From Limnohabitans sp. Rim8 (GTDB taxonomy: Bacteria > Pseudomonadota > Gammaproteobacteria > Burkholderiales > Burkholderiaceae_C): DNA of 64,000 bases. Of the stretch, positions 1-64,000 are shown in pieces. Numbering within the stretch: the stretch's first letter is position 1; every line of letters starts with the position of its first letter. Made by a program: the position numbers and the translations under genes. The stretch covers positions 1-64,000 of the forward strand of contig CAMDFK010000010.1 in assembly GCA_945897465.1 (NCBI GenBank), read 5' to 3'. The notes under the pieces were generated by a model. That model was not told the DNA's origin and did not search any database. It was given only the letters and a program-made list of their open reading frames with translations.

Positions 1-76
1 TGGACAGGCTGCGGTTGTTCACCGTCAGAGACTGCTGAGCGATGAGCGATTTGACGTTGGTGTTGATGGCGGTCAT
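1..76 (-). CDS. fliC: flagellin, N-terminal fragment cut by window edge
   Basis: The reverse strand starts ATG at 76 and encodes the first 25 residues of a flagellin (MTAINTNVKSLIAQQ...), the conserved D0 helix of filament subunits, before the window ends. These residues are identical to those of the complete flagellin at 132-956. In the 76 bases the two genes differ at only three sites, all synonymous. The gap between the genes is 55 bases and shows no sigma-28 or sigma-70 promoter, so this copy is probably transcribed from the promoter of the upstream flagellin. The gap carries a direct repeat GTAAATTCA at 101-109 and 121-129. The rest of the gene is outside the window, so its length and completeness are unknown. 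Confidence 0.9.
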   Translation of the reverse strand, partial: MTAINTNVKSLIAQQSLTVNNRSLS

Positions 77-131
77 GGAGAGCCCCTAAGAAAGGAATAT
101 GTAAATTCAACCAAATGAAAGTAAATTCAGG

Positions 132-956
132 TTATTGCTGGAGCAATGAGAGCACCGATGACGGTGACTGGTTGGCTTGTGCCAGCATGGCAGTGGCGGC
201 CTGTTGGATGATTTGGGTACGGGCCAACTCTGTGGTGGTGGCGGCGTAGTCGGTGTCCAAAATGCGGCTGCGTGACGCAGAGGTGTTGGTGGCCACATTG
301 GTCAAGTTGTCGGCTGCGTAATTCAGGCGGTTCACCATAGCACCTAAGGTAGAGCGGTAGGCATCAACTGTGGAGATCGCCTGATCGAGTTCAACAATTG
401 CGCTGGTGGCACTAACCGCAGAGTCCAACCCCTCACCAGCGGCAGAAACTATACCGCCTAAAGTTGAAACGTTGGAAAAAGTGACGGTAACAGTGTCTGA
501 TGCACCTGGCCCCACTTGGAAATCAGTTGAAGCAGCTGCGGATCCGACAATTTCCTTACCATTCCAAGTGGTTTTATCAGATATGCGAGAAATTTCAGCA
601 GACAGTTGGTCGAATTCAGCATCAAGCGACGCTCTGTCAGAAGTGCTGTATGTTCCGTTGACGGATTGAACTGCCAGTTCACGCATGCGCTGAAGCATGT
701 TGGTGACTTCGTTCAGTGCGCCCTCAGCGGTCTGGACCATGGAGATGGCGTCGTTGGCGTTGCGCACAGCCTGGTTCAGGCCCCGCACCTGGGCGGTCAT
801 TTTGTTGCTGATGGCCAATCCCGCCGCGTCGTCGGCGGCGCTGTTGATGCGTTTGCCGGTGGACAGCTGCTCCATGGCCTTGGACAGGCTGCGGTTGTTC
901 ACCGTCAAAGACTGCTGAGCGATGAGCGATTTAACGTTGGTGTTGATGGCAGTCAT
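132..956 (-). CDS. fliC: flagellin (filament subunit)
   Basis: A 274-residue flagellin, the structural subunit of the flagellar filament, exported by the flagellar type III system. The N-terminal D0/D1 helices (residues 1-140, with STGKRINSAADDAAGLAIS near 32-50) and the C-terminal helix (residues 200-274, ending SPSSVLSLLQQ) are typical. The surface-exposed middle domain is very short, so this is a small flagellin compared with the roughly 500 residues of enterobacterial FliC. The start is supported by a strong Shine-Dalgarno (TAAGGAG) 7 bases upstream, and a sigma-28 promoter lies at 1035-1061. The downstream gene is a second flagellin with a nearly identical 5' end. Confidence 0.97.
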   Translation of the reverse strand: MTAINTNVKSLIAQQSLTVNNRSLSKAMEQLSTGKRINSAADDAAGLAISNKMTAQVRGLNQAVRNANDAISMVQTAEGALNEVTNMLQRMRELAVQSVNGTYSTSDRASLDAEFDQLSAEISRISDKTTWNGKEIVGSAAASTDFQVGPGASDTVTVTFSNVSTLGGIVSAAGEGLDSAVSATSAIVELDQAISTVDAYRSTLGAMVNRLNYAADNLTNVATNTSASRSRILDTDYAATTTELARTQIIQQAATAMLAQANQSPSSVLSLLQQ

Positions 957-1034
957 GGTTGGGCTCCTTAGGGCGCAAAATGATGGTCTGGTTGATACTC
1001 GAGCAAGATATGAAGTTTCTCTTGCATGGTTGAA

Positions 1035-1061
1035 GAATCGACACGTGAATGCAAAGCTTTA
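1035..1061 (-). promoter_or_regulatory. sigma-28 (FliA) promoter of flagellin
   Basis: Read on the reverse strand, TAAAGCTT, an 11-base spacer, then GTCGATTC. The known FliA consensus is TAAAGTTT-N11-GCCGATAA. The site sits about 80 bases before the flagellin start, a normal leader length. Confidence 0.82.
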
Positions 1062-1085
1062 GTAATGCCGTTCAGATTTTTAAAA

Positions 1086-1469
1086 TCAGGATTGCTCGTC
1101 GAGCAACATGCCTTTGACTTGCTCGATGTTGTGGGCCACGCGCAGCAGAGTTTCATCCGGTATCTGGCGAATCAGTTCACCCGTCTCGGAGTTTTTGACC
1201 TGGATAACAGTGCGATCAATGGTTTTATCGATTGAGAAATTGAGCTGCTGCCCCTTGCTTTTCATTTGCGCATTCAGGCGCGCGATCGCTTCTTGCAGGT
1301 TTTTTTGCATCTGCTCGGCATCGAATTGAAGATCGGCCTTGTCCGGCATAGCCAATTTGGCCGTAGATATTTCTGGCTTTTTCTCCGCACTGTGTGCGGG
1401 TTTTGACGGCAAAACGGGGTCTGGCTTGTAAGACGGCGTTTGTACATTGGCTGTGATTTCGGTGCTCAT
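1086..1469 (-). CDS. flaG: FlaG family flagellar protein
   Basis: A 127-residue FlaG-family protein. FlaG influences filament length, but its biochemical role is not settled. The N-terminal 45 residues are Pro/Lys rich and probably disordered. The C-terminal half holds the family core: LQEAIARLNAQMKSKGQQ, then SIDKTIDRTVIQVKNSETGE and IRQIPDETLLRVAHNI. It lies between fliD and fliC, the usual position of flaG in proteobacteria. It has its own sigma-28 promoter at 1550-1576 and a Shine-Dalgarno-like AAAGGA before the ATG. Confidence 0.92.
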   Translation of the reverse strand: MSTEITANVQTPSYKPDPVLPSKPAHSAEKKPEISTAKLAMPDKADLQFDAEQMQKNLQEAIARLNAQMKSKGQQLNFSIDKTIDRTVIQVKNSETGELIRQIPDETLLRVAHNIEQVKGMLLDEQS

Positions 1470-1549
1470 GGTGCGATCCTTTCAATGTCTTGTAAGCATG
1501 TGCCGAGGGCTTGCAAGATGCGCAATTTGCAAACAAGAGGACATTGTTG

Positions 1550-1576
1550 GTATCGGAAGCACTTCCGCCAACTTTA
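1550..1576 (-). promoter_or_regulatory. sigma-28 (FliA) promoter of flaG
   Basis: On the reverse strand TAAAGTTG, an 11-base spacer, then TCCGATAC, a close match to TAAAGTTT-N11-GCCGATAA. It lies about 80 bases upstream of flaG. The 168-base gap 1470-1637 is otherwise AT-rich and holds this promoter and the dyad at 1619-1639. Confidence 0.82.
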
Positions 1577-1618
1577 ATTTTTCTTTAGGGTGGAAATTTT
1601 TATATTTCCAAAATATTG

Positions 1619-1639
1619 AATTTAAATAAAATTTAAATT
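1619..1639. repeat. AT-only perfect inverted repeat at the end of fliD
   Basis: Two 9-base arms, AATTTAAAT and ATTTAAATT, separated by AAA and overlapping the fliD stop codon. The stem contains no G or C, so it is a poor terminator. A second weak dyad, GGAAAT / ATTTCC, lies just downstream of it on the minus strand. It may be a protein-binding site, a weak 3' end, or simply AT-rich sequence. Confidence 0.4.
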
Positions 1640-3056
1640 ACTTATTTGTATAAGTAGCCATCATTCCTTCAAAGCTGCTTTTCATACTTTCACGCATGCT
1701 GTTGCTGCTTCCAACAATGCTTTCCATCAATGAGAACTGCTTCATGTACCGCTCCATCAAAGCGGTCATGCGCTCCTCCAATTTGACCAACTCGGCCTGG
1801 TAGACCTCAATTTTTTGAGTGGCATTGGTGGTTTGCTCGGAGAGTAAGCTGGTGGATCGCAACATGGCGTCGATGGTCCTCACCGCAGTCCCTGCCATTC
1901 CTGCGGAGGCTGTGCTGTAGACACTGAGGTCGTTGGTGTTGGCCGTGAACAGGGTGACCACTTCAGTGGAATACTGGCTCAGTGCACTGTCAAGCTTGGT
2001 TTCGTCCAATTGAAGCTGCCCGTTGCGGTCAAAACTCAGTCCCACTTGCCAAGCGGCATTGATGTTGGTGTTTTGAGGGTCAGTCAGATTCACGCTGTCT
2101 GTGTAGAGTGTGTAGTCTCCCGTGATCATGGATCTGATTTGGGATTTGATGCTCTGCAGCAAGCTGTCGCCAGCCAAGGCGCCGCCAAATTCTTCCACCT
2201 CGCTGGCACGATCGCTCAGAATCTTGGCATTGTCAGTGAAGTTGTTGTAAGCGTTCACCAAGTCCTTGATATTGGCCTTAACGACGGCGGTTTCGGGCGT
2301 CAAGCTCACTCGGGCTGCACCAGAGGTGGTGGTGTTCAGGGAAAGTGTGACGCCCTCAAGAGCTTCATCGACAGTGTTGGTGGAAGAAATGATGTCTATG
2401 CCATTGATGGTCAATAATGCATTTTGTGCTGTTTGCAGGGCATTGGCCTGAAATGTCACATCGCCGCTGGCACTGCTGATGGTGAAATCATTGTCCAAGC
2501 CTTCCTGACCAGTGAAGACCAAGGTGTAGGCGCTTCCTGTGTTGACCAGCTGTGCTTGAATGCCCGTGGTCGAAGCCTGTGCATTGACTGCGCTGACAAT
2601 CCCTGCAGGTGTCGGGGTACTGATTGTTATGGGTGTGGATGTCGCACCAACAGTGATGGTGAGGTCAAAAGCTTGGTTATTGTTAAGGGTTGTTTCGTAG
2701 GGGATTGACTGACTTGCCCACCGGGTGGCTTGGGCCAACTGTGTGACCTCTATGTTGTAGCTGCCCGCTGCAGCGCTCGAGTCTGCAGTGACTGAAATAG
2801 CGCTGGCTTGGCTGCTTGCTACTGCCAGTGTTGCAAAATCTTTGGCATCGTTGATGGCTTTGAATGCGGTTTGGAGTTCAGAGAGCGCAAACTTAAGTGC
2901 GCCATAGCCAGAAATTTTGGCCTCTGTTTGGGTGATCTTGGCATCGATGCGCTCCTTCCTAGGTGCCCGCTCTGCTTCGACGAGGCTTTCAGCGAGTGCT
3001 TTGACGTCAACACCAGAGCCGGCGCCCAAAGCAGAAATCAGGTTAGTAGATGACAT
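1638..3056 (-). CDS. fliD: flagellar filament cap protein FliD (HAP2)
   Basis: A 472-residue filament cap protein that guides polymerisation of exported flagellin at the filament tip. The N-terminus SALGAGSGVDVKALAESLVEAERAPR (near residues 9-34) is the FliD_N signature (SGLDxxxLV...E..P), and it is followed by a heptad-rich helix. The C-terminal FliD_C region holds the coiled coil near residues 405-445 (TNATQKIEVYQAELVKLEERM) and ends MRESMKSSFEGMMATYTNK. The length is typical. It is the last gene of a group with flgK and flgL. Only 45 bases separate it from flgL, and that gap contains a small hairpin. Confidence 0.96.
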   Translation of the reverse strand: MSSTNLISALGAGSGVDVKALAESLVEAERAPRKERIDAKITQTEAKISGYGALKFALSELQTAFKAINDAKDFATLAVASSQASAISVTADSSAAAGSYNIEVTQLAQATRWASQSIPYETTLNNNQAFDLTITVGATSTPITISTPTPAGIVSAVNAQASTTGIQAQLVNTGSAYTLVFTGQEGLDNDFTISSASGDVTFQANALQTAQNALLTINGIDIISSTNTVDEALEGVTLSLNTTTSGAARVSLTPETAVVKANIKDLVNAYNNFTDNAKILSDRASEVEEFGGALAGDSLLQSIKSQIRSMITGDYTLYTDSVNLTDPQNTNINAAWQVGLSFDRNGQLQLDETKLDSALSQYSTEVVTLFTANTNDLSVYSTASAGMAGTAVRTIDAMLRSTSLLSEQTTNATQKIEVYQAELVKLEERMTALMERYMKQFSLMESIVGSSNSMRESMKSSFEGMMATYTNK

Positions 3057-3085
3057 GGTGCAGCATCAGTTTTTAGGAGTGTTTC

Positions 3086-3102
3086 AGTGGCTGGTAGCCA
3101 CT
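3086..3102 (-). repeat. hairpin between flgL and fliD
   Basis: A 7-base inverted repeat (AGTGGCT / AGCCACT, 3-base loop) begins at the flgL stop codon. No T-run follows on the minus strand, so it is more likely an mRNA-stabilising or attenuating stem than a full terminator. Confidence 0.45.
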
Positions 3103-4016
3103 TAACCTTGGATGTAATTGAACAAGGACAGGCCGGAGATTTTGGCAAAGCTGCCCATGGCCGCTTCCATAGCCATCATCTCCTTGTTCATGCGGGCCAC
3201 GGCTTCTGCGTAGTCCAGATCTTCGATTTCAGACAAGGTCGATTTGATTCGCAGGGTGTTTTCGTCCAGCACATCGAGTTGCGACTGCACCACTACCTGG
3301 TCTGAGCCGTTTTGCGCTTGGGACAAGGTCAGGCTGTTGTGCATCTGGGTGATGTCGGCTATACCTTGCTGAATATGGCCTGTACGGCTGGTGTTGACGC
3401 CGTCGATCATCTGGTCGAGGGCGTCAAAAAAGCCTACGGCTTGGCCGTCATCGCGCACCACGCGGCTGAACACGTCGGTGCCCGCGCGGGTAAATTGCAC
3501 TGTGCGTTCCACACCTGCCGGAATGCGGGTTTGGGTTTGGTCGCCTTGGTAAACCACATCGCCATTGGCGTCCTCGGCAAAGGCAGGGGTGTTGACCCGG
3601 GTGCCCGAAAACAGGTAGTTGCCGCTGTCGTCGCGCGTATTGCCCAAGCTCAGCAATTGGTCACGCAGAGCCTTCAATTCCACGCCGATGGCTTTGCGGT
3701 CATCGGGTGCCAGTGTGTCGTTGGCGGCCTGGATGCCCAGCTCTTTCATGCGGATCAGGATGTCGTTCGAAGAGGACAGGGCGGTTTCTTCTGCGGTGTA
3801 GCGGCGCATGGCCACTTCGAGCGTGCGCATGTGGCTCTCTTGGCGCTGCACTTCGCCTTTGAGTCGTTGAATGGCGGCCGCCTTGTCGGGCGCAGCGCTG
3901 GGCGCCAGTATCTGTTTGCCCACGGCCATTTGGGCTTGTGTGGTGGCCAGCTTGTTTTGGATGGTGCTCATGCGCTCGGTGGCGCGGTCAAACAAGAACG
4001 AGGTGGAGATTTTCAT
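3102..4016 (-). CDS. flgL: hook-filament junction protein FlgL (HAP3)
   Basis: A 304-residue hook-associated protein that joins the hook to the filament on the filament side. The N-terminus MKISTSFLFDRATERMSTIQNKLATTQ is typical of FlgL D0, related to flagellin. The C-terminal helix (SEIEDLDYAEAVARMNKEMM and ISGLSLFNYIQG) also matches. The length is close to that of E. coli FlgL (317). It follows flgK by 11 bases and precedes fliD, as expected for late flagellar genes. Confidence 0.96.
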   Translation of the reverse strand: MKISTSFLFDRATERMSTIQNKLATTQAQMAVGKQILAPSAAPDKAAAIQRLKGEVQRQESHMRTLEVAMRRYTAEETALSSSNDILIRMKELGIQAANDTLAPDDRKAIGVELKALRDQLLSLGNTRDDSGNYLFSGTRVNTPAFAEDANGDVVYQGDQTQTRIPAGVERTVQFTRAGTDVFSRVVRDDGQAVGFFDALDQMIDGVNTSRTGHIQQGIADITQMHNSLTLSQAQNGSDQVVVQSQLDVLDENTLRIKSTLSEIEDLDYAEAVARMNKEMMAMEAAMGSFAKISGLSLFNYIQG

Positions 4017-4027
4017 AGCGAGGGCCC

Positions 4028-6538
4028 TCAGCGCACTTGCAAGATGGTGTCAAACATGGACATGGCGGCCTGCATGACCTTGGCGTTGGCTTGGTAGGCC
4101 TGCTGAAAGCGCACCAAGGCCGAGGCTTCTTCGTCCAGGCTCACGCCAGAGATGTTGTCGCGTGCTTCTTGCGCTTGGCGGTACACCACCTGCAGGGCTT
4201 GGTCGGAAATGGCCGCTTGGCGGGCCACATTACCCACTTGGTTGACGCGCTCGATGTAGGCCTCGGTGATGGTCAAGCCACCAGGCATCAGGCGCTCGTC
4301 CTCCAGTGCCACCAGTCGCAGCATGGTTTCGTTGTTGCCAATGCCGTCGCGGTTGCCGTCGATGGTGAATTGGTCGCCCGATTTGGGTGCGGTGGAAAAC
4401 TCCAGCTTCAGGCCGCGGTAGCTCAGGCTGGGTGTGGCCGACAGGGGGTCAGGAATCAGGCTGCGTCTGGCCAGCAGGGTGTTGGTTTCAGTGTCGGTGA
4501 TTTCGTAGTCTTGGTCGCTGGTGAACCTGACCTCCAAGGCCGAGGTGCGCAGCGCTTGTTTCATTTCACCTTGAATACCACTGAATTGGGCGGTGATGTC
4601 GACCACGCTGGCGCTGTCGCCAGGGGTCAGGCTGCTGTCGGTGACGAAAACCAGCAGATCATCGGTTGTCCCGCCTTCGATGCTGATGGTGGTGTCAAAC
4701 CCCAGGCGTTGCAAGTCAGCAGGGGTGCCGTCAGAACCCAAACCCAGGCGAATGTCATCGGTGGTGTTGCTTGACGGGCGGCTCAGAACCAATTGGCCGT
4801 TTTGTGCTGAGGCGGTGATGCGGCTGCTGGCGTCGTCGGAGGCTGTGGCGGTGTTGATCCAGTCGACCACTTTGGTCAGGGTGATGGGACCCGTCAGGGC
4901 GGGTAGGCTTTGACCGTTGAGGGTCAGGGCGCCGTCAGCCAAGTCCTCATCGCTGTCAACGAATGTTTCGCCGATCAGTATGGCGGAGGTTTTCTGGGGT
5001 GCTTGAAGCTCACCGGTTACAGGGTTGAATTGTTGGCTCAGGCTGACGCTGGCCTTGGCACCCATGAAGATGTCCATGCCCAAGTAGGTATCGGGAAGTG
5101 TGGCGTTGAGAGTTGCCGTGCCATAGGTTGCTCCCTCCTCCATGCCATTGGCTTGTTTAATGAGCAATTCTTGCTGTGTGCTGCTCAAGGTGCTGCCCAA
5201 CACATGCTGACCATCGCGGGTCAACACTTGCAGAGTCTGACCGGGTCCGGGGGACTGCAGGACTAAGCTCAGGTCTTGGGTGCCAATCGGTATCAAACCC
5301 AAACTGGTGAATCCTTGGCCGGAGTCAATGGGGAGATCTGTCAGGGTGGCAATCACTGGCACTTGAGCCAGTGCCAGATCACCCAGCAACTGGGTGGGGC
5401 CCATGAAATTGGGCTGTCCATAAAGAATGCGGGCCTGCGCCGTGCCGCTGTTCAAGGGGTTGTCGATGACTCTGAACTGGCCAGCAGCGGCCACGCGGTT
5501 GGTGTCTTGAATGACCATGGTCATGCTGGTGGCTTTGCCGACATGGCCTTGTTCAAAGCCAAACAAATCGCCGCCCAGTTGGCCTTCCGCATCAACGCCG
5601 TCTCGGTGAACGCTGTTGACGCTGTCCACCATTGTCTTGGACAGGCCGTCCAGCGCATTGGCGGCAGGTTTGAGCACTTGGTCCCTGAAACTCATCACCC
5701 CGCCAACTTTGCCACTGGTGATGCCCGTCATGGTTTCAGGAACGCCGTATGCGTCGATGACAAATGACAATTTGCCAGCATCGATGGTGGAGTCAAGCAC
5801 AGAGATGGCACGTGCGGTGGTCTGGCTGACCAAAATGCCCTGGTCCAAGGTGTCGCCCACACTCACGATGACGGCGCCGTTGGGTTCAAAACGTGTTTTG
5901 ACGGCCACGAGGCTGGACAGCTCTCGCAGCAGCAAGTCGCGTTGGTCCAGCAGTTCGGAGGGTTGGTTGGCCACGCTGCTGTGCTTGGTCAGCTGCTTGT
6001 TCATTTGCGCCAACTGCTGGGTCAAAGCGTTGACCTGGCCGATGTCGGTTTCGACCGATTGGCGGGTTTCTTTGTCCAGAATTTCAAATTGACCTGCCAG
6101 CTGTCGAAAGCGAGCGGCCAGGCCATCGGCATCGCGCAAAAAGATGCTGCGCGAGACCACCGAGGCCGGGTCACTGGCGAGGTCGCGGGCCGATTCAAAA
6201 AATCGGTTCATGGCCGTGGTCAGGCCAATGCTTTCGTCGCCCATCACGTCGATCAGGCGGTTGACGTAGGACAGCAATGGTTTTTGGCTCTCCAGGTCGC
6301 TGTTGCTGTTGCGCAGGTTGGACTCGACAAAGGCGTCGTACTGGCGTTGTACTGCGTCAAAGCGCGCGCCTGTGCCCAGGTAGCTGTTGCCAATCAGACG
6401 TGGTTGGTTGGCGGTCAGCGACACGTCTTGACGGGTGTAGCCCTCGGTGTTGACGTTGGCGATGTTGTTGGACACCGTGGCCAGCGCACGCTGGTATGCG
6501 GCAACGCCCGAGCTGCCGATGCTCAGCAGGTCACTCAT
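4028..6538 (-). CDS. flgK: hook-filament junction protein FlgK (HAP1), unusually long
   Basis: An 836-residue FlgK that forms the first hook-filament junction ring. The N-terminal D0 motif IGSSGVAAYQRALATVSNNIANVNTEGYTRQDV (residues 7-39) and the C-terminus (GVSLDEEASALVRFQQAYQANAKVMQAAMSMFDTILQ) are clear. Most FlgK proteins have about 450-650 residues. The extra length is in the middle (about residues 330-720), in Thr/Ser/Asp-rich stretches likely to form added surface domains. The start overlaps the flgJ stop by four bases (ATGA), so the two are translationally coupled. Confidence 0.95.
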   Translation of the reverse strand: MSDLLSIGSSGVAAYQRALATVSNNIANVNTEGYTRQDVSLTANQPRLIGNSYLGTGARFDAVQRQYDAFVESNLRNSNSDLESQKPLLSYVNRLIDVMGDESIGLTTAMNRFFESARDLASDPASVVSRSIFLRDADGLAARFRQLAGQFEILDKETRQSVETDIGQVNALTQQLAQMNKQLTKHSSVANQPSELLDQRDLLLRELSSLVAVKTRFEPNGAVIVSVGDTLDQGILVSQTTARAISVLDSTIDAGKLSFVIDAYGVPETMTGITSGKVGGVMSFRDQVLKPAANALDGLSKTMVDSVNSVHRDGVDAEGQLGGDLFGFEQGHVGKATSMTMVIQDTNRVAAAGQFRVIDNPLNSGTAQARILYGQPNFMGPTQLLGDLALAQVPVIATLTDLPIDSGQGFTSLGLIPIGTQDLSLVLQSPGPGQTLQVLTRDGQHVLGSTLSSTQQELLIKQANGMEEGATYGTATLNATLPDTYLGMDIFMGAKASVSLSQQFNPVTGELQAPQKTSAILIGETFVDSDEDLADGALTLNGQSLPALTGPITLTKVVDWINTATASDDASSRITASAQNGQLVLSRPSSNTTDDIRLGLGSDGTPADLQRLGFDTTISIEGGTTDDLLVFVTDSSLTPGDSASVVDITAQFSGIQGEMKQALRTSALEVRFTSDQDYEITDTETNTLLARRSLIPDPLSATPSLSYRGLKLEFSTAPKSGDQFTIDGNRDGIGNNETMLRLVALEDERLMPGGLTITEAYIERVNQVGNVARQAAISDQALQVVYRQAQEARDNISGVSLDEEASALVRFQQAYQANAKVMQAAMSMFDTILQVR

Positions 6539-6999
6539 GGCTTAACTCCAAGCTTGAAGCCGCCGGGGCGCTCGATGCGGTAGGCCTCTTGAGCCGATGG
6601 CTTGAGGGGCAGAGGTTCACGGGCTGGATTCAGGGGCAGGGCGGGTGCAACTGGGCTAATGGGTTGGCGCTGGCGCAGCGCGTCTTGTGTGCTCATGGCC
6701 TGGGCTTGGTTCATCTGGCGTTCCATCATGTCGGCCAGACCCATGCCGCCACGTTTGGCCATGCTCAACGACAATTCCTTGTCCATCAGGTCTTGGTACA
6801 TCTCCATGTTGCCGCCCTCGACCAGATCGCTTTTCTCGATGGTGTCGCGCATGGACTTCAACATCTGCTGAATGAAGTAGGCCTCAAACTGTTCGGCGGT
6901 TTTGCGCACCGCTTTGCTGGGGTCACGCGCGGCATCGCCCTTCAACTGCGTCAGGGCATTGAAGTCCATATAAGAACCGGAGGAGCTGATGTCGTTCAT
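6535..6999 (-). CDS. flgJ: short FlgJ: rod-capping domain only
   Basis: A 154-residue FlgJ. The N-terminal rod-binding domain is intact (KTAEQFEAYFIQQMLKSMR near residues 32-50 and LMDKELSLSMAKRGGMGLADMM near 70-91). This domain caps the growing rod in the periplasm. E. coli and Salmonella FlgJ have about 313 residues because a glucosaminidase domain is fused at the C-terminus. That domain is missing here and the chain ends in a Pro-rich tail. A separate peptidoglycan hydrolase gene in the same cluster (14944-16071) may supply the activity. The gene overlaps flgK by four bases and follows flgI by 34. Confidence 0.93.
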   Translation of the reverse strand: MNDISSSGSYMDFNALTQLKGDAARDPSKAVRKTAEQFEAYFIQQMLKSMRDTIEKSDLVEGGNMEMYQDLMDKELSLSMAKRGGMGLADMMERQMNQAQAMSTQDALRQRQPISPVAPALPLNPAREPLPLKPSAQEAYRIERPGGFKLGVKP

Positions 7000-7033
7000 G
7001 GCGTGTGCTGCGCGTTGAAGGGTTTCAAGCCGC

Positions 7034-8158
7034 TCAGATGATGATCAGCTCGGCACGCAGGCTGCCCGTGCTTTTGAGGGCTTCGAGGATGGCGATCAGG
7101 GCAGAAGGCGTAGCGCCCACTTGGTTGACTGCGTCAACCACCTGGCGCAAATCGACGCCGGGTTGAAACAGGAACATGGGTTTGTTGGGTTCGGACACGG
7201 CAATCTCGGCGTTTTGCACCGGTGTGGTTTGGCCCTGACCGAAGGCATTGGGTTGCGAGACTTCGTTGGTGGCGGCAATGGCCACCGAGATGGTGCCGTG
7301 CGACACGGCGGCGGCAGACACACGCACATTGCGGCTGATGACCACGGTGCCGGTGCGGGAGTTGACCACCACACGGGCTGGGGGCTCGCCGGGCACCACG
7401 TCCAGATTCTCGACCAGGCTCATGAAGGCCACCCGCTGCGACATGTCGGTGGGCGCACGGACGGCGAGCGACATGCCGTCCAAGGCGCGTGCTGTGCCTT
7501 CGCCAAAACTGTTGTTGATGGCGTTGACGATGGCTGTGGTGGTGGTGAAGTCCGATTCACGCACGTTCATGACCACCTGATCGGAGCTCTCGAATGGGGT
7601 TTCAACCATGCGTTCGACCGTGGCGCCGTTCGGGATGCGCGACGAGGTGGGCACACCAACGCTGACCTTGGAGCCAGCCGCGTTGGCATCGATGCCCGTG
7701 GCGTTCAGCGCGCCTTGGGCGATGCCGTAGACCTCGCCGTCCACGCCGCGCAGGCTGGTCAGCAACAGGCTGCCGCCGCGCAGGTTGCTGGCTTTGCCGA
7801 TGGCCGAGACATTGACGTCAATTTTTTGACCAGGCTTGGCAAACGGGGGCAGTTCGGCGGTGACCATCACGGCGGCCACGTTCTTGATGTCGATCTTGCC
7901 AGCGCTGGTGCCTTGTTCAAAGTCGGACAGTGGGCCGTCCAGGCTCACGCCCATGCGGCTGAGCATGGACTTCATGCTTTGTGCGGTGAAGGACACATCG
8001 GCCCCGTCACCCGTGCCTTGCAAGCCCACCACCAAACCGTAACCGATGAGTTGGTTGGTGCGGCCCGCAGCCACGCTGGCCAGGTCTTTGACGCGGTCAG
8101 CCCAGGCGCTGGCGTTCAGTCCAAACAGCAAAGCCAGGGCGATGAGGGTGGTTTTCAT
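7034..8158 (-). CDS. flgI: flagellar P-ring protein FlgI
   Basis: A 374-residue P-ring protein, the periplasmic bushing around the rod in the peptidoglycan layer. A signal peptide is clear (MKTTLIALALLFGLNASAWA, cut before DRVKD). The mature start DRVKDLASVAAGRTNQLIGYG and the motif VVGLQGTGDG are family hallmarks, as is the C-terminus VDAVNQVGATPSALIAILEALK. The length is normal (365-370). It sits between flgH and flgJ in the standard flg order. Confidence 0.97.
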   Translation of the reverse strand: MKTTLIALALLFGLNASAWADRVKDLASVAAGRTNQLIGYGLVVGLQGTGDGADVSFTAQSMKSMLSRMGVSLDGPLSDFEQGTSAGKIDIKNVAAVMVTAELPPFAKPGQKIDVNVSAIGKASNLRGGSLLLTSLRGVDGEVYGIAQGALNATGIDANAAGSKVSVGVPTSSRIPNGATVERMVETPFESSDQVVMNVRESDFTTTTAIVNAINNSFGEGTARALDGMSLAVRAPTDMSQRVAFMSLVENLDVVPGEPPARVVVNSRTGTVVISRNVRVSAAAVSHGTISVAIAATNEVSQPNAFGQGQTTPVQNAEIAVSEPNKPMFLFQPGVDLRQVVDAVNQVGATPSALIAILEALKSTGSLRAELIII

Positions 8159-8184
8159 GGTGTGTCTTGGGGTGTGTCAGTGGC

Positions 8185-8913
8185 TCAAAAGGGCCAAATG
8201 GCCAGCAAGGCCTTGGTGCCCCAGCCGGGTTTGGTGGCGTTGGCCATGTCGCCTGTGCCGCGGTAAGCAATTTGGGCATTGGCCAGGCGGCGGGACTGCA
8301 CCATGTTGTTGGGCGAGACATCGTCAGGGCGGATGATGCCGCTGACCTGGATGACTTCAGAGCCTTCGGTCAGGGCCAGCTGTTTTTCGCCGCGCACCAT
8401 CAGGTTGCCGTTGGCCAGGATTTCGACCACGGTGACCGAGACTGCCCCGGTCAGACTGGCGCTTTGGCCTGCGGTACCAGACCCGCTGCTCTCAATGTTG
8501 GATTCGTTCAAATTGATGCCGTTGAAAACGCCATTGAGCTTGGTCCCCAAAATTTTGGTGGGCAGCGACAGGTTTTGTGCACGTGAGGTCAGTCCGCTGG
8601 GGATGACGTTATTTTTGGCATCTCGTGCCACACTGCCGCTTTGCTCACGGCCAGCACGGGTTGACTCATCCAACACCACGGTGATGAGGTCACCTACACG
8701 GTGGTTGCGGCTGCGGCCAAAAAAGTTGTCGCTTTGGCGGCCGTTGTAAATGGCACCTGTGGCCATGCGGGGCTTTTCGATGGCCACCGGTACAACTGGG
8801 GCAAATTCGGGGGAGTGCGCCAGGGGGGCAGGGGGTGTGGCGCAGCCCACCAAACCCAAGGCCAGCAGTGTCGGGCCCAAAAGTCGTGTGGTGAAGGTGG
8901 TCAGGGGTGTCAT
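8185..8913 (-). CDS. flgH: flagellar L-ring lipoprotein FlgH
   Basis: A 242-residue outer-membrane lipoprotein that builds the L-ring. The N-terminus has a lipoprotein signal with lipobox LVGC (Cys at residue 24). The core motifs GAIYNGRQSDNFFGRSRNHRVGD and ITVVLDESTRAG (about residues 57-90), and later NGNLMVRGEKQLAL and EVIQVSGIIRPDD, are those of FlgH. The length is typical. It lies between flgG and flgI, 7 bases after flgG. Confidence 0.97.
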   Translation of the reverse strand: MTPLTTFTTRLLGPTLLALGLVGCATPPAPLAHSPEFAPVVPVAIEKPRMATGAIYNGRQSDNFFGRSRNHRVGDLITVVLDESTRAGREQSGSVARDAKNNVIPSGLTSRAQNLSLPTKILGTKLNGVFNGINLNESNIESSGSGTAGQSASLTGAVSVTVVEILANGNLMVRGEKQLALTEGSEVIQVSGIIRPDDVSPNNMVQSRRLANAQIAYRGTGDMANATKPGWGTKALLAIWPF

Positions 8914-8920
8914 GGCGTTC

Positions 8921-9706
8921 TTACATGTTGTTGTTCAAGAAGCGCAGCATGCCGTCTACGGCAGAGATGGCTTTGGAGTTGATTTCGTAAGCGCGTTGGG
9001 TCTCGATCATGTTGACCATTTCTTCCACCACGTTCACGTTGGAGGCTTCCAAAGCGCCTTGCATCAGCTGGCCAGCGCCGCCCTGGCCTGCTTGCCCCAC
9101 GATGGGGGCACCGCTGGCTGTGGTTTCTTTGAGCAGGTTTTGGCCCATGGCTTGCAAACCTGCAGGGTTGGCAAAACGTGCGATCTGGATTTGACCCAGC
9201 ACCTGGGCGCCGCCGCCTGCCGCGGTTTCTATCGACACTGTGCCGTCTTGGCCAATGGAGATGCTGGCCACGTTGGGCGGGATGGTGATGGCGGGTTGCA
9301 GCGGTGCGCCGTTGGCCGTGACCAACTGGCCCGTGGCTGAGATCTTGAATGCACCGTCTCGCGTGTAGGCGATCGTGCCATCGGGCTGGGCGATTTGGAA
9401 AAAACCTTCCCCTTGGACAGCCAGGTCCAGTGCGTTTTTGGTGGTGACCAAGCTGCCTTGTGTGTGGGTTTTTTCGGTGGCCACGATGCGCACACCCGTG
9501 CCGAGCATCAAGCCCGTGGGGGCTTGTGCGTCGGCACCCACTTGGGCGCCGGGCTGGCGCAGGTTTTGGTAGAGCATGTCTTCGAAGCTGGCACGGTCGC
9601 GCTTGAAGCCGGTGGTGTTGACGTTGGCCAAGTTGTTGGAGATGACCGACATGCGCGTTTGTTGCGCATCGAGGCCGGTCTTGGCAATCCACATTGAGGC
9701 ATCCAT
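8921..9706 (-). CDS. flgG: distal rod protein FlgG
   Basis: A 261-residue distal rod protein, the normal length for FlgG (260). It begins MDASMWIAKTGLDAQQTRMSVISNNLANVNTTGFKRDRASFEDMLYQ, the FlgG form of the flagellar basal-body rod motif. It carries the long rod insertion (RQPGAQVGADAQAPTGLMLGTG) that separates rod from hook proteins. The C-terminus VEEMVNMIETQRAYEINSKAISAVDGMLRFLNN is conserved. It is between flgF and flgH. Confidence 0.97.
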   Translation of the reverse strand: MDASMWIAKTGLDAQQTRMSVISNNLANVNTTGFKRDRASFEDMLYQNLRQPGAQVGADAQAPTGLMLGTGVRIVATEKTHTQGSLVTTKNALDLAVQGEGFFQIAQPDGTIAYTRDGAFKISATGQLVTANGAPLQPAITIPPNVASISIGQDGTVSIETAAGGGAQVLGQIQIARFANPAGLQAMGQNLLKETTASGAPIVGQAGQGGAGQLMQGALEASNVNVVEEMVNMIETQRAYEINSKAISAVDGMLRFLNNNM

Positions 9707-9724
9707 GGGGTGCTCCTGTCAGGG

Positions 9725-10486
9725 TTAAGCCGCTTTCATCATGGAAGAGCCGGACTCGTCGAGTCCTTTCATTTCCTTGATGATGCGAATCTGGGTTTCA
9801 AAACTGCGTGAGTGATCGATCAGCCGTGTCATCGCTTCGATGGCACTGACGTTGCTGCCCTCCAGGGCTTTCGGGATCACTTTGGGCAGTGAATCAGTCA
9901 AAGCAATGTCTGTGCCATCGGGTTTTTCCGACACCTTGAACAAGCCGTCTTCACGTCGAGCCAGGCTCACGTTAGAGGCATCGCGCAATCGCAGTTGCCC
10001 CACCAGCACGTCGGCAACAGGCCCAACTTGTGCCGGGTCGCGGGCGTAGATGCTGCCGTCCGGGTTGATGCTGACCAGCAGTCCCGGGGGAATGGCAATG
10101 GGGCCGCCTTCGCCGAGGACCAAGTGACCTGACCCGTTTTCGAGCTGGCCCTGGATGTTGACTTTGAGGTCTCCGCGGCGTGTGAAGGCTTGGTCGCCAT
10201 TGGGCGCTTGTACCGTGAGCACGGCAGTGCCCGCCATGGCGATATCCATGGGGCGGCCTGTGGCCATGACTGGGCCGGGGTCCATGCGGATGAGGTCGCG
10301 GGCAATGCTTTGAGCTTGGTAGCGGGTGTCAAAACCCGCACCTTCGACCTTGACCGATTGCAGAGCCACGTCGTAGCTGCTTTTGAAGCCCGTTGTGGAC
10401 ACGTTGGCCAGGTCGTTGACCAACACCTGGCGTGCTGTGGCCTGCTCTTTGATGGTGGCGTTGGAGGTGAAGACAAGGCGGTCCAT
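9725..10486 (-). CDS. flgF: proximal rod protein FlgF
   Basis: A 253-residue rod protein of the FlgF type. The N-terminus MDRLVFTSNATIKEQATARQVLVNDLANVSTTGFKSS contains a degenerate ANNLANVSTTGFK rod motif. The C-terminus SNVSAIEAMTRLIDHSRSFETQIRIIKEMKGLDESGSSMM matches FlgF. The length agrees with the family (about 250). It lies between flgE and flgG. Confidence 0.96.
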   Translation of the reverse strand: MDRLVFTSNATIKEQATARQVLVNDLANVSTTGFKSSYDVALQSVKVEGAGFDTRYQAQSIARDLIRMDPGPVMATGRPMDIAMAGTAVLTVQAPNGDQAFTRRGDLKVNIQGQLENGSGHLVLGEGGPIAIPPGLLVSINPDGSIYARDPAQVGPVADVLVGQLRLRDASNVSLARREDGLFKVSEKPDGTDIALTDSLPKVIPKALEGSNVSAIEAMTRLIDHSRSFETQIRIIKEMKGLDESGSSMMKAA

Positions 10487-10527
10487 GGTGGCGTTCTCAG
10501 GGGTACTGTCGTGGTCAGTTCAGCCCA

Positions 10528-13173
10528 TCAAGCTCGGATGTTGATGATGGCGCTGGTCATGGTGGAGCTGGTCTCAATGGCTTTGGCGTTGGCCTGGAAG
10601 TTACGCTGGGCGGTGATCAGGTCCACCAGCTCCTGCGTCAAGTCCACGTTGGCACGTTCAGTGGCACCCGCGCGGATGGAGCCGAAGCCAGCCGAGCCCG
10701 CTTCACCGATCTTGGCGACGCCTGATGTGGCCGATGACAAATAGCTGGCATCACCCACTTGACGCAGGCCAGAGGGGCTGGAGAAGTTAGCCAACACAAT
10801 TTTGCCTAGCGACACCTGGGAGCCGTTCGAGTAAGTGGCGTTGACCAATCCGTCCACGCCAATGTTCAGCCCCATCAATTCGCCTTCAGGAGCACCATCT
10901 TGAGATTGAGAAAGAACAGCAAAGGCGCTTGAGTACTGCGTCGATTGGGTGAAATCAATCGACATGGTCAAGGCACCTTTACCGCCGTCCAAGAAGGCCG
11001 TTTCAAATGGCATCTTCGTCAAGGGCGACAGTGGCTTACCGGTCAGGTCAAAGCTCAACTCGCCGCGATCTAGGTACACAGGCCACCATTGGGTTTTGGT
11101 GGAAAGGTCGGTGATGTCTTCGGTTTGCTCCCCGTTCTTGACGTATTGCGGCACACCGTTTTGAGTGAACTGCTTGAGCTGAATCCATTGGTTGTTTGAT
11201 CCGTAAGCCATCTCTGTATTGGCCAAGCCCCAATCGGGTGAGCCTGAAACCTGCAAAGAAACCGCTTCACCGGTTTCACCTGTTGTGAAGCTCAGGCGCT
11301 TGGCAGTGGAGTCCCAGCTCACACCAATACCGCTGACTTTCAAGCCAGTGCTTGTGTCCACCAGGGTGTTGATGGCGTCTTGTAAGGCGACAGCGAACTT
11401 TTCCATGCTGGCGTAGCTGCCAGGTTCGAGTTCAACCGTTCCAGAGATGTTACCTACCGTGACAAAAAAGTCTTTGTTGGTAGAGCTGACACGCACAGCA
11501 CCCGATGTGTTGGCGGTCATCACTTCACCTTTGAGAATGGCGGGTGAGCTGGCTTTGCCACGTAAGGCCTCGGTGATGCTGGGGTCGACGCGCAATTCAG
11601 TGGGCAGCGGATCAATGGCATCAGGATCGGGCAGACCCAGTACGGCCTGCGCTTCCTCAGAGGCTGCGCCGATGATAATGGCAGAGTTGTCTCCTGTGGT
11701 ACCCGATGAAAACTTGAAAGAGTTGGTTTCGGCTTCAAAAGAGACCCGTACCCCGTATCGTGGATCAGAGTTGGTGCTCTTACCCAACTCATTGTTGATG
11801 AAAATACCCAAATTCCTTGCCAATACGGTGGGGTCGCTGTCATCTTCCAGCAATTCGTATTGGATGGTAATGGCATTGCCCATCTCATCGATGTTGATGT
11901 CGAATTCAAGTGTGTTGGCTGATGAAAATGCATCGTCTCGCACGCTCATCAAATCAGCGCTGAGGTCGCCAGTGCTTCCATCGCCAGTGGTCTCTACCAA
12001 GGTCACGCCTGTCCGGTTTGAAATTTGGAAACCAGTCTCTACCGGAGGTGTTGCATCAGGATCACCGGCCTCCCATTCGAGTTTGACACGCGCTGTTTCG
12101 CCCTTGGATATCAGCTTGTCATTGATCAGGTTTTCAATGTTTTTGGCCAGTGCTTCAGGATAACGGTCGGCCACAGTCATGTTGTAAGTGACTGTATAGA
12201 CCGAGGTGCCTTGAGTGATCTCAAGGCTGATGGATCCTTCACCAGATGCCGCACTCCCTGCAGCTGTTAGGTCAGCCAGTTCAGCCGAGTCGTAGGGGTC
12301 GCCTGTCACGCTGGCTGATTCGGAAATTTTCTTGTTCGACTGCTCGTCCAGTGAGTACATTTCCATGGTGCCTGAGGAGGGAATCACACGAGAATCGCTC
12401 TTGGGCAACACATCACCGTATTTGTTTACAAAAAGTGGACTTCCGGTCATGTTGGTGGATTGCTGCAACGCTGGGTTAACCAGGGTGTCCCCCACGTAAA
12501 AATAAGTCTGCCATTTACTTTGCGGGCTGGCCTGACTGGCATTCTGTGTTTTGACATAGTAGACGGTGGCCAAGTAACCGTTACCACCGCTGTCGTAGAC
12601 CGTCAGGGCCGTGCTTTTGTTGAATGTGCTGGGGTTGCTTCGGTCAAACTCTGCATCAATCACGGCCGAGTCGGCGGGCAGGTTCAGACCCAACTGAATT
12701 TGTGTTGTTTCCACCGCTTCACCCGAGGTTTTTGGGGGGATGGTCAGGGCATTCAGGTTGGTCAAATCGGCCTTGCCGGACGAGTCGACTGACGCTGCCA
12801 TCAAACGTTGGCCCGTGGAGTTGACCACGTTGTTCTGGTCGTTCAGTGTGAAGGAGCCGTTGCGGGTGTAGATGTCTTGCAGGCCGTCCGGCGTTTTGAG
12901 CGGGAAAAAGCCGTCGCCCGTGATGGCCAAATCGAGCGAGTTGCCCGAGGTGGAGATGTTGCCCTGACTGAATTCCTGGCTCACTTGCTTGAGCGAAACG
13001 CCCTGGCCGATGTTGCTCGAGGACTTTTGCAGGGGCGAAGTGGAAAAGATGTCCCCAAAGTCGGCCCGCGAGCGCTTGAAGCCCGAGGTGCCCACGTTGG
13101 CGATGTTGTTGGAAGTGACCGCCAACTGGGCCGTGGCCGAGTTCAGTCCGGTGAGCGAGGTGTAAAAAGACAT
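10528..13173 (-). CDS. flgE: flagellar hook protein FlgE, unusually long
   Basis: An 881-residue hook subunit. The D0 motif (SLTGLNSATAQLAVTSNN followed by IANVGTSGFKRSRADFGDIF, residues 5-42) and the C-terminus (ERANVDLTQELVDLITAQRN, then FQANAKAIETSSTMTSAIIN) are canonical. Enterobacterial FlgE has about 400 residues, so this protein is more than twice as long. The extra mass is in the middle (about residues 240-640), in acidic, Thr/Ser-rich segments likely to form extra outward domains. The reading frame is intact throughout, so this is a large hook protein and not an artefact. It follows flgD. Confidence 0.95.
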   Translation of the reverse strand: MSFYTSLTGLNSATAQLAVTSNNIANVGTSGFKRSRADFGDIFSTSPLQKSSSNIGQGVSLKQVSQEFSQGNISTSGNSLDLAITGDGFFPLKTPDGLQDIYTRNGSFTLNDQNNVVNSTGQRLMAASVDSSGKADLTNLNALTIPPKTSGEAVETTQIQLGLNLPADSAVIDAEFDRSNPSTFNKSTALTVYDSGGNGYLATVYYVKTQNASQASPQSKWQTYFYVGDTLVNPALQQSTNMTGSPLFVNKYGDVLPKSDSRVIPSSGTMEMYSLDEQSNKKISESASVTGDPYDSAELADLTAAGSAASGEGSISLEITQGTSVYTVTYNMTVADRYPEALAKNIENLINDKLISKGETARVKLEWEAGDPDATPPVETGFQISNRTGVTLVETTGDGSTGDLSADLMSVRDDAFSSANTLEFDINIDEMGNAITIQYELLEDDSDPTVLARNLGIFINNELGKSTNSDPRYGVRVSFEAETNSFKFSSGTTGDNSAIIIGAASEEAQAVLGLPDPDAIDPLPTELRVDPSITEALRGKASSPAILKGEVMTANTSGAVRVSSTNKDFFVTVGNISGTVELEPGSYASMEKFAVALQDAINTLVDTSTGLKVSGIGVSWDSTAKRLSFTTGETGEAVSLQVSGSPDWGLANTEMAYGSNNQWIQLKQFTQNGVPQYVKNGEQTEDITDLSTKTQWWPVYLDRGELSFDLTGKPLSPLTKMPFETAFLDGGKGALTMSIDFTQSTQYSSAFAVLSQSQDGAPEGELMGLNIGVDGLVNATYSNGSQVSLGKIVLANFSSPSGLRQVGDASYLSSATSGVAKIGEAGSAGFGSIRAGATERANVDLTQELVDLITAQRNFQANAKAIETSSTMTSAIINIRA

Positions 13174-13216
13174 GCTGGATGGCTCCTGTTGGAATGGGGG
13201 TGTTAGGGGCGGCTGT

Positions 13217-13906
13217 TTAGATACCGACGCGCTTGACGTCGGTCAGCAGCAGGGTTTTGCCGCCATCGACTTCCACGCTGACGCTGCCATCACTCGGATT
13301 GCTGGAGATGGCGCGTACAGTGGACAAGGTGCTGACGGGGATCGTTTCGGTTTGGCCATTGACAACGGCTGTGGCGCGCAAGCTGTAGAGGCCGCTGGGG
13401 GCGTTGTTGCCTGCGGTGTCTTTGCCGTCCCAAGTGAGCGGGGTGGTGCCCGGCAGTTGGGGGCCTGCCGTCAGCTCGCGAACCAGACGGCCTTGGCTGT
13501 CAAAGACGCTCACTTGTATGCCGTTGGCCCCTAAGGGAAGGTCGATGCTGGCATCGATGGCACCACCGGCTGCCAATTGGGTGGGCGTGTCGGTCACGGC
13601 CACTTTTTTGCCAATGAGCGAGGCGCTGCCCAGCATCCGTTCGCCCGACATGGAGGTGACAAAGCTGTCGAGCGAGGTCTGCATATTGGTCAAGGCTTCG
13701 AGTTGCGAAAACTGCGCCAGCTGGGCCACGAAAGCCTCGTTCTTGACGGGCTCCAGCGGGTTCTGGTTTTGCAACTGCGCGGTGAACAGGGTCAGGAACT
13801 CCTGCTTGCCCATGTCTTCGTTGGTTTTCTTGGCCGCGTCTTTCACGTCTTCGTAGCGAGCGACGTTTTTCAGCAGACTGGACGATGTCACGTTGGTGGT
13901 GGCCAT
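13217..13906 (-). CDS. flgD: hook-capping protein FlgD
   Basis: A 229-residue hook cap, which guides FlgE assembly and is shed before the filament forms. The motif MGKQEFLTLFTAQLQNQNPLEPVKNEAFVAQLAQFSQLEALTNMQ (about residues 31-76) is the conserved FlgD N-terminal domain. The C-terminal half has the Ig-like and Tudor-like domains (GLYSLRATAVVNGQTETIPV). The length is normal. It is positioned between flgC and flgE. Confidence 0.97.
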   Translation of the reverse strand: MATTNVTSSSLLKNVARYEDVKDAAKKTNEDMGKQEFLTLFTAQLQNQNPLEPVKNEAFVAQLAQFSQLEALTNMQTSLDSFVTSMSGERMLGSASLIGKKVAVTDTPTQLAAGGAIDASIDLPLGANGIQVSVFDSQGRLVRELTAGPQLPGTTPLTWDGKDTAGNNAPSGLYSLRATAVVNGQTETIPVSTLSTVRAISSNPSDGSVSVEVDGGKTLLLTDVKRVGI

Positions 13907-13920
13907 GGGGTGCTTTCAGG

Positions 13921-14346
13921 TCAGGCCTTGGAGATGTCCAGCGTGCGCATCATGAGTTGACGCGCCGTGTTGATCACTTCGACGTTGTTTTGGTAGGAGC
14001 GAGCCGCGGCCATCATCTCGACCATCTCGGTGACTTCGCTCACGTTGGATTGGTAGACATAACCGTCTTTGTCGGCCAAGGGGTTGCGCGGGTCAGACAC
14101 ACGTCGTGGGGGGGCGGCGTCATCGGCCATGCGGTCCACTTTCACGCCGCCCACGTAGGGGGCACCGTTGTGGGTCATTTGCGCATCGATCAGGGCCTTG
14201 AATACGGGGCGTTTGGCACGAAAAGCGTCCTGTTCGGTGGTGGACACGGTGCCCGCGTTGGCCAAGTTGGATGCGGTGGCGTTCATGCGGGTGAGCTGCG
14301 CGTTCAGCGCCGTGCCTGCAATGCCGAAAATATTGTCCATGGCCAT
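13921..14346 (-). CDS. flgC: proximal rod protein FlgC
   Basis: A 141-residue proximal rod protein, the usual FlgC length (about 135). It starts MAMDNIFGIAGTALNAQLTRMNATASNLANAGTVSTTEQDAFRAKRPVF, with the rod SNLANA motif. The C-terminus SNVSEVTEMVEMMAAARSYQNNVEVINTARQLMMRTLDI is typical. A GGGGAG Shine-Dalgarno lies 7 bases before the chosen ATG. Two bases separate it from flgB. Confidence 0.97.
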   Translation of the reverse strand: MAMDNIFGIAGTALNAQLTRMNATASNLANAGTVSTTEQDAFRAKRPVFKALIDAQMTHNGAPYVGGVKVDRMADDAAPPRRVSDPRNPLADKDGYVYQSNVSEVTEMVEMMAAARSYQNNVEVINTARQLMMRTLDISKA

Positions 14347-14348
14347 GA

Positions 14349-14738
14349 TCAGTCTCCCCGCAAGGCTTTGCGCACGCTGCTGACTCGGCTTTCCAGAAAG
14401 TTCAGCGTGGCTTGGTAGTCGGCGGCGGCTTTACCGTACTGGGCTTGTTCCACGCTCATTTCTACGGTGTTGCCGTCAAAGGCGGTGTTGAATGGGGTGC
14501 GGTAGCGCATGCCGTCGGCGTCGATGCCTTGACCCACGGCAAAGTGGCCTTGGCTTGTTGCCTTCATGGCGCTGTCTTGAAATTGGGTTTCTTTCATCAC
14601 GGCCTTGAAGTCGATGTCCCGTGCTTTGTAGTGCGGGGTGTCCGCGTTGGCGATGTTTTGCGCCAACACTTCCAGGCGGCGGCTTTTGACTTGCAAAGCT
14701 TGTTCGTGCACGCCGAGTGCTTGGTTCAACAAATTCAT
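14349..14738 (-). CDS. flgB: proximal rod protein FlgB
   Basis: A 129-residue proximal rod protein. The ATG at 14738 is chosen because AGGAG lies 5 bases upstream and the product then begins MNLLNQALGVHEQALQVKSRR, as FlgB does. A longer frame from a TTG at 14780 lacks such support. The motif RRLEVLAQNIANADTPHYKARDIDF is the FlgB rod signature, and the C-terminus NFLESRVSSVRKALRGD fits. This is the first gene of the flgBCDEFGHIJKL run. A sigma-54 promoter lies at 14827-14842. Confidence 0.96.
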   Translation of the reverse strand: MNLLNQALGVHEQALQVKSRRLEVLAQNIANADTPHYKARDIDFKAVMKETQFQDSAMKATSQGHFAVGQGIDADGMRYRTPFNTAFDGNTVEMSVEQAQYGKAAADYQATLNFLESRVSSVRKALRGD

Positions 14739-14826
14739 CTGGACTCCTGTGGTCACGGGTTCGAAGATCAAGGTCGTCAACTTTTTGACGTGAGGGGCTC
14801 AAGTTGAGCGCCTTGTGGTCGATATC

Positions 14827-14842
14827 AGCAAAAGCCGTGCCA
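14827..14842 (-). promoter_or_regulatory. sigma-54 promoter of the flgB operon
   Basis: On the reverse strand TGGCACGGCTTTTGCT, a full match to the RpoN -24/-12 consensus TGGCAC-N5-TTGCW with the GG and GC 10 bases apart. It lies about 90 bases before the flgB ATG. The intergenic stretch 14739-14943 also holds short GC-rich repeats (GCGGCAAATTGCCG type) just after the hydrolase gene. Confidence 0.85.
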
Positions 14843-14943
14843 GCTGAATCTGAATCCTTTGGGGCTAAGCCCCTGTGCCTGAGTGGGTGAGAGCGGCAAA
14901 TTGCCGTCAGCGGCAATGGCCTGCGGCCAAGATTTGCCGCTGC

Positions 14944-16071
14944 TTACCGCAAAGTGGTGGGCAGCGAGTTGGCCACTTCGTCATAAAGACGGGTCATGGC
15001 ACCTTTTCCCAAGGCGCCGAGCACGGGGGGGGCGGTGGCCCGAGGCGTTTGGGGCAGCAGGGCGTTGGTCAAGTTGTGCAAGCCAGCCAAGATGGAGTTG
15101 CGTGTGATGGGGCCGCGCGTGTCTTGCCCCACATGCAGGTAGCGAGCCTGTGGCCCGGCAATGGGCAAAGGTGCATCGGGCCGGGTTTCTTGCCGGGCCG
15201 CTGGCGTGAGCACCGTCAGGTACAAATCGTCCAATCCAATGGGTGGCCCTTTGACGCGCAGTCCGGCTTGTGAAAAGTAGCGGTCCACCAAGTCCAGTTG
15301 CTGTAACAAGCCCATGCCCAAAATGGCCCGGGGGTTGTCTTTGAAGCCCACCGAGGCAGCCCCGCGGTTGGGGCCATCACAAAACTGGATGATGCCGTGG
15401 CAGTTGCCATTGCTGGCTTGGGGGTTCATGCCGCCGCTCTCCATCAGGCTCAAACGGGCAAAGTCGTCGGGCTGGAAGTTGTAACGGTCGGCCAGGGCAA
15501 GGATCCTTTCCTTGACGGCGGCCGCTTCATGGGCGGGCACAAAACCTTTCGCGACAGCCCGCTCCAAGGTTTTGTCCAGCACGGCGTGTTGGACCTCAGC
15601 GCCTTGGCTGTTGGCCCAAGGGGTCGGCCGGCTGGCCAAGGCGGTAGCCGTTGAGGCGGCGGGCGCGGCCAGTTGCCCCACCGACTGCGACTTGTGCGGG
15701 GCCAACTCCAGCGGCCCGGGTGCTTCAGATCGGGCCAAAGCAGGCATTCGGAGGCTCGAAAAGTCGATTTTCTGACCCGTCAGGATGAGGTCGGGGTTGT
15801 CAATCTGGTTGCGTGCGGCCACTTGGTGGGCCAAACGCATGGCCTGTTGCTCGCTGATGGGTTGTTGGTTTTGCCGGTAGTGCGCCTTGACCAGTCCAAT
15901 CAAGGTGTCTCCTTCTTGCGCTTGGACCACAGCGGCGCGTGGCGAAACATCGGCCAGCAGCTGTCCAAAAGCGCCCGAGCGGCCTGAAGCGGGCGACAAA
16001 GCACCGCCGCCCGACAGGGCAGAAGTGCTCAGCGCGGGCAGGCTGGGCAGGGGCGGTAAAAGGGCGCTCAT
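14944..16071 (-). CDS. flagellar-cluster peptidoglycan hydrolase with LysM domain
   Basis: A 375-residue protein. Residues about 50-105 look like a LysM module (VQAQEGDTLIGLVKAHYRQN ... LILTGQKIDF), which binds peptidoglycan. Residues about 170-300 resemble a lysozyme-like or soluble lytic transglycosylase fold: FARLSLMESGGMNPQASNGN and HGIIQFCDGPNRG. The Glu in MESGG is the candidate catalytic residue. No obvious signal peptide is seen, so export through the flagellar apparatus is possible. It is upstream of flgB on the same strand but separated from it by a sigma-54 promoter. Because FlgJ here lacks its hydrolase domain, this enzyme is the likely candidate for opening the cell wall for the rod (inference). 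Confidence 0.75.
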   Translation of the reverse strand: MSALLPPLPSLPALSTSALSGGGALSPASGRSGAFGQLLADVSPRAAVVQAQEGDTLIGLVKAHYRQNQQPISEQQAMRLAHQVAARNQIDNPDLILTGQKIDFSSLRMPALARSEAPGPLELAPHKSQSVGQLAAPAASTATALASRPTPWANSQGAEVQHAVLDKTLERAVAKGFVPAHEAAAVKERILALADRYNFQPDDFARLSLMESGGMNPQASNGNCHGIIQFCDGPNRGAASVGFKDNPRAILGMGLLQQLDLVDRYFSQAGLRVKGPPIGLDDLYLTVLTPAARQETRPDAPLPIAGPQARYLHVGQDTRGPITRNSILAGLHNLTNALLPQTPRATAPPVLGALGKGAMTRLYDEVANSLPTTLR

Positions 16072-16114
16072 TGGGCTGGGTTTTGTCTAAGCTGGTCTCG
16101 TTTTTGCTTGGTAG

Positions 16115-16951
16115 ATGGAAATCAAGAGCACTGTCAAAACTTCCACACCTATGAAACCCTCCATGCAAATGCTGTGCCGACTTCTGGATCAGGTCTCCAT
16201 ACCCGCCCTTGGGTTCGGGGCAGTGTTGGGTTTGATCAGCGGTTCGACCTTGGCGGCCACACCGGCCTCGCCTGCGATGGCCCTGAAAAATGCGGTGGTC
16301 GATTGGGTCGCCCAAACCCAATCGGTGGCGCCCGAATCGGTGGAGCTTGCCCCCTTGGATTCGCGTTTGCAGGTCAAGGCCTGCACCAGCCCCTTGGCCA
16401 TGGACTTGCCTTTTGCCAGCCCTGACACCATCCGCGTGCGCTGCGTCCAACCGGCCTGGCAGCTTTATGTCCGCGTGTCCGTGCCGGGGCGTGTGGCCAC
16501 ATCTGGTCCTGCCAAGGCCGAGCCCACCAAGGCCGAGCCCGCCAAGGCCGAGCCCGCCCCAGTCGAAATGCGCCAGGTGTTGGTGGCGGCCGGTTCGCTG
16601 CAGCGCGGTATGCGCTTGACGGCGGCCCATGTTCGGCTGGCTGAGGTCGACGCAACTCGCATGCCCGTCAACGTTCTTGACCAGGTTTCTCAGGTGTTGC
16701 ATGCCGAGTTGGTGCGCGACCTGCGCCCTGACACCCCGTTGCGCAGCCACGACATTCGGCCGACTGTGCTCGTCAAACGGGGGCAGATGGTGTTGTTGTC
16801 GATCGGACAGGCCCAAGGTTTTCAGATTTCGGCTCGGGTGGAGGCCATGCAAGATGGACGCTATGGCGAGCAGATCAAACTTAAAAACCGCGATTCAGGG
16901 CGTATGCTCACGGGTTTGGTCAAAGGTCCCAACCAGGTCCAAGGTCTTTGA
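16115..16951 (+). CDS. flgA: flagellar P-ring chaperone FlgA
   Basis: A 278-residue periplasmic chaperone for P-ring assembly. A signal peptide is present (hydrophobic IPALGFGAVLGLISGSTLA, cut near AATPA). The C-terminal SAF-type domain is recognisable: RQVLVAAGSLQRGMRLTAAHV and RPDTPLRSHDIRPTVLVKRGQ, ending GRMLTGLVKGPNQVQ. An Ala-Lys-Glu-Pro repeat (AKAEPTKAEPAKAEPA, about residues 132-147) links the two halves. Neither this ATG nor an in-frame ATG at 16151 has a good ribosome-binding site, so the start is uncertain. It is divergent from the hydrolase gene and precedes flgM. Confidence 0.9.
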   Translation: MEIKSTVKTSTPMKPSMQMLCRLLDQVSIPALGFGAVLGLISGSTLAATPASPAMALKNAVVDWVAQTQSVAPESVELAPLDSRLQVKACTSPLAMDLPFASPDTIRVRCVQPAWQLYVRVSVPGRVATSGPAKAEPTKAEPAKAEPAPVEMRQVLVAAGSLQRGMRLTAAHVRLAEVDATRMPVNVLDQVSQVLHAELVRDLRPDTPLRSHDIRPTVLVKRGQMVLLSIGQAQGFQISARVEAMQDGRYGEQIKLKNRDSGRMLTGLVKGPNQVQGL

Positions 16952-16994
16952 TATCTCGGATGATGAAATTTTTAAAAATTACCAGCTTGGGGGC

Positions 16995-17021
16995 TCAAGT
17001 TCTAGAATCGGTTGCCGATAC
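16995..17021 (+). promoter_or_regulatory. sigma-28 (FliA) promoter of flgMN
   Basis: TCAAGTTC, an 11-base spacer, then GCCGATAC. The -10 matches the FliA consensus GCCGATAA at seven of eight positions. It lies 55 bases before flgM and provides the usual class-3 control of the anti-sigma factor. Confidence 0.85.
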
Positions 17022-17075
17022 AGAGTACGAGCGAGGTCTCAGCTCATTGACCAGAGACCAGAAAAGAGAACCATC

Positions 17076-17378
17076 ATGACTGATCCCATCTCTAGTTTTC
17101 GCCGGCTTGCCCAAATGGATTCGTCCAATCGCCAAGCGGCTGCGAAGGCTCAGGAGCGTGCGCCCAGCAGCGCGCCCGAAACCCCGACACAGGTTCAGGC
17201 GCCCCAGACCGACGAAGTCAAACTCAGCGCTGTGGCGCAGCAAGCCATGCAAGAGCCGGAATTTGACCGAGCCAAAGTCGAAGCGATCAAAACCGCCATT
17301 CAGCAGGGTCAATACCCCATGGATTCGCGCCGTATTGCTGAAAGCTTCCTGGCCATTGAAAAAATGATCAAGGAATAA
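17076..17378 (+). CDS. flgM: anti-sigma-28 factor FlgM
   Basis: A 100-residue FlgM, which binds FliA until the hook is complete and is then exported. The start ATG follows AAGAGAA. A longer in-frame reading from 16629 overlaps flgA and is rejected. The N-terminal half is Gln/Ala/Pro rich and disordered, as in the family. The C-terminal sigma-binding region is DEVKLSAVAQQAM ... DRAKVEAIKTAIQQGQYPMDSRRIAESFLAIEKMI (about residues 48-98). The gene has its own FliA promoter and is followed by flgN after 7 bases. Confidence 0.95.
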   Translation: MTDPISSFRRLAQMDSSNRQAAAKAQERAPSSAPETPTQVQAPQTDEVKLSAVAQQAMQEPEFDRAKVEAIKTAIQQGQYPMDSRRIAESFLAIEKMIKE

Positions 17379-17385
17379 ACTCGGC

Positions 17386-17823
17386 ATGAGTCTGAGCCCA
17401 GCAAACCTAGCCCCTTCGGCGCTCGACGGCACCTTGGATGCCCTGCTCGCCGCTGCACCTCAGGACACGGCGCGCCTTGCGCAGTTGTTGGCGCAGGAGT
17501 TTGAGGTGCTGAAAAGCCGCGATATGGCGGGTTTTGAGGCTTTGCAGGAGGAAAGAAACCAGGTTTTGCAACGCCTGTCGCAAGTCGCTCAATGGGCTGC
17601 TGGCCAAGAGCGCGTGCCCGCCCAGTGGCAAAACCTGCAAGACCCGTTGCAGCAGTGCAAACAAGACCATTTGCGCAATATTCAGCTGCTGCAGCGCCAG
17701 TTGCAAGCCGTCAAAGGGGCCTTGCAAGCCCTTCAAGGTGAATCGGCTGCCTCGGTTGATCTGTACGACCGTCTCGGTCAAGTCTCTCGCCGCCACAGCT
17801 TCAGCCCCTTTCTGGACGCCTGA
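17386..17823 (+). CDS. flgN: flagellar export chaperone FlgN
   Basis: A 145-residue, helix-rich FlgN, the cytoplasmic export chaperone for FlgK and FlgL. The sequence is rich in Leu/Gln heptads (LAQEFEVLKSRDMAGFEALQ, then EERNQVLQRL), as expected for a helical chaperone. The conserved tail DRLGQVSRRHSFSPFLDA is the substrate-binding end. It lies directly after flgM, the usual arrangement. AAGGA precedes the start at 17386 at a long spacing. Confidence 0.92.
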   Translation: MSLSPANLAPSALDGTLDALLAAAPQDTARLAQLLAQEFEVLKSRDMAGFEALQEERNQVLQRLSQVAQWAAGQERVPAQWQNLQDPLQQCKQDHLRNIQLLQRQLQAVKGALQALQGESAASVDLYDRLGQVSRRHSFSPFLDA

Positions 17824-17866
17824 GCCGTCGCATTGGGCATCTTCGTTGCTTTAAGTTTCACTTCAT

Positions 17867-17928
17867 CTTCAAGTCCACCGGCGCACCATGTCGGATAAGT
17901 CGCACTTGAAGTACGGGCTCAGTTTTTT
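17867..17928 (+). terminator. weak terminator-like dyad after flgN
   Basis: Arms CTTCAAGT (17867-17874) and ACTTGAAG (17904-17911), with a T-run at 17922-17928. The loop is long and the T-run lies 11 bases past the stem, so it is only a weak candidate. It lies between the convergent genes flgN and flhB-like. Confidence 0.3.
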
Positions 17929-18194
17929 TCGTCGCCCGGGCGCATGCCTTTGAGCCAATACACCCAGGACAGGATCACGGCCACGGCGGTGTAGAGCTCG
18001 GGGGGGATTTCCTTGTCCAGATCGATGCGGCTGAGCAAGGCCAGCAGTTGCGGATCTTCGGCCACGTAGACGCCATGGCGTTGGGCTTCGTCAATGATGC
18101 GTTGGGCCAGTTCGTCTTCGCCCTTGGCGCTGATGATGGGGGTTTTGCGATGGCCGTACTCCAGGGCAATGGCCTCTTTGAGCGGGGCTTTCAT
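17919..18194 (-). CDS. stand-alone FlhB C-terminal domain protein (FhlB/FlhX-like)
   Basis: A 91-residue protein matching only the distal part of the FlhB cytoplasmic domain: KTPIISAKGEDELAQRIIDE, AQRHGVYVAEDPQLLALLSR and DKEIPPELYTAVAVILSWVY. It has no membrane segments and lacks the NPTH self-cleavage motif, so it resembles the fragment left after FlhB cleavage. Such FhlB/FlhX proteins are known in several flagellated bacteria and can partly replace the FlhB C-terminal fragment. The ATG at 18194 overlaps the stop of the FliK-like gene by four bases. A longer frame to 18371 runs inside that gene and is rejected. A full-length flhB is present at 29180-30340. Confidence 0.88.
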   Translation of the reverse strand: MKAPLKEAIALEYGHRKTPIISAKGEDELAQRIIDEAQRHGVYVAEDPQLLALLSRIDLDKEIPPELYTAVAVILSWVYWLKGMRPGDEKN

Positions 18195-19306
18195 GTTTTC
18201 ACATCCAGCAAGCTGCCGGTCTCGGGGGCCCTCCAGGGCATGGGCTCGCTGGGGCCTGGGCCGTGGATGACTTGCAGCCGGGTCATGTTCAGGCCCGCGC
18301 TGTCGAGTTCTTCGGCCAGGTTGGGTGTCAGCTCGCGGGCGCGTTGGACCACGTCCTCGCGCAGGGCCCACATGACCATGTCGACCTCGGTTTCGCCGCT
18401 GATGCGGGTTTGCAGCCAGACTTCGCCCAGGTCGCGGTTGCGCGTGTGCAGGTGAATCACCAGGGGTGCTTTTTCTTCACCGGGTGGGCGGCGGCTGCGC
18501 ACAAAGCGCAGGGTCACCGGCTCGGCATCGGAAAAGGGCAGCAGCATCGACAAGACCCATTCACGCCCAGTCAAGGTTTCTGTGGCCGTGAGCTGACGGG
18601 ACTCGATGTCGTCGATGGCGTCTTGCACCCGGCCTGTGGCTTCGTGGCTGGTGCTTTGCAGCAGCCGAAGAATCTGCCTGAGGCCCGACTTCAGGTCCAC
18701 CAAGCCGGTGCCTTGGCCCTGAGCCAGCAAGGCCTCGGTCATGAAGCCGCTGCGCAGCATGAGTTGCTGGAGCTTTTCCGGGGTCAATTGCGCCATGCTG
18801 GGGCGCAAACGTTGCCACTGCAGCAGCCCTGCCAGCTCTGGCGTGGTCGAGCCCAGTCCTTGCAGCAAGCTGTCCAGGCCGCCCGGGCGCAGCAGCATGG
18901 CCAGAGCGCCCATGTCTGGGGGCCTGAAACCGAGTTGTTGCATGCGGTTAGGCAATGGGGCCAAGGGTGCAGCAGCCGCCTGTGCAGCGTTTTGGGCTTG
19001 CAGTGGCCGCAGCCAGATTGAACCGTCGTTTTGCAATTGCACCCGAAACAAGGCGGTGTCACCCGATGCCAGACGCAAGCCGGCGGGCAGTTCTTTGGGC
19101 AGGTCGATGAAGCGACCGGCCTGTGCGGGGTCTTGCAAGTTCAGGCGCAGCCGGTCCAGCCGTGCTTCAACGGTGGCCTGGATCACCTGGCCGTCGCGCA
19201 AACCGAGGTCGGCGGCGGTGCGTTCGACCACCAAGGGCAAGCGCCCCTCCAGGTAAATGGTGGGGGTTTTGGGGCTGAGGTGGGCGGTTTCAGCCCCGGT
19301 GATCAT
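18191..19306 (-). CDS. second FliK-like hook-length control protein
   Basis: A 371-residue protein whose C-terminal 90 residues look like the FliK hook-length control domain (APLVIHLHTRNRDLGEVWLQ, TRISGETEVDMVMWALREDV, ELTPNLAEELDSAGLNMTRL). The first 250 residues are Leu/Gln rich and not recognised further. A conventional fliK is present at 34430-36055, so this is a second paralogue. Its end overlaps the FhlB-like gene by four bases. FliK and FlhB are the two partners of the export specificity switch, so the pairing is suggestive. The ATG at 19306 is preferred to an upstream in-frame start at 19396, which would overlap the previous gene. Confidence 0.72.
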   Translation of the reverse strand: MITGAETAHLSPKTPTIYLEGRLPLVVERTAADLGLRDGQVIQATVEARLDRLRLNLQDPAQAGRFIDLPKELPAGLRLASGDTALFRVQLQNDGSIWLRPLQAQNAAQAAAAPLAPLPNRMQQLGFRPPDMGALAMLLRPGGLDSLLQGLGSTTPELAGLLQWQRLRPSMAQLTPEKLQQLMLRSGFMTEALLAQGQGTGLVDLKSGLRQILRLLQSTSHEATGRVQDAIDDIESRQLTATETLTGREWVLSMLLPFSDAEPVTLRFVRSRRPPGEEKAPLVIHLHTRNRDLGEVWLQTRISGETEVDMVMWALREDVVQRARELTPNLAEELDSAGLNMTRLQVIHGPGPSEPMPWRAPETGSLLDVKT

Positions 19307-19325
19307 GCAAGGACCTGCACTTGAG

Positions 19326-19886
19326 TCAGGGAAAACGCACCCAATGGCGCTGATCGCTCGGGTGGGTAGTGACTGAATGGCCCGTCGGACCCTCACCGCC
19401 CTGGAGCAAAGCCGACAATTCCGGGTTCTGGCTCAGCATCATTTGGCGCAAAGCAGCCATGCTGGGCACTTGCAGGTTGGCGCCCGCACGCATCTGGTTG
19501 GGTGAACCCGTGGGGAAGACCTGTGGGTTCAGGCTCACAAAAGCCTTGCGCAAAAAGTCGGGGTGCAAAGGCATGTTTGGCAAGGTTCGGCGAATCAACC
19601 GGTCCAGTGTTTCGCCCCGCTGCACCGTGACGGTGCTGCTGACCATGGCCGCGCCTGCATGCCCCATGTCTGAAGTTCCAGCGGGTGCGGGGGACCCGCC
19701 CGAGTGGGCGGAGGTGGGTGGCAAGCCACCTGATTGCTGAAACGCGGCTTGGGGCCCCAGCAGGGACTTGAGGGCCAGGGCTGCTGCTGTGTCGGCTGAC
19801 CATGATGGGCTGGTCCAGCTGAGCAGCGCGCAGCCGCCGAACAGCCAAAGGGCCAAGCGATGGGGGGTGAAAACGGCAGTGTTCAT
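19326..19886 (-). CDS. secreted FimV/LysM-type protein of the flgP-flgT cluster
   Basis: A 186-residue protein with a Sec signal peptide (MNTAVFTPHRLALWLFGGCA through SWTSPSWSA, cut before DTAAA). Residues about 80-140 resemble the FimV N-terminal LysM-like module: TVQRGETLDRLIRRTLPNMP, FLRKAFVSLNPQVFP and RAGANLQVPS. The function is unknown. A peptidoglycan-binding role in the flagellar envelope structures is plausible from the fold and the neighbours. It lies 29 bases after flgT-like. The ATG at 19886 is chosen because it gives a clean signal peptide. Confidence 0.6.
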   Translation of the reverse strand: MNTAVFTPHRLALWLFGGCALLSWTSPSWSADTAAALALKSLLGPQAAFQQSGGLPPTSAHSGGSPAPAGTSDMGHAGAAMVSSTVTVQRGETLDRLIRRTLPNMPLHPDFLRKAFVSLNPQVFPTGSPNQMRAGANLQVPSMAALRQMMLSQNPELSALLQGGEGPTGHSVTTHPSDQRHWVRFP

Positions 19887-19915
19887 GGTGTCATTCTGTT
19901 GCAGGTTGAGCGGAC

Positions 19916-21208
19916 TCACAAGGGCAGGGCCATCCAAGTGCCATGCGGGGCCAAGGCCGGGCCAGCCAGTTGTTGCAGCTCGGTGCGGTGGGGGCCGACT
20001 CTGACCACCTGGGCCAAGGCCAAGTGCTGGGCCACGCCCGGCTCCAGCATGCGGGCGGGCACATGGGCGGAGTCCACCAAAAGTACACGGTCACCGGGAC
20101 GCAAGCCGCTGTCGATGCCCGCTTGCAATTCCAGTGAAGGCGTGCCTTGCCGTCGCACATGGAACTGTATCGGCTCGCATTCGGTCTGCTTGTCCAACTG
20201 GGTCACCCATTGGCGGATGCGCTCTTGCAACAGGCCTTGCATTTGCTGCGCCCAAGCCGCAGGGCTTTGTGCCAAAGCCTGGAGGTCAATCGAGACGATT
20301 TGTTCGATTTGCCACTGCGGCACCAGCCGCGCACCCGGGGTGAGCTTTTGGCCCAAGCGCACGCTCAACGTCCAGCGCCACGGCGGTGCGTTCTCGCGCA
20401 GGTTCAGGCCCTCACCCATGCGATCTGGCCATGAACGTGACACTTCCGGTGCGTGGGGGTGCAGTGCAATCTCGGCCATCCAGCCACTGCGCTCTTCGGT
20501 CTGGCCTGTCAGGGCGCGCAGGTAGGCATTTTCGGATGGCGGGGCGGTTTGTGTCACGCTGTGCGTGCGCCAGCGCTGAGAGGCTTGCATGTTCTGGCTC
20601 CAGGCCTGTTGCGCCATCTGCAGCAGGGCCTGGCTGGCAAACAGTTGCGGGCCACTGAAGCCCTCGGGCATCACGGTCTGCACGCCCAGGGGCAAACGCC
20701 AGGGTCGGGGAGGGGCCTGGCAGCCTTGGTCCGCTCCCACCGGTTTCCAGCCCCAAGGCAGCACCTGTGCGCTGACCTCGGTCACGGCTTGGTTGTCTTG
20801 CACATAAGACAGCACCCGTACGCCGCGCACTTGCGCATCGGAGTGAAAATGGGCGCTCTCATGCAAGGCACCCTTGTCGTCCACCCAGGCCGAGCTGATC
20901 ACCCGTGTGGGCCGGTCCATGGTGGCGTCCAAAATGGCCTGGCGGATGGCGGCCAACTGGGCGTCATATTCTTTTTGCAGAGGGCTTGCATTCGCCTTGG
21001 TCGGCTGGGCCTGTGTACTCAAGAGCGCCTGAACCGGGGCCGAGGCCAGCGCCTTGGCTGCCAGTTCGGAAGGCTTGGGGCTTTGGGCTGCAGCCGTGCT
21101 GACCAGCGCACAGGCCATGGCGGCCGTGCCGATGCGCCACCAAGCCAGACCGCTTGCAGCACGATTTGGACGCACGGCGGGGCGTTGCAAGTTCACTTGG
21201 GGCAGCAT
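19916..21208 (-). CDS. flgT: FlgT-like flagellar H-ring protein
   Basis: About 430 residues. An N-terminal hydrophobic segment (WWRIGTAAMACALVSTAAAQ) looks like a signal peptide. Residues near 70-85 (LAAIRQAILDATM) begin a FlgT_N-like domain, and the C-terminal 70 residues (GLRPGDRVLLVDSAHVPARM, then LALAQVVRVGPHRTELQQLA) resemble the FlgT_C SH3-like domain. In Vibrio, FlgT builds the H-ring around the LP-ring and helps assemble the sodium stator. Here the gene sits next to a FlgP-like lipoprotein gene and near a pomA/pomB pair, which supports the call. The middle of the protein is divergent. A GTG at 21220 is an alternative start. Confidence 0.62.
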   Translation of the reverse strand: MLPQVNLQRPAVRPNRAASGLAWWRIGTAAMACALVSTAAAQSPKPSELAAKALASAPVQALLSTQAQPTKANASPLQKEYDAQLAAIRQAILDATMDRPTRVISSAWVDDKGALHESAHFHSDAQVRGVRVLSYVQDNQAVTEVSAQVLPWGWKPVGADQGCQAPPRPWRLPLGVQTVMPEGFSGPQLFASQALLQMAQQAWSQNMQASQRWRTHSVTQTAPPSENAYLRALTGQTEERSGWMAEIALHPHAPEVSRSWPDRMGEGLNLRENAPPWRWTLSVRLGQKLTPGARLVPQWQIEQIVSIDLQALAQSPAAWAQQMQGLLQERIRQWVTQLDKQTECEPIQFHVRRQGTPSLELQAGIDSGLRPGDRVLLVDSAHVPARMLEPGVAQHLALAQVVRVGPHRTELQQLAGPALAPHGTWMALPL

Positions 21209-21232
21209 GGCGTCGTCCACAGCGAAGTGCGA

Positions 21233-21727
21233 TCAACGGCGGCGGGTCGCCATTTGACCCAGGTACAAGGCACGCAAATCACGCACCACATATTGGTCGA
21301 GTGACAAGGTGGTTTCGTAGGTGTCATCGCCTACCGGGGTGATGCTGACCATGGTGGCCCCGTAAATCACCCCCTCGACCTTGGCGCGGAAAGTGTCGCT
21401 CATGACCGTCATGTCGGCCACTGTGGTGCTGGCGTCCAGCTGCTGACCGTAGACCTGCTCGGTCAAGGAGCGGTAAGCATCGAGCTTGGAGGCGCGGATG
21501 GCCAACAAACGCTGTTGCGCCGGGTTCTTGTGATTTTGCACGCTGATCACAGCATAACCGGTGGCCACCAAGGTTTCGCGTTTTTCGACCAAGGGGCTGA
21601 TCATGGAGGGGGGTGCCTCAGGGGTCACCGATTTGTCCTGCGCCACGATGTTCAAGGGAACGGATTGGCAACCTGCCAAGGCCAAAGTGGTCAGCAGCGC
21701 TGCAGTCCGTGATCGGGTAAGGGTCAT
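21233..21727 (-). CDS. flgP: FlgP-like LPP20-family outer-membrane lipoprotein
   Basis: A 164-residue lipoprotein. The signal MTLTRSRTAALLTTLALAGC ends in a lipobox with Cys at residue 20. The core ATGYAVISVQNHKNPAQQRL, LAIRASKLDAYRSLTEQVYG and TLSLDQYVVRDLRALYLGQM fits the LPP20/FlgP family. FlgP forms basal-disk or H-ring structures at the outer membrane in Vibrio and Campylobacter. The ATG at 21727 has GGAGAAG upstream. A longer frame to 21799 would bury the signal peptide and is rejected. This is the first gene of the five-gene minus-strand group that ends at 17919. Confidence 0.7.
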   Translation of the reverse strand: MTLTRSRTAALLTTLALAGCQSVPLNIVAQDKSVTPEAPPSMISPLVEKRETLVATGYAVISVQNHKNPAQQRLLAIRASKLDAYRSLTEQVYGQQLDASTTVADMTVMSDTFRAKVEGVIYGATMVSITPVGDDTYETTLSLDQYVVRDLRALYLGQMATRRR

Positions 21728-21745
21728 TGTGCTTCTCCATGAACG

Positions 21746-21761
21746 GGCAACCCGACTGCCA
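21746..21761 (-). promoter_or_regulatory. possible sigma-54 element before flgP
   Basis: On the reverse strand TGGCAGTCGGGTTGCC, with GG and GC at the correct 10-base spacing and 9 of 11 consensus bases. It is very close to the flgP ATG, so the predicted start site would fall in the Shine-Dalgarno sequence. It may be fortuitous. Confidence 0.3.
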
Positions 21762-21933
21762 AAGTGGCGCGTGGTTGTGATGTGACTTGATGCATACATC
21801 GACAGCTCCGGCCAAGTCTTGAGTTGGCTTCAACCCGCGCCGGGGCTGCGGACGTGTTGGTTAGCATATGAATTTGAAAATGCAAAGAACACCCATCAAT
21901 CTTGATGATAAAAATGTATTTTTCATGAAAGAC

Positions 21934-21963
21934 TTGCTAAGATCGCAATTATTAATTTATAAA
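21934..21963 (+). promoter_or_regulatory. possible sigma-70 promoter of the sigma-54 activator gene
   Basis: TTGCTA, an 18-base spacer, then TATAAA, in a markedly AT-rich patch (about 21860-21990) of the 314-base divergent gap 21728-22041. The gap holds this element, the weak sigma-54-like element near flgP and no convincing gene. Confidence 0.4.
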
Positions 21964-22041
21964 TTGGCAAGTGTATAAATCTGTTAAGTTGTTGATTTGC
22001 CAAGACAAGCCGACGTTGCCCCTTGGCCCACCAGTCACCGG

Positions 22042-23313
22042 ATGGACATGAAAGCCAGCGCCAGAACCCAAATCATCGGACAAAGCCAAGCCACGCAGTT
22101 TTTGCGTGAGCTCATCCAGACTTTGGCGGCTTCATCCTCTACCGCTTTGGTCACTGGTGAAAGTGGGACGGGCAAAGAATTGGTGGCCCAGGCCCTGCAT
22201 GCCCAAGGCCCTCGCGCCAGCGCGGCGTTTGTGCCCATCAACTGTGGCGCTATACCGCGTGAGCTGATTGAAAGCGAGTTGTTTGGTCACCGCAAAGGCA
22301 GCTTCACGGGTGCCGTAGCCGACCGTCTTGGGCGCTTTGAGTTGGCCCATGGCGGCACGTTGTTTCTGGACGAAATCGGGGACTTGCCCATGGACATGCA
22401 GGTCAAGTTACTGCGCGTTTTGCAAGAGCGCTGCATTTTGCCTGTGGGCGCCTCGCGCGAAGTACCTGTGGACGTGCGTGTGGTTGCAGCGACACACAAG
22501 AACCTCGAGTCTGAAGTGGCAGCCGGGCGTTTTCGGGAAGATCTTTACTACCGTATCAACGTGTTGCCGATCACCACCACCGCATTGCGTGAGCGGCCCG
22601 ATGACATCGCCGCCTTGCTGCAGTTTTACGCTGAAAAGCACACCCTGCAGGGCAACCGGCCTCTGAAATTTGCGCCCGATATGTTGCAGCTGCTTCAGGA
22701 CTATGCCTGGCCTGGCAATGTGCGCGAGTTGTCCAACTTGGTGGACCGTTTCTCGACCTTGTTCCCCTCTCAAACCTTGCAGTTGCACACGGTGCCCGCC
22801 TGCATGATGCCCTCGGGCTTGGCTGCACTGCAGGCCCAGCGGCTGAGCCAAATGCCTGCTTTGGCCCTGAAGCCATCCTTTTTCAGCGCAGCTCGAATTC
22901 CCCCCGCCGAACCTTCGGCCCGTGACGAATCCTTGGATGACCCGGCTGTGCCTGCCGCCACCAACAGCCCTTGGGGTGACAGCGATCCGCTGAGTCACCT
23001 CTTTGCCAGTGGCGACACAGCCACTGCAGCACCTTCAGTGCCCAGGCCAGCCTTTGTGCCCATGCCCTTGTCTGCTTCCAACGACGAAATGAACTCGGTC
23101 GAAGAAGTCATCTTGCTGGCCCAAGGCATCCAGACCTTGCCGCCCGATGGCATTTCGCTCAAACAGCACTTGATTGACATCGAGCGCAACTTGATTGAGC
23201 AAGCCCTCGCCCGCACGCAAGGCAACGTCTCGCAAACAGCCCGCTTGCTGCAACTGCAGCGCACCACCTTGATTGAAAAAATCAACAAGTACGATCTGCG
23301 TGCCTTGGGGTGA
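22042..23313 (+). CDS. sigma-54-dependent flagellar transcription activator without receiver domain
   Basis: About 423 residues. An AAA+ domain begins almost at the N-terminus: Walker A GESGTGKE (about 39-46), the sigma-54 contact loop GSFTGA (about 86-91), Walker B LFLDEIG (about 107-113) and an R-finger region [13 protein letters not shown] Pro/Ala/Ser-rich linker of about 120 residues follows. The chain ends in a Fis-type helix-turn-helix ([20 protein letters not shown], then [14 protein letters not shown]). There is no N-terminal receiver domain, unlike NtrC or FlrC. By position and fold it is the likely master activator of the sigma-54 flagellar promoters, in the role of FleQ/FlrA. An in-frame TTG at 21997 is a possible earlier start. 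Confidence 0.85.
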
Positions 23314-23333
23314 GGGCAAGGATCATGGCCGCT

Positions 23334-23855
23334 TCAGGGCTTGGCATCCATCACCAGCAAGAAGGGGCGTTTTTGAGTGACCACTTCTTTGCAGATCGAG
23401 TTGCCATTGAAGGTGTAAACGGTGCACCCCATCGAGGGGCCATTGAGGCTGGTCGACGAGGTCCAGTAATTGGTGATCTGAATGCTCTGAAACACACGGG
23501 TGTCCAGCGCCGGGTTGGTGCAATGGTTTTGTTTGAGTGTGGCCATCTCACCCACCGTAGGCAAACGCCAAGGCTGGCCCGCACGGGCGGCGAACTCGGC
23601 GGCATACGCCAGCGCGTCCTGGCGGGGCAAGGCGATGGCATCGCCCACGCACTGGTTATTGGAAAAACGTTGCCCCGCGCTGCAGCGGTACCAGCGCAGG
23701 CCCTCTGCCTTGTCCAGGGCGCTGCCATTGGCATCGAGCAGCAGGTCCACGGGCTGCCCGTTGTCCAGAAAACTGCTGCATTGGGGCAAGCTCGAATAAC
23801 GTTCGCACCCGGCCAACAACAAGGGCAGTGCAAAAGCGGTCAGGATTTTGAGCAT
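23334..23855 (-). CDS. lipoprotein with DUF1566-like domain
   Basis: A 173-residue protein with a lipoprotein signal (MLKILTAFALPLLLAGC, Cys at residue 17). The rest resembles a DUF1566 (Lcl C-terminal) domain: GLRWYRCSAGQRF, WRLPTVGEMATLKQN, TNYWTSST and a C-terminal RPFLLVMDAKP. Several Cys residues could form disulphides. The role of the domain is unknown; it is common in secreted or surface lipoproteins. It is convergent with the activator gene and divergent from motA. A longer frame to 23978 crosses the motA FliA promoter and is rejected. Confidence 0.65.
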   Translation of the reverse strand: MLKILTAFALPLLLAGCERYSSLPQCSSFLDNGQPVDLLLDANGSALDKAEGLRWYRCSAGQRFSNNQCVGDAIALPRQDALAYAAEFAARAGQPWRLPTVGEMATLKQNHCTNPALDTRVFQSIQITNYWTSSTSLNGPSMGCTVYTFNGNSICKEVVTQKRPFLLVMDAKP

Positions 23856-23932
23856 GGGTGGCAAAAAACAACTTGGATATGGGATCGACATGAAACACTG
23901 CGACTTGAATGCGCTTTTCTTGCAGCATAGCG

Positions 23933-23959
23933 TCAAGAACGGGGCACTGCTGCCGATAC
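23933..23959 (+). promoter_or_regulatory. sigma-28 (FliA) promoter of the stator operon
   Basis: TCAAGAAC, an 11-base spacer, then GCCGATAC. The -10 is nearly perfect and the -35 is weaker than in the other four FliA sites of the window. It lies 87 bases before the motA/pomA start. Confidence 0.78.
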
Positions 23960-24045
23960 GCTTTATGCCATGATGCACAACAGGTGCAAACAGGGTTTGC
24001 GCTGAGCTTCAACCGAATCATTCTTCTTAAAGACGACATCAATAT

Positions 24046-24804
24046 ATGGACCTCGCAACCATCATCGGCTTTGTGGCCACCTTTGCCCTCATTATTTTGG
24101 CTATGGGCGATCCAGGACCGTTCATCGACATGCCCTCGGTCTACATCGTGATCGGCGGTACGCTCACAGCGGTGCTGGCGCGCAGCTCTTTTCCTGAATT
24201 CATTGGTTCGATTGGTGTCGCCCTCAAAACAGTCAAGTTCAAAATCGACCCTCCTGAGACTCTGATAGAAAAACTGGTCGAGCTGGGTACCATCGCCCGC
24301 AAGGATGGCATGATTGCCTTGGAAGGTCAGGAGATTGCCAACAAATTTTTGGCCAGCGGCATTCGCATGCTGGTGGATGGCTCCGAGCCGAGCATGATCC
24401 GCGCTACGCTCGAGCGCGAAATGGACATGATCAAAAAGCGCAACACCGAAGGCATGGCTTTCATCGCTTCGGCGCAGGAGATTGCACCTGCCATGGGCAT
24501 GATCGGCACCTTGGTGGGCTTGGTGCTGATGCTGGGCAACATGAGTGACCCCAAATCGATCGGTCCGGCCATGGCGGTGGCTTTGCTGACCACCTTGTAC
24601 GGCGCTGTGATTGCCAACGTGGTCTGCATCCCCTTGAACCAAAAACTGGCCAAACTGGACTTGGCCGAATCGCTGAACCACGAATTGATCATCGAAGGCG
24701 TGATGTTCATCCAAAGCGGTGGCAATCCCCGCATGCTGCCTGACTTGTTGATGCCATTTGTGAGTCCCAAGGCCCGCGCCAAAATGGAAGCTGCAGCTTC
24801 CTGA
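24046..24804 (+). CDS. pomA: flagellar stator protein, PomA type
   Basis: A 252-residue inner-membrane stator subunit. The beginning MDLATIIGFVATFALIILAM and the block APAMGMIGTLVGLVLMLGNM through MAVALLTTLYGAVIAN (about residues 146-190) look like Vibrio PomA, not E. coli MotA (295 residues). The cytoplasmic loop carries the charged residues that contact FliG (about 85-130). PomA-type stators usually use Na+. The coupling ion is inferred and cannot be proven from sequence. It forms an operon with pomB (15-base gap) under a FliA promoter. Confidence 0.9.
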   Translation: MDLATIIGFVATFALIILAMGDPGPFIDMPSVYIVIGGTLTAVLARSSFPEFIGSIGVALKTVKFKIDPPETLIEKLVELGTIARKDGMIALEGQEIANKFLASGIRMLVDGSEPSMIRATLEREMDMIKKRNTEGMAFIASAQEIAPAMGMIGTLVGLVLMLGNMSDPKSIGPAMAVALLTTLYGAVIANVVCIPLNQKLAKLDLAESLNHELIIEGVMFIQSGGNPRMLPDLLMPFVSPKARAKMEAAAS

Positions 24805-24819
24805 CCGAAGGGGTGAAAC

Positions 24820-26169
24820 GTGGCTGAAAACAATCCGGCAGAAGCAGAAGCTCAAGCAGAAGCAGAAGCTGTCCCGGCTAAACCTGCCAAACCCTTTGGG
24901 CCTGACGATTGCCCCAAGTGCGAAGAATGCCCGCCGTGCAAAGCCGGTGCGCCAGGCTGGATGGCGACTTTTGCCGACATGGCCACGCTGCTCATGGCTT
25001 TCTTTGTGCTGCTGCTGTCTTTTGCCGAGATGAACGTGCCCAAGTTCAAGCAAATCAACGGCTCCATGAAGAACGCATTCGGTGTGCAGCGAATCATTCC
25101 CACGGTGGAGCCGCCCAAGGCCCAAAGTTTGATTGCCCAACATTTCACGCCTTCGGTGGCCGAACCCACGCCCATCAAAACCATCCAACAAGAAACCACC
25201 GACGACCGCAAGGAAAACGTCGAACTCAAAACCGACGTGGCACCGCAAGCGCAGCAAGCTCTTGAGGCCACCAAGCAGGCTCTGGCACAGGAGATCAGCC
25301 GTGGCGAGGCCCAAGTCAAGATGGAGGCTGGCAAGGTCGTGGTCGAAATGACCGCTACCCCTTCATCGGGCGGAGGTGCGGGTCCATCAGGTCAGCAAAA
25401 AGGTGGCGCAGGATCGTCTGGCAGCAGCCAAGGCGGCAGCGCTGCATCTGGGGCCCAAAGCGCCGGGGCTTCAGCTTCCGGTTCTGCAGCGGGTGGGGCA
25501 TCTGCTGCCGGCGCACAAGCAGGGGGTGCCGCGGCCAAAGGGGCGCAGCAAGCCGGCACCGTGACCCAAGGTGAAATCGAGTTTTTTGCCAAAGTCGCCG
25601 ACGTTCAGTCCAAAGTACAGGCGCCTGTGGAAGTTCGCGATGTGCGTGCGGGTGCGACCGACAGCGCTGGTGGTGCCGGGAAAGCGGGCAGTGCGGGCGG
25701 TGGCAGCGGCAAGATGGACGCCGACGCCGAACTCCAGCGCATCCGTCAGGATTTGGCCAAAGAGATCAACGCTGGCAAAGCTGAAGTCATGCGCGACGGC
25801 GCCAAGATCATCATCCGCCTGGCCGAACAAGGCTCCTTCCGGTCAGGTAATGCAGACCTGCAACCGGGCTTCATGTCGCTGCTCGGCGAGGTCAGCAAAA
25901 CGGTCAGCAGCACCAAAGGCCGTGTCTTCATCGAAGGCCACACCGACAACGTGCCGGTCGTCTTCAACGAACGCTTCCGCTCCAATTGGGACCTTTCTGG
26001 AGCCCGCGCTGGCGCTGTGGCCGATTACATGTCGACCCAAGGCGGCCTGGGGGCTGGGCGTCTGAGCGTGTCTGGTTTTGCCGATACCAAGCCGATCGAG
26101 AGCAACGACTCCGCTGCTGGGCGAGGTCGCAACCGCCGAATCGAGATCATTATCGACGGCGCGGGCTGA
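24820..26169 (+). CDS. pomB: flagellar stator protein, PomB/MotB type, with long low-complexity linker
   Basis: A 449-residue stator subunit starting at GTG after AAGGGGTGA. The single membrane helix near residues 48-70 (GWMATFADMATLLMAFFVLL) carries the ion-binding Asp, here Asp53. Just before it are four Cys in CPKCEECPPC (31-40). The C-terminus is an OmpA-like peptidoglycan-binding domain (GRVFIEGHTDNVPVV, NWDLSGARAGAVADY, AAGRGRNRRIEI, about 350-447). Between them is an insertion of about 70 residues made almost only of Gly, Ala, Ser and Gln (about 183-248). Typical MotB/PomB has about 310-330 residues, so the linker explains the extra length. The intact plug and OmpA regions argue that it is functional. 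Confidence 0.92.
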   Translation: MAENNPAEAEAQAEAEAVPAKPAKPFGPDDCPKCEECPPCKAGAPGWMATFADMATLLMAFFVLLLSFAEMNVPKFKQINGSMKNAFGVQRIIPTVEPPKAQSLIAQHFTPSVAEPTPIKTIQQETTDDRKENVELKTDVAPQAQQALEATKQALAQEISRGEAQVKMEAGKVVVEMTATPSSGGGAGPSGQQKGGAGSSGSSQGGSAASGAQSAGASASGSAAGGASAAGAQAGGAAAKGAQQAGTVTQGEIEFFAKVADVQSKVQAPVEVRDVRAGATDSAGGAGKAGSAGGGSGKMDADAELQRIRQDLAKEINAGKAEVMRDGAKIIIRLAEQGSFRSGNADLQPGFMSLLGEVSKTVSSTKGRVFIEGHTDNVPVVFNERFRSNWDLSGARAGAVADYMSTQGGLGAGRLSVSGFADTKPIESNDSAAGRGRNRRIEIIIDGAG

Positions 26170-26233
26170 GCACAATACCTTCGGGTTGGAATTTGCGATG
26201 CAGTCAAGCGCTCTTGACTTCGCGTCTGGACAT

Positions 26234-26270
26234 GAAAAAGCCCACCGCATACAAGGTATGTGTGGGCTTT
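26234..26270 (-). terminator. terminator between pomB and the coiled-coil gene
   Basis: AAAGCCCAC and GTGGGCTTT arms with an internal CATAC/GTATG pairing and a 3-base loop. A T-run (TTTTT) follows on the minus strand, so it ends the fliK-flhB-orf operon. On the plus strand the T-run is short. Confidence 0.75.
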
Positions 26271-26308
26271 GGACCGGGGCAGCCGATGACGGAGGCTGCC
26301 AGATGATC

Positions 26309-27316
26309 TCAACGGGCTCCAGGTGGGCTGGTGGCGGGCGCTGTGTCGGTGCTGGCTTTGGCAGCAGGATTGACCCTTGGGAATTGGACAGGGCGGTCAC
26401 GGTTGGTGCTGGCGCTGGCGCTGTTTTTCTGCAGGGTTTCGAGGTAACGCTCTTTTTGCAGGACGACCAAGGCTTCGACATCGCGGTTGAGTTTGTCAAC
26501 ATTGCCGACAGCGCCTTTGAGTGCTTTGACTTCGTTGCCCAGGGCTTGCACAGCGCCCGCTTGGCTTTGCATGCGGCTGTTGATGGCCTGAACTTGTTTG
26601 AGCAAGTTATCACTGGAAGCGGCGACTTGCTTGGCAGTTTCTCCGGGTACGGTTTGAACCATGGTTTCGGATTTTTTCAGGGCTTCGTTGATGCGCCCCT
26701 CGATCAGGCCTTGGGCCTTGACTTGTTCGGTTTGCAAGGCGGACAGGCCCTCGATGCTGCGGTTGATGACGTCCAGGGATTCGAGGCCGGCATTGAGGTC
26801 GACTACACGCTTGCCCACAGCCATCATCATGGTGTCGAGTTGGTTGATGCGGCTGTTCATGCGCACGCCCATGACCAAGAAGAAGATCAGACAAATCAGC
26901 ATCAAACCACCGGTGGCGCCAAGCAAGATCAGGGCTTTTTTATGTCCGACTTCGGTCAGGGCCCTGAATTCGCTGGTGGCTTTGTTCATCTGACTGCTCG
27001 CAGAGGCCGCAGCCTGAGCGGATTGGCTGGCGATGTCGGCCGAATCGAGCACGACTTGGGCCAGCGCTTGGTATTGCTGGTAGGCGCGTTCGTCGACTGT
27101 CATGCCCGTGTGAGCGGCCGGTCCGGGTTGGGGTGCCGATGAGCTTGCCGATGGGGGAGTGTTTGGGGCCGACACCTGGGGCACAAAGTCACCGGCTCGC
27201 AGGCTTTGGAGGCCTGGTGTGTCGCTTTGGTTGACGGTGGCTTGTGCCTTGCCTTCATCGACATTGGGGGTGTCTACGAGGATGGGTTCAGTGGGTGTGA
27301 AGTCTTTGTCGCTCAT
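26309..27316 (-). CDS. membrane coiled-coil protein of the flhB-coupled module (unknown function)
   Basis: A 335-residue protein. Residues 1-75 are Pro/Ser/Thr-rich and disordered. Residues about 75-120 form a helix (YQQYQALAQVVLDSADIASQ). One membrane segment follows near residues 127-150 (ALILLGATGGLMLICLIFFL). The remainder, about 155-300, is a long Gln/Asn/Leu-rich coiled coil (SRINQLDTMMMAVGKRVVDL, NRSIEGLSALQTEQVKAQGL), and the tail is disordered. I do not recognise the family. It is the last of three genes that follow flhB with 4-base overlaps, so it is very probably co-expressed with the flagellar export genes. A structural role at the inner membrane is a guess. Confidence 0.8.
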   Translation of the reverse strand: MSDKDFTPTEPILVDTPNVDEGKAQATVNQSDTPGLQSLRAGDFVPQVSAPNTPPSASSSAPQPGPAAHTGMTVDERAYQQYQALAQVVLDSADIASQSAQAAASASSQMNKATSEFRALTEVGHKKALILLGATGGLMLICLIFFLVMGVRMNSRINQLDTMMMAVGKRVVDLNAGLESLDVINRSIEGLSALQTEQVKAQGLIEGRINEALKKSETMVQTVPGETAKQVAASSDNLLKQVQAINSRMQSQAGAVQALGNEVKALKGAVGNVDKLNRDVEALVVLQKERYLETLQKNSASASTNRDRPVQFPRVNPAAKASTDTAPATSPPGAR

Positions 27317-27798
27317 GGTCGTTTTCCTCGGGCTGTGGGCGTCATTTGCAGACGCTGGAGTTGTTCTGCCAATTGGGCGTTCTGGGTTCGGAGTTGTTCT
27401 ATACGGGCTTTGATCGGGTTGTCACGCTCCCAAACAGGCTCTGTGGGAGCCGGGGCTTGGATTTTGGCGTTGCTTTTGGGGCTGGCGCTGCGCACTTTGG
27501 CTTTGGGCTTGACGGCTTTGGCCGGTGTGGTCTTTGGCTGAGGGCTTGGGGCAGCACTTTCAACCGGTCGGCTGAGCTTGGCTTTGCTTCGCAAAGTTTT
27601 GGCCGGCGTGATCGGGGGCGTGAGGCGCTGAACTTTGATGGCCTTGGCAGGCGTTACTTTTTGGAGGTTGGCGGGCGCTTGGGTCGGTTCGTCAGGTGCG
27701 CTGACTTTGGGAGGGGACTTTCTTTGGGCCACGTTCGAGCCCGCGGGCATGTTCACAGCATGCGGTTTGTCGCTTCGGATGAGGGTGTTTTTTTTCAT
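27313..27798 (-). CDS. basic Lys/Pro/Ala-rich protein of the flhB-coupled module (unknown function)
   Basis: A 161-residue basic protein. Residues 1-120 are rich in Lys, Pro, Ala, Ser and Thr with KVSAPDEP- and KTTPAKAVKPKAK-like segments and no predicted fold. The last 35 residues (PIKARIEQLRTQNAQLAEQL) form a short coiled coil. It is not recognised. The ATG at 27798 overlaps the stop of the SPOR gene by four bases and is preceded by AGGACACC. The stop overlaps the next gene in the same way. The composition suggests binding to nucleic acid, to an acidic partner or to the membrane surface, but nothing specific can be claimed. Confidence 0.75.
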   Translation of the reverse strand: MKKNTLIRSDKPHAVNMPAGSNVAQRKSPPKVSAPDEPTQAPANLQKVTPAKAIKVQRLTPPITPAKTLRSKAKLSRPVESAAPSPQPKTTPAKAVKPKAKVRSASPKSNAKIQAPAPTEPVWERDNPIKARIEQLRTQNAQLAEQLQRLQMTPTARGKRP

Positions 27799-29183
27799 CG
27801 CGGGGTGTCCTGTTTGGGCGAGGCGGGATCGATTTGGGCTTGCAGGGTTCGGGTAGACCTCACCCAACTGCCGTTGGGGATGCCGGGTTTGCGAGCGGCC
27901 ACATAGCCATCGTTGACCTGGGCGTAGGGGCCTGAGACGATGACGAAATGCGCCACGCTGTCACCCGGATAGAAGGCCTCGACAATGGCGGTGTTTTTGA
28001 TGTCAGTCAGCCCATTCAACACCTCGACTGCTTTGTCCATCGTCTTGGCCGTGCCGTACTGCAGCAAAAAACTTTGTGGATCGAGACCCTGGATCCAAGT
28101 TTTGGTTTGTCGAGTGTCCTTCACGGTGTCCACAGCTTGTGGGTTTGGCCGGGTCTCCGGCGGCGCAGCAGGGCTGGGAGGGGCATTGGGCGACGGATTG
28201 GTGATGGCGCTCGGCGCAGGGGGGGAGACGGCCGTGATGTCGCCGACGGGTGAACTGGGGGTACTGGGCAAAGCTGGTGACTGTGTTTTCGCGACGGGGG
28301 TGGTGGGCTTTTGGATGCCAAACGATTGTGGCTGTAACCACAGCATGAGGAGGGTGGAGAGCGTCAATGCTGGCACCAGGAGCCATGCGATGGTTCTGGT
28401 CTGTTTCACCCAAGTGCTCGGATGCAGCGAATGGGTCAGTCCGGCAATGCGCTGGATGGTCGACTGACCATGCTGATGCCAGCCCAATACTTTTGCTTGG
28501 AAACGGCTGGTCGACTGAGCGGGTTCAGGGGCTATGGGCACCGTGTTCTGTGTCAGTGCATTGGCATCCAGGGTGGCCAAAACCGATGGATGGGCCATGC
28601 GTTTGAGCATTTGCAGGAGCGGGCCGCTGCGCCCCTCGCTGCTGGCCATCTCCAATGCCGCCTGTACTTGTTCTGAATTGGGGGTCTCGATGTCCCAGCG
28701 CAGCACCTTGCGACCAAAGGAGGACAAGTTGATGTTTTGCCTCAAGGGGCCTGACATCAGCAGGATGGCACGTATGTTGGCTCCGGGAAAATTTTGAATG
28801 AGGCGGGCCAACAACTGGACCTCGGCTTCAGGCAGGTTGTGAGCGTCGTGCACGATCCAGATTTTTGCGCCGTCGATGTTTGAAGGGTTGCGGGTGGCTT
28901 GTTGGACCGATTGGCTGGCAAGCACTTCGTTGAATCGTGTCAACAGCGACTCGGTGTTGGCCGGAAAATAAACCTCGATGCTGTGCTCAGGTGCTTGCTG
29001 TCTCAATTGCGCCAGCAACTGGTTGGTGTAGTGGTCGAGCAAGGCTTCGTGTTCGCAGAACAAGCCCAGGCTCAGGCCTTCCCGAGCGACGGCGTTGGCG
29101 CAGCCATCGATGCGCATGCGGTCGGCCGAACGGAAAACGAAATCGCTTGGGGGGTGTGTGCTGGGGTTGATCGGAATGTTCAT
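27795..29183 (-). CDS. SPOR-domain membrane protein with degenerate ATPase-like domain, coupled to flhB
   Basis: A 462-residue protein. Residues about 20-170 resemble the ATPase-like cytoplasmic part of DamX/ExeA-type proteins: IWIVHDAHNLPEAEVQLLAR corresponds to a Walker B region. The Walker A loop is absent, with GLFCEHEALL at the expected place, so ATP hydrolysis is unlikely. One membrane segment lies near residues 262-285 (TIAWLLVPALTLSTLLMLWL). A Pro/Ser/Thr-rich periplasmic linker follows, then a SPOR-like peptidoglycan-binding domain at about 362-440 (WIQGLDPQSFLLQYGTAKTM, VAHFVIVSGPYAQVNDGYVA). The ATG overlaps the flhB stop (ATGA). The architecture resembles E. coli DamX. The flagellar role is inferred from the operon only. 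Confidence 0.78.
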   Translation of the reverse strand: MNIPINPSTHPPSDFVFRSADRMRIDGCANAVAREGLSLGLFCEHEALLDHYTNQLLAQLRQQAPEHSIEVYFPANTESLLTRFNEVLASQSVQQATRNPSNIDGAKIWIVHDAHNLPEAEVQLLARLIQNFPGANIRAILLMSGPLRQNINLSSFGRKVLRWDIETPNSEQVQAALEMASSEGRSGPLLQMLKRMAHPSVLATLDANALTQNTVPIAPEPAQSTSRFQAKVLGWHQHGQSTIQRIAGLTHSLHPSTWVKQTRTIAWLLVPALTLSTLLMLWLQPQSFGIQKPTTPVAKTQSPALPSTPSSPVGDITAVSPPAPSAITNPSPNAPPSPAAPPETRPNPQAVDTVKDTRQTKTWIQGLDPQSFLLQYGTAKTMDKAVEVLNGLTDIKNTAIVEAFYPGDSVAHFVIVSGPYAQVNDGYVAARKPGIPNGSWVRSTRTLQAQIDPASPKQDTPR

Positions 29184-30340
29184 GCGGTGGCTCCTTGGGT
29201 ATTGATCTTCTTACCGTCAGGGTTGAACTGCATGCTGGGAGGAATTTTCACTTGGGGCTTGGCACGAGGCGGATTCATGGGGGAAGCTGCTTCGAGGCTG
29301 AAGACGTAAGCGATGACTTGAGCCACCGCGTGGTAAAGGTCTTCGGGCACTTGGTGTTCGACTTCGGTGGTGAAGTAAATGGCGCGAGCCAGCGGAGGCG
29401 CTTCAAAAATGTGGATGCCGTGTTTGTTGGCCTCGGCACGAATGAGGGCGGCCATGTGGTCGGAGCCTTTAGCCACCATGATGGGCGCGCCGTCTCCAGT
29501 GGGGTCGTATTCGAGCGCGACAGCGAAGTGTTCCGGGTTGGTGATCACCACGTCCGCGTCCTTGATGCGGTCCATCATGCGCGAGTTGGCCATTTCGCGT
29601 TGGCGCCGGCGAATCTGGGCCTTGACCTCTGGATTGCCTTCCATTTGCTTGAATTCGTCTTTGACCTCTTGTTTGGTCATGCGCATGCGTTGGGTGAAGG
29701 TGTGCTTTTGCCATGGCACGTCGATCATGGCGATCACGGCCAGGCTGAGCGCGACCCACAGGCCCGATTGCAGGATCATGCTGCCGGCGGCGTTCAGAGC
29801 AGGCTCCAGACCCATCTGACCGATCTGGACAAGCGCGTCCATGTTGGCCATCAATGACCACCACAGCACACCCGCAACCAACACGAATTTGAGGAGGGCT
29901 TTGCCCAGTTCAACCAGCGCATGGGTGCCAAAAATGCGTTTGAGGCCGCTGATGGGGTTGAGCTTGGAGCCCTTGGGCATGACCGCTTTGAGCGAGAACA
30001 GGTAACCCCCGGTCATGCCCGAGGCGACAATGGCCCCCACCATGGTGAAAATCACGATGGGCAGCACCAGGATAAATGCCGCCAACATCTGCTCGCCGAA
30101 GTGGGCGGGCAGCAGCAGGGGTTTTTCGATCAGTTGGCGGTCGAACACAAAGCCTTGCGCAAACACGGTGGACAAGCGGCTGACCACCCAACCGCCCGAG
30201 AGCATGAGCACGATCAATGAGCCGATCACAATGACCGCCGCTGGCAGCTCGGTGGAGCGGGCGACCTGACCGTCGTCGCGAGCCTTTTTGAGCTTTTGCG
30301 CCGTCGGGTCTTCTGTTTTGTCTTGAGCGCTTTCAGACAC
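29180..30340 (-). CDS. flhB: flagellar export gate protein FlhB, NPEH variant
   Basis: A 386-residue inner-membrane export and substrate-switch protein. It has four membrane segments in residues 30-215 and a C-terminal cytoplasmic domain. The start is GTG, supported by TAGGAG. The cytoplasmic domain shows the autocleavage site as NPEH (Asn268-Pro269-Glu270-His271) where most FlhB have NPTH. Cleavage in the family occurs between Asn and Pro, so it may still occur. The tail VPEDLYHAVAQVIAYVFSLE is conserved. It overlaps fliR by eight bases and the SPOR gene by four. Confidence 0.97.
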   Translation of the reverse strand: MSESAQDKTEDPTAQKLKKARDDGQVARSTELPAAVIVIGSLIVLMLSGGWVVSRLSTVFAQGFVFDRQLIEKPLLLPAHFGEQMLAAFILVLPIVIFTMVGAIVASGMTGGYLFSLKAVMPKGSKLNPISGLKRIFGTHALVELGKALLKFVLVAGVLWWSLMANMDALVQIGQMGLEPALNAAGSMILQSGLWVALSLAVIAMIDVPWQKHTFTQRMRMTKQEVKDEFKQMEGNPEVKAQIRRRQREMANSRMMDRIKDADVVITNPEHFAVALEYDPTGDGAPIMVAKGSDHMAALIRAEANKHGIHIFEAPPLARAIYFTTEVEHQVPEDLYHAVAQVIAYVFSLEAASPMNPPRAKPQVKIPPSMQFNPDGKKINTQGATA

Positions 30341-31109
30341 GGGGCGCTCCTATGACATCACGAAGCAGCGAAAAGCCCTGCACCCAGAGCCATTCGATGC
30401 GCCCCCCGATGCTGTCGAGTGAAATGATGAGGATGATGAGGCCTGCCATGATCATGGCGGGGAAGCCCACCGCGAAAATATTCAGGCTGGGCGCAGCCCG
30501 GGTGACGACACCCAGGCCCACGTTGATGAAGAGCAGAGAGACCATGACAGGCAGGGCCATGAGCACGGCGCCCAGAAACATCATGGAGCTCCACTGCAAG
30601 ACGCGGCCGTAGACGGCTTGGTTGAGGATGTTGGTGCCAATGGGCAGGCTGTTGAAGGATTCCAGGATCAAGCCCAACAAGATGGCATGGCCTCCGAAGC
30701 CGACGAAGATGAGGGTGGACATGACGATGAGCAACTGCGAGATGACGGGCACGTTGCCCATGTTCGGATCGATCATGTTGGCCATGGACAGGCCCATGGC
30801 GGCGGCAATGCTTTGACCGGCAACCACCACGGCGGCGACGACGATTTGCAGGATCAGGCCCATGGTCGCACCGATCATGATCTGGTTGAAGACTTCGACC
30901 AGGCCTTGAGCGCTGGTGGGGTCGATGACGGGCCAATTGTGCAGTGGGTAAACCAGCCAGGTGAGCACCAAGGCCACCAGGATGCGCATGCGGGTGTTGA
31001 AGGCGCTGAGCGAAAAAATGGGCGCGGTGATCATCAGGGCCGAGATGCGCAGCATGGGCCACAAAAAGGTGTAGAACCTTTCGACAACATCAGCGGCCAG
31101 GAAGTTCAT
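30333..31109 (-). CDS. fliR: flagellar export protein FliR
   Basis: A 258-residue membrane protein of the export gate with FliP and FliQ. Six hydrophobic segments are visible (for example FLWPMLRISALMITAPIFSL and IMIGATMGLILQIVVAAVVV). The motif AMGLSMANMIDPNMGNVPVI is typical of FliR. The ATG at 31109 begins MNFLAADVVERFYTFLWPML; an in-frame upstream extension to 31205 reads through fliQ and is rejected. It lies between fliQ (19 bases) and flhB (8-base overlap). Confidence 0.96.
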   Translation of the reverse strand: MNFLAADVVERFYTFLWPMLRISALMITAPIFSLSAFNTRMRILVALVLTWLVYPLHNWPVIDPTSAQGLVEVFNQIMIGATMGLILQIVVAAVVVAGQSIAAAMGLSMANMIDPNMGNVPVISQLLIVMSTLIFVGFGGHAILLGLILESFNSLPIGTNILNQAVYGRVLQWSSMMFLGAVLMALPVMVSLLFINVGLGVVTRAAPSLNIFAVGFPAMIMAGLIILIISLDSIGGRIEWLWVQGFSLLRDVIGAPRV

Positions 31110-31128
31110 GAGGGCACTCGCGTTGAGC

Positions 31129-31398
31129 TCAGATGAACAGGGTCGGGATGCGCTCGAAAATGCTGCGCGTGAAGTCGACCAGGGTGACCAGCATCCAACT
31201 GCCAAAAAGCAGCAGGGCCAAGGCCATGGCGATCAGCTTGGGGATGAAGCTGAGCGTCATTTCGTTGATGGAGGTGGCCGCCTGGATGATGCCGACGAAC
31301 AGGCCTACGGCCAGCGCCACCAGTAACAAGGGCGCGCTGATGAGGGCGATGGTCCACAGGGCTTGGCGGCCCAGGTCGATGACGGTGGCGGTGTCCAT
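31129..31398 (-). CDS. fliQ: flagellar export protein FliQ
   Basis: An 89-residue protein with two membrane helices, the normal size for FliQ. It begins MDTATVIDLGRQALWTIALIS, and APLLLVALAVGLFVGIIQAA and TSINEMTLSFIPKLIAMALA are the conserved segments. It surrounds the FliP pore together with FliR. It is in the standard order fliP-fliQ-fliR with short gaps. Confidence 0.97.
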   Translation of the reverse strand: MDTATVIDLGRQALWTIALISAPLLLVALAVGLFVGIIQAATSINEMTLSFIPKLIAMALALLLFGSWMLVTLVDFTRSIFERIPTLFI

Positions 31399-31410
31399 GA
31401 GAGCGCTCCT

Positions 31411-32160
31411 TTAGGGCATGGCAAAGCTGCCGGCCAGCGAGCCCATGATCAGGCTCCAGCCGTCGACCAGCACGAACAGCATGAGCTTGAACGGCATGGA
31501 GATCATCATGGGTGAGAGCATCATCATGCCCATGGACATGAGCACACTGGCGACGATGAGGTCGATGACCACAAAGGGGATGTAAATCAGAAATCCAATG
31601 GTGAAGGCGCTTTTGAGCTCGGAGGTGAGGAAGGCCGGCACCAGGGTGGTGAAGGGCACGTCCTGTGGGCTGGTGAAATTGGTGTTGCGCGCGATTTCCA
31701 TGAACATGGCGATATCGTCTTCGCGTGTTTGCATCAGCATGAAGGCACGAATGGGCTTTTCGGCTGCAGCCAAGGCTTTGTCAAAACTCAGGCCCTGGTT
31801 CATGTAGGGCAACAGCGCGTTTTGATAGACCTCGGTGAGCACAGGCGACATGACAAACAGGGTCAGGAAGAGCGACAGGCCGACGATGACCATGTTGGGC
31901 GGCGTCTGGCCGGTGCCCAGGGCCTGGCGCAGGAGCGACATGACGATGACGATGCGAACAAACGCCGTCATCATGAGCAACAGCGAAGGCAGCACCGACA
32001 AGGTGGTCATGAGCGCCAGCAACTGCAGAGTCAGGCTGTACTGCGTACCGCGGGCCGTGTTGGTGGCGGTGATGGCGGGCATGTCTTGCGCCTGAACCAG
32101 CAAGGGCAAGAGGCCGATCACGATGGTCAAGATCAGCCCTAGGGTGAGGCGGCGCTTCAT
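31411..32160 (-). CDS. fliP: flagellar export pore protein FliP
   Basis: A 249-residue core subunit of the export pore. It has a cleavable signal sequence (MKRRLTLGLILTIVIGLLPL then LVQAQ). Conserved regions include SLLLMMTAFVRIVIVMSLLR, QALGTGQTPPNMVIVGLSLF and MMLSPMMISMPFKLMLFVLV. The length matches E. coli FliP (245). The start overlaps the fliO stop by four bases. Confidence 0.97.
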   Translation of the reverse strand: MKRRLTLGLILTIVIGLLPLLVQAQDMPAITATNTARGTQYSLTLQLLALMTTLSVLPSLLLMMTAFVRIVIVMSLLRQALGTGQTPPNMVIVGLSLFLTLFVMSPVLTEVYQNALLPYMNQGLSFDKALAAAEKPIRAFMLMQTREDDIAMFMEIARNTNFTSPQDVPFTTLVPAFLTSELKSAFTIGFLIYIPFVVIDLIVASVLMSMGMMMLSPMMISMPFKLMLFVLVDGWSLIMGSLAGSFAMP

Positions 32161-32468
32161 GGGGTGTGTGGGGGGGTGGGTGGCGTGGCAGGCGCTGCAG
32201 GAGCAGGCCAGGGCGACAGGGCGGTCATTTGATGGGCGGTGACGCCGATCAAGACATCCTGGCCGTCAAGCTGGATGAGGACAATTTTTTGTCGCGGACC
32301 GATGGACAAGCTCTCCACCGTGTGCAGGCGTTGGGCATGTTTGCGCAAGAAGCTGTTGCCGTTTTGCATTTTTCTCAGTCCCCACAGCACGGCCAGCAGC
32401 AAGGCGATGACCAGCGCGAAGCTGAGCACGTATTGCATCCAGTCAGTGAAGGTCCACCCGGTGTTCAT
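32157..32468 (-). CDS. fliO: flagellar biosynthesis protein FliO
   Basis: A 103-residue protein with a short periplasmic N-terminus, one membrane segment (VLSFALVIALLLAVLWGLRK, about residues 13-32) and a cytoplasmic part LHTVESLSIGPRQKIVLIQLDGQDVLIGV that is the FliO signature. It ends in an Ala/Pro tail. FliO helps assemble the FliP pore. Its place between fliN and fliP agrees. It overlaps fliP by four bases. Confidence 0.93.
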   Translation of the reverse strand: MNTGWTFTDWMQYVLSFALVIALLLAVLWGLRKMQNGNSFLRKHAQRLHTVESLSIGPRQKIVLIQLDGQDVLIGVTAHQMTALSPWPAPAAPATPPTPPHTP

Positions 32469-32477
32469 GGTGTGTCT

Positions 32478-32786
32478 TTACAAGTTGTCCAAGCGCTCGG
32501 AGGCTGGCACCACACGGGTCAGGCGGATGCCGTAGCGGTCATTGACCAGCACCACTTCGCCTTGCGCGACCACGGTGTTATTGACCAACAGGTCCAAAGG
32601 TTCACCAGCGATGCGATCGAGCTCAACGACACTGCCTTGCGTCAATCGCATCAGGTCCCGGATCTTGATTTGGGCACGACCGACTTCGATGGACAGTGTG
32701 ACAGGGATGTTTTGCAAAACGTCGGTGTGGATTTGCCCTTTGTCGCTGGCTTCTGCCGAGGCTTCGTTGGGGTTCAGTTCGCTCAT
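32478..32786 (-). CDS. fliN: flagellar motor switch protein FliN
   Basis: A 102-residue C-ring component. The SpoA/FliN domain is complete: NIPVTLSIEVGRAQIKIRDL, TQGSVVELDRIAGEPLDLLV and QGEVVLVNDRYGIRLTRVV (about residues 27-95). The short N-terminal tail is acidic. Size and position (fliM-fliN-fliO) are standard. Confidence 0.97.
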   Translation of the reverse strand: MSELNPNEASAEASDKGQIHTDVLQNIPVTLSIEVGRAQIKIRDLMRLTQGSVVELDRIAGEPLDLLVNNTVVAQGEVVLVNDRYGIRLTRVVPASERLDNL

Positions 32787-32807
32787 GAGCGCTCCTTGGT
32801 GTGGGGT

Positions 32808-33806
32808 TCAGGTCGGTGCATTGGGGCTGATGGCATTGACGAGCTTGATCGCCACTTGGCCACCCATGGCACCCACTTCGACGTCATAGACCGGCATGTC
32901 CTCGATCATGGCGCGGGAGAAGTCGGCTTTTTTGAAGGGCAGGATGTCGCCCGGTTGCATGGTTTGCAACTGTTGCAAGGACACGCTGATTTTGCCCAGC
33001 AGGATTTGCATTTCGAGCTCCGCGTCGTATACCGCATCGGTGAGTTGAGCTCGCCAGACTTTGTCCGAGTCTTCGTTGCCATCACCGGTTTGCACGCGGC
33101 TGCGCAGCAGGTCACGCACGGGTTTGAGGGCCACGTAGGGTATCACCATGTCGACAAAGCCGGAGCCTTGTGATGTGGCTTCGGATTCGAATCGGCTGAG
33201 AATGATCAGGTCATTTTCATCGACGATCTGTGCAAATTGGGGGTTGATTTCAGAGCTGATGTGCTCGAAGTCGACTGGGGTGAGCGGTGACCAGGCTTCT
33301 TTGAATGAACGGAAGAAGACCTGCAGGATGATTTTGATGATGCGGGTTTCGGTGGGGGTGAACAGCCTGCCAGGGGGCAGTTGGCCTACGCCTCGGCCAA
33401 ACCCGCCAAAAAAGCTGTCGAGCGAGCTGAAGACCACGGTAGGCTCGATCACGACCATGGCGTAGCCGCGCAACGGGCTCATGCGCACGATGTTGACCGA
33501 CAAGGGGGCTTTGAGGTCTTTGAGGTAGTCGCCAAACCGGACGATCTGGGTGCGCGTGGGGTTCATGCGCGGGCTGGTGCGAAGCACTTCGAGCATGCCC
33601 AGTCGGAACAAGCGGATGAAGCGCTCGTTGATCATGTCCAGCGAGGCGACGTTGACGCCCAAGCTGCTGTCCTCGGCGGCCAGGTCGTGCTTGCGCACTT
33701 GCACGTCCAGGTTGTAGCCGGTGGCCGCGCTGGCGCTGTCATCCCCCAAACTGGCCGACAAGGCGGCCAGCTCTTCAGGGGACAGAAGGGATTGGGAATC
33801 GGCCAT
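32808..33806 (-). CDS. fliM: flagellar motor switch protein FliM
   Basis: A 332-residue C-ring protein. The N-terminus ADSQSLLSPEELAALSASLG is the CheY-binding region. The middle domain contains NMIRMSPLRGYAMVVIEPTV-like sequence (here NIVRMSPLRGYAMVVIEPTV), and the C-terminus (DILPFKKADFSRAMIEDMPV, GAMGGQVAIKLVNAI) is the SpoA domain that pairs with FliN. The ATG at 33806 is used; an upstream TTG at 33812 is possible but weaker. It lies between fliL and fliN. Confidence 0.97.
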   Translation of the reverse strand: MADSQSLLSPEELAALSASLGDDSASAATGYNLDVQVRKHDLAAEDSSLGVNVASLDMINERFIRLFRLGMLEVLRTSPRMNPTRTQIVRFGDYLKDLKAPLSVNIVRMSPLRGYAMVVIEPTVVFSSLDSFFGGFGRGVGQLPPGRLFTPTETRIIKIILQVFFRSFKEAWSPLTPVDFEHISSEINPQFAQIVDENDLIILSRFESEATSQGSGFVDMVIPYVALKPVRDLLRSRVQTGDGNEDSDKVWRAQLTDAVYDAELEMQILLGKISVSLQQLQTMQPGDILPFKKADFSRAMIEDMPVYDVEVGAMGGQVAIKLVNAISPNAPT

Positions 33807-33827
33807 GGTCAAAGTGTCCGTCGCGCT

Positions 33828-34406
33828 TTACTGCACCACAAAGCTGGTGAAATAAACCTCTTCGATGCCGCCAAAGTCTTCGAATTTTTCCAGTACAGCA
33901 TTGAGCTCGAGGCGGATTTTTTCTGCCAGGGTTTTGCGAAAGTCGGGTTGACCCAACTGGTCTTCGGTAGTCTGGCGCATGACATCGAGTGCGGCTGAGC
34001 GCAGGGCAAACTCATGTTTTTTGACATTTTTGAAGACCCGCTCGTCGTAGTGGGTCATGATGGCCAGCTGGACTTGGATCACTTTGCGTGAGTTGGTCAG
34101 GTTGGCGAGCATGTCCTTTTCAATTTCCATGTAATGGTTCTCGAAACGGGTGAGTTCAGGCGTGTTTTTGGTAATTTTTTTGGGGCCTGCATCACTGGCA
34201 GGATTTTTGGCCCCAGAAGCTTCAGCCTCCAAAGCCTTGAGTTGGGCTTCGGCAGCGGTTTCATCTTTCTTGTCAAAGAAGCCGGTGATAAAGAGTGTGC
34301 CCACCACGGTGCCAGCCAAGAGCAAGATGGCCACCACCGCGATCAAGATGATCTTGACGATGGGCGACTTCTTTTTGCCTTCAACTTCTGTGTCTTCTTC
34401 TGCCAT
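33828..34406 (-). CDS. fliL: flagellar basal-body-associated protein FliL
   Basis: A 192-residue protein anchored by one membrane helix (IVKIILIAVVAILLLAGTVV, about residues 16-35) with a periplasmic FliL domain (FENHYMEIEKDMLANLTNSR, VQLAIMTHYDERVFKNVKKH). FliL forms rings around stator units and supports motor torque. The C-terminus VYFTSFVVQ is typical. It is between fliK and fliM. Confidence 0.96.
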   Translation of the reverse strand: MAEEDTEVEGKKKSPIVKIILIAVVAILLLAGTVVGTLFITGFFDKKDETAAEAQLKALEAEASGAKNPASDAGPKKITKNTPELTRFENHYMEIEKDMLANLTNSRKVIQVQLAIMTHYDERVFKNVKKHEFALRSAALDVMRQTTEDQLGQPDFRKTLAEKIRLELNAVLEKFEDFGGIEEVYFTSFVVQ

Positions 34407-34429
34407 GGTGTGTCCTCATTGGGTTGCTC

Positions 34430-36055
34430 TCAGACCAAGATGTCAAGACCATCACGGGGGTCTTTCACGCTTGGTGTACGGGGTGTTTCGGCGGTACTCT
34501 CCAGGGGGCTTGTCGCCATCTGGGAAGTTTTGCCTTTGGGCGTTCCCGGTGTCGAGTCTCCGCCACTTTGCCCGGTTTGACCGTTTCCAACATGGATGTT
34601 AGCAACATCCATGCCCATTTGTGCCAAGGTTTCCCTCAGTTTGCCCAAACCGTCTTGCAGCAGATCGCGCGTGACGGCATTGGGTGCAGTGAAGATGGCA
34701 TCGAATTCACCACTGCGCATCCGCATCTCCACTTCAATGTGGCCGAGTGTGGCCGGGCGCAACTGTAGTTTAAGGTGCCATTGGCCTCTTTCCATTTCAG
34801 ACAAGATGCGTTGCCCCACAGCTTGCCCCATTTTGTCCGCCAGATTTTGGATGTTTTCGCTGCGTGATGGGGTGTCAGGCAGGTCTTGGGCAGGGTTGTG
34901 GGTGTGGTTCAACTCGTTTCGTGCAGAGGCCAAAGCGTCCCAACGGGATGCGAAATTGGCATAAGCGGTGCCATGGGTACCGGTGCTGTTGGAACTGGCG
35001 TTGGAGCTGGCCTCGGCACCTAACAATTCCTGCAGTATCTCGCCACCCCAGTCGGGCCCCAAATCCAACGCCGTGGTGCTGACGGTGGATTCCTTGGGCG
35101 CATTCATTTTGTCCTGGAGGCTGCTGTTCATGCCGCTGCGCTGAATCCAGACCGCAGCAGGGGGTGGCATGCGCAGCATCTGAACAGGCAGGGCTTCCTC
35201 AGCGATGGTGGTGGCCAGGGTGCTGGTTTTGGAGGGCTGGACGGGTTCTTCTGAAGTGGTCCATAAGGCTTGTAGCCCGATTAATGCGCTGCCCGGCAGG
35301 CCTGAAGTTGGATCATTGGCCCGGTTGGGCACTTGCCCGCTTGGTGCGGTGTGTTGTGGCGCTATTTGAGTTGGCGGGGCTGTGAGGCTACCAGGTTGTG
35401 TGTTCAGTGCTGTGGTGACATGGGGCGCAGTTGCTGCGGAACTTGCGGTTGTGCTTGCAGAGACAGCTGAGAAATCAGTTTCCTTCGTGACTGTCCGGAC
35501 GAGGTCTTCGGCTGAAATGGCAGGGGAGCCGATTGGGTTGACCTTGCCAAAAGCGGCGAGGTGGGTGGGCATCGCTGCTTCAGTGCTCGTGGGCGCGAGA
35601 ACGGGAGTAAGCGCGGGAGCGTCAACGGCCACGCTCATGGAATGCTCAACACCTGCACCAAAGAGCCAATTGACAGCCTGTTCGTCCAGCCCTTGGGCGC
35701 GTGCAAAAGCTTCTAGGCTTTGCGCATCTGGGGCCGAGGTCTCCGGGGTGAGTACATTCAAATGTGGCCCCAAGGTCATGGCTTTGAGGGGAGGCCATGC
35801 TTGAGTGTATGAAATGACAATGGTGCTGTCCAAGGCCAGGAGGTCGGCAACTTCTTGCCCTTTGGGTTCTGCCGTGCCCATTTCACTCGCCGCGATGGCT
35901 TGCGGACTGTCGAGCTGGATCTGAAACATTTCAGACATGAATTGACCAAAGTTTGTCCCATCTTGTGATGGGCTGGCTCCGGTTTTTAGTTCCAAGGTTC
36001 CCGTATTGCTCAGGGTGTTGGCTGGCTTGAGGTTGTCGCTGAGGATGATGGTCAT
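34430..36055 (-). CDS. fliK: flagellar hook-length control protein FliK
   Basis: A 541-residue hook ruler. The N-terminal 400 residues are low in complexity (Ala, Ser, Thr, Pro, Gln rich), as usual for FliK. The C-terminal domain is clear: MERGQWHLKLQLRPATLGHI, MRMRSGEFDAIFTAPNAVTR and DLLQDGLGKLRETLAQMGMD, near residues 423-485. It is the first gene of the long operon ending at 26309. It is divergent from flhA and has a possible sigma-54 element at 36149-36164. A FliK paralogue lies at 18191-19306. Confidence 0.92.
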   Translation of the reverse strand: MTIILSDNLKPANTLSNTGTLELKTGASPSQDGTNFGQFMSEMFQIQLDSPQAIAASEMGTAEPKGQEVADLLALDSTIVISYTQAWPPLKAMTLGPHLNVLTPETSAPDAQSLEAFARAQGLDEQAVNWLFGAGVEHSMSVAVDAPALTPVLAPTSTEAAMPTHLAAFGKVNPIGSPAISAEDLVRTVTKETDFSAVSASTTASSAATAPHVTTALNTQPGSLTAPPTQIAPQHTAPSGQVPNRANDPTSGLPGSALIGLQALWTTSEEPVQPSKTSTLATTIAEEALPVQMLRMPPPAAVWIQRSGMNSSLQDKMNAPKESTVSTTALDLGPDWGGEILQELLGAEASSNASSNSTGTHGTAYANFASRWDALASARNELNHTHNPAQDLPDTPSRSENIQNLADKMGQAVGQRILSEMERGQWHLKLQLRPATLGHIEVEMRMRSGEFDAIFTAPNAVTRDLLQDGLGKLRETLAQMGMDVANIHVGNGQTGQSGGDSTPGTPKGKTSQMATSPLESTAETPRTPSVKDPRDGLDILV

Positions 36056-36148
36056 GGCTTGGGCTTCTCTGACGTGGTCTTTTCAAGCATCGGTGCAGAA
36101 CATCGAGGCGGTCAATGTTTGCCGTTCAGCTTGGTGTACAGACTGTTG

Positions 36149-36164
36149 AGCAATTTGCGCACCA
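36149..36164 (-). promoter_or_regulatory. possible sigma-54 promoter of the fliK operon
   Basis: On the reverse strand TGGTGCGCAAATTGCT. The GG and GC are 10 bases apart and TTGCT is intact, while the -24 box has two mismatches from TGGCAC. It lies about 95 bases before the fliK ATG, inside a 20-codon reading frame of doubtful meaning. Confidence 0.45.
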
Positions 36165-36221
36165 ACTTGCGCATGGAGACTCAAAAATCCGGGTCAAACT
36201 CGGGCAAGGTGTCGATGAAGC

Positions 36222-36237
36222 TGGCACATGTATTGCT
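36222..36237 (+). promoter_or_regulatory. sigma-54 promoter of flhA
   Basis: TGGCACATGTATTGCT, a full match to TGGCAC-N5-TTGCW. It lies about 60 bases before the flhA ATG. With the element at 36149-36164 it would make this a divergent sigma-54-controlled region. Confidence 0.82.
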
Positions 36238-36297
36238 TGAAGTTGTTTCAAGCCCCAAAAAAATGGGTTTCTACCCTCACAAAGCCGTCTTTCGACA

Positions 36298-38415
36298 ATG
36301 AATACCCTGTCCCTGTCAACGATCCGACAGAACCTGTCGCGCTACGATCTGGCGGGCCTGGGTATTCCAGCCTTGGTGCTGGTCATCATGGCCATGTTGG
36401 TGGTGCCCTTGCCACCATTGTTGTTGGACATTCTGTTCACCTTCAACATCGTGATCGGTCTTTTGATCATCATGATTGCGATTGGCACACGCAAGCCGCT
36501 GGAGTTTTCGTCATTTCCCTCGGTTTTGTTGTTTGCGACCATGCTACGCCTGGCCCTGAATGTGGCCTCGACCCGTGTGATTTTGGTCAACGGCCACGAA
36601 GGCCCAGAGTCTGCTGGCAAGGTGATCGCCGCCTTTGGTGAGTTTGTGATCGCGGGTAATTATTTGGTGGGTTTCATCATCTTCGTGATCTTGATGATCG
36701 TGAACTTCTTTGTGGTCACCAAAGGTGCGGGACGCGTCTCCGAGGTCAATGCCCGTTTCACCTTGGATGCGATGCCTGGTAAACAGATGTCCATCGATGC
36801 AGATTTGAATGCCGGTGTGATCGACCAGGAAACTGCCAAGAAACGCCGGGAAGAGCTGTCGCAAGAATCGGACTTTTTTGGTTCCATGGACGGTGCCTCC
36901 AAGTTTGTCAGTGGCGATGCCTTGGCCGGTTTGCTGATTTTGTTGTTGAACATTGTGGGTGGCTTGGCCATCGGCATGACCCAGCACGATTTGTCAGCTG
37001 GCGACGCGAGCCGCATTTATGTGTTGCTGACCATCGGTGATGGTCTGGTGGCGCAGATTCCGGCTTTGTTTTTGTCCTTGGCCACCGCCATCATCGTGAC
37101 CCGCGTGACGACTTCCGAGTCCATGACGGAGCAGGCCACCAGCCAGTTGGCCAATGTGCCCGCCTTGTTCATTGCCGCTGGCATCTTGACCATTTTGGGC
37201 TTGGTGCCCGGCATGCCGCACATGGTGTTCTTGACCTTGGCTGCCGCTACAGCAGGGATCGCTTTCATGGTCATGCGCAAAGAAATGGTGCAGGAGCAAA
37301 TCGCAGCAACACCCGCCGCTTCGGTCAGCGATGCTCCCAAGGAGCTTGATTGGGATGATGTCGAGCAGGTGGATTTGATTGGCCTGGAAATTGGTTATGG
37401 TTTGATTCCCTTGGTCAATCAGGAGTCAGGCGGTCAGTTGATGGCCCGTGTCAAGGGTGTCCGGAAGAAATTGTCGGCCGAGTTGGGCTTTTTGGTGCAA
37501 CCGGTGCGCATTCGCGATGCCTTGAATCTGGAGCCTGACGCTTACCATATTGTCTTGAACGGCGTGGTGCGTGGCCGAGGTGAAGTCAAGGTGGGCCGCG
37601 AGCTGGCCATCAACCCCGGCAAGGTGTATGGCAAGGTCGAAGGTCAGCCCACCAAGGAGCCAGCATTTGGTCTGGAGGCGGTCTGGATCGAGCCGGCTTG
37701 GCGAGACCAGGCCCGTGCTTTGGGCTATACCGTGGTGGACCCCAGCACAGCCATTGCCACCCACATGAACAAGGTCTTGCGTGACAGCGCCCATGAGTTG
37801 CTGAGCCACGATGAAGCCCAAAAATTGCTCGACAAGCTGGCCGCCAAGTCACCCAAGTTGGTCGAAGAGTTGGTGCCCGGCAAGCTCTCTTTGGGTGTCG
37901 TGACCCGCACGTTGCAAAACTTGCTGCAAGAGTCTGTACCGATTCGCGACATGCGCACAGTGGTCGAAGCCTTGACCGAGGTCAGCGGCCGCACGCAAGA
38001 CCCTGACCAACTGGCTCAGTTGGTTCGTCCCAAGCTGGGCCGAATGATTGTGCAGGGCTTGCTGGAAAACCGAGACACCTTGTCGGTGATGACGCTGGAC
38101 CCGCATCTTGAACAACTTTTGCACAACGTCCTACAGCAAAACAATGGCTCGCCCGGCATGGTGCTGGAGCCCAGCCTGGCCGAAAGCCTGTTTGCCGCGC
38201 TGCGCGAAAGTGCCCGCAACACCGAAGAGCAGGGCTTTGCCGCTGTGCTGGTCGTGTCTCCCGCCATCCGCCCCTGGATGTCCAAGGCCGTGCGCTTCCG
38301 TGTGAGCGACCTGACGGTGCTCTCTTACAGCGAAATTCCGGACGACCAGCCGGTCAAGGTGATCCACACCGTGCAAGCCGATCCCAGAAACAATACCCCA
38401 GTGACCAAGGCCTGA
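36298..38415 (+). CDS. flhA: flagellar export gate protein FlhA
   Basis: A 705-residue membrane export gate. The N-terminal half has about eight membrane helices and the FHIPEP region (ATMLRLALNVASTRVILVNG, KGAGRVSEVNARFTLDAMPG and KQMSIDADLNAG, residues 80-180). The C-terminal half forms the nonameric cytoplasmic ring that docks chaperone-substrate complexes (LIGLEIGYGLIPLVNQESGG, PVRIRDALNLEPDAYHIVLN). The length matches the family (about 690-700). It heads the plus-strand run flhA-flhF-flhG-fliA. Confidence 0.97.
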   Translation: MNTLSLSTIRQNLSRYDLAGLGIPALVLVIMAMLVVPLPPLLLDILFTFNIVIGLLIIMIAIGTRKPLEFSSFPSVLLFATMLRLALNVASTRVILVNGHEGPESAGKVIAAFGEFVIAGNYLVGFIIFVILMIVNFFVVTKGAGRVSEVNARFTLDAMPGKQMSIDADLNAGVIDQETAKKRREELSQESDFFGSMDGASKFVSGDALAGLLILLLNIVGGLAIGMTQHDLSAGDASRIYVLLTIGDGLVAQIPALFLSLATAIIVTRVTTSESMTEQATSQLANVPALFIAAGILTILGLVPGMPHMVFLTLAAATAGIAFMVMRKEMVQEQIAATPAASVSDAPKELDWDDVEQVDLIGLEIGYGLIPLVNQESGGQLMARVKGVRKKLSAELGFLVQPVRIRDALNLEPDAYHIVLNGVVRGRGEVKVGRELAINPGKVYGKVEGQPTKEPAFGLEAVWIEPAWRDQARALGYTVVDPSTAIATHMNKVLRDSAHELLSHDEAQKLLDKLAAKSPKLVEELVPGKLSLGVVTRTLQNLLQESVPIRDMRTVVEALTEVSGRTQDPDQLAQLVRPKLGRMIVQGLLENRDTLSVMTLDPHLEQLLHNVLQQNNGSPGMVLEPSLAESLFAALRESARNTEEQGFAAVLVVSPAIRPWMSKAVRFRVSDLTVLSYSEIPDDQPVKVIHTVQADPRNNTPVTKA

Positions 38416-38421
38416 TAAATC

Positions 38422-39963
38422 ATGGAACTCAAACGTATCCTCGCTCGCGACAGCCGCGCGGCCAATGAAAAAGCCATCCAGTTGTATGGCAAAGACGTGT
38501 TGATCATCTCCAGTCAGCGCTTGGACAACCAAACGGAGTTGATCGTGGCCGTGGACCTGAACGCCAAATCCGAGGCAGCCGCGGCTGAGTCGGTCAAGCC
38601 AGTCGACAGCCATCAAGAAGCTGCGGCGCCATTTGTCCCCTTTTCCAAATTGTTCCAAAGCGCCAGTGCTTTTGCGCCTTTGCCTCCAGAGGAGGCTCTG
38701 ACTGAGGTGAGCCATTCCTTTGAAGCTGCCGTGACTGTACCCCCATCGGTGGCGGCACCCCAAGCCGTGGCTGCGCCCCAAGCCGCGGCGGCAGCCCCGA
38801 TCGGCCACCAAGATGCGCAAACCTCGCAAATGCATGAAGCCCAACGCAGCCAAGAAATCGTGGAAATGTTGCGCCATGAAATGGCTGCGCTGCGCAAAGA
38901 GTTCAGTTTGTCACGCCAGATGATGCCTTGGCAAGACGGCTTGCGCCTGTCACCCGCTGTGCATCGGTTGTCCATGGCCATGAGCGAGGTGGGCATGCCT
39001 GCTGGTCTGCGTGCTTTGCTGACTGACAGCATCCAGGCGCTTGAATCCGTTGATGATGCATGGCCTTTGATGCAGCGTTTGTTGGTCGGTGCTCTGGCTC
39101 GTGCGACCATGGCGCCGCCCGAGTCGGGTGTGCATGCCTTGTGCGGACCTTCGGGTTCGGGGAAAACTTCGATGGTGGGGCGCCTGGCTTATGCTGCGGC
39201 CCAGATCCATGGGGTGGAAAACCAGGTCATGATCAGTTTTGCCGATCAGCGCCCTGGCGCCTGGGCTCAGATGCAGTTGTTGGCAGCGCAGTCGGGCGTG
39301 CCTTGTTTTCGCGCCAACAGCTCGGACATGTTGGGCGCTTTGCTGCAGGACATGGAAGGCAAAACGGTTTGGATTGATACGTGTGGAAGCGACTTCGTGG
39401 CCCAAGCCCAGTTGCTGCAAACGGACTATCCCAAAGTCTCGCGTCATGCCGTCCTCCCAGTTGATGCTACAGTGACCAGTGTGCAAAAAATCCTTCAACA
39501 TTCAACCGTGAATTGGTCATCCTTGATGCTGAGCAAGCTGGATGAGGCGGCCTACCCTTGGGCTTTGATCAAGGGCTTGACCGAAGAGCATTTGGTCGTG
39601 TCCTGCATGGCCGGTGGCAGCCGAATCGAGCAAGCTGCGGAGTCTTTTGATGCTGGGCGTTTGGTGCAATTGGCGATGAAACCTTTGATGCAACTGGTGG
39701 CCCCGGGCGGTGATGCGCCCGTCAAGACGCCATTTTTTGAGGTGATGCCGGAAGCGGCCAGCCCATCTGTGCGCTTGGCCCGTGCTCAAAAAACAGCCCC
39801 TTCGGTCGCACCAAAGCCCTTGCGCCGCTCCACGGCAAAGCCCAGCATTGAGCTTTTGGATGACACCATTGCCATTCCTACATTAACGGATGGCCTGCCC
39901 ATGAAACCCTCCCGCAGAAAGGCTGCTGCTGTGGCGCCTGCATTGAAAGTTGTGCATGGATAA
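38422..39963 (+). CDS. flhF: flagellar placement GTPase FlhF
   Basis: A 513-residue SRP-type GTPase that places polar flagella. It begins [20 protein letters not shown] then [13 protein letters not shown], the FlhF N-terminal form. After an Ala/Pro-rich stretch (about residues 90-130) the NG domain carries the P-loop [16 protein letters not shown] (about 239-254) and the GTPase segment [12 protein letters not shown] (about 314-325). The C-terminus has a Lys/Arg-rich extension, so the protein is longer than most FlhF (about 380-490). It overlaps flhG by a few bases. Confidence 0.93.
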
Positions 39964-40780
39964 ACCTTTTTTCCCCCAGGTCATTGGTGTGGCCAGTGGC
40001 AAAGGAGGTGCTGGCAAAACCACGGTGTCCATCAATCTGGCGGTGGCGTTGGCCATGCGGGGTCACAAGGTCATGCTGCTGGATGCCGATTTGGGCATGG
40101 CCAATGCGCAAATTGCTTTGGGCGCGCATGCGCCTTTCAACATCAGCCATGTCCTCAATGGTGAAAAAACACTCGATGAGGTCATGGTGACCACCAAGCA
40201 AGGCATCCGCTTGGTGCCTGGGGCGTCGGGTTTGCGTGACATCGCAGCGCTTGGTACCCAGCAAATTGCGAGCATGGTTCGCGCTTTTGATTCGGTGCAA
40301 GAGCCCGTGGATTACTTGGTGGTGGATGTGGCGGCCGGTATTGCCCCGGCCGTGCTGGATTTCATGGCGGCTTGTCAGCGTCGATGTGTGGTGGTGTGTG
40401 ACCAGCCCTCGTCGATTGCCGATGCCTACGGTCTGATCAAGGTCATGGCCACTGAGCAGTCGCTTGATGAAATTTACCTCATCCCCAACATGGTGGGCAG
40501 TGCCCATGAGGGCCGGCAACTGCACCGCCGCTTGAACGATGTGTGCAACCGTTTTTTGGGCGTTTCCCTCAAATCATTGCCATCCATCGAGGCCGATGAG
40601 CTGGTTCTTCAGTCTCTGCGCAAGTACCAGTCGGTGTTGGAGTTTGCGCCGGGCAGCGCTGCGACACGCGATTTTCGGGCTTTGGCCGATGCCATCGATC
40701 ATTTTCCTCCCATCGATGGCCCATCAGGTCGGATGCAGTTTTTTGCAGAGCGCATGCTGCGTGTCTCTTCGGCAGGGTGA
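39956..40780 (+). CDS. flhG: flagellar number regulator FlhG (FleN/YlxH-type MinD ATPase)
   Basis: A 274-residue ParA/MinD-family ATPase. The deviant Walker [21 protein letters not shown] lies near residues 11-30, and Walker B-like sequence ([22 protein letters not shown]) is present. FlhG limits flagellar number, usually by antagonising FlhF, and can inhibit FleQ-type activators. The ATG at 39956 is inside the end of flhF; an upstream TTG at 39950 is less likely. It lies between flhF and fliA, as in polar flagellates. Confidence 0.93.
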
Positions 40781-40785
40781 TCACA

Positions 40786-41499
40786 GTGGCCAGTACCGTC
40801 TCACTCTACGAGCAAGTCGATAACCGGCATGAATCGCTGATCATTTCGCACATGCCGATGGTCAAGCGGGTAGCGATCCATCTGAAAGCCCGTGTTCCAC
40901 CGTTCATGGAACTTGATGAGCTGATTCAAGTGGGCATGGTCGGTTTGATCGAGGCTGCGCGCTCTTTTGATCCGACCAAAGGATTTGAATTTGAACACTT
41001 TGCGCTTAGCCGCGTGCGAGGTGCCATCCTCGATGAGGTGCGCAGGCAGTCCTTCTTACCGCGTTCGGCTGTGGCCTTCAACAAAAGCGAGAATGAGGCG
41101 GTTCACGTGTTGGCCGCCGAGTTGGGCCGTGCGCCGACCCAATCTGAGTTGGCCTTGTTCATGGGCAAAGAGTTGGACGATTTTCAGCGTGAAAGAGGCC
41201 AAGCCAAGCGGTTCGAAACCTTTTCGATGGAAGTGGTCAACGACGAGGTCATGAGCATGCCTGGCGACAGCGCCATGCAGCCCGAGGTGATGGTGGAGGA
41301 GGCCGAGTTCATGGATGCCGTGGTACAGGCCATCGACGATTTGCCCGAACGCGAAAAACTGGTCATGAATCTTTATTATGTGGAAGAACTCAACCTCAAA
41401 GAGATTGGCGAGGTACTGGGCGTCAGCGAGTCGAGGGTGAGTCAGATTTTGTCCATGGTGGTCAAAAAGTTGCGCCTCACACTCCAAGTTGGCTCATGA
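40786..41499 (+). CDS. fliA: RNA polymerase sigma-28 factor FliA
   Basis: A 237-residue flagellar sigma factor. Region 2 is clear (YEQVDNRHESLIISHMPMVK, ELIQVGMVGLIEAARSFDPT, FEHFALSRVRGAILDEVRRQ) and region 4 forms the C-terminal helix-turn-helix (LKEIGEVLGVSESRVSQILS). The GTG at 40786 is preferred because AGGGTGATC lies 5 bases upstream; a GTG at 40777 overlapping flhG is an alternative. It recognises the five FliA promoters listed here and is inhibited by FlgM. Confidence 0.96.
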   Translation: MASTVSLYEQVDNRHESLIISHMPMVKRVAIHLKARVPPFMELDELIQVGMVGLIEAARSFDPTKGFEFEHFALSRVRGAILDEVRRQSFLPRSAVAFNKSENEAVHVLAAELGRAPTQSELALFMGKELDDFQRERGQAKRFETFSMEVVNDEVMSMPGDSAMQPEVMVEEAEFMDAVVQAIDDLPEREKLVMNLYYVEELNLKEIGEVLGVSESRVSQILSMVVKKLRLTLQVGS

Positions 41500-41519
41500 A
41501 GTGATACCATTGTTGACCA

Positions 41520-42032
41520 ATGTTTAACCTGTTTTCTTCTAAAAACCCCGACGATGAAATGCAAAAGGCGCAAGCGCTTTTTGACAAGGTCACTTCGACC
41601 AAGTCAGATTCGCGAGATGCCAGGAGCATGCGCATCCGCATGGGACTTTTATGCCGTGCGCATCTCGACAAGTCTTTTGTGACGGGTGCAGAGCAAATGG
41701 CTTCTTGGCAGGAACTGGCGGCCTTGGCTCTGGCCAATGGCAAAGAGAAGCCACCCATGCCCGAACCTTCGGTGTTCCAAAAAATCAAGGCGGGAGACAA
41801 CGAGATTTATGTCTATTTGCCTGAAGAATATGCCCATGAAGCCTTCAACATAGGCGGTCGTTACCAGCGTGCTGAAATCCCGGCCCTTCAGGCCATCGAG
41901 ACGATGCAGGGCTTGGCCAACCAAATTTGCCTTTATGAACTGAAATTGACCGAGCCTTTTCAGGTTTTGCAATTTTTACGAGACGAATTGGCTCAATCTC
42001 CACATAATTCTAATACCTCAGGCGCTTCTTGA
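41520..42032 (+). CDS. hypothetical protein between fliA and fliS
   Basis: A 170-residue soluble protein of unknown function. It has no signal peptide or membrane segment. The middle reads MPEPSVFQKIKAGDNEIYVY and LPEEYAHEAFNIGGRYQRAE, and the tail is acidic and Ser-rich. I do not recognise the family. It lies 20 bases after fliA and is read in the same direction, so it is probably part of the same transcript. Its place inside the flagellar run suggests, but does not prove, a motility function. Confidence 0.75.
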   Translation: MFNLFSSKNPDDEMQKAQALFDKVTSTKSDSRDARSMRIRMGLLCRAHLDKSFVTGAEQMASWQELAALALANGKEKPPMPEPSVFQKIKAGDNEIYVYLPEEYAHEAFNIGGRYQRAEIPALQAIETMQGLANQICLYELKLTEPFQVLQFLRDELAQSPHNSNTSGAS

Positions 42033-42064
42033 GGTCTTTGAGTCCCTGATCCGGATTGGGCCCC

Positions 42065-42664
42065 ATGGAACCTTTTGTCTTGGCCTTCATCGCCATTGGC
42101 TTGTTGGTTGTTCTGGTCTTCATCATTTACCTGGTGGACAGGGTGAACGCCATTGAAAAAGAAACCCGTCATTTCGCTCAATCTTTGAGCGAGGCCAAAG
42201 AACCGCCCTCTTTGGGGCCATTTGCTGGTTTGTCCTCCAAAAAACTGTGGGATGCGATGACCGGTCGTGTGCCTGAGGGGCTTGATCCTTCGGTTTTGGT
42301 TGAAGTGCGCGAGCGCTATGAAACCGTGCTTCATAAACATATCGAATCGACCTTTCAGGAGGGCGTCAAGGACGGTCAGCGTGGTTTGAATGGAGAGCCC
42401 AAAAATACCAAACTGATCACCACCTTGCGTGGTCCCGTGGAGTCTTGGTTACCCTCGGCGCAGGTCAACACCCTCTACAAATGTGGTGTGGACAGCACCC
42501 AATTGCCGGCTGATCAGCTCGACGGCGTGCGTGCGGCTCTCGATGAGGTCGGTCAGATCCTGTACAGCAAAGCTCTCTTGAATTTGGCGCAGCCCTTGTC
42601 GGTGAGCTTGATGCCGCGAACCGTGAGTGAGGTGCCGGTGTTGGTGCCGCCTGCAGCCCCCTGA
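42065..42664 (+). CDS. hypothetical membrane-anchored protein between fliA and fliS
   Basis: A 199-residue protein with an N-terminal membrane segment (VLAFIAIGLLVVLVFIIYLV, about residues 5-24) and a cytoplasmic or periplasmic part with helical character (VLVEVRERYETVLHKHIEST, VDSTQLPADQLDGVRAALDE). The tail is Val/Pro rich. I do not recognise the family. The ATG at 42065 is preferred to a TTG at 42056. It lies 32 bases after the previous gene and upstream of the fliS FliA promoter. Confidence 0.75.
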   Translation: MEPFVLAFIAIGLLVVLVFIIYLVDRVNAIEKETRHFAQSLSEAKEPPSLGPFAGLSSKKLWDAMTGRVPEGLDPSVLVEVRERYETVLHKHIESTFQEGVKDGQRGLNGEPKNTKLITTLRGPVESWLPSAQVNTLYKCGVDSTQLPADQLDGVRAALDEVGQILYSKALLNLAQPLSVSLMPRTVSEVPVLVPPAAP

Positions 42665-42693
42665 ATTTTTGACTCCTTTCGCATCCGGTGGGC

Positions 42694-42720
42694 TCAAGTT
42701 TGTTGAATCCTTACCGATAC
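42694..42720 (+). promoter_or_regulatory. sigma-28 (FliA) promoter of fliS
   Basis: TCAAGTTT, an 11-base spacer, then ACCGATAC, one of the best matches to the FliA consensus in the window. It lies 35 bases before the fliS start. Confidence 0.85.
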
Positions 42721-42755
42721 TGTTTGTACAAGCAGTTCATTAAGGGTTTTCTACC

Positions 42756-43178
42756 ATGCGTGCATATTCAAGAGCGGCCCAGAGTTACGGTTCGGTTCAA
42801 GTGGTCACTGGCGTGGCCACAGCGGACAATGTCCAACTGATTCAGATGCTGTTCGATGGTTTGACCGAGAGCTTGGCGTCAGCCAAAGGCCACATTCAAA
42901 ACAACGCCATTGAAGAAAAGTCCAAAGCTTTGTCACGCGCTGGACGGATTGTGGTGGGTTTGCAGGGGGCCTTGGATTTTGAGCGTGGCGGAGAGTTGGC
43001 TCAAAACCTCAATGAGTTGTATGCCTACGTGACACGCCGCTTGTTTCACGTCAACGCCTACAACGACTTGACAGTGTTGGACGAGGTGCAGAGCCTGATC
43101 AAGGACATTGCTGAAGCTTGGAAAACTTTGCCCAGCTTGTTGGCTCAAACCCAACCGGCCATGCGTTACGCCAACTGA
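42756..43178 (+). CDS. fliS: flagellin export chaperone FliS
   Basis: A 140-residue helical chaperone of flagellin, which prevents cytoplasmic filament formation. The beginning (ARAAQSYGSVQVVTGVATAD-like) and NVQLIQMLFDGLTESLASAK (about residues 25-44), plus LYAYVTRRLFHVNAYNDLTV (about 88-107), are typical. The length agrees with FliS (about 130-140). It has its own FliA promoter, so it is made together with flagellin. Confidence 0.95.
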   Translation: MRAYSRAAQSYGSVQVVTGVATADNVQLIQMLFDGLTESLASAKGHIQNNAIEEKSKALSRAGRIVVGLQGALDFERGGELAQNLNELYAYVTRRLFHVNAYNDLTVLDEVQSLIKDIAEAWKTLPSLLAQTQPAMRYAN

Positions 43179-43196
43179 TGGGTTTCACCTCTGCAG

Positions 43197-43225
43197 CAGC
43201 CTCTCGATGGGAGGCTGATTTATTT
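43197..43225 (+). terminator. terminator after fliS
   Basis: Arms CAGCCTC and GAGGCTG with a 7-base loop, followed by ATTTATTT. It marks the right end of the flagellar island. Confidence 0.6.
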
Positions 43226-43269
43226 GGTTTGCGCTGTTTCTCGGCAACGCGTTCATAGAAAGGGAAGGT

Positions 43270-43346
43270 TGGTCTGCCCGACAGGGATCGAACCTGTGAC
43301 CCACAGCTTAGAAGGCTGTTGCTCTATCCAACTGAGCTACGGGCAG
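43270..43346 (-). tRNA. tRNA-Arg (anticodon TCT)
   Basis: Read on the reverse strand: acceptor CTGCCCG/CGGGCAG, D-arm GCTCAGTTGGATAGAGC, anticodon loop CTTCTAA giving TCT, T-arm CAGGTTCGATCCCTG, and encoded CCA (43270-43272). Length 77 bases. Confidence 0.96.
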
Positions 43347-43349
43347 ATG

Positions 43350-43377
43350 AAACACAAAAGGCCCATGATGGGCCTTT
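43350..43377 (-). terminator. hairpin between tRNA-Pro and tRNA-Arg
   Basis: AAAGGCCCAT and ATGGGCCTTT form a stem with a very short loop, followed on the minus strand by TTTTGTGTTT. It would end the tRNA-Pro transcript before tRNA-Arg. Confidence 0.6.
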
Positions 43378-43421
43378 GTTGTTGCTTGCGGTCGTCAGTG
43401 CCATGGTTGGGCAATGAAAAA

Positions 43422-43498
43422 TGGTCGGAGCGGCGGGATTCGAACTCGCGACCCTCTGCTCCCAAAGCAGATGCGCTACCAGGCTGCGCTACGCTCCG
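43422..43498 (-). tRNA. tRNA-Pro (anticodon TGG)
   Basis: Reverse strand: acceptor CGGAGCG/CGCTCCG with C1 as in bacterial tRNA-Pro, D-arm GCGCAGCCTGGTAGCGC, anticodon loop TTTGGGA giving TGG, T-arm GCGAGTTCGAATCCCGC and encoded CCA. Length 77 bases. Confidence 0.96.
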
Positions 43499-43560
43499 AC
43501 TAACGTGTATTTTAACCACCAAATCGAAGGGTATCCGGGACGGTGCCCAAAAAAACCTGT

Positions 43561-44649
43561 TTAGTTTTTCGAGCCATGTGCCAAGGCGCGTTCACGGCTG
43601 GCCGCAAGCGCCGCCGCATCTGGCGCTGACAAGTCCCAAGCCTGCATATGGTTCAGACTGATATCGGTCAGCGCATCGATCCATTGAGGGTTGTTGTTCA
43701 GGCAAGGGATGTAGCTGAAGCATTCGCCGCCCGCATGCAAAAACGCTTCTTGCGCTTCTTGCTGGATTTCCTCCAGAGTTTCCAGGCAGTCGCTGGTAAA
43801 GCCCGGGCAGATCACATCGACTTTTTTCACGCCTTGCCCGGCCATGGCCACCAAGGTGGGCTCGGTGTAGGGCTCCAGCCATTTGGCCTTGCCAAAGCGG
43901 GACTGGAAGGTGAGCTTGTACTGGTCTTTGGCAAGGCCCAGCGCTTCGGCCAGCAAGCGGCCGGTTTTCATGCATTCGCAGTGGTAGGGGTCACCCAACT
44001 GAAGGGTGCGCTCGGGCACACCGTGAAAGCTCATGACAAGTTGCTCGGCCCGGCCATGGGTGGCCCAGTGATCACGCACTGTCTGTGCCAACGCTGCAAT
44101 GTAGCGTGGGTCGTCGTGGTAGTGGTTGACAAAGCGCATCTCTGGGATGAGCCGTGTTTTCAGGCCCCAGCGGTAGACCGCGTCAAACACGCTGGCCGTG
44201 GTGGTGCCACTGTATTGGGGGTAGGCGGGCACGATCAGCACGCGTTGCACGCCTTCGGCCTTCAAGGCATCGAGCTGCGCCGGGATGGACGGCTGGCCGT
44301 AGCGCATGGCGTAGCGCACGGACACATGGTGGCCACGCGCTTGCATGGCGGTGTCCAGCGACTGGGCTTGTTGTTCGGTGAAGGCTTTGAGGGGCGAGCC
44401 TTGTTCGGTCCAGATGCTGGCGTATTTGGCGGCCGATTTGGCCGGGCGCACGCGCAAGATGATGCCGTGCAGGATCAACCACCAGATGGGTTTGGGGATC
44501 TCGACCACGCGGCTGTCGCCCAGAAACTCGGCAAGGTACTTGCGCAGGGCTGGGGCGGTGGGGGCGCTGGGCGTGCCCAAGTTGCAGTACAGCACCGCTG
44601 TGCGGGCGGCCTGACCATGCTGAAAAGAGGGTTCTTTTTGAAATGCCAT
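43561..44649 (-). CDS. hemH: ferrochelatase HemH
   Basis: A 362-residue ferrochelatase, which inserts Fe2+ into protoporphyrin IX in the last step of haem synthesis. The N-terminus AVLYCNLGTPSAPTAPALRK is the family start. The active-site His is in LVMSFHGVPERTLQLGDPYH (about residues 205-224). The C-terminal part ICPGFTSDCLETLEEIQQEA is also conserved. The length is normal. It is divergent from the HAD hydrolase gene with nearly touching starts, so regulation may be shared. Confidence 0.96.
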   Translation of the reverse strand: MAFQKEPSFQHGQAARTAVLYCNLGTPSAPTAPALRKYLAEFLGDSRVVEIPKPIWWLILHGIILRVRPAKSAAKYASIWTEQGSPLKAFTEQQAQSLDTAMQARGHHVSVRYAMRYGQPSIPAQLDALKAEGVQRVLIVPAYPQYSGTTTASVFDAVYRWGLKTRLIPEMRFVNHYHDDPRYIAALAQTVRDHWATHGRAEQLVMSFHGVPERTLQLGDPYHCECMKTGRLLAEALGLAKDQYKLTFQSRFGKAKWLEPYTEPTLVAMAGQGVKKVDVICPGFTSDCLETLEEIQQEAQEAFLHAGGECFSYIPCLNNNPQWIDALTDISLNHMQAWDLSAPDAAALAASRERALAHGSKN

Positions 44650-44668
44650 GCGCTATTCTCCCACCACC

Positions 44669-45376
44669 ATGATTGACATTTCCCGAATCAAAGCCATTAC
44701 CCTCGATCTGGACGACACATTGTGGCCCGTTTGGCCCACGATTGGCCGTGCCGAGGTGGTTTTACAGACTTGGTTGAGCAGCCACGCCCCCGGCGCCGCC
44801 GCGCTGTCGGCCGATGCCGAACTCAAAAAATCCCTTCGCGCTGAAATCAACGCTCGCCACGCCGACCGGGCGCACGATTTGTCGTTTTTGCGCCTGGAGT
44901 CAATCCGCGCCTTGCTGCATCAAGCCGGGGAGCCCGTGCACCTGGCCGAGGCGGCTTTTGAGGTCTTCTTTGCCGAGCGGCAACGGGTGGATTTATTCGA
45001 GGATGCGCTGCCCGCACTGGCCTTTTGGAGCCAGCGCATGCCGGTGGTGGCGCTGTCGAATGGCAACGCCGATGTGCACCGGGTGGGCATTGGCCAGCAC
45101 TTTCACGCCAGCGTGAGTGCCCAGTCGCTGGGCGTGGCCAAGCCGGACCTGCGGATTTTTGTGGCGGGCGCCGCAGCGGCGGGTGTGCAGCCGCATGAGG
45201 TGCTGCACATTGGCGACGACGCGCACGCCGACTGCGTGGGCGCATTGGCCGCAGGCATGCAAGTGGCCTGGCTCAACCGCGAAGGCCACGAATGGGCCCA
45301 TGGCGACATGCGCCCGCATTTGGACGTGCGAGACTTGCACGCGCTGTGCGCCAGCTGGCCCGATTACGAACGGTAG
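44669..45376 (+). CDS. HAD-superfamily hydrolase
   Basis: A 235-residue HAD hydrolase. Motif I is ITLDLDDTLWPV (DxDDT, about residues 9-20). Motif II is VVALSNGN (about 127-134). Motif III and IV are seen as KPDL and HIGDDAHADCVGALAAGMQV (about 157-195). Such enzymes hydrolyse phosphate monoesters; the substrate is not predictable. The ATG at 44669 is preferred to one at 44648, which overlaps the hemH start, but neither has a clear ribosome-binding site. Confidence 0.88.
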   Translation: MIDISRIKAITLDLDDTLWPVWPTIGRAEVVLQTWLSSHAPGAAALSADAELKKSLRAEINARHADRAHDLSFLRLESIRALLHQAGEPVHLAEAAFEVFFAERQRVDLFEDALPALAFWSQRMPVVALSNGNADVHRVGIGQHFHASVSAQSLGVAKPDLRIFVAGAAAAGVQPHEVLHIGDDAHADCVGALAAGMQVAWLNREGHEWAHGDMRPHLDVRDLHALCASWPDYER

Positions 45377-45437
45377 ATTGGGCCTTCAAGACCTTGCAGC
45401 CCTCTTATCAGGAATCGAATTTCATCAGGTGATCCAC

Positions 45438-46088
45438 ATGACATTGAAAATTTACGGCATCAGCGCATCCCGCGCCGCACGCCCCTTGTGGGCCGCACTC
45501 GAATTGGGCGTTCCCTTTGAGCACATGGCCATGACCTACAAAGCGGGCGCGACACGCACCCCCGAGTTTTTGGCGCTCAACCCCAACGGCCACATTCCGG
45601 TGTTGGTGGACGAACGGCCCGAAGGCCCGGTCACCGTGTGGGAAAGCATGGCCTGCGCGCTCTACATCGCCCGTGTACACGGCACAGCCGATGGCCAGTC
45701 GATCAGCCCCGCCTCGCCCCGCGAAGAAGCCGAAGCCCTGCGCTGGAGCTTCTGGACGGTGACCGAGCTTGAAAAAGACGCGCTCACGGTGCTCATGCAC
45801 CGCATGGCCATGCCCGCCGACCAGCGCAAACCCGAGCTGGCCGAGCAAGCCGAAAACCGATTGAAGGTGCCGCTGGCCGTGCTGGAGGCGCATCTGCAAG
45901 CCCAGCACGCCCAAGGCCAGGCGCATTTGGCGGCCGATCGTTTCACCGTGGCCGATGTGTGTGTGGCCAGCGTGGCCAACTGGATTCGCCCGGCCCCAGG
46001 CTTGCTGGCGCAATACCCGGCGGTGTCAGCCTGGCTGCAGGCCTGCATGTCGCGCGAGGGGCAAATGCGCGTGCGGGCTCTGCCTTGA
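45438..46088 (+). CDS. glutathione S-transferase family protein
   Basis: A 216-residue GST. The N-terminal thioredoxin-like domain includes YGISASRAARPLWAALELGV and LNPNGHIPVLVD, with a cis-Pro at HIPVL, and the glutathione-binding VWESMACALYIAR. The C-terminal helical domain ends TVADVCVASVANWI. The start is supported by AGGTGATC upstream; a longer frame back to 45117 overlaps the HAD gene and is rejected. It is convergent with hpnD. Confidence 0.93.
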   Translation: MTLKIYGISASRAARPLWAALELGVPFEHMAMTYKAGATRTPEFLALNPNGHIPVLVDERPEGPVTVWESMACALYIARVHGTADGQSISPASPREEAEALRWSFWTVTELEKDALTVLMHRMAMPADQRKPELAEQAENRLKVPLAVLEAHLQAQHAQGQAHLAADRFTVADVCVASVANWIRPAPGLLAQYPAVSAWLQACMSREGQMRVRALP

Positions 46089-46111
46089 GCGAAGAGCCTA
46101 TTGGCTCGAAA

Positions 46112-46951
46112 TTAAAACCGCCCCAGCGCCTGCATCTTCCACGCCAGCCACAGCTTGCGCAGCGGCGTGAGCGCAATGCGCTGGTGCAGCACCTGAAAGC
46201 CCGATGCTTCGATCTCGCGCAGCAAAGTGCGGTAGATGCTGGCCATCATGAGGCCGGGTTTTTGGGCGCGGCGGTCGTCGGCAGGCAGCAGGGCCAGGGC
46301 TTCGTCGTACAGGGCGTGGGCGCGGTCGGTCTGGAACTTCATCAGCGCGGTGAAGCGGTCTGAATAGTCGCGCTGCATCAGTTCGTTGGCTTTGACGCCA
46401 AAGCGTTGCTGCTCGTCGAGTGGCAAATAGATGCGCCCGCGCATGGCGTCTTCGCCGACATCACGGATGATGTTGGTCATCTGAAAGGCTAGGCCCAGCT
46501 TGTGCGCGTAGGCCGTGGTGGCCTCGTCGGTTTGGCCAAAGATGCGGGCGGCGACTTCGCCCACCACGCCTGCTACCAAATGGCAGTATGTCGTCAGGCC
46601 CGCAAAGTCCAGGTAGCGGGTTTGGTTCAGGTCCATCTGGCAGCCTTCGATCACGGCCATCAGGTGGCGACTTTCGATGCCAAAGTCGGGGGCCAGGGGC
46701 ATGAGGGCGTGCATCACCGGGTGGCTTCGCTGGCCTGCGTAGGCTTGCATCACTTCTTTTTGCCACCAAGCGAGTTTGGTGGCGGCCACGCCGGGGTCTT
46801 TGATTTCGTCGACCACGTCGTCCACTTCGCGGCAAAAGGCATAAAAGGCGGTGATGGCCGCACGCCGCTCAGGGGGCAAAAACAAAAAGGCGTAATAAAA
46901 ACTGCTGCCCGAGGCGGCGGCTTTTTGCTGGACATAGTCTTGCGGGCTCAT
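46112..46951 (-). CDS. hpnD: presqualene diphosphate synthase HpnD
   Basis: A 279-residue squalene/phytoene-synthase-fold enzyme. The first Asp-rich motif is in YAFCREVDDVVDEIKD (about residues 35-50) and the second in QMTNIIRDVGEDAMRGRIYL (about 160-180). HpnD condenses two farnesyl diphosphates to presqualene diphosphate for squalene and hopanoids. The length is typical. It is followed upstream in the operon by an HpnC-like gene 31 bases away. An in-frame ATG at 46969 is an alternative start. Confidence 0.9.
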   Translation of the reverse strand: MSPQDYVQQKAAASGSSFYYAFLFLPPERRAAITAFYAFCREVDDVVDEIKDPGVAATKLAWWQKEVMQAYAGQRSHPVMHALMPLAPDFGIESRHLMAVIEGCQMDLNQTRYLDFAGLTTYCHLVAGVVGEVAARIFGQTDEATTAYAHKLGLAFQMTNIIRDVGEDAMRGRIYLPLDEQQRFGVKANELMQRDYSDRFTALMKFQTDRAHALYDEALALLPADDRRAQKPGLMMASIYRTLLREIEASGFQVLHQRIALTPLRKLWLAWKMQALGRF

Positions 46952-46982
46952 GGGCTGGGATTCTCGCATTCAAAGCGCCAGA

Positions 46983-48059
46983 TCACGGCAGGGGCTTGCC
47001 GGACAGTTTGCGAAATTCTTTTTGCAAAACGGCCGCAGACCCCAGGCCCAAGGCGATGCGCCACAGCAGGGCGCGCACTTCGCGGCGCGGCATTTTGACG
47101 CGCTGGTTCAGGGCCGCGGGCCCGGCCTGGCGCAGCAGCGCCACGGTGCGCGCTCCGATGAGGGCGGGCAGAGCGCTGGCCAGCCGCAGCCGCAGCGGCT
47201 TGAGCGCCAAGGCGTAGCGCATGCCATCGGCCAGTAGGGCTTGGGTGTGGTCCAGCCACTGGCTGTACAGCGGGGCCAAGGCGTGCAGGGTGTCTGTGTT
47301 GGGGGTTTGGGCCACTTGCGCCAGCTTGGCCGGGGTCAGGCCCGCCTGCGCCAAGATTTCCACAGGCCAGTAACAACGACCGGCAGCCAGGTCGGCCCCG
47401 GCGTCGCGGATGATGTTCAGGCGCTGCAGGCCCATGCCGTACTGCCTTCCCATGCGCATCATTTCTTCTTGCGGCAGCCGGCTGTAGCCGGGCAAATGGC
47501 GTCCGCACAACTCGGTCCAGAACTCGCCCACACAACCGGCCACCAGCCAGGTGTACTCGACCAGCTCGGCTTCGGTTTGCAAAGCGTGCAGGCCAGGGCC
47601 AAAGCGGGTCATGTCCAGCTGTTGGCCCCGGGTGATGTGGCCCAGCACCTGGCGCACGCTGGCCTGGTCGGCTTGAGACAGGGTGTACAAGAGCGGCAGA
47701 CATTTCGGCAGGGCCTGCATCAGGGCGCGTTCATGCGGGTCGGTTTGTTGCGCGGCAAAGGCCTGGGTCAGGCGGGACAGCTCTTGACTTTCTTGGGCTG
47801 AGGTGCACGGCGCCACAACGGCCTGCGACATGCGGTCCAGCAATATCTGGCGCTCATCCAAGGGCAGGGCGGTCGTGTCGGCCACGGTGTCTGTCGCTCG
47901 GGCCAGCAGGTAGCCGATGGCCACCGGAGCTTGCAGCGCTTGGGGCAAGAGGCGAATGGACAGGTCGAACGAGCGCGACACATGGCGCAGCAGTTGTCGC
48001 TGGGCGGCACGCAGGCCCGGATTCGCTGGGGTGGACGGGAATAGGGGGGGCTTGATCAT
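46983..48059 (-). CDS. hpnC: squalene/phytoene synthase family protein (HpnC-like)
   Basis: A 358-residue enzyme. Both Asp-rich motifs are present: DTVADT in RATDTVADTTALPLDERQIL (about residues 58-63) and NIIRDAGADLAAGRCYWPVE (about 217-236). In hopanoid pathways HpnC makes hydroxysqualene from presqualene diphosphate. At 358 residues it is longer than most HpnC (about 290) and nearer to squalene synthase in general form, so the exact reaction is uncertain. It is the first gene of the pair with hpnD. No other hpn gene lies in the window. The ATG at 48059 is chosen over a TTG at 48065. Confidence 0.8.
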   Translation of the reverse strand: MIKPPLFPSTPANPGLRAAQRQLLRHVSRSFDLSIRLLPQALQAPVAIGYLLARATDTVADTTALPLDERQILLDRMSQAVVAPCTSAQESQELSRLTQAFAAQQTDPHERALMQALPKCLPLLYTLSQADQASVRQVLGHITRGQQLDMTRFGPGLHALQTEAELVEYTWLVAGCVGEFWTELCGRHLPGYSRLPQEEMMRMGRQYGMGLQRLNIIRDAGADLAAGRCYWPVEILAQAGLTPAKLAQVAQTPNTDTLHALAPLYSQWLDHTQALLADGMRYALALKPLRLRLASALPALIGARTVALLRQAGPAALNQRVKMPRREVRALLWRIALGLGSAAVLQKEFRKLSGKPLP

Positions 48060-48078
48060 GGTCAATCTCTATTGTCGC

Positions 48079-48125
48079 TTGACAGCTCGGGCCGGTTTGA
48101 ATAGATTACTAACCAGTCGGTCATT
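48079..48125 (+). promoter_or_regulatory. sigma-70 promoter and candidate operator of the RND pump operon
   Basis: TTGACA, a 17-base spacer, TAGATT, and then an imperfect dyad ACTAACC-AGTC-GGTCATT at 48108-48125 just downstream of the -10. A dyad of this type at a start site suits a TetR-family repressor, but no tetR gene lies next to it. Confidence 0.55.
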
Positions 48126-48144
48126 ATTATTATTTGGATTCTCC

Positions 48145-49308
48145 ATGCCTTCTTTGTTGCCACTCGCCGCCCGGCGGGTATTTGGTTTGTTCGCGCTTGC
48201 TGCTTTAATGACCACTTTGGTGGCATGTTCCAAGGCCGAGGCCCCACAAGAGCCTCTGCGCTCGGTGAAGCTGCTGACGGTGGCGGGCAGCGATTTGAAC
48301 CTGGCCAGCGAGTTCTCGGCCGAGGTGCGGGCGCGTGTGGAATCGCGCTTGGGCTTTCGTGTGGGGGGCAAGCTGGTGCAGCGACCTGCCGAGCCGGGGC
48401 AACGCGTGGCCGCTGGCCAGTTGCTGGCCCTGGTGGATGCGCAGGATTTTCAGTTGGCCGCGCAAGCCGCCCAAGCCCAGGTGAGTGCCGCCCAAAGTCA
48501 ACGCGATTTGGCGGCGGCCGAATTCAAGCGCTTTGAGGCGCTGAAGGCGCAAAACTTCATCAGCGGTGCCGAGTTGGAGCGGCGCGAGGCCAGCCTGAAG
48601 GCGGCCGAGGCGGCCCTGAACCAGGCCAAAGCGCAGGCGCAGGCGCAGGGCAACCAGGCGGGCTATGCGCGTTTGACGGCCAGCCACGCGGGCGTGATCA
48701 CCGCTGTGGAGGCCGAAGTGGGGCAGGTGGTGTCGGCGGGGCAGCCGGTGGTGCGATTGGCCCACGACGGCCCGCGCGATGCGGTGTTTGCCGTGTCCGA
48801 GTCGGCCATCATGTCGATCCGGTTGGGGCAGAGCATGCAGGCCATGGTGTTGAGCACCGGGCAGATGGTGCAAGGCACGGTGCGCGAAATGGCGGCCAGT
48901 GCCGACCCGGTCACGCGCACTTATGCGGTCAAGCTGGCGCTGGCGCCCGGTGTGGGCAGGGCCTTGCCTTTGGGGGCCACTTTGAATGTGCGTGCACCCG
49001 GCTTGTCCAGTGCGGTGGCATCGGCCATCAAACTGCCCACCAGCGCTTTGCGCCAAGAGGGGCAGGGCACAGCGGTTTGGGTGCTGGACGAAGCCACCAT
49101 GACGGTCAACAGCCAGGCGGTGCAGTTGGGGCCGGTCGATGGCAACGAGGTGGTGGTGAGCTCGGGGCTCCAGCCCGGACAAAAAGTGGTCAGCGCCGGG
49201 GTGCATGTGTTGTCGCCCGGTCAGAAGGTCACGGTGTACGGCGCTGCGCCAACACCAGCATCCGCACCAGGGGCCGTGCCTGCTCCTTCGGCTACTGCCC
49301 CACGGTGA
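48145..49308 (+). CDS. RND efflux periplasmic adaptor (membrane fusion lipoprotein)
   Basis: A 387-residue adaptor. The N-terminal lipoprotein signal ends in TTLVACSK (Cys about residue 25). The biotinyl-lipoyl halves are seen in VESRLGFRVGGKLVQRPAEP and ASHAGVITAVEAEVGQVVSA, flanking an alpha-helical hairpin (AAQAAQAQVSAAQSQRDLAA). The beta-barrel and proximal parts follow, and the C-terminus is an Ala/Pro tail. It links the inner-membrane pump to an outer-membrane channel. The pump gene starts 4 bases later. Substrate is unknown. Confidence 0.92.
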   Translation: MPSLLPLAARRVFGLFALAALMTTLVACSKAEAPQEPLRSVKLLTVAGSDLNLASEFSAEVRARVESRLGFRVGGKLVQRPAEPGQRVAAGQLLALVDAQDFQLAAQAAQAQVSAAQSQRDLAAAEFKRFEALKAQNFISGAELERREASLKAAEAALNQAKAQAQAQGNQAGYARLTASHAGVITAVEAEVGQVVSAGQPVVRLAHDGPRDAVFAVSESAIMSIRLGQSMQAMVLSTGQMVQGTVREMAASADPVTRTYAVKLALAPGVGRALPLGATLNVRAPGLSSAVASAIKLPTSALRQEGQGTAVWVLDEATMTVNSQAVQLGPVDGNEVVVSSGLQPGQKVVSAGVHVLSPGQKVTVYGAAPTPASAPGAVPAPSATAPR

Positions 49309-49312
49309 TCGC

Positions 49313-52300
49313 ATGCGCAGCAAGGACAACGCCCGATTCAACCTCTCGCGCTGGGCGCTGGAGCACCCGGCCCTGACGCGCTACCTGATGGTGGTGCTGA
49401 TGGTGCTGGGCATGGCGTCTTACTTTCAGCTGGGCCAAGACGAAGACCCGCCCTTCACCTTCCGCGCCATGGTGGTGCGGGCTTATTGGCCGGGCGCTAC
49501 GGCTGAGCAGGTGGCCGAGCAGGTGACCGACAAGATCGAGCGCTCCCTGCAAGAGGTGCCTTTTGCCGACAAGATCCGCAGCTACTCCAAGCCCGGAGAG
49601 GCGCAGATCATTTTCCAGATCAAGGACAATTCAGACCCCGGTGATGTGCCACAAATTTGGTACACCGTGCGCAAAAAAATCGGTGACATGCGTGGCAGCT
49701 TGCCGCCGGGTGTGATCGGGCCATTTTTCAACGACGAGTTTGGTGATGTCTATGGCGTGATTTACGCGTTGGGCGGCGATGGCTTCACCCCGGCCGAGGT
49801 CAAAGCCCAGGCTGACAGCTTGCGTCAGCAACTGCTGCGTGTGCCCGATGTGGCCAAGGTCGAGTTATTCGGTGTGCAAGACGAGAAGGTGTTTGTCGAA
49901 GTCTCGCAAAAGCGGCTCTCGCAAATGGGCTTGGACATGGCCAGCGTGTTGGCCCAGTTGAACCAGCAAAACGCGGTCGAGTCGGCCGGCAGCATTCAGA
50001 CGCCCGCCGATGTGGTGCAGGTGCGTGTGGGCGGCCAGTTTCAGAGTCTGGAAGATTTGAAGGCGCTGCCCATTCGTGGCGCATCAGGTGCGCAAATACG
50101 CCTGTCCGACATCGCCACGGTGACCCGAGCTTATGCCGACCCGGCGAGTGTGAAGGTGCGCCACGATGGCCAGCAGGTGATCGCGCTGGGCGTGGCCATG
50201 GCCAAAGGCGGTGACATCATCGCGCTGGGCAAGTCCTTGCGGGTGGCGATTGCGGCCACACAGGCCAGCTTGCCTGCAGGCATGAGCCTGACCCAAGTGC
50301 AAGACCAGCCCAGAGCGGTGTCGAGCTCGGTCAACGAGTTCATCAAGGTGCTGATCGAGGCGGTGGTGATTGTGTTGGCGGTGAGCTTCTTGGCGCTGGG
50401 CCTGCACAAGCGGCCGGGCCAGCACCCCCTGTGGCGGCGCTGGACGCTCGACATCCGGCCCGGTCTGGTGGTGGGCATCACCATCCCGCTGGTGCTGGCC
50501 GTGACGTTTTTGGCCATGTATTACTTCGGCATCGGCCTGCACAAAATTTCGCTCGGCTCCCTCATCATCGCCTTGGGCCTGCTGGTGGACGACGCCATCA
50601 TCGCGGTGGAGATGATGGTGCGCAAGATGGAGGAGGGCTACGACAAGGTGCGGGCTGCCACCTTCACTTATGAGCTGACCGCCATGCCCATGTTGACGGG
50701 CACCTTGATCACTGCCGCCGGGTTCTTGCCGATTGGCATGGCCAAGTCGATGACGGGTGAGTACACCTTCGCGATTTTTGCGGTCACGGTGGTGGCACTT
50801 TTGGTCAGCTGGGTGGCTTCGGTTTACTTTGTGCCTTACTTGGGCACTTTGCTGCTCAAGCCCCCGGCGCATGCGGTGGCGGCCGAACAACTCGATTCGC
50901 CACAGATGTACGACACGCCCTTTTACCGGCACTTTCGCGCCTGGGTGACCTGGTGCGTCACGCACCGCTGGAAGACGATTGGCATCACCGTCGCTTTGTT
51001 TGCGCTGGGCATGGTGGGCATGGGCAAGGTGCAGCAGCAGTTCTTCCCGGATTCCAGCCGTCCCGAGATCATGGTGGACCTCTGGCTGCCCGAGGGCTCG
51101 CCCGTGCAGGCCAGCGAGGACATCACCCGGCGTGTGGAGCAGCGCCTGGCGCAAGAGGGCGGCGTGAAATCGGTCACGGCCTGGGTGGGCTCGGGCGTGC
51201 CGCGTTTTTACCTGCCCTTGGATCAAGTCTTTCCGCAGACCAACGTGTCGCAACTGATTGTGCAGCCGAGCGACTTGAAAGCCCGTGAAGTGCTGCGTGC
51301 CAAGCTTCCCGCGCTGCTGGCGCAGGAGTTCCCCGAGGTGCGTGGGCGTGTGAAATTGCTACCCAACGGCCCGCCTGTGCCTTACCCGGTGCAATTCCGG
51401 GTGGTCGGTCTTGACCCCCAGGTTCTGCGTACCAAGGCCGATGAAATCAAGGCCCAGATGCGTCTGAACCCCAACACACGCGGCGTGAACGACAACTGGA
51501 ACGAGTCGGTCAAGTCGGTGCGCCTCGAGGTCGACCAGGCCAAGGCCCGCGCATTGGGCGTGAGCAGCCAGTCCATCGCGCAGGCTTCACGCACCTTGCT
51601 CACGGGCAGCGTGGTGGGGCAGTACCGTGAAGGCGACAAGCTGATTGAGATCGTGTTGCGCCAGCCCTTGGCCGAACGTGATGCCTTGTCCGATCTGGGC
51701 CAGGCTTATGTGCCCACGGCCTCGGGGCGATTCATTCCCTTGCTGCACATTGCCACGCCGGTCTTGGCCTGGGAGCCGGGTGTGATGTGGCGTGAGGGGC
51801 GGCAGTTTGCCATCACCGTTCAGGCCGACATCGCCGAGGGCCTGCAAGGGGCCACGGTCACCACGCAGTTGCTGCCCGATCTGAAAAAGACCGAAGCCAC
51901 TTGGCAAGGCCAGGGCCTGAACGGCTACCGCATCGAGGTGGCGGGCGCGGTGGAAGAAAGCGCCAAGGGCTCGGCGTCGATTGCGGCAGGTGTGCCCGTG
52001 ATGCTGTTCATCACCTTCACGCTGCTCATGCTTCAGTTGCAAAGCTTCAGCCGCGCGATGCTGGTGTTTTTGACCGGCCCCTTGGGCATGGCGGGTGTGG
52101 CGGGGGCATTGCTCGTGCTGGATAGGCCCTTTGGGTTTGTGGCGCTGCTGGGCGTGATTGCGCTCATGGGCATGATTCAGCGCAACTCGGTCATTTTGAT
52201 CGACCAGATTGAGCAAGACCGGGCCGCAGGCATGGCCCCGTGGCAGGCGATAGTGGAGTCGGCGGTGCGGCGTTTGCGCCCCATTGTGCTCACGGCCGCT

Positions 52301-52468
52301 GCAGCGGTGCTGGCCATGATTCCGCTGTCGCGCAGCATTTTCTGGGGGCCGATGGCGGTGGCCATCATGGGCGGCCTGATTGTGGCCACGGCCTTGACGC
52401 TGCTGGCGCTGCCAGCCATGTACGCGGCATGGTTCCGCATTGAACGCCCAAATCAAGCCCGTGCCTGA
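49313..52468 (+). CDS. RND-family efflux transporter
   Basis: A 1051-residue AcrB/MexB-type inner-membrane pump with twelve membrane helices in two halves, each with a large periplasmic loop. TM1 is near residues 20-40 (LTRYLMVVLMVLGMASYFQL). The TM4 proton-relay segment is LGLLVDDAIIAVEMMVRKME (about residues 420-440), holding the paired Asp. The second half includes GVIALMGMIQRNSVILIDQI. The ATG at 49313 has GGTGATC upstream. It is a two-gene unit with the adaptor. No TolC-like gene is adjacent, so it must use a channel encoded elsewhere. Confidence 0.94.
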   Translation: MRSKDNARFNLSRWALEHPALTRYLMVVLMVLGMASYFQLGQDEDPPFTFRAMVVRAYWPGATAEQVAEQVTDKIERSLQEVPFADKIRSYSKPGEAQIIFQIKDNSDPGDVPQIWYTVRKKIGDMRGSLPPGVIGPFFNDEFGDVYGVIYALGGDGFTPAEVKAQADSLRQQLLRVPDVAKVELFGVQDEKVFVEVSQKRLSQMGLDMASVLAQLNQQNAVESAGSIQTPADVVQVRVGGQFQSLEDLKALPIRGASGAQIRLSDIATVTRAYADPASVKVRHDGQQVIALGVAMAKGGDIIALGKSLRVAIAATQASLPAGMSLTQVQDQPRAVSSSVNEFIKVLIEAVVIVLAVSFLALGLHKRPGQHPLWRRWTLDIRPGLVVGITIPLVLAVTFLAMYYFGIGLHKISLGSLIIALGLLVDDAIIAVEMMVRKMEEGYDKVRAATFTYELTAMPMLTGTLITAAGFLPIGMAKSMTGEYTFAIFAVTVVALLVSWVASVYFVPYLGTLLLKPPAHAVAAEQLDSPQMYDTPFYRHFRAWVTWCVTHRWKTIGITVALFALGMVGMGKVQQQFFPDSSRPEIMVDLWLPEGSPVQASEDITRRVEQRLAQEGGVKSVTAWVGSGVPRFYLPLDQVFPQTNVSQLIVQPSDLKAREVLRAKLPALLAQEFPEVRGRVKLLPNGPPVPYPVQFRVVGLDPQVLRTKADEIKAQMRLNPNTRGVNDNWNESVKSVRLEVDQAKARALGVSSQSIAQASRTLLTGSVVGQYREGDKLIEIVLRQPLAERDALSDLGQAYVPTASGRFIPLLHIATPVLAWEPGVMWREGRQFAITVQADIAEGLQGATVTTQLLPDLKKTEATWQGQGLNGYRIEVAGAVEESAKGSASIAAGVPVMLFITFTLLMLQLQSFSRAMLVFLTGPLGMAGVAGALLVLDRPFGFVALLGVIALMGMIQRNSVILIDQIEQDRAAGMAPWQAIVESAVRRLRPIVLTAAAAVLAMIPLSRSIFWGPMAVAIMGGLIVATALTLLALPAMYAAWFRIERPNQARA

Positions 52469-52584
52469 AATTGCCCAATCGAACCCGCTAAAATAGAAAG
52501 TTGACCGATTTCAACCGGGCGGTCAGGCATGTCGGGCGGCTTTCGGGCCATTTGATAGGTCTGTCGCCCTTTTTGTTTGGACCT

Positions 52585-52671
52585 GCGCGGGTGGCGAAAT
52601 TGGTAGACGCACCAGGTTTAGGTCCTGACGGTGGCAACACTGTGCGGGTTCGAGTCCCGCCCCGCGCACCA
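52585..52671 (+). tRNA. tRNA-Leu (anticodon TAG)
   Basis: Acceptor GCGCGGG/CCCGCGC, anticodon loop TTTAGGT giving TAG, a long variable arm as in tRNA-Leu, T-arm GCGGGTTCGAGTCCCGC, and encoded CCA. Length 87 bases. Confidence 0.96.
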
Positions 52672-52734
52672 ACCGACTTGTGGCCGATGGGTTAACCATC
52701 GGGCTGAGAGACATTCAATTAACCGAGAACGACG

Positions 52735-54048
52735 ATGACTGTGACTGTTGAAACCCTGGAAAAGCTGGAACGCAAGATCACCCTGACTGTGCCCGTGACG
52801 GCGATTCAGACCGAAGTGGATGCACGCCTGAAGAAAATGGCCCGCACGGTCAAAATGGACGGTTTCCGACCCGGCAAAGTGCCCATGAATGTGGTGGCCC
52901 AGCGCTATGGTTATTCGGTGCAGTACGAAGTTTTGAACGACAAGGTGGGCGAGGCCTTTGCCGTGGCCGCCAACGAAGCCCAAGTGCGTGTGGCGGGTCA
53001 GCCCCGCATTTCCGAAAAAGAAGGCGCGCCTGAGGGCGAACTGAACTTCGAAGCCATCTTCGAGGTCTACCCCGAAGTCAAGCTGGGCAACCTGGCCGAC
53101 ACCGAAGTTGAGAAATTGACCGCTGAAGTCTCGGATGCTGCCATCGACAAAACCGTGGACATCCTGCGCAAGCAGCGCCGCACATTCGCGCAGCGCGCCC
53201 AAGACGCCGCAGCGCAAGACGGTGACCGCGCCACCATCGACTTCGAAGGCAAGATCGACGGTGAAGTCTTCTCCGGTGGCAAGGCCGACGACTTCCAGTT
53301 CATCCTGGGCGACGGCCAGATGCTCAAGGAATTTGAAGAGGCCGTGCGCGGCATGAAGTCGGGCGAAAGCAAGACTTTCCCCTTGGCTTTCCCAGCCGAT
53401 TACCACGGTCAAGACGTTGCGGGCAAAACCGCTGATTTCATGGTCACCGTCAAGAAAATCGAAGCCGCCAACCTGCCCGAAGTCAATGAAGCTCTGGCCA
53501 AGTCCTTGGGCATTGCCGACGCCACTGTGGAAGGTCTGCGTGCCGACATCCGCAAAAACCTCGAGCGCGAAGTGAAATTCCGCCTGCTGGCCCGCAACAA
53601 GCAAGCGGCCATGGACGCTTTGGTGGCCAAGGCCGAGCTGGAATTGCCCCAGTCGATCGTGCAAAACGAAATCGAGCGCCTCAAAGAAGGTGCCCGCGCT
53701 GACCTGAAGCAACGTGGCATCAAAGACGCCGACAAGGCCCCGATTCCTGACGACATTTTCCGCCCCCAAGCCGAACAGCGTGTGCGTTTGGGTCTGGTGG
53801 TGGCCGAGGTGGTGCGTGGCAACACCCTGCATGCCAAGGCGGAGCAGATCCAGGCCCACATCCAAGAGCTGGCCGCCAGCTACGAGCGTCCCGACGATGT
53901 GGTGCGTTGGTACAACAGCGACAACCAGCGCATGGCCGAAGTCGAGGCGGTGGTGATTGAAAGCAATGTGTCCGACTTTGTTTTGGCCCAAGCCAAAGTG
54001 GTCGACAAAGCCATTTCTTTTGAAGAGCTGATGGGTCAACAGGCCTGA
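52735..54048 (+). CDS. tig: trigger factor
   Basis: A 437-residue ribosome-associated chaperone. The ribosome-binding motif is in the first 60 residues as [18 protein letters not shown] (GFRxGKxP, residues 43-60). An FKBP-like PPIase domain lies near 150-240 ([40 protein letters not shown]), followed by the helical C-terminal arms. It meets nascent chains at the ribosome exit. It is followed by clpP, clpX and lon, forming a protein quality-control block. Confidence 0.97.
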
Positions 54049-54070
54049 TCGGTCTTTGGAACCATGAAGA

Positions 54071-54113
54071 ATGGGGCTTGTGCCAGGCTTGCAGTCTGGC
54101 TCACAAGCCCCAT
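54071..54113 (+). repeat. strong hairpin between tig and clpP
   Basis: A 12-base stem (ATGGGGCTTGTG / CACAAGCCCCAT), extended by CCAG/CTGG after a two-base bulge and closed by a 9-base loop. No T-run follows, so it is not a classical terminator. It may act as an attenuator, a processing site or a stabiliser between the two genes. Confidence 0.65.
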
Positions 54114-54170
54114 CTCATTGGTGGGCTTGAAAACCCGGTTAAAGTCATCCATGAAATTTTTGGAGAAAAG

Positions 54171-54779
54171 ATGAGCGCACTGGACATCACAAATTTGGGC
54201 ATGGTCCCCATGGTCATCGAGCAGTCGGGCCGTGGCGAACGCGCTTATGACATTTATTCGCGTTTGCTCAAAGAGCGCGTGATCTTTTTGGTAGGCGAGG
54301 TCAATGACCACATGGCCAACCTGATCGTGGCCCAGTTGCTGTTTCTGGAAAGCGAAAACCCCGAAAAGGATATTTCGCTGTACATCAACTCCCCTGGCGG
54401 CTCGGTGAGCGCCGGCATGGCGATTTACGACACCATGAACTTCATCAAGCCCGATGTGTCCACGCTGTGCAACGGCATGGCCGCCAGCATGGGCGCTTTC
54501 TTGCTGTCTTCGGGTGCCAAGGGCAAGCGTTTTTCGCTGCCCAACTCCAAGGTCATGATCCACCAGCCATTGGGCGGTGCCCGTGGTCAGGCCACTGAGA
54601 TTGAGATCGCCGCCCGCGAAATCGTCAAGACCCGTGCGCAGTTGAACCGAATCCTGTCTGAGAACACCGGCCAGCCGCTGGAGAAAATCGAATTCGACAC
54701 CGAGCGCGACTATTACCTGTCTGCCACCGAGTCCAAAGACTACGGTTTGATTGACGAAGTGATCTCCAAACGCGCTTGA
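54171..54779 (+). CDS. clpP: ATP-dependent Clp protease proteolytic subunit
   Basis: A 202-residue serine protease. The catalytic Ser is in [16 protein letters not shown] and the His in VMIHQPLGG (about residues 107 and 132), with the oxyanion region [11 protein letters not shown]. ClpP forms a tetradecamer and works with ClpX or ClpA. The ATG at 54171 has TGGAGAAAAG directly upstream; a longer frame to 54078 overlaps the hairpin and is rejected. It lies upstream of clpX. Confidence 0.97.
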
Positions 54780-54808
54780 GGGTGGCCGGCTTGCCGGCAC
54801 CCTGGTAG

Positions 54809-54844
54809 ACGGCGTTGACCCCCAAAGGGTGAACGCCGTTTTTC
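54809..54844 (+). terminator. intrinsic terminator after clpP
   Basis: ACGGCGTT and AACGCCGT arms with inner ACCC/GGGT pairing and a short loop, followed by TTTTTC. It separates clpP from clpX, which therefore may have its own promoter in the gap 54845-54886 or rely on read-through. Confidence 0.82.
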
Positions 54845-54886
54845 TTTCGTTATCATTGACGAATCACGGATACCGAGGCGACATCT

Positions 54887-56152
54887 ATGGCCGATAAAAA
54901 AGGCTCAAGCACTGAGAAAAACCTGTTCTGCTCCTTCTGCGGCAAAAGCCAGCACGAGGTCAAAAAGCTGATTGCAGGCCCGTCGGTCTTCATTTGTGAC
55001 GAATGCATCGATTTGTGCAACGACATCGTGCGCGATGAGCTGGCCTCAACCACCGTGGGTGAGAGCGCTAAAGAGGGCTTGCCTACACCCTTGGACATCA
55101 AGACCAACCTCGACAACTACGTGATTGGTCAGGAAAAAGCCAAGCGCAGCTTGGCCGTGGCGGTGTACAACCATTACAAACGCCTCAAGCACAAAGAAAC
55201 GTCAAAAAAAGACGACGTCGAACTGGCCAAAAGCAACATTTTGCTGATTGGTCCCACGGGTTCAGGCAAAACCTTGCTGGCCCAGACCATGGCCCGCATG
55301 CTGGACGTGCCTTTTGTCATGGCCGACGCCACCACCCTGACCGAAGCCGGTTATGTGGGCGAGGACGTAGAAAACATCGTCGCCAAGTTGCTGCAGACTT
55401 GCAATTACGACGTCGAGCGTGCGCAGCGCGGCATTGTCTACATTGACGAAATCGACAAGATCACCCGCAAGTCGGACAACCCGTCCATCACCCGCGATGT
55501 GTCGGGCGAGGGCGTGCAGCAGGCCTTGCTCAAGTTGGTGGAAGGCACCATGGCCAGCGTCCCTCCTCAAGGTGGGCGCAAGCACCCCAACCAAGACTTT
55601 TTGCAGATCGACACGACCAACATCCTGTTCATTTGCGGTGGCGCATTCGCAGGCCTTGAAAAGGTCATCGAAAACCGCACCGAATCGGGCGGCATCGGCT
55701 TTGGCGCAACCGTCAAGAGCAAAAAACAACGTTCGCTCACCGACGTGTTCAACGAAGTCGAGCCTGAAGACCTGATCAAGTTTGGCCTGATCCCTGAGTT
55801 GGTGGGCCGTTTGCCGGTGGTGGCCACCCTGGCCGAGCTGAGCGAAGAAGCGCTGGTGCAAATCCTGATCGAGCCAAAAAACGCGGTGGTCAAACAGTTC
55901 ACCAAGCTCTTGGCCATGGAGGGTGTGGAGCTCGAAGTGCGCCCCAATGCCCTCACGGCCATGGCCCGAAAGGCGCTGGCTCGCAAGACCGGTGCCCGGG
56001 GTCTGCGCTCCATCATGGAGCAGGCCCTGATTGACACCATGTTTGAGTTGCCCAACCAGGTGAACGTTGAAAAAGTGGTGGTGGACGAGTCCGTCATCGA
56101 TGACAACAAGCCGCCACTGCTGGTTTACCGCGAGTCGGCCAAGCAGGCCTGA
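54887..56152 (+). CDS. clpX: ClpX ATPase (unfoldase)
   Basis: A 421-residue AAA+ unfoldase that feeds substrates to ClpP. The N-terminal zinc-binding domain has four Cys ([12 protein letters not shown] and [12 protein letters not shown], about residues 13-45). Walker A is GPTGSGKT (about 119-126), Walker B is [10 protein letters not shown] (about 182-191), and the ClpP-docking loop region IGFGA is present near residue 270. The length agrees with the family (about 420). A terminator lies upstream. Confidence 0.98.
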
Positions 56153-56249
56153 ACCACATTGCCGCACCCCATGAATACCCCTTCGAGTTTGTGGGTTGAA
56201 ATCGCAGGTGCTGCATCCATGTGCTTTGAATTGACCTGAGGGACACACC

Positions 56250-58673
56250 ATGTCTGGACACACACCTTTGCCGCCCACCCTGATTGAACTGCCCATGTTG
56301 CCTTTGCGCGACGTGGTGGTGTTCCCTCACATGGTGATTCCGCTGTTTGTGGGTCGCCCCAAAAGCATCAAGGCGCTCGAGTCGGCCATGGCGGCCGAGC
56401 GCCGCATCATGCTGGTGGCTCAAAAGACGGCCGCCAAAGACGAACCCAGCGTGGAAGACATGTTCGACGTGGGTTGTGTGTCGACCATTTTGCAAATGCT
56501 GAAATTGCCCGATGGCACGGTGAAGGTCTTGGTTGAAGGTCAGCAACGTGCCTTGGTCAAATCGATTGTGGATGGCGAAGCCCACTTTGTGGCCAATGTG
56601 ACCCCGGTGGACCCGGTTTCAGAGCAGTCTGACAACAGCAGCGAGATCGAGGCCTTGCGCCGCGCCGTGATGCAGCAGTTTGACCAGTACGTCAAACTCA
56701 ACAAGAAAATTCCTCCAGAAATTCTGACCTCCATCTCCAGCATCGACGACCCGGGTCGCTTGGCCGACACGATCGCAGCCCACCTGCCACTCAAGCTTGA
56801 AAACAAGCAACAGGTGCTGGATTTGGCCAACATCAAGTCGCGTCTGGAAAACCTCTATGCCCAGTTGGAGCACGAGGTCGACATCCTGAATGTAGACAAG
56901 CGCATCCGTGGCCGCGTCAAGCGCCAAATGGAAAAGAACCAGCGCGACTTCTACCTGAACGAACAGGTCAAGGCCATCCAGAAAGAGCTGGGCGATGGCG
57001 AAGAGGGCGCGGACATCGAGGAAATCGAAAAGAAGATCAAGGCCGCCAAAATGTCGGCCGAGGCCCGCAAAAAGGCCGAGGGCGAGCTCAAAAAGCTCAA
57101 GCTCATGTCGCCCATGTCGGCAGAGGCTTCGGTGGTGCGCAACTACCTCGATGTTCTGATTGCTTTGCCTTGGGGCAAAAAGACCAAGCTCAAGCACGAT
57201 TTGGCCAATGCCGAAGACGTGTTGAACCAAGACCACTTTGGTCTGGACAAGGTCAAAGACCGCATCCTGGAATACCTCGCGGTGCAGCAACGCGTGGACA
57301 AGGTCAAAGCGCCTATCCTGTGCTTGGTGGGGCCACCTGGCGTGGGCAAGACCTCACTGGGCCAATCCATTGCCAAGGCCACCGGGCGCAAGTACGTGCG
57401 CATGGCCTTGGGGGGCATGCGTGACGAAGCCGAGATTCGTGGGCACCGTCGTACCTACATTGGCGCTTTGCCTGGCAAGGTGCTGCAAAACCTGAACAAG
57501 GTCGGCACCAAGAACCCGCTGTTCCTGCTCGACGAAATTGACAAGCTGGGCACTGACTTCCGAGGCGACCCCTCCAGCGCTTTGCTGGAAGTGTTGGACC
57601 CCGAGCAAAACCACACTTTTGGTGACCATTACGTCGAGGTCGACTTTGACCTGAGCGATGTGATGTTTGTGGCGACCTCCAACTCGATGAACATTCCTTC
57701 GGCCCTGTTGGACCGGATGGAAGTGATCCGTTTGTCGGGTTACACCGAAGACGAAAAAACCAGCATCGCCATGAAGTATTTGCTGCCCAAGCAAATGACC
57801 AACAACGGCGTGAAAGACTCTGAGCTGCGGGTGACCGAAGAGGCCGTGCGCGATGTGGTGCGTTACTACACCCGCGAAGCCGGTGTGCGTTCTTTGGAGC
57901 GCGAACTGGGCAAGATCTGCCGCAAGGTGGTCAAGGCGCTGCTGCTCAAGCAAATGACGCCTCAGGTGGTGGTGAACGAGGACAACCTGAATGACTTTTT
58001 GGGTGTGCGCAAGTACACCTATGGCCGCGCTGAACAAAAGAACCAAGTGGGCCAAGTTGTCGGTTTGGCCTGGACCGAGGTGGGCGGCGACTTGCTGACC
58101 ATCGAAGCGGCCCTGATGCCCGGCAAAGGCGTGATCACCCGCACCGGTTCGCTGGGCGATGTGATGAAAGAGTCGGTGGAAGCTGCTCGCACCGTGGTGC
58201 GTAGCCGCTCACGCCTCTTGGGCATCAAGGACGAGATTTTTGAGAAGAAAGATCTGCACATCCATGTGCCCGATGGCGCCACGCCCAAGGATGGACCCAG
58301 TGCGGGTGCCGCGATGACCACGGCCATGGTGTCGGCCATGACGGGTATCCCGGTGCGCGCTGATGTGGCCATGACCGGTGAGATCACGCTGCGCGGTGAA
58401 GTCACCGCCATCGGGGGTCTGAAGGAAAAGTTACTGGCGGCTTTGCGCGGTGGCATCAAGACCGTTTTGATTCCCGAAGACAACGTCAAAGACCTGCAGG
58501 ACATTCCAGGCAATGTCAAAAATGGTCTGGAGATCGTGCCCGTCAAGTGGATCGACCAGGTGCTGGAAGTGGCTTTGGAAGCCAAGCCAACGCCTTTGAG
58601 CGACGAAGAGGTGGCGGCCGCCGCCTTGACCGCTGTGCCCGCAACGGCCAAAGCCGAGGCCGTGAAACACTGA
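56250..58673 (+). CDS. lon: Lon protease
   Basis: An 807-residue ATP-dependent serine protease. The N-terminal substrate-binding domain starts [20 protein letters not shown]. The AAA+ domain has Walker [10 protein letters not shown] (about residues 360-368) and Walker [13 protein letters not shown]. The protease domain has the catalytic Ser in [10 protein letters not shown] (about 683) and Lys in [16 protein letters not shown] (about 726). The length is typical. It closes the tig-clpP-clpX-lon block. Confidence 0.98.
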
Positions 58674-58693
58674 TGCAAAATTTTCAGGCTGAC

Positions 58694-58723
58694 TTCAAAG
58701 TGGGCCTGAAATTGAATTACAAT
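58694..58723 (+). promoter_or_regulatory. possible promoter of the tRNA-Gly genes
   Basis: TTCAAA, an 18-base spacer, then TACAAT. The -10 is good and the -35 weak. It lies 50 bases before the first tRNA-Gly and just after lon. Confidence 0.4.
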
Positions 58724-58772
58724 TTCATCTCTTCGATGGTTTGGGTGTTCAATGCCCAGTTCACTGAAATAC

Positions 58773-58848
58773 GCGGGAATAGCTCAGTTGGTAGAGCGCA
58801 ACCTTGCCAAGGTTGAGGTCGCGAGTTCGAGCCTCGTTTCCCGCTCCA
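58773..58848 (+). tRNA. tRNA-Gly (anticodon GCC), copy 1
   Basis: Acceptor GCGGGAA/TTCCCGC, D-arm GCTCAGTTGGTAGAGC, anticodon loop TTGCCAA giving GCC, T-arm GCGAGTTCGAGCCTCGT and encoded CCA. Length 76 bases. Confidence 0.96.
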
Positions 58849-58896
58849 AATTTTTTCGAAAGAAGTGCCAACATCTTTCACTTGATTTTTCATTCT

Positions 58897-58972
58897 GCGG
58901 GAATAGCTCAGTTGGTAGAGCGCAACCTTGCCAAGGTTGAGGTCGCGAGTTCGAGCCTCGTTTCCCGCTCCA
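58897..58972 (+). tRNA. tRNA-Gly (anticodon GCC), copy 2
   Basis: Identical in all 76 bases to copy 1 and 48 bases after its end. The two are probably on one transcript with tRNA-Cys, ending at the terminator at 59125-59162. Confidence 0.96.
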
Positions 58973-59045
58973 GACATTTGAAAGAAAATCCTTCTTTCAC
59001 CGACTTGTGAATCAACCGATCCACTTGTTCGTACAACCTGGTTTT

Positions 59046-59119
59046 GGCGCGATAGCAAAGCGGTTATGCAACGGATTGCAAATCCGTCGAGCCCAGTTCG
59101 ACTCTGGGTCGCGCCTCCA
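59046..59119 (+). tRNA. tRNA-Cys (anticodon GCA)
   Basis: Acceptor GGCGCGA/TCGCGCC, anticodon loop TTGCAAA giving GCA, T-arm CCCAGTTCGACTCTGGG and encoded CCA. Length 74 bases. Confidence 0.95.
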
Positions 59120-59124
59120 AACAA

Positions 59125-59162
59125 AAATGCCCCCGTACTCAACAGTCGGGGGCATTTTTTTT
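59125..59162. terminator. bidirectional terminator after tRNA-Cys
   Basis: AAATGCCCCCG and CGGGGGCATTT arms with an 11-base loop and T-runs on both strands. It ends the tRNA transcript and, from the other side, the cupin gene. Confidence 0.88.
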
Positions 59163-59217
59163 GGCAGGCCTTATGGCGGCCCTGACCGCAGCCACTGAAC
59201 TTGCTTGGCCCAGTGTG

Positions 59218-59496
59218 TCAGTTGGCCCGGGCCACCCACACGGTGGCGCCTTCGGACCCATACAGCTCAGCATGCGGCACATTTCGGGCCAGACGAAAGA
59301 AGTCACCGGCCTGAAGGTGTTTCACCTCTTCACCCAGTGTCAGCCAGTATTCCCCACGCACCACATAGGCGCTGACATCAAAGGGGTGGGTGTGGGTGTC
59401 GAGTTTCAGGTCGGCAGTCCACTCGCGCACAATGATTTCATCAAAGCCCTCGTCGAGGGACTGAGCGGTGAAACTTTCGAGGGTGGGAGAGGTCAT
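59218..59496 (-). CDS. cupin-domain protein
   Basis: A 92-residue single-domain cupin. Motif 1 is KLDTHTHPFDVSAYVVRGEY (His residues as metal ligands) and motif 2 is LQAGDFFRLARNVPHAELYG. Such small cupins bind a metal and may be enzymes or ligand sensors; the substrate is unknown. It lies 51 bases from the aminotransferase gene on the same strand. Confidence 0.85.
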   Translation of the reverse strand: MTSPTLESFTAQSLDEGFDEIIVREWTADLKLDTHTHPFDVSAYVVRGEYWLTLGEEVKHLQAGDFFRLARNVPHAELYGSEGATVWVARAN

Positions 59497-59547
59497 GACA
59501 AGGCCTTAGGTGGGTGAAAAACGAGGGTGGCGTGAACGGTGGTCAGG

Positions 59548-60726
59548 TCAGGCGGTGTACCAGTCCTTGACCGCTGCCACGTAGCGGGCCACACCTTCGG
59601 CCACGGTGGCGGCGTCGAGGGCACCGTAGGACAGGCGCTGGTAATTGGCACTGACCGTGTCGCTCAGGCCAAAAGCAAAGCCGGGCAGGGTGGCCACACG
59701 GTGTTTTTCGACCATGGCGCGGTTGAAAGCCATGGGGTCGGAGACACCGGGCAGCTTCATCAGCACATAAAAAGCGCCTTGGGTTGTCGGAAATTCGACC
59801 AGATCACCCAGGCCCCGCAGCGCTTGGTTGACCTTTGCACGCACTTGGGCCAGGGCTTGCACTTTGGGTTGCACCCATTCGCGGCCCATTTGCAGGGCTT
59901 GCAGCGCCAACAATTGGGAGGCGACCGGGGCGCAAATCAGGTTGGTGTCTTGCACCTTGTTCATGGCCCCAAACAGGTCGGCCGGAAACACCACATAGCC
60001 CACGCGCCAGCTGGCCATGCCGAAGTTTTTGGACATCGAATAAAACGACAAGGTGTGGTTTTGTGCGCCCGGAATCGATGCGGGTGAGAAGTGCCGGACA
60101 CCGTCGTAGGTGAAGTATTCGTAGGCCTCGTCGCTGAAGTGGTAGATGCCTGCGCGGGCACACAAGGCATTGACCGCTCGCAAGCTTTCTTCGCTGTACA
60201 CGGCCCCAGTGGGGTTGTTGGGTGAGACCGTGACGATGGCGCGTGTGCGGGGCGTGATGGCGGCGGCCAGGGCGTCGACATCCAGGCTCCAGTCGCTGTG
60301 TGTGGGCACGGGCACAGGCACGCCACCGCACATGCGGATCGCCATTTCCTGGTTGAAGTAAAACGGCATGGGCAAGATGAATTCGTCGCCCGGATCGGCC
60401 ACGGCCAGCACGCTGTTGAGAAAGGCCATGTTGCTGCCCGCCGTGACCATGACGATCGACTCGGTGCCGCAATGGATGTGGTTGTCATCCGCCAGTTTTT
60501 GCCGAAAGCGGTCCACCAAGGGGGCGATGCCACCCACGGCCTGGTATTTGTTGAGCTGGGCATCGGCCATGAGCTTGGGCAACTCGGCCACGGCTTGTAT
60601 TGGCGGGCCGTAATTCACAACACCTTGACCCAAGGAGATGGTGCCGGGGTTGTCGCGCACCAGCTTGGCAATGGTGGGGATGATGGGGCTGTCCACCGCA
60701 TCCATGCGGGCAGATTGGCGTTTCAT
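59548..60726 (-). CDS. PLP-dependent aminotransferase, class I/II
   Basis: A 392-residue fold-type I aminotransferase. The PLP Lys is in SFYSMSKNFGMASWRVGYVV (about residue 233). NPTGAVYSEESL and DEAYEYFTYD are the conserved regions around the cofactor pocket. The beginning GTISLGQGVVNYGPPIQAV is typical of the aspartate-aminotransferase family. The substrate cannot be set from sequence; an amino acid or keto acid is expected. Confidence 0.92.
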   Translation of the reverse strand: MKRQSARMDAVDSPIIPTIAKLVRDNPGTISLGQGVVNYGPPIQAVAELPKLMADAQLNKYQAVGGIAPLVDRFRQKLADDNHIHCGTESIVMVTAGSNMAFLNSVLAVADPGDEFILPMPFYFNQEMAIRMCGGVPVPVPTHSDWSLDVDALAAAITPRTRAIVTVSPNNPTGAVYSEESLRAVNALCARAGIYHFSDEAYEYFTYDGVRHFSPASIPGAQNHTLSFYSMSKNFGMASWRVGYVVFPADLFGAMNKVQDTNLICAPVASQLLALQALQMGREWVQPKVQALAQVRAKVNQALRGLGDLVEFPTTQGAFYVLMKLPGVSDPMAFNRAMVEKHRVATLPGFAFGLSDTVSANYQRLSYGALDAATVAEGVARYVAAVKDWYTA

Positions 60727-60771
60727 GGGGTGTACCGTGGCTGAGGGCTTGAAAAATCGTTGGTTTGCCGA

Positions 60772-61221
60772 TCACTTGCCCTTGATGGCCAGCAACTCGA
60801 CCTCGAACAACAACGTGGCTTTGGGTGGAATCACGCCGCCCGCACCGCGATCGCCATAAGCGGTGGCTGGCGGGCAAGTGAGCTTGGCCTTGCCGCCCAC
60901 CTTCATCAGCTGCACCCCCTCCGTCCAGCAGGGAATCACGCGGCTCAACGGAAACTCGATGGACTCGTTGCGTTTGTAGGAGCTGTCAAACTCCTTGCCG
61001 TCGGGCAAGGTGCCACGGTAGTGGACCCTGACCGTGTCCGAGGCTTTGGGGCTGGACCCGGTGCCGTCCTTGAGCGAGCGGTAAACCATGCCCGAGGCGG
61101 TGACCTGTGCGCCGGGCTCTTTGGCTGCGGCGGCCGTGACGGTGTTTTGGGCTTGGGCAGGAAATGCGGCCAGCAACAAGAGGGACCAGGCGGCGGTGCT
61201 GAGCGGGTGAGATGTTTTCAT
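60772..61221 (-). CDS. FKBP-type peptidyl-prolyl isomerase, periplasmic
   Basis: A 149-residue protein with a signal peptide (MKTSHPLSTAAWSLLLLAAF then PAQAQ). The FKBP domain is complete: DTVRVHYRGTLPDGKEFDSS, FPLSRVIPCWTEGVQLMKVG and AYGDRGAGGVIPPKATLLFE. It catalyses prolyl cis-trans isomerisation during folding in the periplasm. The ATG at 61221 gives the signal peptide; a GTG extension to 61260 is rejected. Confidence 0.93.
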   Translation of the reverse strand: MKTSHPLSTAAWSLLLLAAFPAQAQNTVTAAAAKEPGAQVTASGMVYRSLKDGTGSSPKASDTVRVHYRGTLPDGKEFDSSYKRNESIEFPLSRVIPCWTEGVQLMKVGGKAKLTCPPATAYGDRGAGGVIPPKATLLFEVELLAIKGK

Positions 61222-61275
61222 GGGCTGATTTTTGAGCAAATGGGGTGGTCGAGGCTTCACGTCGGGGACAAGCGA

Positions 61276-62211
61276 TCAGCCAAAGCTGGCGTTTTGGGCC
61301 AGATGGCCCATGCGTGCACTGATGCGGTGAAACTCGGCCACGGTTTGGTCGATGATCTGCCCAGCCGTCAAGACTTCGTGGACCAAGCCTGCCGATTGTC
61401 CGGCCAGGGCCGGGGCCGCGTTCATGTTGCCTCCGAAATAAACGTCCTGAATGCCCTGGAATGCATCGGGGCCCATCAGGCCCGCCTCGTGCAGGCTTTG
61501 GGTGAAGGGCGCTTTGAGAGCGCGAATGCAAGGTGAGGACTTGGTGTTGAGCATGTAGGTGCCTGTGGTGGGCGCATCCACAATGGCTTGTTTGTAGTGG
61601 CTGTGCACCGGGCTTTCGGCGCAGGCCACAAAGCGGGTGCCCATCTGAACCGCTTCAGCGCCCAAGGCAAAGGCGGCCGCCATGCCGCGCCCATCCACCA
61701 TGCCGCCAGCCGCAATCAGGGGCAGATCGGTTTTCTCGCGGATGGCCTGCAGCAGCACCAGGGTGCTGACCTCTTCCGGGTTCTTGAATCCCCCGCCTTC
61801 AGAGCCTTCCACCACCAGACCATCGACCCCAGCCTCAGCGCATTTGAGGGCGGCTTCCAGCGTGGGCACGGCGTGGTAGACCGCGATGCCCGCCGCTTTC
61901 AAGGGCGCCACGAATTTGGCTGGGCTGCCCGCCGAGGTGGTGACAAACCGGATGCCCGAGTCGCAGACGTAGCGCAGCATGGCATCGTCTTTCAAAAAAC
62001 GGATGGGCAAATTCACACCAAATGGCAGGCCCGAAGCCAGCATGACGGCGATTTCGCGCTGGCAGTTCGCGGTTTCACCGGATGAGGTTTCGATGATGCC
62101 CAGCCCTCCCGCCCGAGAGACGGCCATGGCCAAAGGGCTGCGAGCAATCCAGCCCATGGGGGCTTGCAAGATGGGGTAGCGGGCGCCTGTGTGGGCCAAA
62201 ACACGGTTCAT
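61276..62211 (-). CDS. nitronate monooxygenase-family flavoprotein
   Basis: A 311-residue FMN-dependent TIM-barrel enzyme of the 2-nitropropane dioxygenase/nitronate monooxygenase family. Motifs include LQAPMGWIARSPLAMAVSRA, GVNLPIRFLKD, VVEGSEGGGF and LIAAGGMVDGRGMAAAFALG with GAEAVQMGTRFVAC. Family members oxidise nitronates or reduce enoyl substrates, so the exact substrate is open. It is divergent from the GST gene. Confidence 0.9.
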   Translation of the reverse strand: MNRVLAHTGARYPILQAPMGWIARSPLAMAVSRAGGLGIIETSSGETANCQREIAVMLASGLPFGVNLPIRFLKDDAMLRYVCDSGIRFVTTSAGSPAKFVAPLKAAGIAVYHAVPTLEAALKCAEAGVDGLVVEGSEGGGFKNPEEVSTLVLLQAIREKTDLPLIAAGGMVDGRGMAAAFALGAEAVQMGTRFVACAESPVHSHYKQAIVDAPTTGTYMLNTKSSPCIRALKAPFTQSLHEAGLMGPDAFQGIQDVYFGGNMNAAPALAGQSAGLVHEVLTAGQIIDQTVAEFHRISARMGHLAQNASFG

Positions 62212-62370
62212 GGGTCTGCCTTGTGGGTCAAAGTGAACATCTTAAGCGCCCGTTTGTGGCAGAGCAGTCGCGCACTGGTCGGCCAAGCCGTGTGCGTCGG
62301 GTCTCGAATGGGCCTCTGCAAAATGACTGTTGGTGCTTAAACTCGCCGGATTACTCAGGAGGAATACCCC

Positions 62371-63003
62371 ATGGCTTTGACCCTTTTTGCTTTCGACACC
62401 CCCAATGCCCGCAAAATCACGGTGGCGTTGGAAGAGATGAGCTTGACCTATGCGGTTCAGGTGGTGGACATCACAAAAAAAGAGCAGTTCGATCCAGCTT
62501 TTTTGAAATTCAGCCCCAACAACAAGATCCCGGCATTGCGGGACACCGATGGGCCCGATGGCCAGACGCAAACCGTGTTCGAGTCCGGTGCCATCTTGAT
62601 GTATTTGGCCGAGAAAACCGGAAAATTCTTGCCCGCCCGGGGCGCTGCTCGGGTGGCCACGCTGGAGTGGCTGATGTTCCAGGTGGGTGGCTTTGGCCCG
62701 GCGCCAGGCCAAGTGCACCACTTTGTGGCCTTGGGCAACGAAGCCGACAAACGCTACGGATTGGAGCGCTTCATGGCCGAAACCCTGCGTTTGTATGGCG
62801 TGATGGACCGCCGCTTGGCCGAGCAGGCGTATTTCGCTGGTGATTTGTCGATCGCTGACTTTGCCATTTTGGGTTGGGTCTGGCGGCATCCACGCCACCA
62901 GGTGGATTTGCAACAGTTTCCCCATGTGTTGCGCTGGTACCAGGCCATGATGGACCGGCCTGCGGTGCAAAAAGGCTTTGCTGTGTCGCTGCGCCGGGAT
63001 TGA
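62371..63003 (+). CDS. glutathione S-transferase, YfcG/YghU-like
   Basis: A 210-residue GST. The N-terminal region LFAFDTPNARKITVALEEMS, the block PNNKIPALRDTDGPDGQTQT and FESGAILMYLAEKTGKFLP (about residues 10-87) match the Nu-class or YfcG-like GSTs. The C-terminal helical domain contains DLSIADFAILGWVW. An AGGAGG Shine-Dalgarno lies 8 bases before the ATG. It is unrelated in detail to the GST at 45438-46088. Confidence 0.92.
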   Translation: MALTLFAFDTPNARKITVALEEMSLTYAVQVVDITKKEQFDPAFLKFSPNNKIPALRDTDGPDGQTQTVFESGAILMYLAEKTGKFLPARGAARVATLEWLMFQVGGFGPAPGQVHHFVALGNEADKRYGLERFMAETLRLYGVMDRRLAEQAYFAGDLSIADFAILGWVWRHPRHQVDLQQFPHVLRWYQAMMDRPAVQKGFAVSLRRD

Positions 63004-63174
63004 CGAGCGCCTTTGCCGATGCTTGTGTCTCAGCGGCTTGGGTTCAAAACCGCTTGCCGGGCTTGTTGAGGGTGGTTACTCACCCAAAATCCTGCCGCCA
63101 TGCAGGGCAGCGGGCGACTACAGGGCCTTTCTTGTGGCTTAATATCGTTTTGTATTTTTTATCCGGAGCCACAG

Positions 63175-63345
63175 ATGGGCAATAAAATCGTCACCGAAGC
63201 AGATCGTAAATTCACCCCCCCACTGCCTGCATTGCCAGGCGTGACCCTGCGCACTGGCGGCCGTGGCCAGCGCGTGAGCTTGGAGCGCGGTGTGGCGACC
63301 CGAAGCAAGAAGAACCCCGGCAAGCGCTCCAAAAAAGGCGGTTGA
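63175..63345 (+). CDS. tiny basic protein, function unknown
   Basis: A 56-residue protein, MGNKIVTEADRKFTPPLPAL at the start and rich in Arg, Lys and Gly at the end (SKKNPGKRSKKGG). It has an ATG after CCGGAG and is followed by a good terminator. I do not recognise it. The basic tail suggests binding to RNA, DNA or ribosomes, but this is a guess. A frame extended upstream to 63100 has less support. Confidence 0.6.
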   Translation: MGNKIVTEADRKFTPPLPALPGVTLRTGGRGQRVSLERGVATRSKKNPGKRSKKGG

Positions 63346-63380
63346 ACCCGGTGCGCTCGGCCCAGGCCGGGCCCGTATCC

Positions 63381-63409
63381 AGCCACTGATGAACTCAGTG
63401 GCTTTTTTA
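63381..63409 (+). terminator. intrinsic terminator after the tiny basic protein
   Basis: AGCCACTGA and TCAGTGGCT arms with a 5-base loop, followed by TTTTTT. Confidence 0.85.
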
Positions 63410-63459
63410 TTGGTTTTGCCGAACCCTCGGAGGCTTGGCCGATCATCCAGGAGAGCTGA

Positions 63460-63852
63460 ATGTTGATTTCTTATGGCGCAGTGTTGGTGGCGGGCATCAT
63501 GCCGGTGGTGTGTGCGGGCATCGCCAAGTCGGGATTCAAGGGGTATGACAACAGCGACCCTCGCGCTTGGCTGGCCCGACAAACCGGGTTTCGGGCACGG
63601 GCCAATGCCGCGCAGGCCAACTGTTTTGAGGCGTTCCCGTTTTTTGCTGTGGGTGTTGTTTTGGCCTTGCTCACCGGGGTCGATCCGGCCACTGTGGATG
63701 CGCTGGCCTTGTTCTTTGTGGCGGCACGTGTGGCCTATGTGTTTTTCTACGTCACCGACAAAGCCAAATGGCGCACCATGGTCTGGTCAGCAGCTTACCT
63801 CTCGGTGCTGGCCCTGTTTGCCCTGGCCATGCTGAATTTGCAGATCAGCTGA
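63460..63852 (+). CDS. MAPEG-family membrane protein
   Basis: A 130-residue protein with about four membrane helices. RANAAQANCFEAFPFFAVGV (about residues 47-66) is the MAPEG signature (E.FP.F), and LFFVAARVAYVFFYVTD follows. MAPEG proteins include glutathione-dependent enzymes and related factors; the bacterial role is usually unknown. AGGAG precedes the ATG. Confidence 0.88.
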   Translation: MLISYGAVLVAGIMPVVCAGIAKSGFKGYDNSDPRAWLARQTGFRARANAAQANCFEAFPFFAVGVVLALLTGVDPATVDALALFFVAARVAYVFFYVTDKAKWRTMVWSAAYLSVLALFALAMLNLQIS

Positions 63853-63891
63853 AGCAGAAACACCTTGTTATCAAGGCACAATAAGCGCTCT

Positions 63892-63984
63892 GCCCCGGTG
63901 GTGAAACTGGTAGACACACCGGACTTAAAATCCGTTGCTTCGTTCATAGCGGGCGTACCGGTTCGATTCCGGTTCGGGGCACCA
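63892..63984 (+). tRNA. tRNA-Leu (anticodon TAA)
   Basis: Acceptor GCCCCGG, anticodon loop CTTAAAA giving TAA, a long variable arm, T-arm ACCGGTTCGATTCCGGT and encoded CCA. Length 93 bases, normal for a class II tRNA. Confidence 0.95.
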
Positions 63985-64000
63985 TTTGAGGAAAACATCA

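Follow-up and report, generated by a model that had tools for sequence, protein, structure and literature searches.

Three genes that follow flhB in the window (a 64,000-nt stretch of Limnohabitans sp. Rim8 contig CAMDFK010000010.1) form a conserved flagellar module, and are referred to here as T1, T2 and T3. The probability that this trio is a basal-body accessory scaffold, which would hold or guide the nascent flagellum at the polar or septal wall made by division, is put slightly below one half (about 0.48). The features of the locus are as follows.

14944-16071: LysM/lytic-transglycosylase-like gene, in the flagellar cluster
26237-26270, minus strand: terminator-like hairpin and U-run downstream of T3, in the gap that separates it from the convergent motB, with the U-run on the T3 strand
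26309-27316, minus strand: T3, 335 aa, a single transmembrane helix and then a long predicted helix
26873-26929, minus strand: predicted transmembrane helix of T3, aa 130-148
27313-27798, minus strand: T2, 161 aa, small, no predicted transmembrane helix
27795-29183, minus strand: T1, 462 aa, DamX-like, with a pseudo-AAA+ domain, one transmembrane helix, a Pro-rich linker and a SPOR domain
27816-28094, minus strand: SPOR domain of T1, DamX type, aa 364-456, from a profile match to 2lfv
28335-28391, minus strand: transmembrane helix of T1, aa 265-283, from hydropathy, N terminus predicted inside
28569-29135, minus strand: N-terminal AAA+ fold of T1, aa 17-205, from an AlphaFold model and Foldseek, no P-loop
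29180-30340, minus strand: flhB, GTG start, export gate protein whose clade marks the trio-bearing flagella
30333-32160, minus strand: ORFs at the fliP-fliQ-fliR position, the upstream part of the same operon, in an order conserved in relatives

The identity of flhB was established by Pfam (Bac_export_2, 4.2e-125) and by NCBIfam, in which flhB also scored over cut-off. Upstream lie fliK, fliL and fliM (Pfam), followed by a gap and by three ORFs which, from their position, we take to be fliP, fliQ and fliR. The last of these overlaps flhB by 8 nt, and flhB/T1, T1/T2 and T2/T3 each overlap by 4 nt (ATGA), as an earlier sequence-only reading of this DNA had described. The terminator that it placed after the third gene was also recovered, as a hairpin of -18.5 kcal/mol (z -3.1) with a U-run, although the consensus terminator scan does not list this site and found fewer terminator-like sites than in shuffles; the promoter scan performed no better than shuffles. 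Homologues in many genomes and coding constraint led us to reject chance overlap or artefact as the origin of the trio, dN/dS of T1-T3 being 0.19-0.34 when the window is set against relatives (eight comparisons) and 0.27-0.45 when two relatives are compared with each other. T1, T2 and T3 are real genes, and none of them received a Pfam or NCBIfam name over cut-off, in agreement with the sequence-only reading, which could put no name to a system with this set.

T3 was found downstream of flhB in all 70 testable loci from the best 80 of 128 relatives, the other ten having an end too close to T3 for testing, and a T3 separated from flhB was observed in none of the examined loci. A complete same-genus genome that lacks FlhB (G208, n=1) gave no matches to T1 or T3. 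The flagellar assignment made by the sequence-only reading is upheld by these results and by the FlhB clade described below; an occurrence mostly away from flagellar loci or in non-flagellated relatives, which that reading had set against its own proposal, was seen neither in the loci examined nor in G208. Its suggestion to tabulate co-occurrence across Burkholderiales gave a much narrower distribution in the host family, with T3 matches (E<=0.001) in 19 of 399 same-family genomes and 6 of 141 genera, or 18 genomes in 5 genera without G315, whose match is weak. A trio general to Burkholderiales was therefore rejected. A class-wide T3 search of 369 genomes returned six weak partial matches besides the genome of the window itself.

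In a tree for which most rows of the T3 clade had been found through T3, FlhB from loci with T3 falls into a single branch (39/39, support 100/100), which Burkholderiales share with the marine Litorivicinaceae. When 130 family genomes were searched with FlhB only, 98 had a match: six at 52-100% identity, all in T3-positive genomes, and 92 at no more than 43% along almost the whole protein, except for a fragment at a contig end (45%). FlhB had no match in the viral collection. Twelve loci of ordinary flagella of the family were examined; their FlhB is 35-38% identical, and no convincing T1 or T3 was found in them, the best match to the T1 profile (0.00014) being a 167-aa ORF away from flhB. The ordinary flagellum likewise has the export-gate proteins FlhB and FlhA, but flhB is followed there by flhA (within 200 bp in 11 of the 12 loci; the twelfth, L206, is a long branch of the tree), whereas in the trio-bearing class it is followed by the trio. 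The trio identifies a distinct class of flagellum, which can be told by its FlhB and its T2-T3 genes and spans Burkholderiales and Litorivicinaceae.

T1 is a DamX-like protein that combines an AAA+ fold without a P-loop and a DamX-type SPOR domain. The AlphaFold model reaches pLDDT 79-96 in ten-residue blocks over aa 11-200, and Foldseek matched the N-terminal domain to RFC, ORC and Hda at 5e-6 to 5e-5. The P-loop pattern occurs in none of 68 T1 homologues, and ATP binding has probably been lost; the invariant columns of the T1 alignments all lie within this domain. T1 is predicted to be bitopic, with the N terminus inside and a large cytoplasmic domain, and Lys/Arg residues are richer before than after the transmembrane helix in 28 of 31 homologues. 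The T1 profile matched 2lfv (E. coli DamX) at E=5.4e-7, Pfam SPOR was called in 13 of 31 homologues (E<=0.1), and NCBIfam DamX was listed for 2 of the 31 (best 1.6e-5). The SPOR and dead ATPase-like domains proposed by the sequence-only reading are right for the T1 family, the T1 of the window having no Pfam SPOR call of its own. Among 26 T1 SPOR sequences, the Gln at the position of DamX Q351 and the Trp at that of W416 are each kept in 25 (exception, L097), and a basic residue stands two positions after this Trp in all 26; the counterpart of S354 in the window is not Ser. In PMC6895207, the Gln is described as contacting glycan and the Trp as needed for septal localisation, with S354 as the third residue named. 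The SPOR domain of T1 would be expected to bind glycan.

Neither the SPOR domain nor tight coupling belongs to the conserved core of the module. SPOR was undetected in 20 of 68 T1 proteins (19 clearly, since a frame break divides L118). Five loci, four of the same genus and G876, keep flhB-T2-T3 but have no T1 in the operon, and in G876 a T1-like gene lies on another contig; wall binding encoded at the operon therefore appears dispensable. Anchoring to the wall through SPOR, as first suggested, cannot account for the whole function. Exact 4-nt overlaps occur at flhB/T1 in 36, at T1/T2 in 16 and at T2/T3 in 29 of 68 loci, and at all three junctions in 6, so exact ATGA coupling was rejected as a conserved feature, and the argument from coupling to balanced, shared synthesis with the export apparatus loses its support.

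T2 is variable across homologues. An N-terminal H-x-V motif is present in 14 of 22, with a C-terminal Leu-rich stretch, and 10 of the 22 aligned proteins are acidic; the earlier description of T2 as basic holds for the window but not for the family. The T2 of the window had only below-cut-off Pfam matches, and for T2 and T3 together Pfam and NCBIfam gave solely matches that were below cut-off or of coiled-coil type. The long predicted helix of T3 bears an invariant A-V-G-K-R block, the Foldseek search with the T3 model returned no fold matches, and T3 is predicted to be a membrane-anchored, periplasmic coiled coil.

These properties would also suit a periplasmic motor scaffold without a role in placement, in which the T3 coiled coil and T1 brace stators or accessory rings against torque. 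Next to T3, in head-on orientation, is a stator pair (motB by Pfam, its partner presumably motA by position), MotA-like matches occur downstream of T3 in many relatives, and the cluster includes a gene for an LPP20-type lipoprotein, a type known from ring-bearing motors. The neighbouring stators, however, vary by strain: the MotA match has only 25-28% identity (one partial match, 34%) in many Limnohabitans-like loci, while T3 keeps 53-77%, and the trio tracks flhB rather than the stators. Bracing of the motor is on this evidence an unlikely explanation, if the best of the alternatives.

According to the scaffold that we prefer, holding the nascent flagellum at division-made wall, T1-T2-T3 would be a lineage-specific accessory module of a flagellum class with FlhF- and FlhG-type genes. 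The cluster contains an FlhF-type gene, which encodes an SRP GTPase domain and scores below cut-off for NCBIfam FlhF, together with a ParA-like gene and a sigma-54 activator gene, which we assume to be of FlhG type and FleQ, respectively. T1 would be a DamX-type bitopic inner-membrane protein whose cytoplasmic AAA+ domain, having lost ATP binding, acts as a docking platform, and whose periplasmic SPOR domain binds peptide-stripped glycan strands, which are made at the septum that becomes the new pole. T2 may be a flexible cytoplasmic linker and T3 an inner-membrane protein with a coiled coil that extends into the periplasm, and the three would jointly hold or guide the nascent basal body or export gate at division-made wall. 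Contacts among T1, T2 and T3 and with the export gate are presumed, and the outcome would be polar placement or anchoring of the flagellum. T1 may have been recruited from a DamX-like division protein to this end.

A stronger form of the proposal, in which a dead DamX reads septal glycan and brings or holds the export gate at the new pole, seems improbable. If it were true, daughter cells would inherit an installed flagellum, and a second, SPOR-based route to polar flagellation would exist beside HubP/FimV-FlhF in lake and ocean plankton. 

Against the preferred scaffold, FimV scored over cut-off in the genome of the window and is possibly an ordinary pole landmark here. In its favour, FlgJ is short, with the rod-binding part only, in all seven readable genomes of the trio-bearing class and longer in both ordinary family FlgJ proteins read, so passage through the wall seems to be organised differently. 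The argument from a short FlgJ to the lack of a wall hydrolase, and from there to forced septal preinstallation, is weakened, since two genomes with a short FlgJ (G001 and G006) have no T1 and the LysM/lytic-transglycosylase-like gene of the cluster implies that the wall could be opened independently of T1.

It is less probable again that T1 is a second DamX for cell division, expressed together with flagella only so that flagellation is timed to septation. Its SPOR domain is of DamX type, a T1 paralogue with SPOR and an AAA-like domain without P-loop is encoded elsewhere in the genome, and known SPOR proteins are all said in PMC6895207 to act in division or morphogenesis; yet T1 belongs to the operon of one FlhB clade, often lacks SPOR and was not found in the FlhB-less G208 (n=1). 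Regulation of substrate order or assembly at the FlhB export gate by T2 and the pseudo-AAA domain of T1, with the periplasmic parts secondary, is similarly improbable, for the constant position after flhB, the cytoplasmic invariant columns and the dispensable SPOR domain would fit it, but T1 is absent from five otherwise similar operons and T3 is by prediction membrane-anchored and periplasmic.

The module touches on how a large machine is inserted through the wall at one site and how a flagellum finds the pole. A type of domain that reads septal wall, encoded in a flagellar export operon of an aquatic clade with named strains, makes a link between division wall and flagellation directly testable. 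The paper titles and abstract openings searched, with most subscription papers outside coverage, contained no SPOR protein in a flagellar operon.

Among known systems, DamX shares with T1 the DamX-type SPOR domain, one predicted transmembrane helix, a large cytoplasmic domain and a long linker, and its bitopic layout with the N terminus inside is described in PMC7642682. A cytoplasmic AAA domain is also present in many DamX-like ORFs from other orders of the class, but a P-loop occurs in 13 of 18 SPOR-bearing ORFs from those orders and in no T1; class- and order-wide T1 searches gave mostly matches to the SPOR half only. Unlike DamX, T1 lies in a flagellar operon and sometimes lacks SPOR. GspA, of the GspA-GspB pair that assembles type II secretion systems, has the same architecture as T1 (a cytoplasmic AAA+ domain, a transmembrane helix and a periplasmic wall-binding domain), stands beside GspB, a second bitopic protein, and in some cases has no periplasmic region, much as SPOR is lacking in some T1 proteins (PMC9239104). 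Its wall-binding domain is PF01471, which was not among the Pfam matches of T1 or its homologues, whereas T1 has SPOR and no P-loop and serves a flagellum, not a secretin. A GspB-like match for T3 was absent from the PDB sequence and Foldseek searches and from the best 25 of 35 Pfam families, which is weak evidence.

HubP and FimV, which PMC12918733 links to polar flagella, are bitopic and bind the wall, but they carry LysM and TPR where T1 carries SPOR and a pseudo-AAA domain, and no periplasmic LysM or cytoplasmic FimV/TPR domain was matched in T1-T3 of the window (Pfam, NCBIfam). The same paper argues that wall binding by FimV alone does not choose the pole, which advises caution for wall-binding landmarks in general. 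Precedents for placement are RgsS of Sinorhizobium meliloti, for which PMC7822825 describes SPOR-dependent pole selection and proposes amidase-processed wall as a new-pole landmark, and a pilus machine that, according to PMC5285504, is preinstalled at future poles via septal-wall binding. RgsS is FtsN-like and directs cell growth rather than flagella, whereas T1 is encoded in the operon of the flagellum.

A profile of T3, the last of three unnamed genes that follow flhB (T1, T2 and T3, together the trio), yielded 80 named loci, which are the best 80 of 128 relatives and were picked by one peptide pattern. In 70 of them flhB lies no more than 5.2 kb upstream of T3 in the same orientation, in the other 10 the sequence ends too near T3 for flhB to be judged, and no counter-example was found among these best 80 of 128 relatives. 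In 68 of the 80 loci, an ORF carrying the T1 N-terminal domain has its start no more than 60 nt from the stop codon of flhB; among the 12 without such a call, a usable match to flhB or T3 was missing in eight, the automated call fell on another FlhB-like stretch in three, and L103 yielded no T1 ORF. T1 is absent from four loci of the window's own genus (L026-L029) that have flhB, T2 and T3, and from the same arrangement in G876 (L196), where a T1-like gene lies on a different contig. T3 was detected at E<=0.001 in 19 of 399 family genomes and 6 of 141 genera, or in 18 genomes and 5 genera when the weak match in G315 is left out. A search with a single T1 sequence matched 8 of 200 genomes, one of them (G028) by a weak, stop-broken hit, and FlhB-family proteins occurred in 156 of the 200.

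The flhB run and its surroundings in the window, whose genome is 3.0 Mb in size, are as follows.

Upstream part of the run, minus strand: fliK, fliL and fliM, with a gap after fliM
Between the gap and flhB, minus strand: ORFs at the fliP, fliQ and fliR positions, named by position
After the ORF at the fliR position, minus strand: flhB, followed by T1-T2-T3
27795-29183, minus strand: T1, 462 aa
27313-27798, minus strand: T2, 161 aa
26309-27316, minus strand: T3, 335 aa
26237-26270: hairpin and U-run 3' of T3, -18.5 kcal/mol, z -3.1

The flhB/T1, T1/T2 and T2/T3 junctions each overlap by 4 nt, and the fliR/flhB overlap is 8 nt. A divergent unit contains flhA, flhF, an FlhG-type gene and then an ORF at the fliA position. 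None of T1, T2 and T3 had a Pfam or NCBIfam match above cut-off, and constraint was found to act on the evolution of all three.

A search with FlhB only, in which the trio was not used, gave hits in 98 of 130 genomes of the family. In six of these the identity was 52-100%, and in the others at most 43% near full length, apart from one contig-end fragment at 45%. All six belong to the T3-positive set, a comparison that covers these six of the 130 genomes. When 80 FlhB sequences were placed in a maximum-likelihood tree, the 39 from T3-bearing loci form one side of a 100/100 branch with a long stem (0.69), and their nearest neighbors come from other families of the same class. Of 12 FlhB from ordinary flagella of the same family, those outside this clade, 11 cluster together elsewhere and the one from L206 sits on a very long branch. 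Because the rows were hand-chosen and most trio rows entered via T3, the tree is evidence that these FlhB belong together, not that trio-less members are absent. Gene order was also compared: flhA lies less than 200 bp after flhB in 11 of the 12 ordinary loci (4.9 kb away in L206) and -3 to 1251 bp downstream of it in the class-wide loci where flhA was visible (26 of 29), and no T3-bearing locus has flhA directly after flhB.

The clade spans Comamonadaceae as well as marine Litorivicinaceae and relatives (HIMB30 and LSUCC0096 among them), and this suggests that the flagellar cluster moved between orders, in one direction or the other. Flagellar loci were also present in records titled Akkermansia muciniphila, Methylobacillus and Fonsibacter (L064, L091 and L096), whose FlhB groups with that of Burkholderiales; the record titles may be wrong.

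T1 had been described in the sequence-only reading as a SPOR-domain membrane protein with a dead ATPase-like domain. The T1 profile matched the SPOR domain of E. coli DamX (2lfv) at E=5.4e-7, and Pfam SPOR was called in 13 of 31 T1 members, the window's own not among them. The Gln and Trp equivalent to DamX Q351 and W416, whose roles are described in PMC6895207, are each kept in 25 of 26 SPOR sequences (not in L097), and all 26 have a basic residue two positions past the Trp. An AlphaFold model, built on a 31-row alignment of proteins from the window and the named loci, is confident for the N-terminal and C-terminal domains; between them lie, in this order, a helix that includes the TM segment and a stretch of low confidence. 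Foldseek matched it to the AAA+ proteins RFC, ORC, Hda and DnaC at E-values from 5e-6 to 1e-4; because the match covers one domain of several, the whole-query TM-scores are low (0.20-0.32) and the rmsd is large. The P-loop pattern is absent from all 68 T1 homologues. Among SPOR-bearing ORFs that the T1 profile picked up in other orders of the class, 13 of the 18 examined also have an AAA domain that contains a P-loop; the remaining five include one cut ORF and other SPOR families. Judged by sequence, the SPOR match, the kept residues and the missing P-loop identify T1 as a DamX-type protein without a P-loop. SPOR was undetected in 20 of the 68 (clearly so in 19, the other gene being interrupted by a frame break), and all invariant T1 columns fall within the N-terminal domain. 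A T1 paralogue in the window's genome but outside the flagellar cluster (G000:C16, about 27843-29114; L194:8844-10115) has an AAA-like domain without a P-loop and a SPOR domain (N-terminal domain 4.7e-7, SPOR part 2.8e-20), and may be the cell's own DamX.

No TM helix was predicted in any of 22 T2 proteins, of which 14 have an H-x-V motif near the N terminus; charge is not conserved (10 of 22 are acidic), and T2 may be a flexible linker. T3 has one TM helix; in 24 of 28 proteins more Lys/Arg precede this helix than follow it. Next comes a predicted helix of approximately 150 residues that includes an invariant A-V-G-K-R block and, if extended on the periplasmic side, could roughly equal the width of the periplasm. 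The T3 model, which is moderate (mean pLDDT 70, pTM 0.24), gave no Foldseek fold match.

Two further genes of the cluster may concern the cell wall.

6535-6999, minus strand: FlgJ, 154 aa, rod-binding domain only
14944-16071, minus strand: gene whose start resembles LysM and which weakly matches a lytic transglycosylase (9udh, E=3.4e-4)

FlgJ is likewise short in G011, G106, G001, G006, G918 and G1067 (loci L255, L256, L257, L258, L263 and L268), and thus in all seven readable genomes of this flagellar class, window included, the sample being only genomes whose contigs reached flgJ; G001 and G006 have the short FlgJ yet no T1. Two FlgJ proteins of ordinary flagella of the family (L267 and L269) are longer, at 284 and 319 residues, and their extra C-terminal part is probably a wall-hydrolase domain. 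The gene at 14944-16071 has a LysM match of just 1.1 and no Pfam match, and it recurs in four other loci. The short FlgJ and this gene therefore make it seem that trio-type flagella handle the wall differently from their relatives, with or without T1.

Other features of the cluster were also noted. The stator genes beside the trio vary by strain (window 24046-26169; L061, L065, L075 and others), with MotA identity of 72-76% in L091-L095 versus 25-28% in many Limnohabitans-like loci. A FliK-type C-terminal domain occurs in two minus-strand genes, 18191-19396 (below cut-off) and 34430-36055. A separate FlhB C-terminal-like stretch (17934-18251, minus strand, 34% identity) is common in other flagellated genomes. 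The gene at 19326-19937 (minus strand), between a FliK-like gene and an unnamed 434-aa gene, has a weak FimV-core match below cut-off (E=2.7e-5) and a related sequence in LSUCC0096.

Both T1 and T3 are predicted to be bitopic in the inner membrane; T1 would expose a wall-reading domain on the outside and keep an AAA+ platform lacking a P-loop on the inside. In published work, SPOR domains bind stem-peptide-free, septum-enriched glycan (PMC6895207), a SPOR protein was put forward as a new-pole landmark in S. meliloti (PMC7822825), a pilus machine is set in advance at future poles via septal-wall-binding domains (PMC5285504), and GspA-GspB, with AAA+, TM and wall-binding domains, serves the assembly of an envelope machine (PMC9239104). 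By analogy with these precedents, we favor the possibility, at slightly under one in two, that the trio serves as a scaffold by which the basal body is assembled or anchored at the polar wall; the FlhF- and FlhG-type genes suggest polar flagella. Less probable, though still a candidate, is that the trio is instead a scaffold for the motor. For a basal-body scaffold, wall contact through SPOR or T1 would be helpful rather than essential, or replaced, because some lineages have no SPOR and others no T1.

The literature searched yielded no account of a flagellar operon that encodes a SPOR protein. The parts of the trio are recognizable, namely the DamX family and a coiled coil; their combination and setting are not. 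T1 shares its SPOR type with DamX and differs from the other-order SPOR ORFs in the P-loop, found in 13/18 of them and 0/68 T1 proteins, and the layout of AAA+, TM and wall-binding domain is common to GspA (PMC9239104) and T1.
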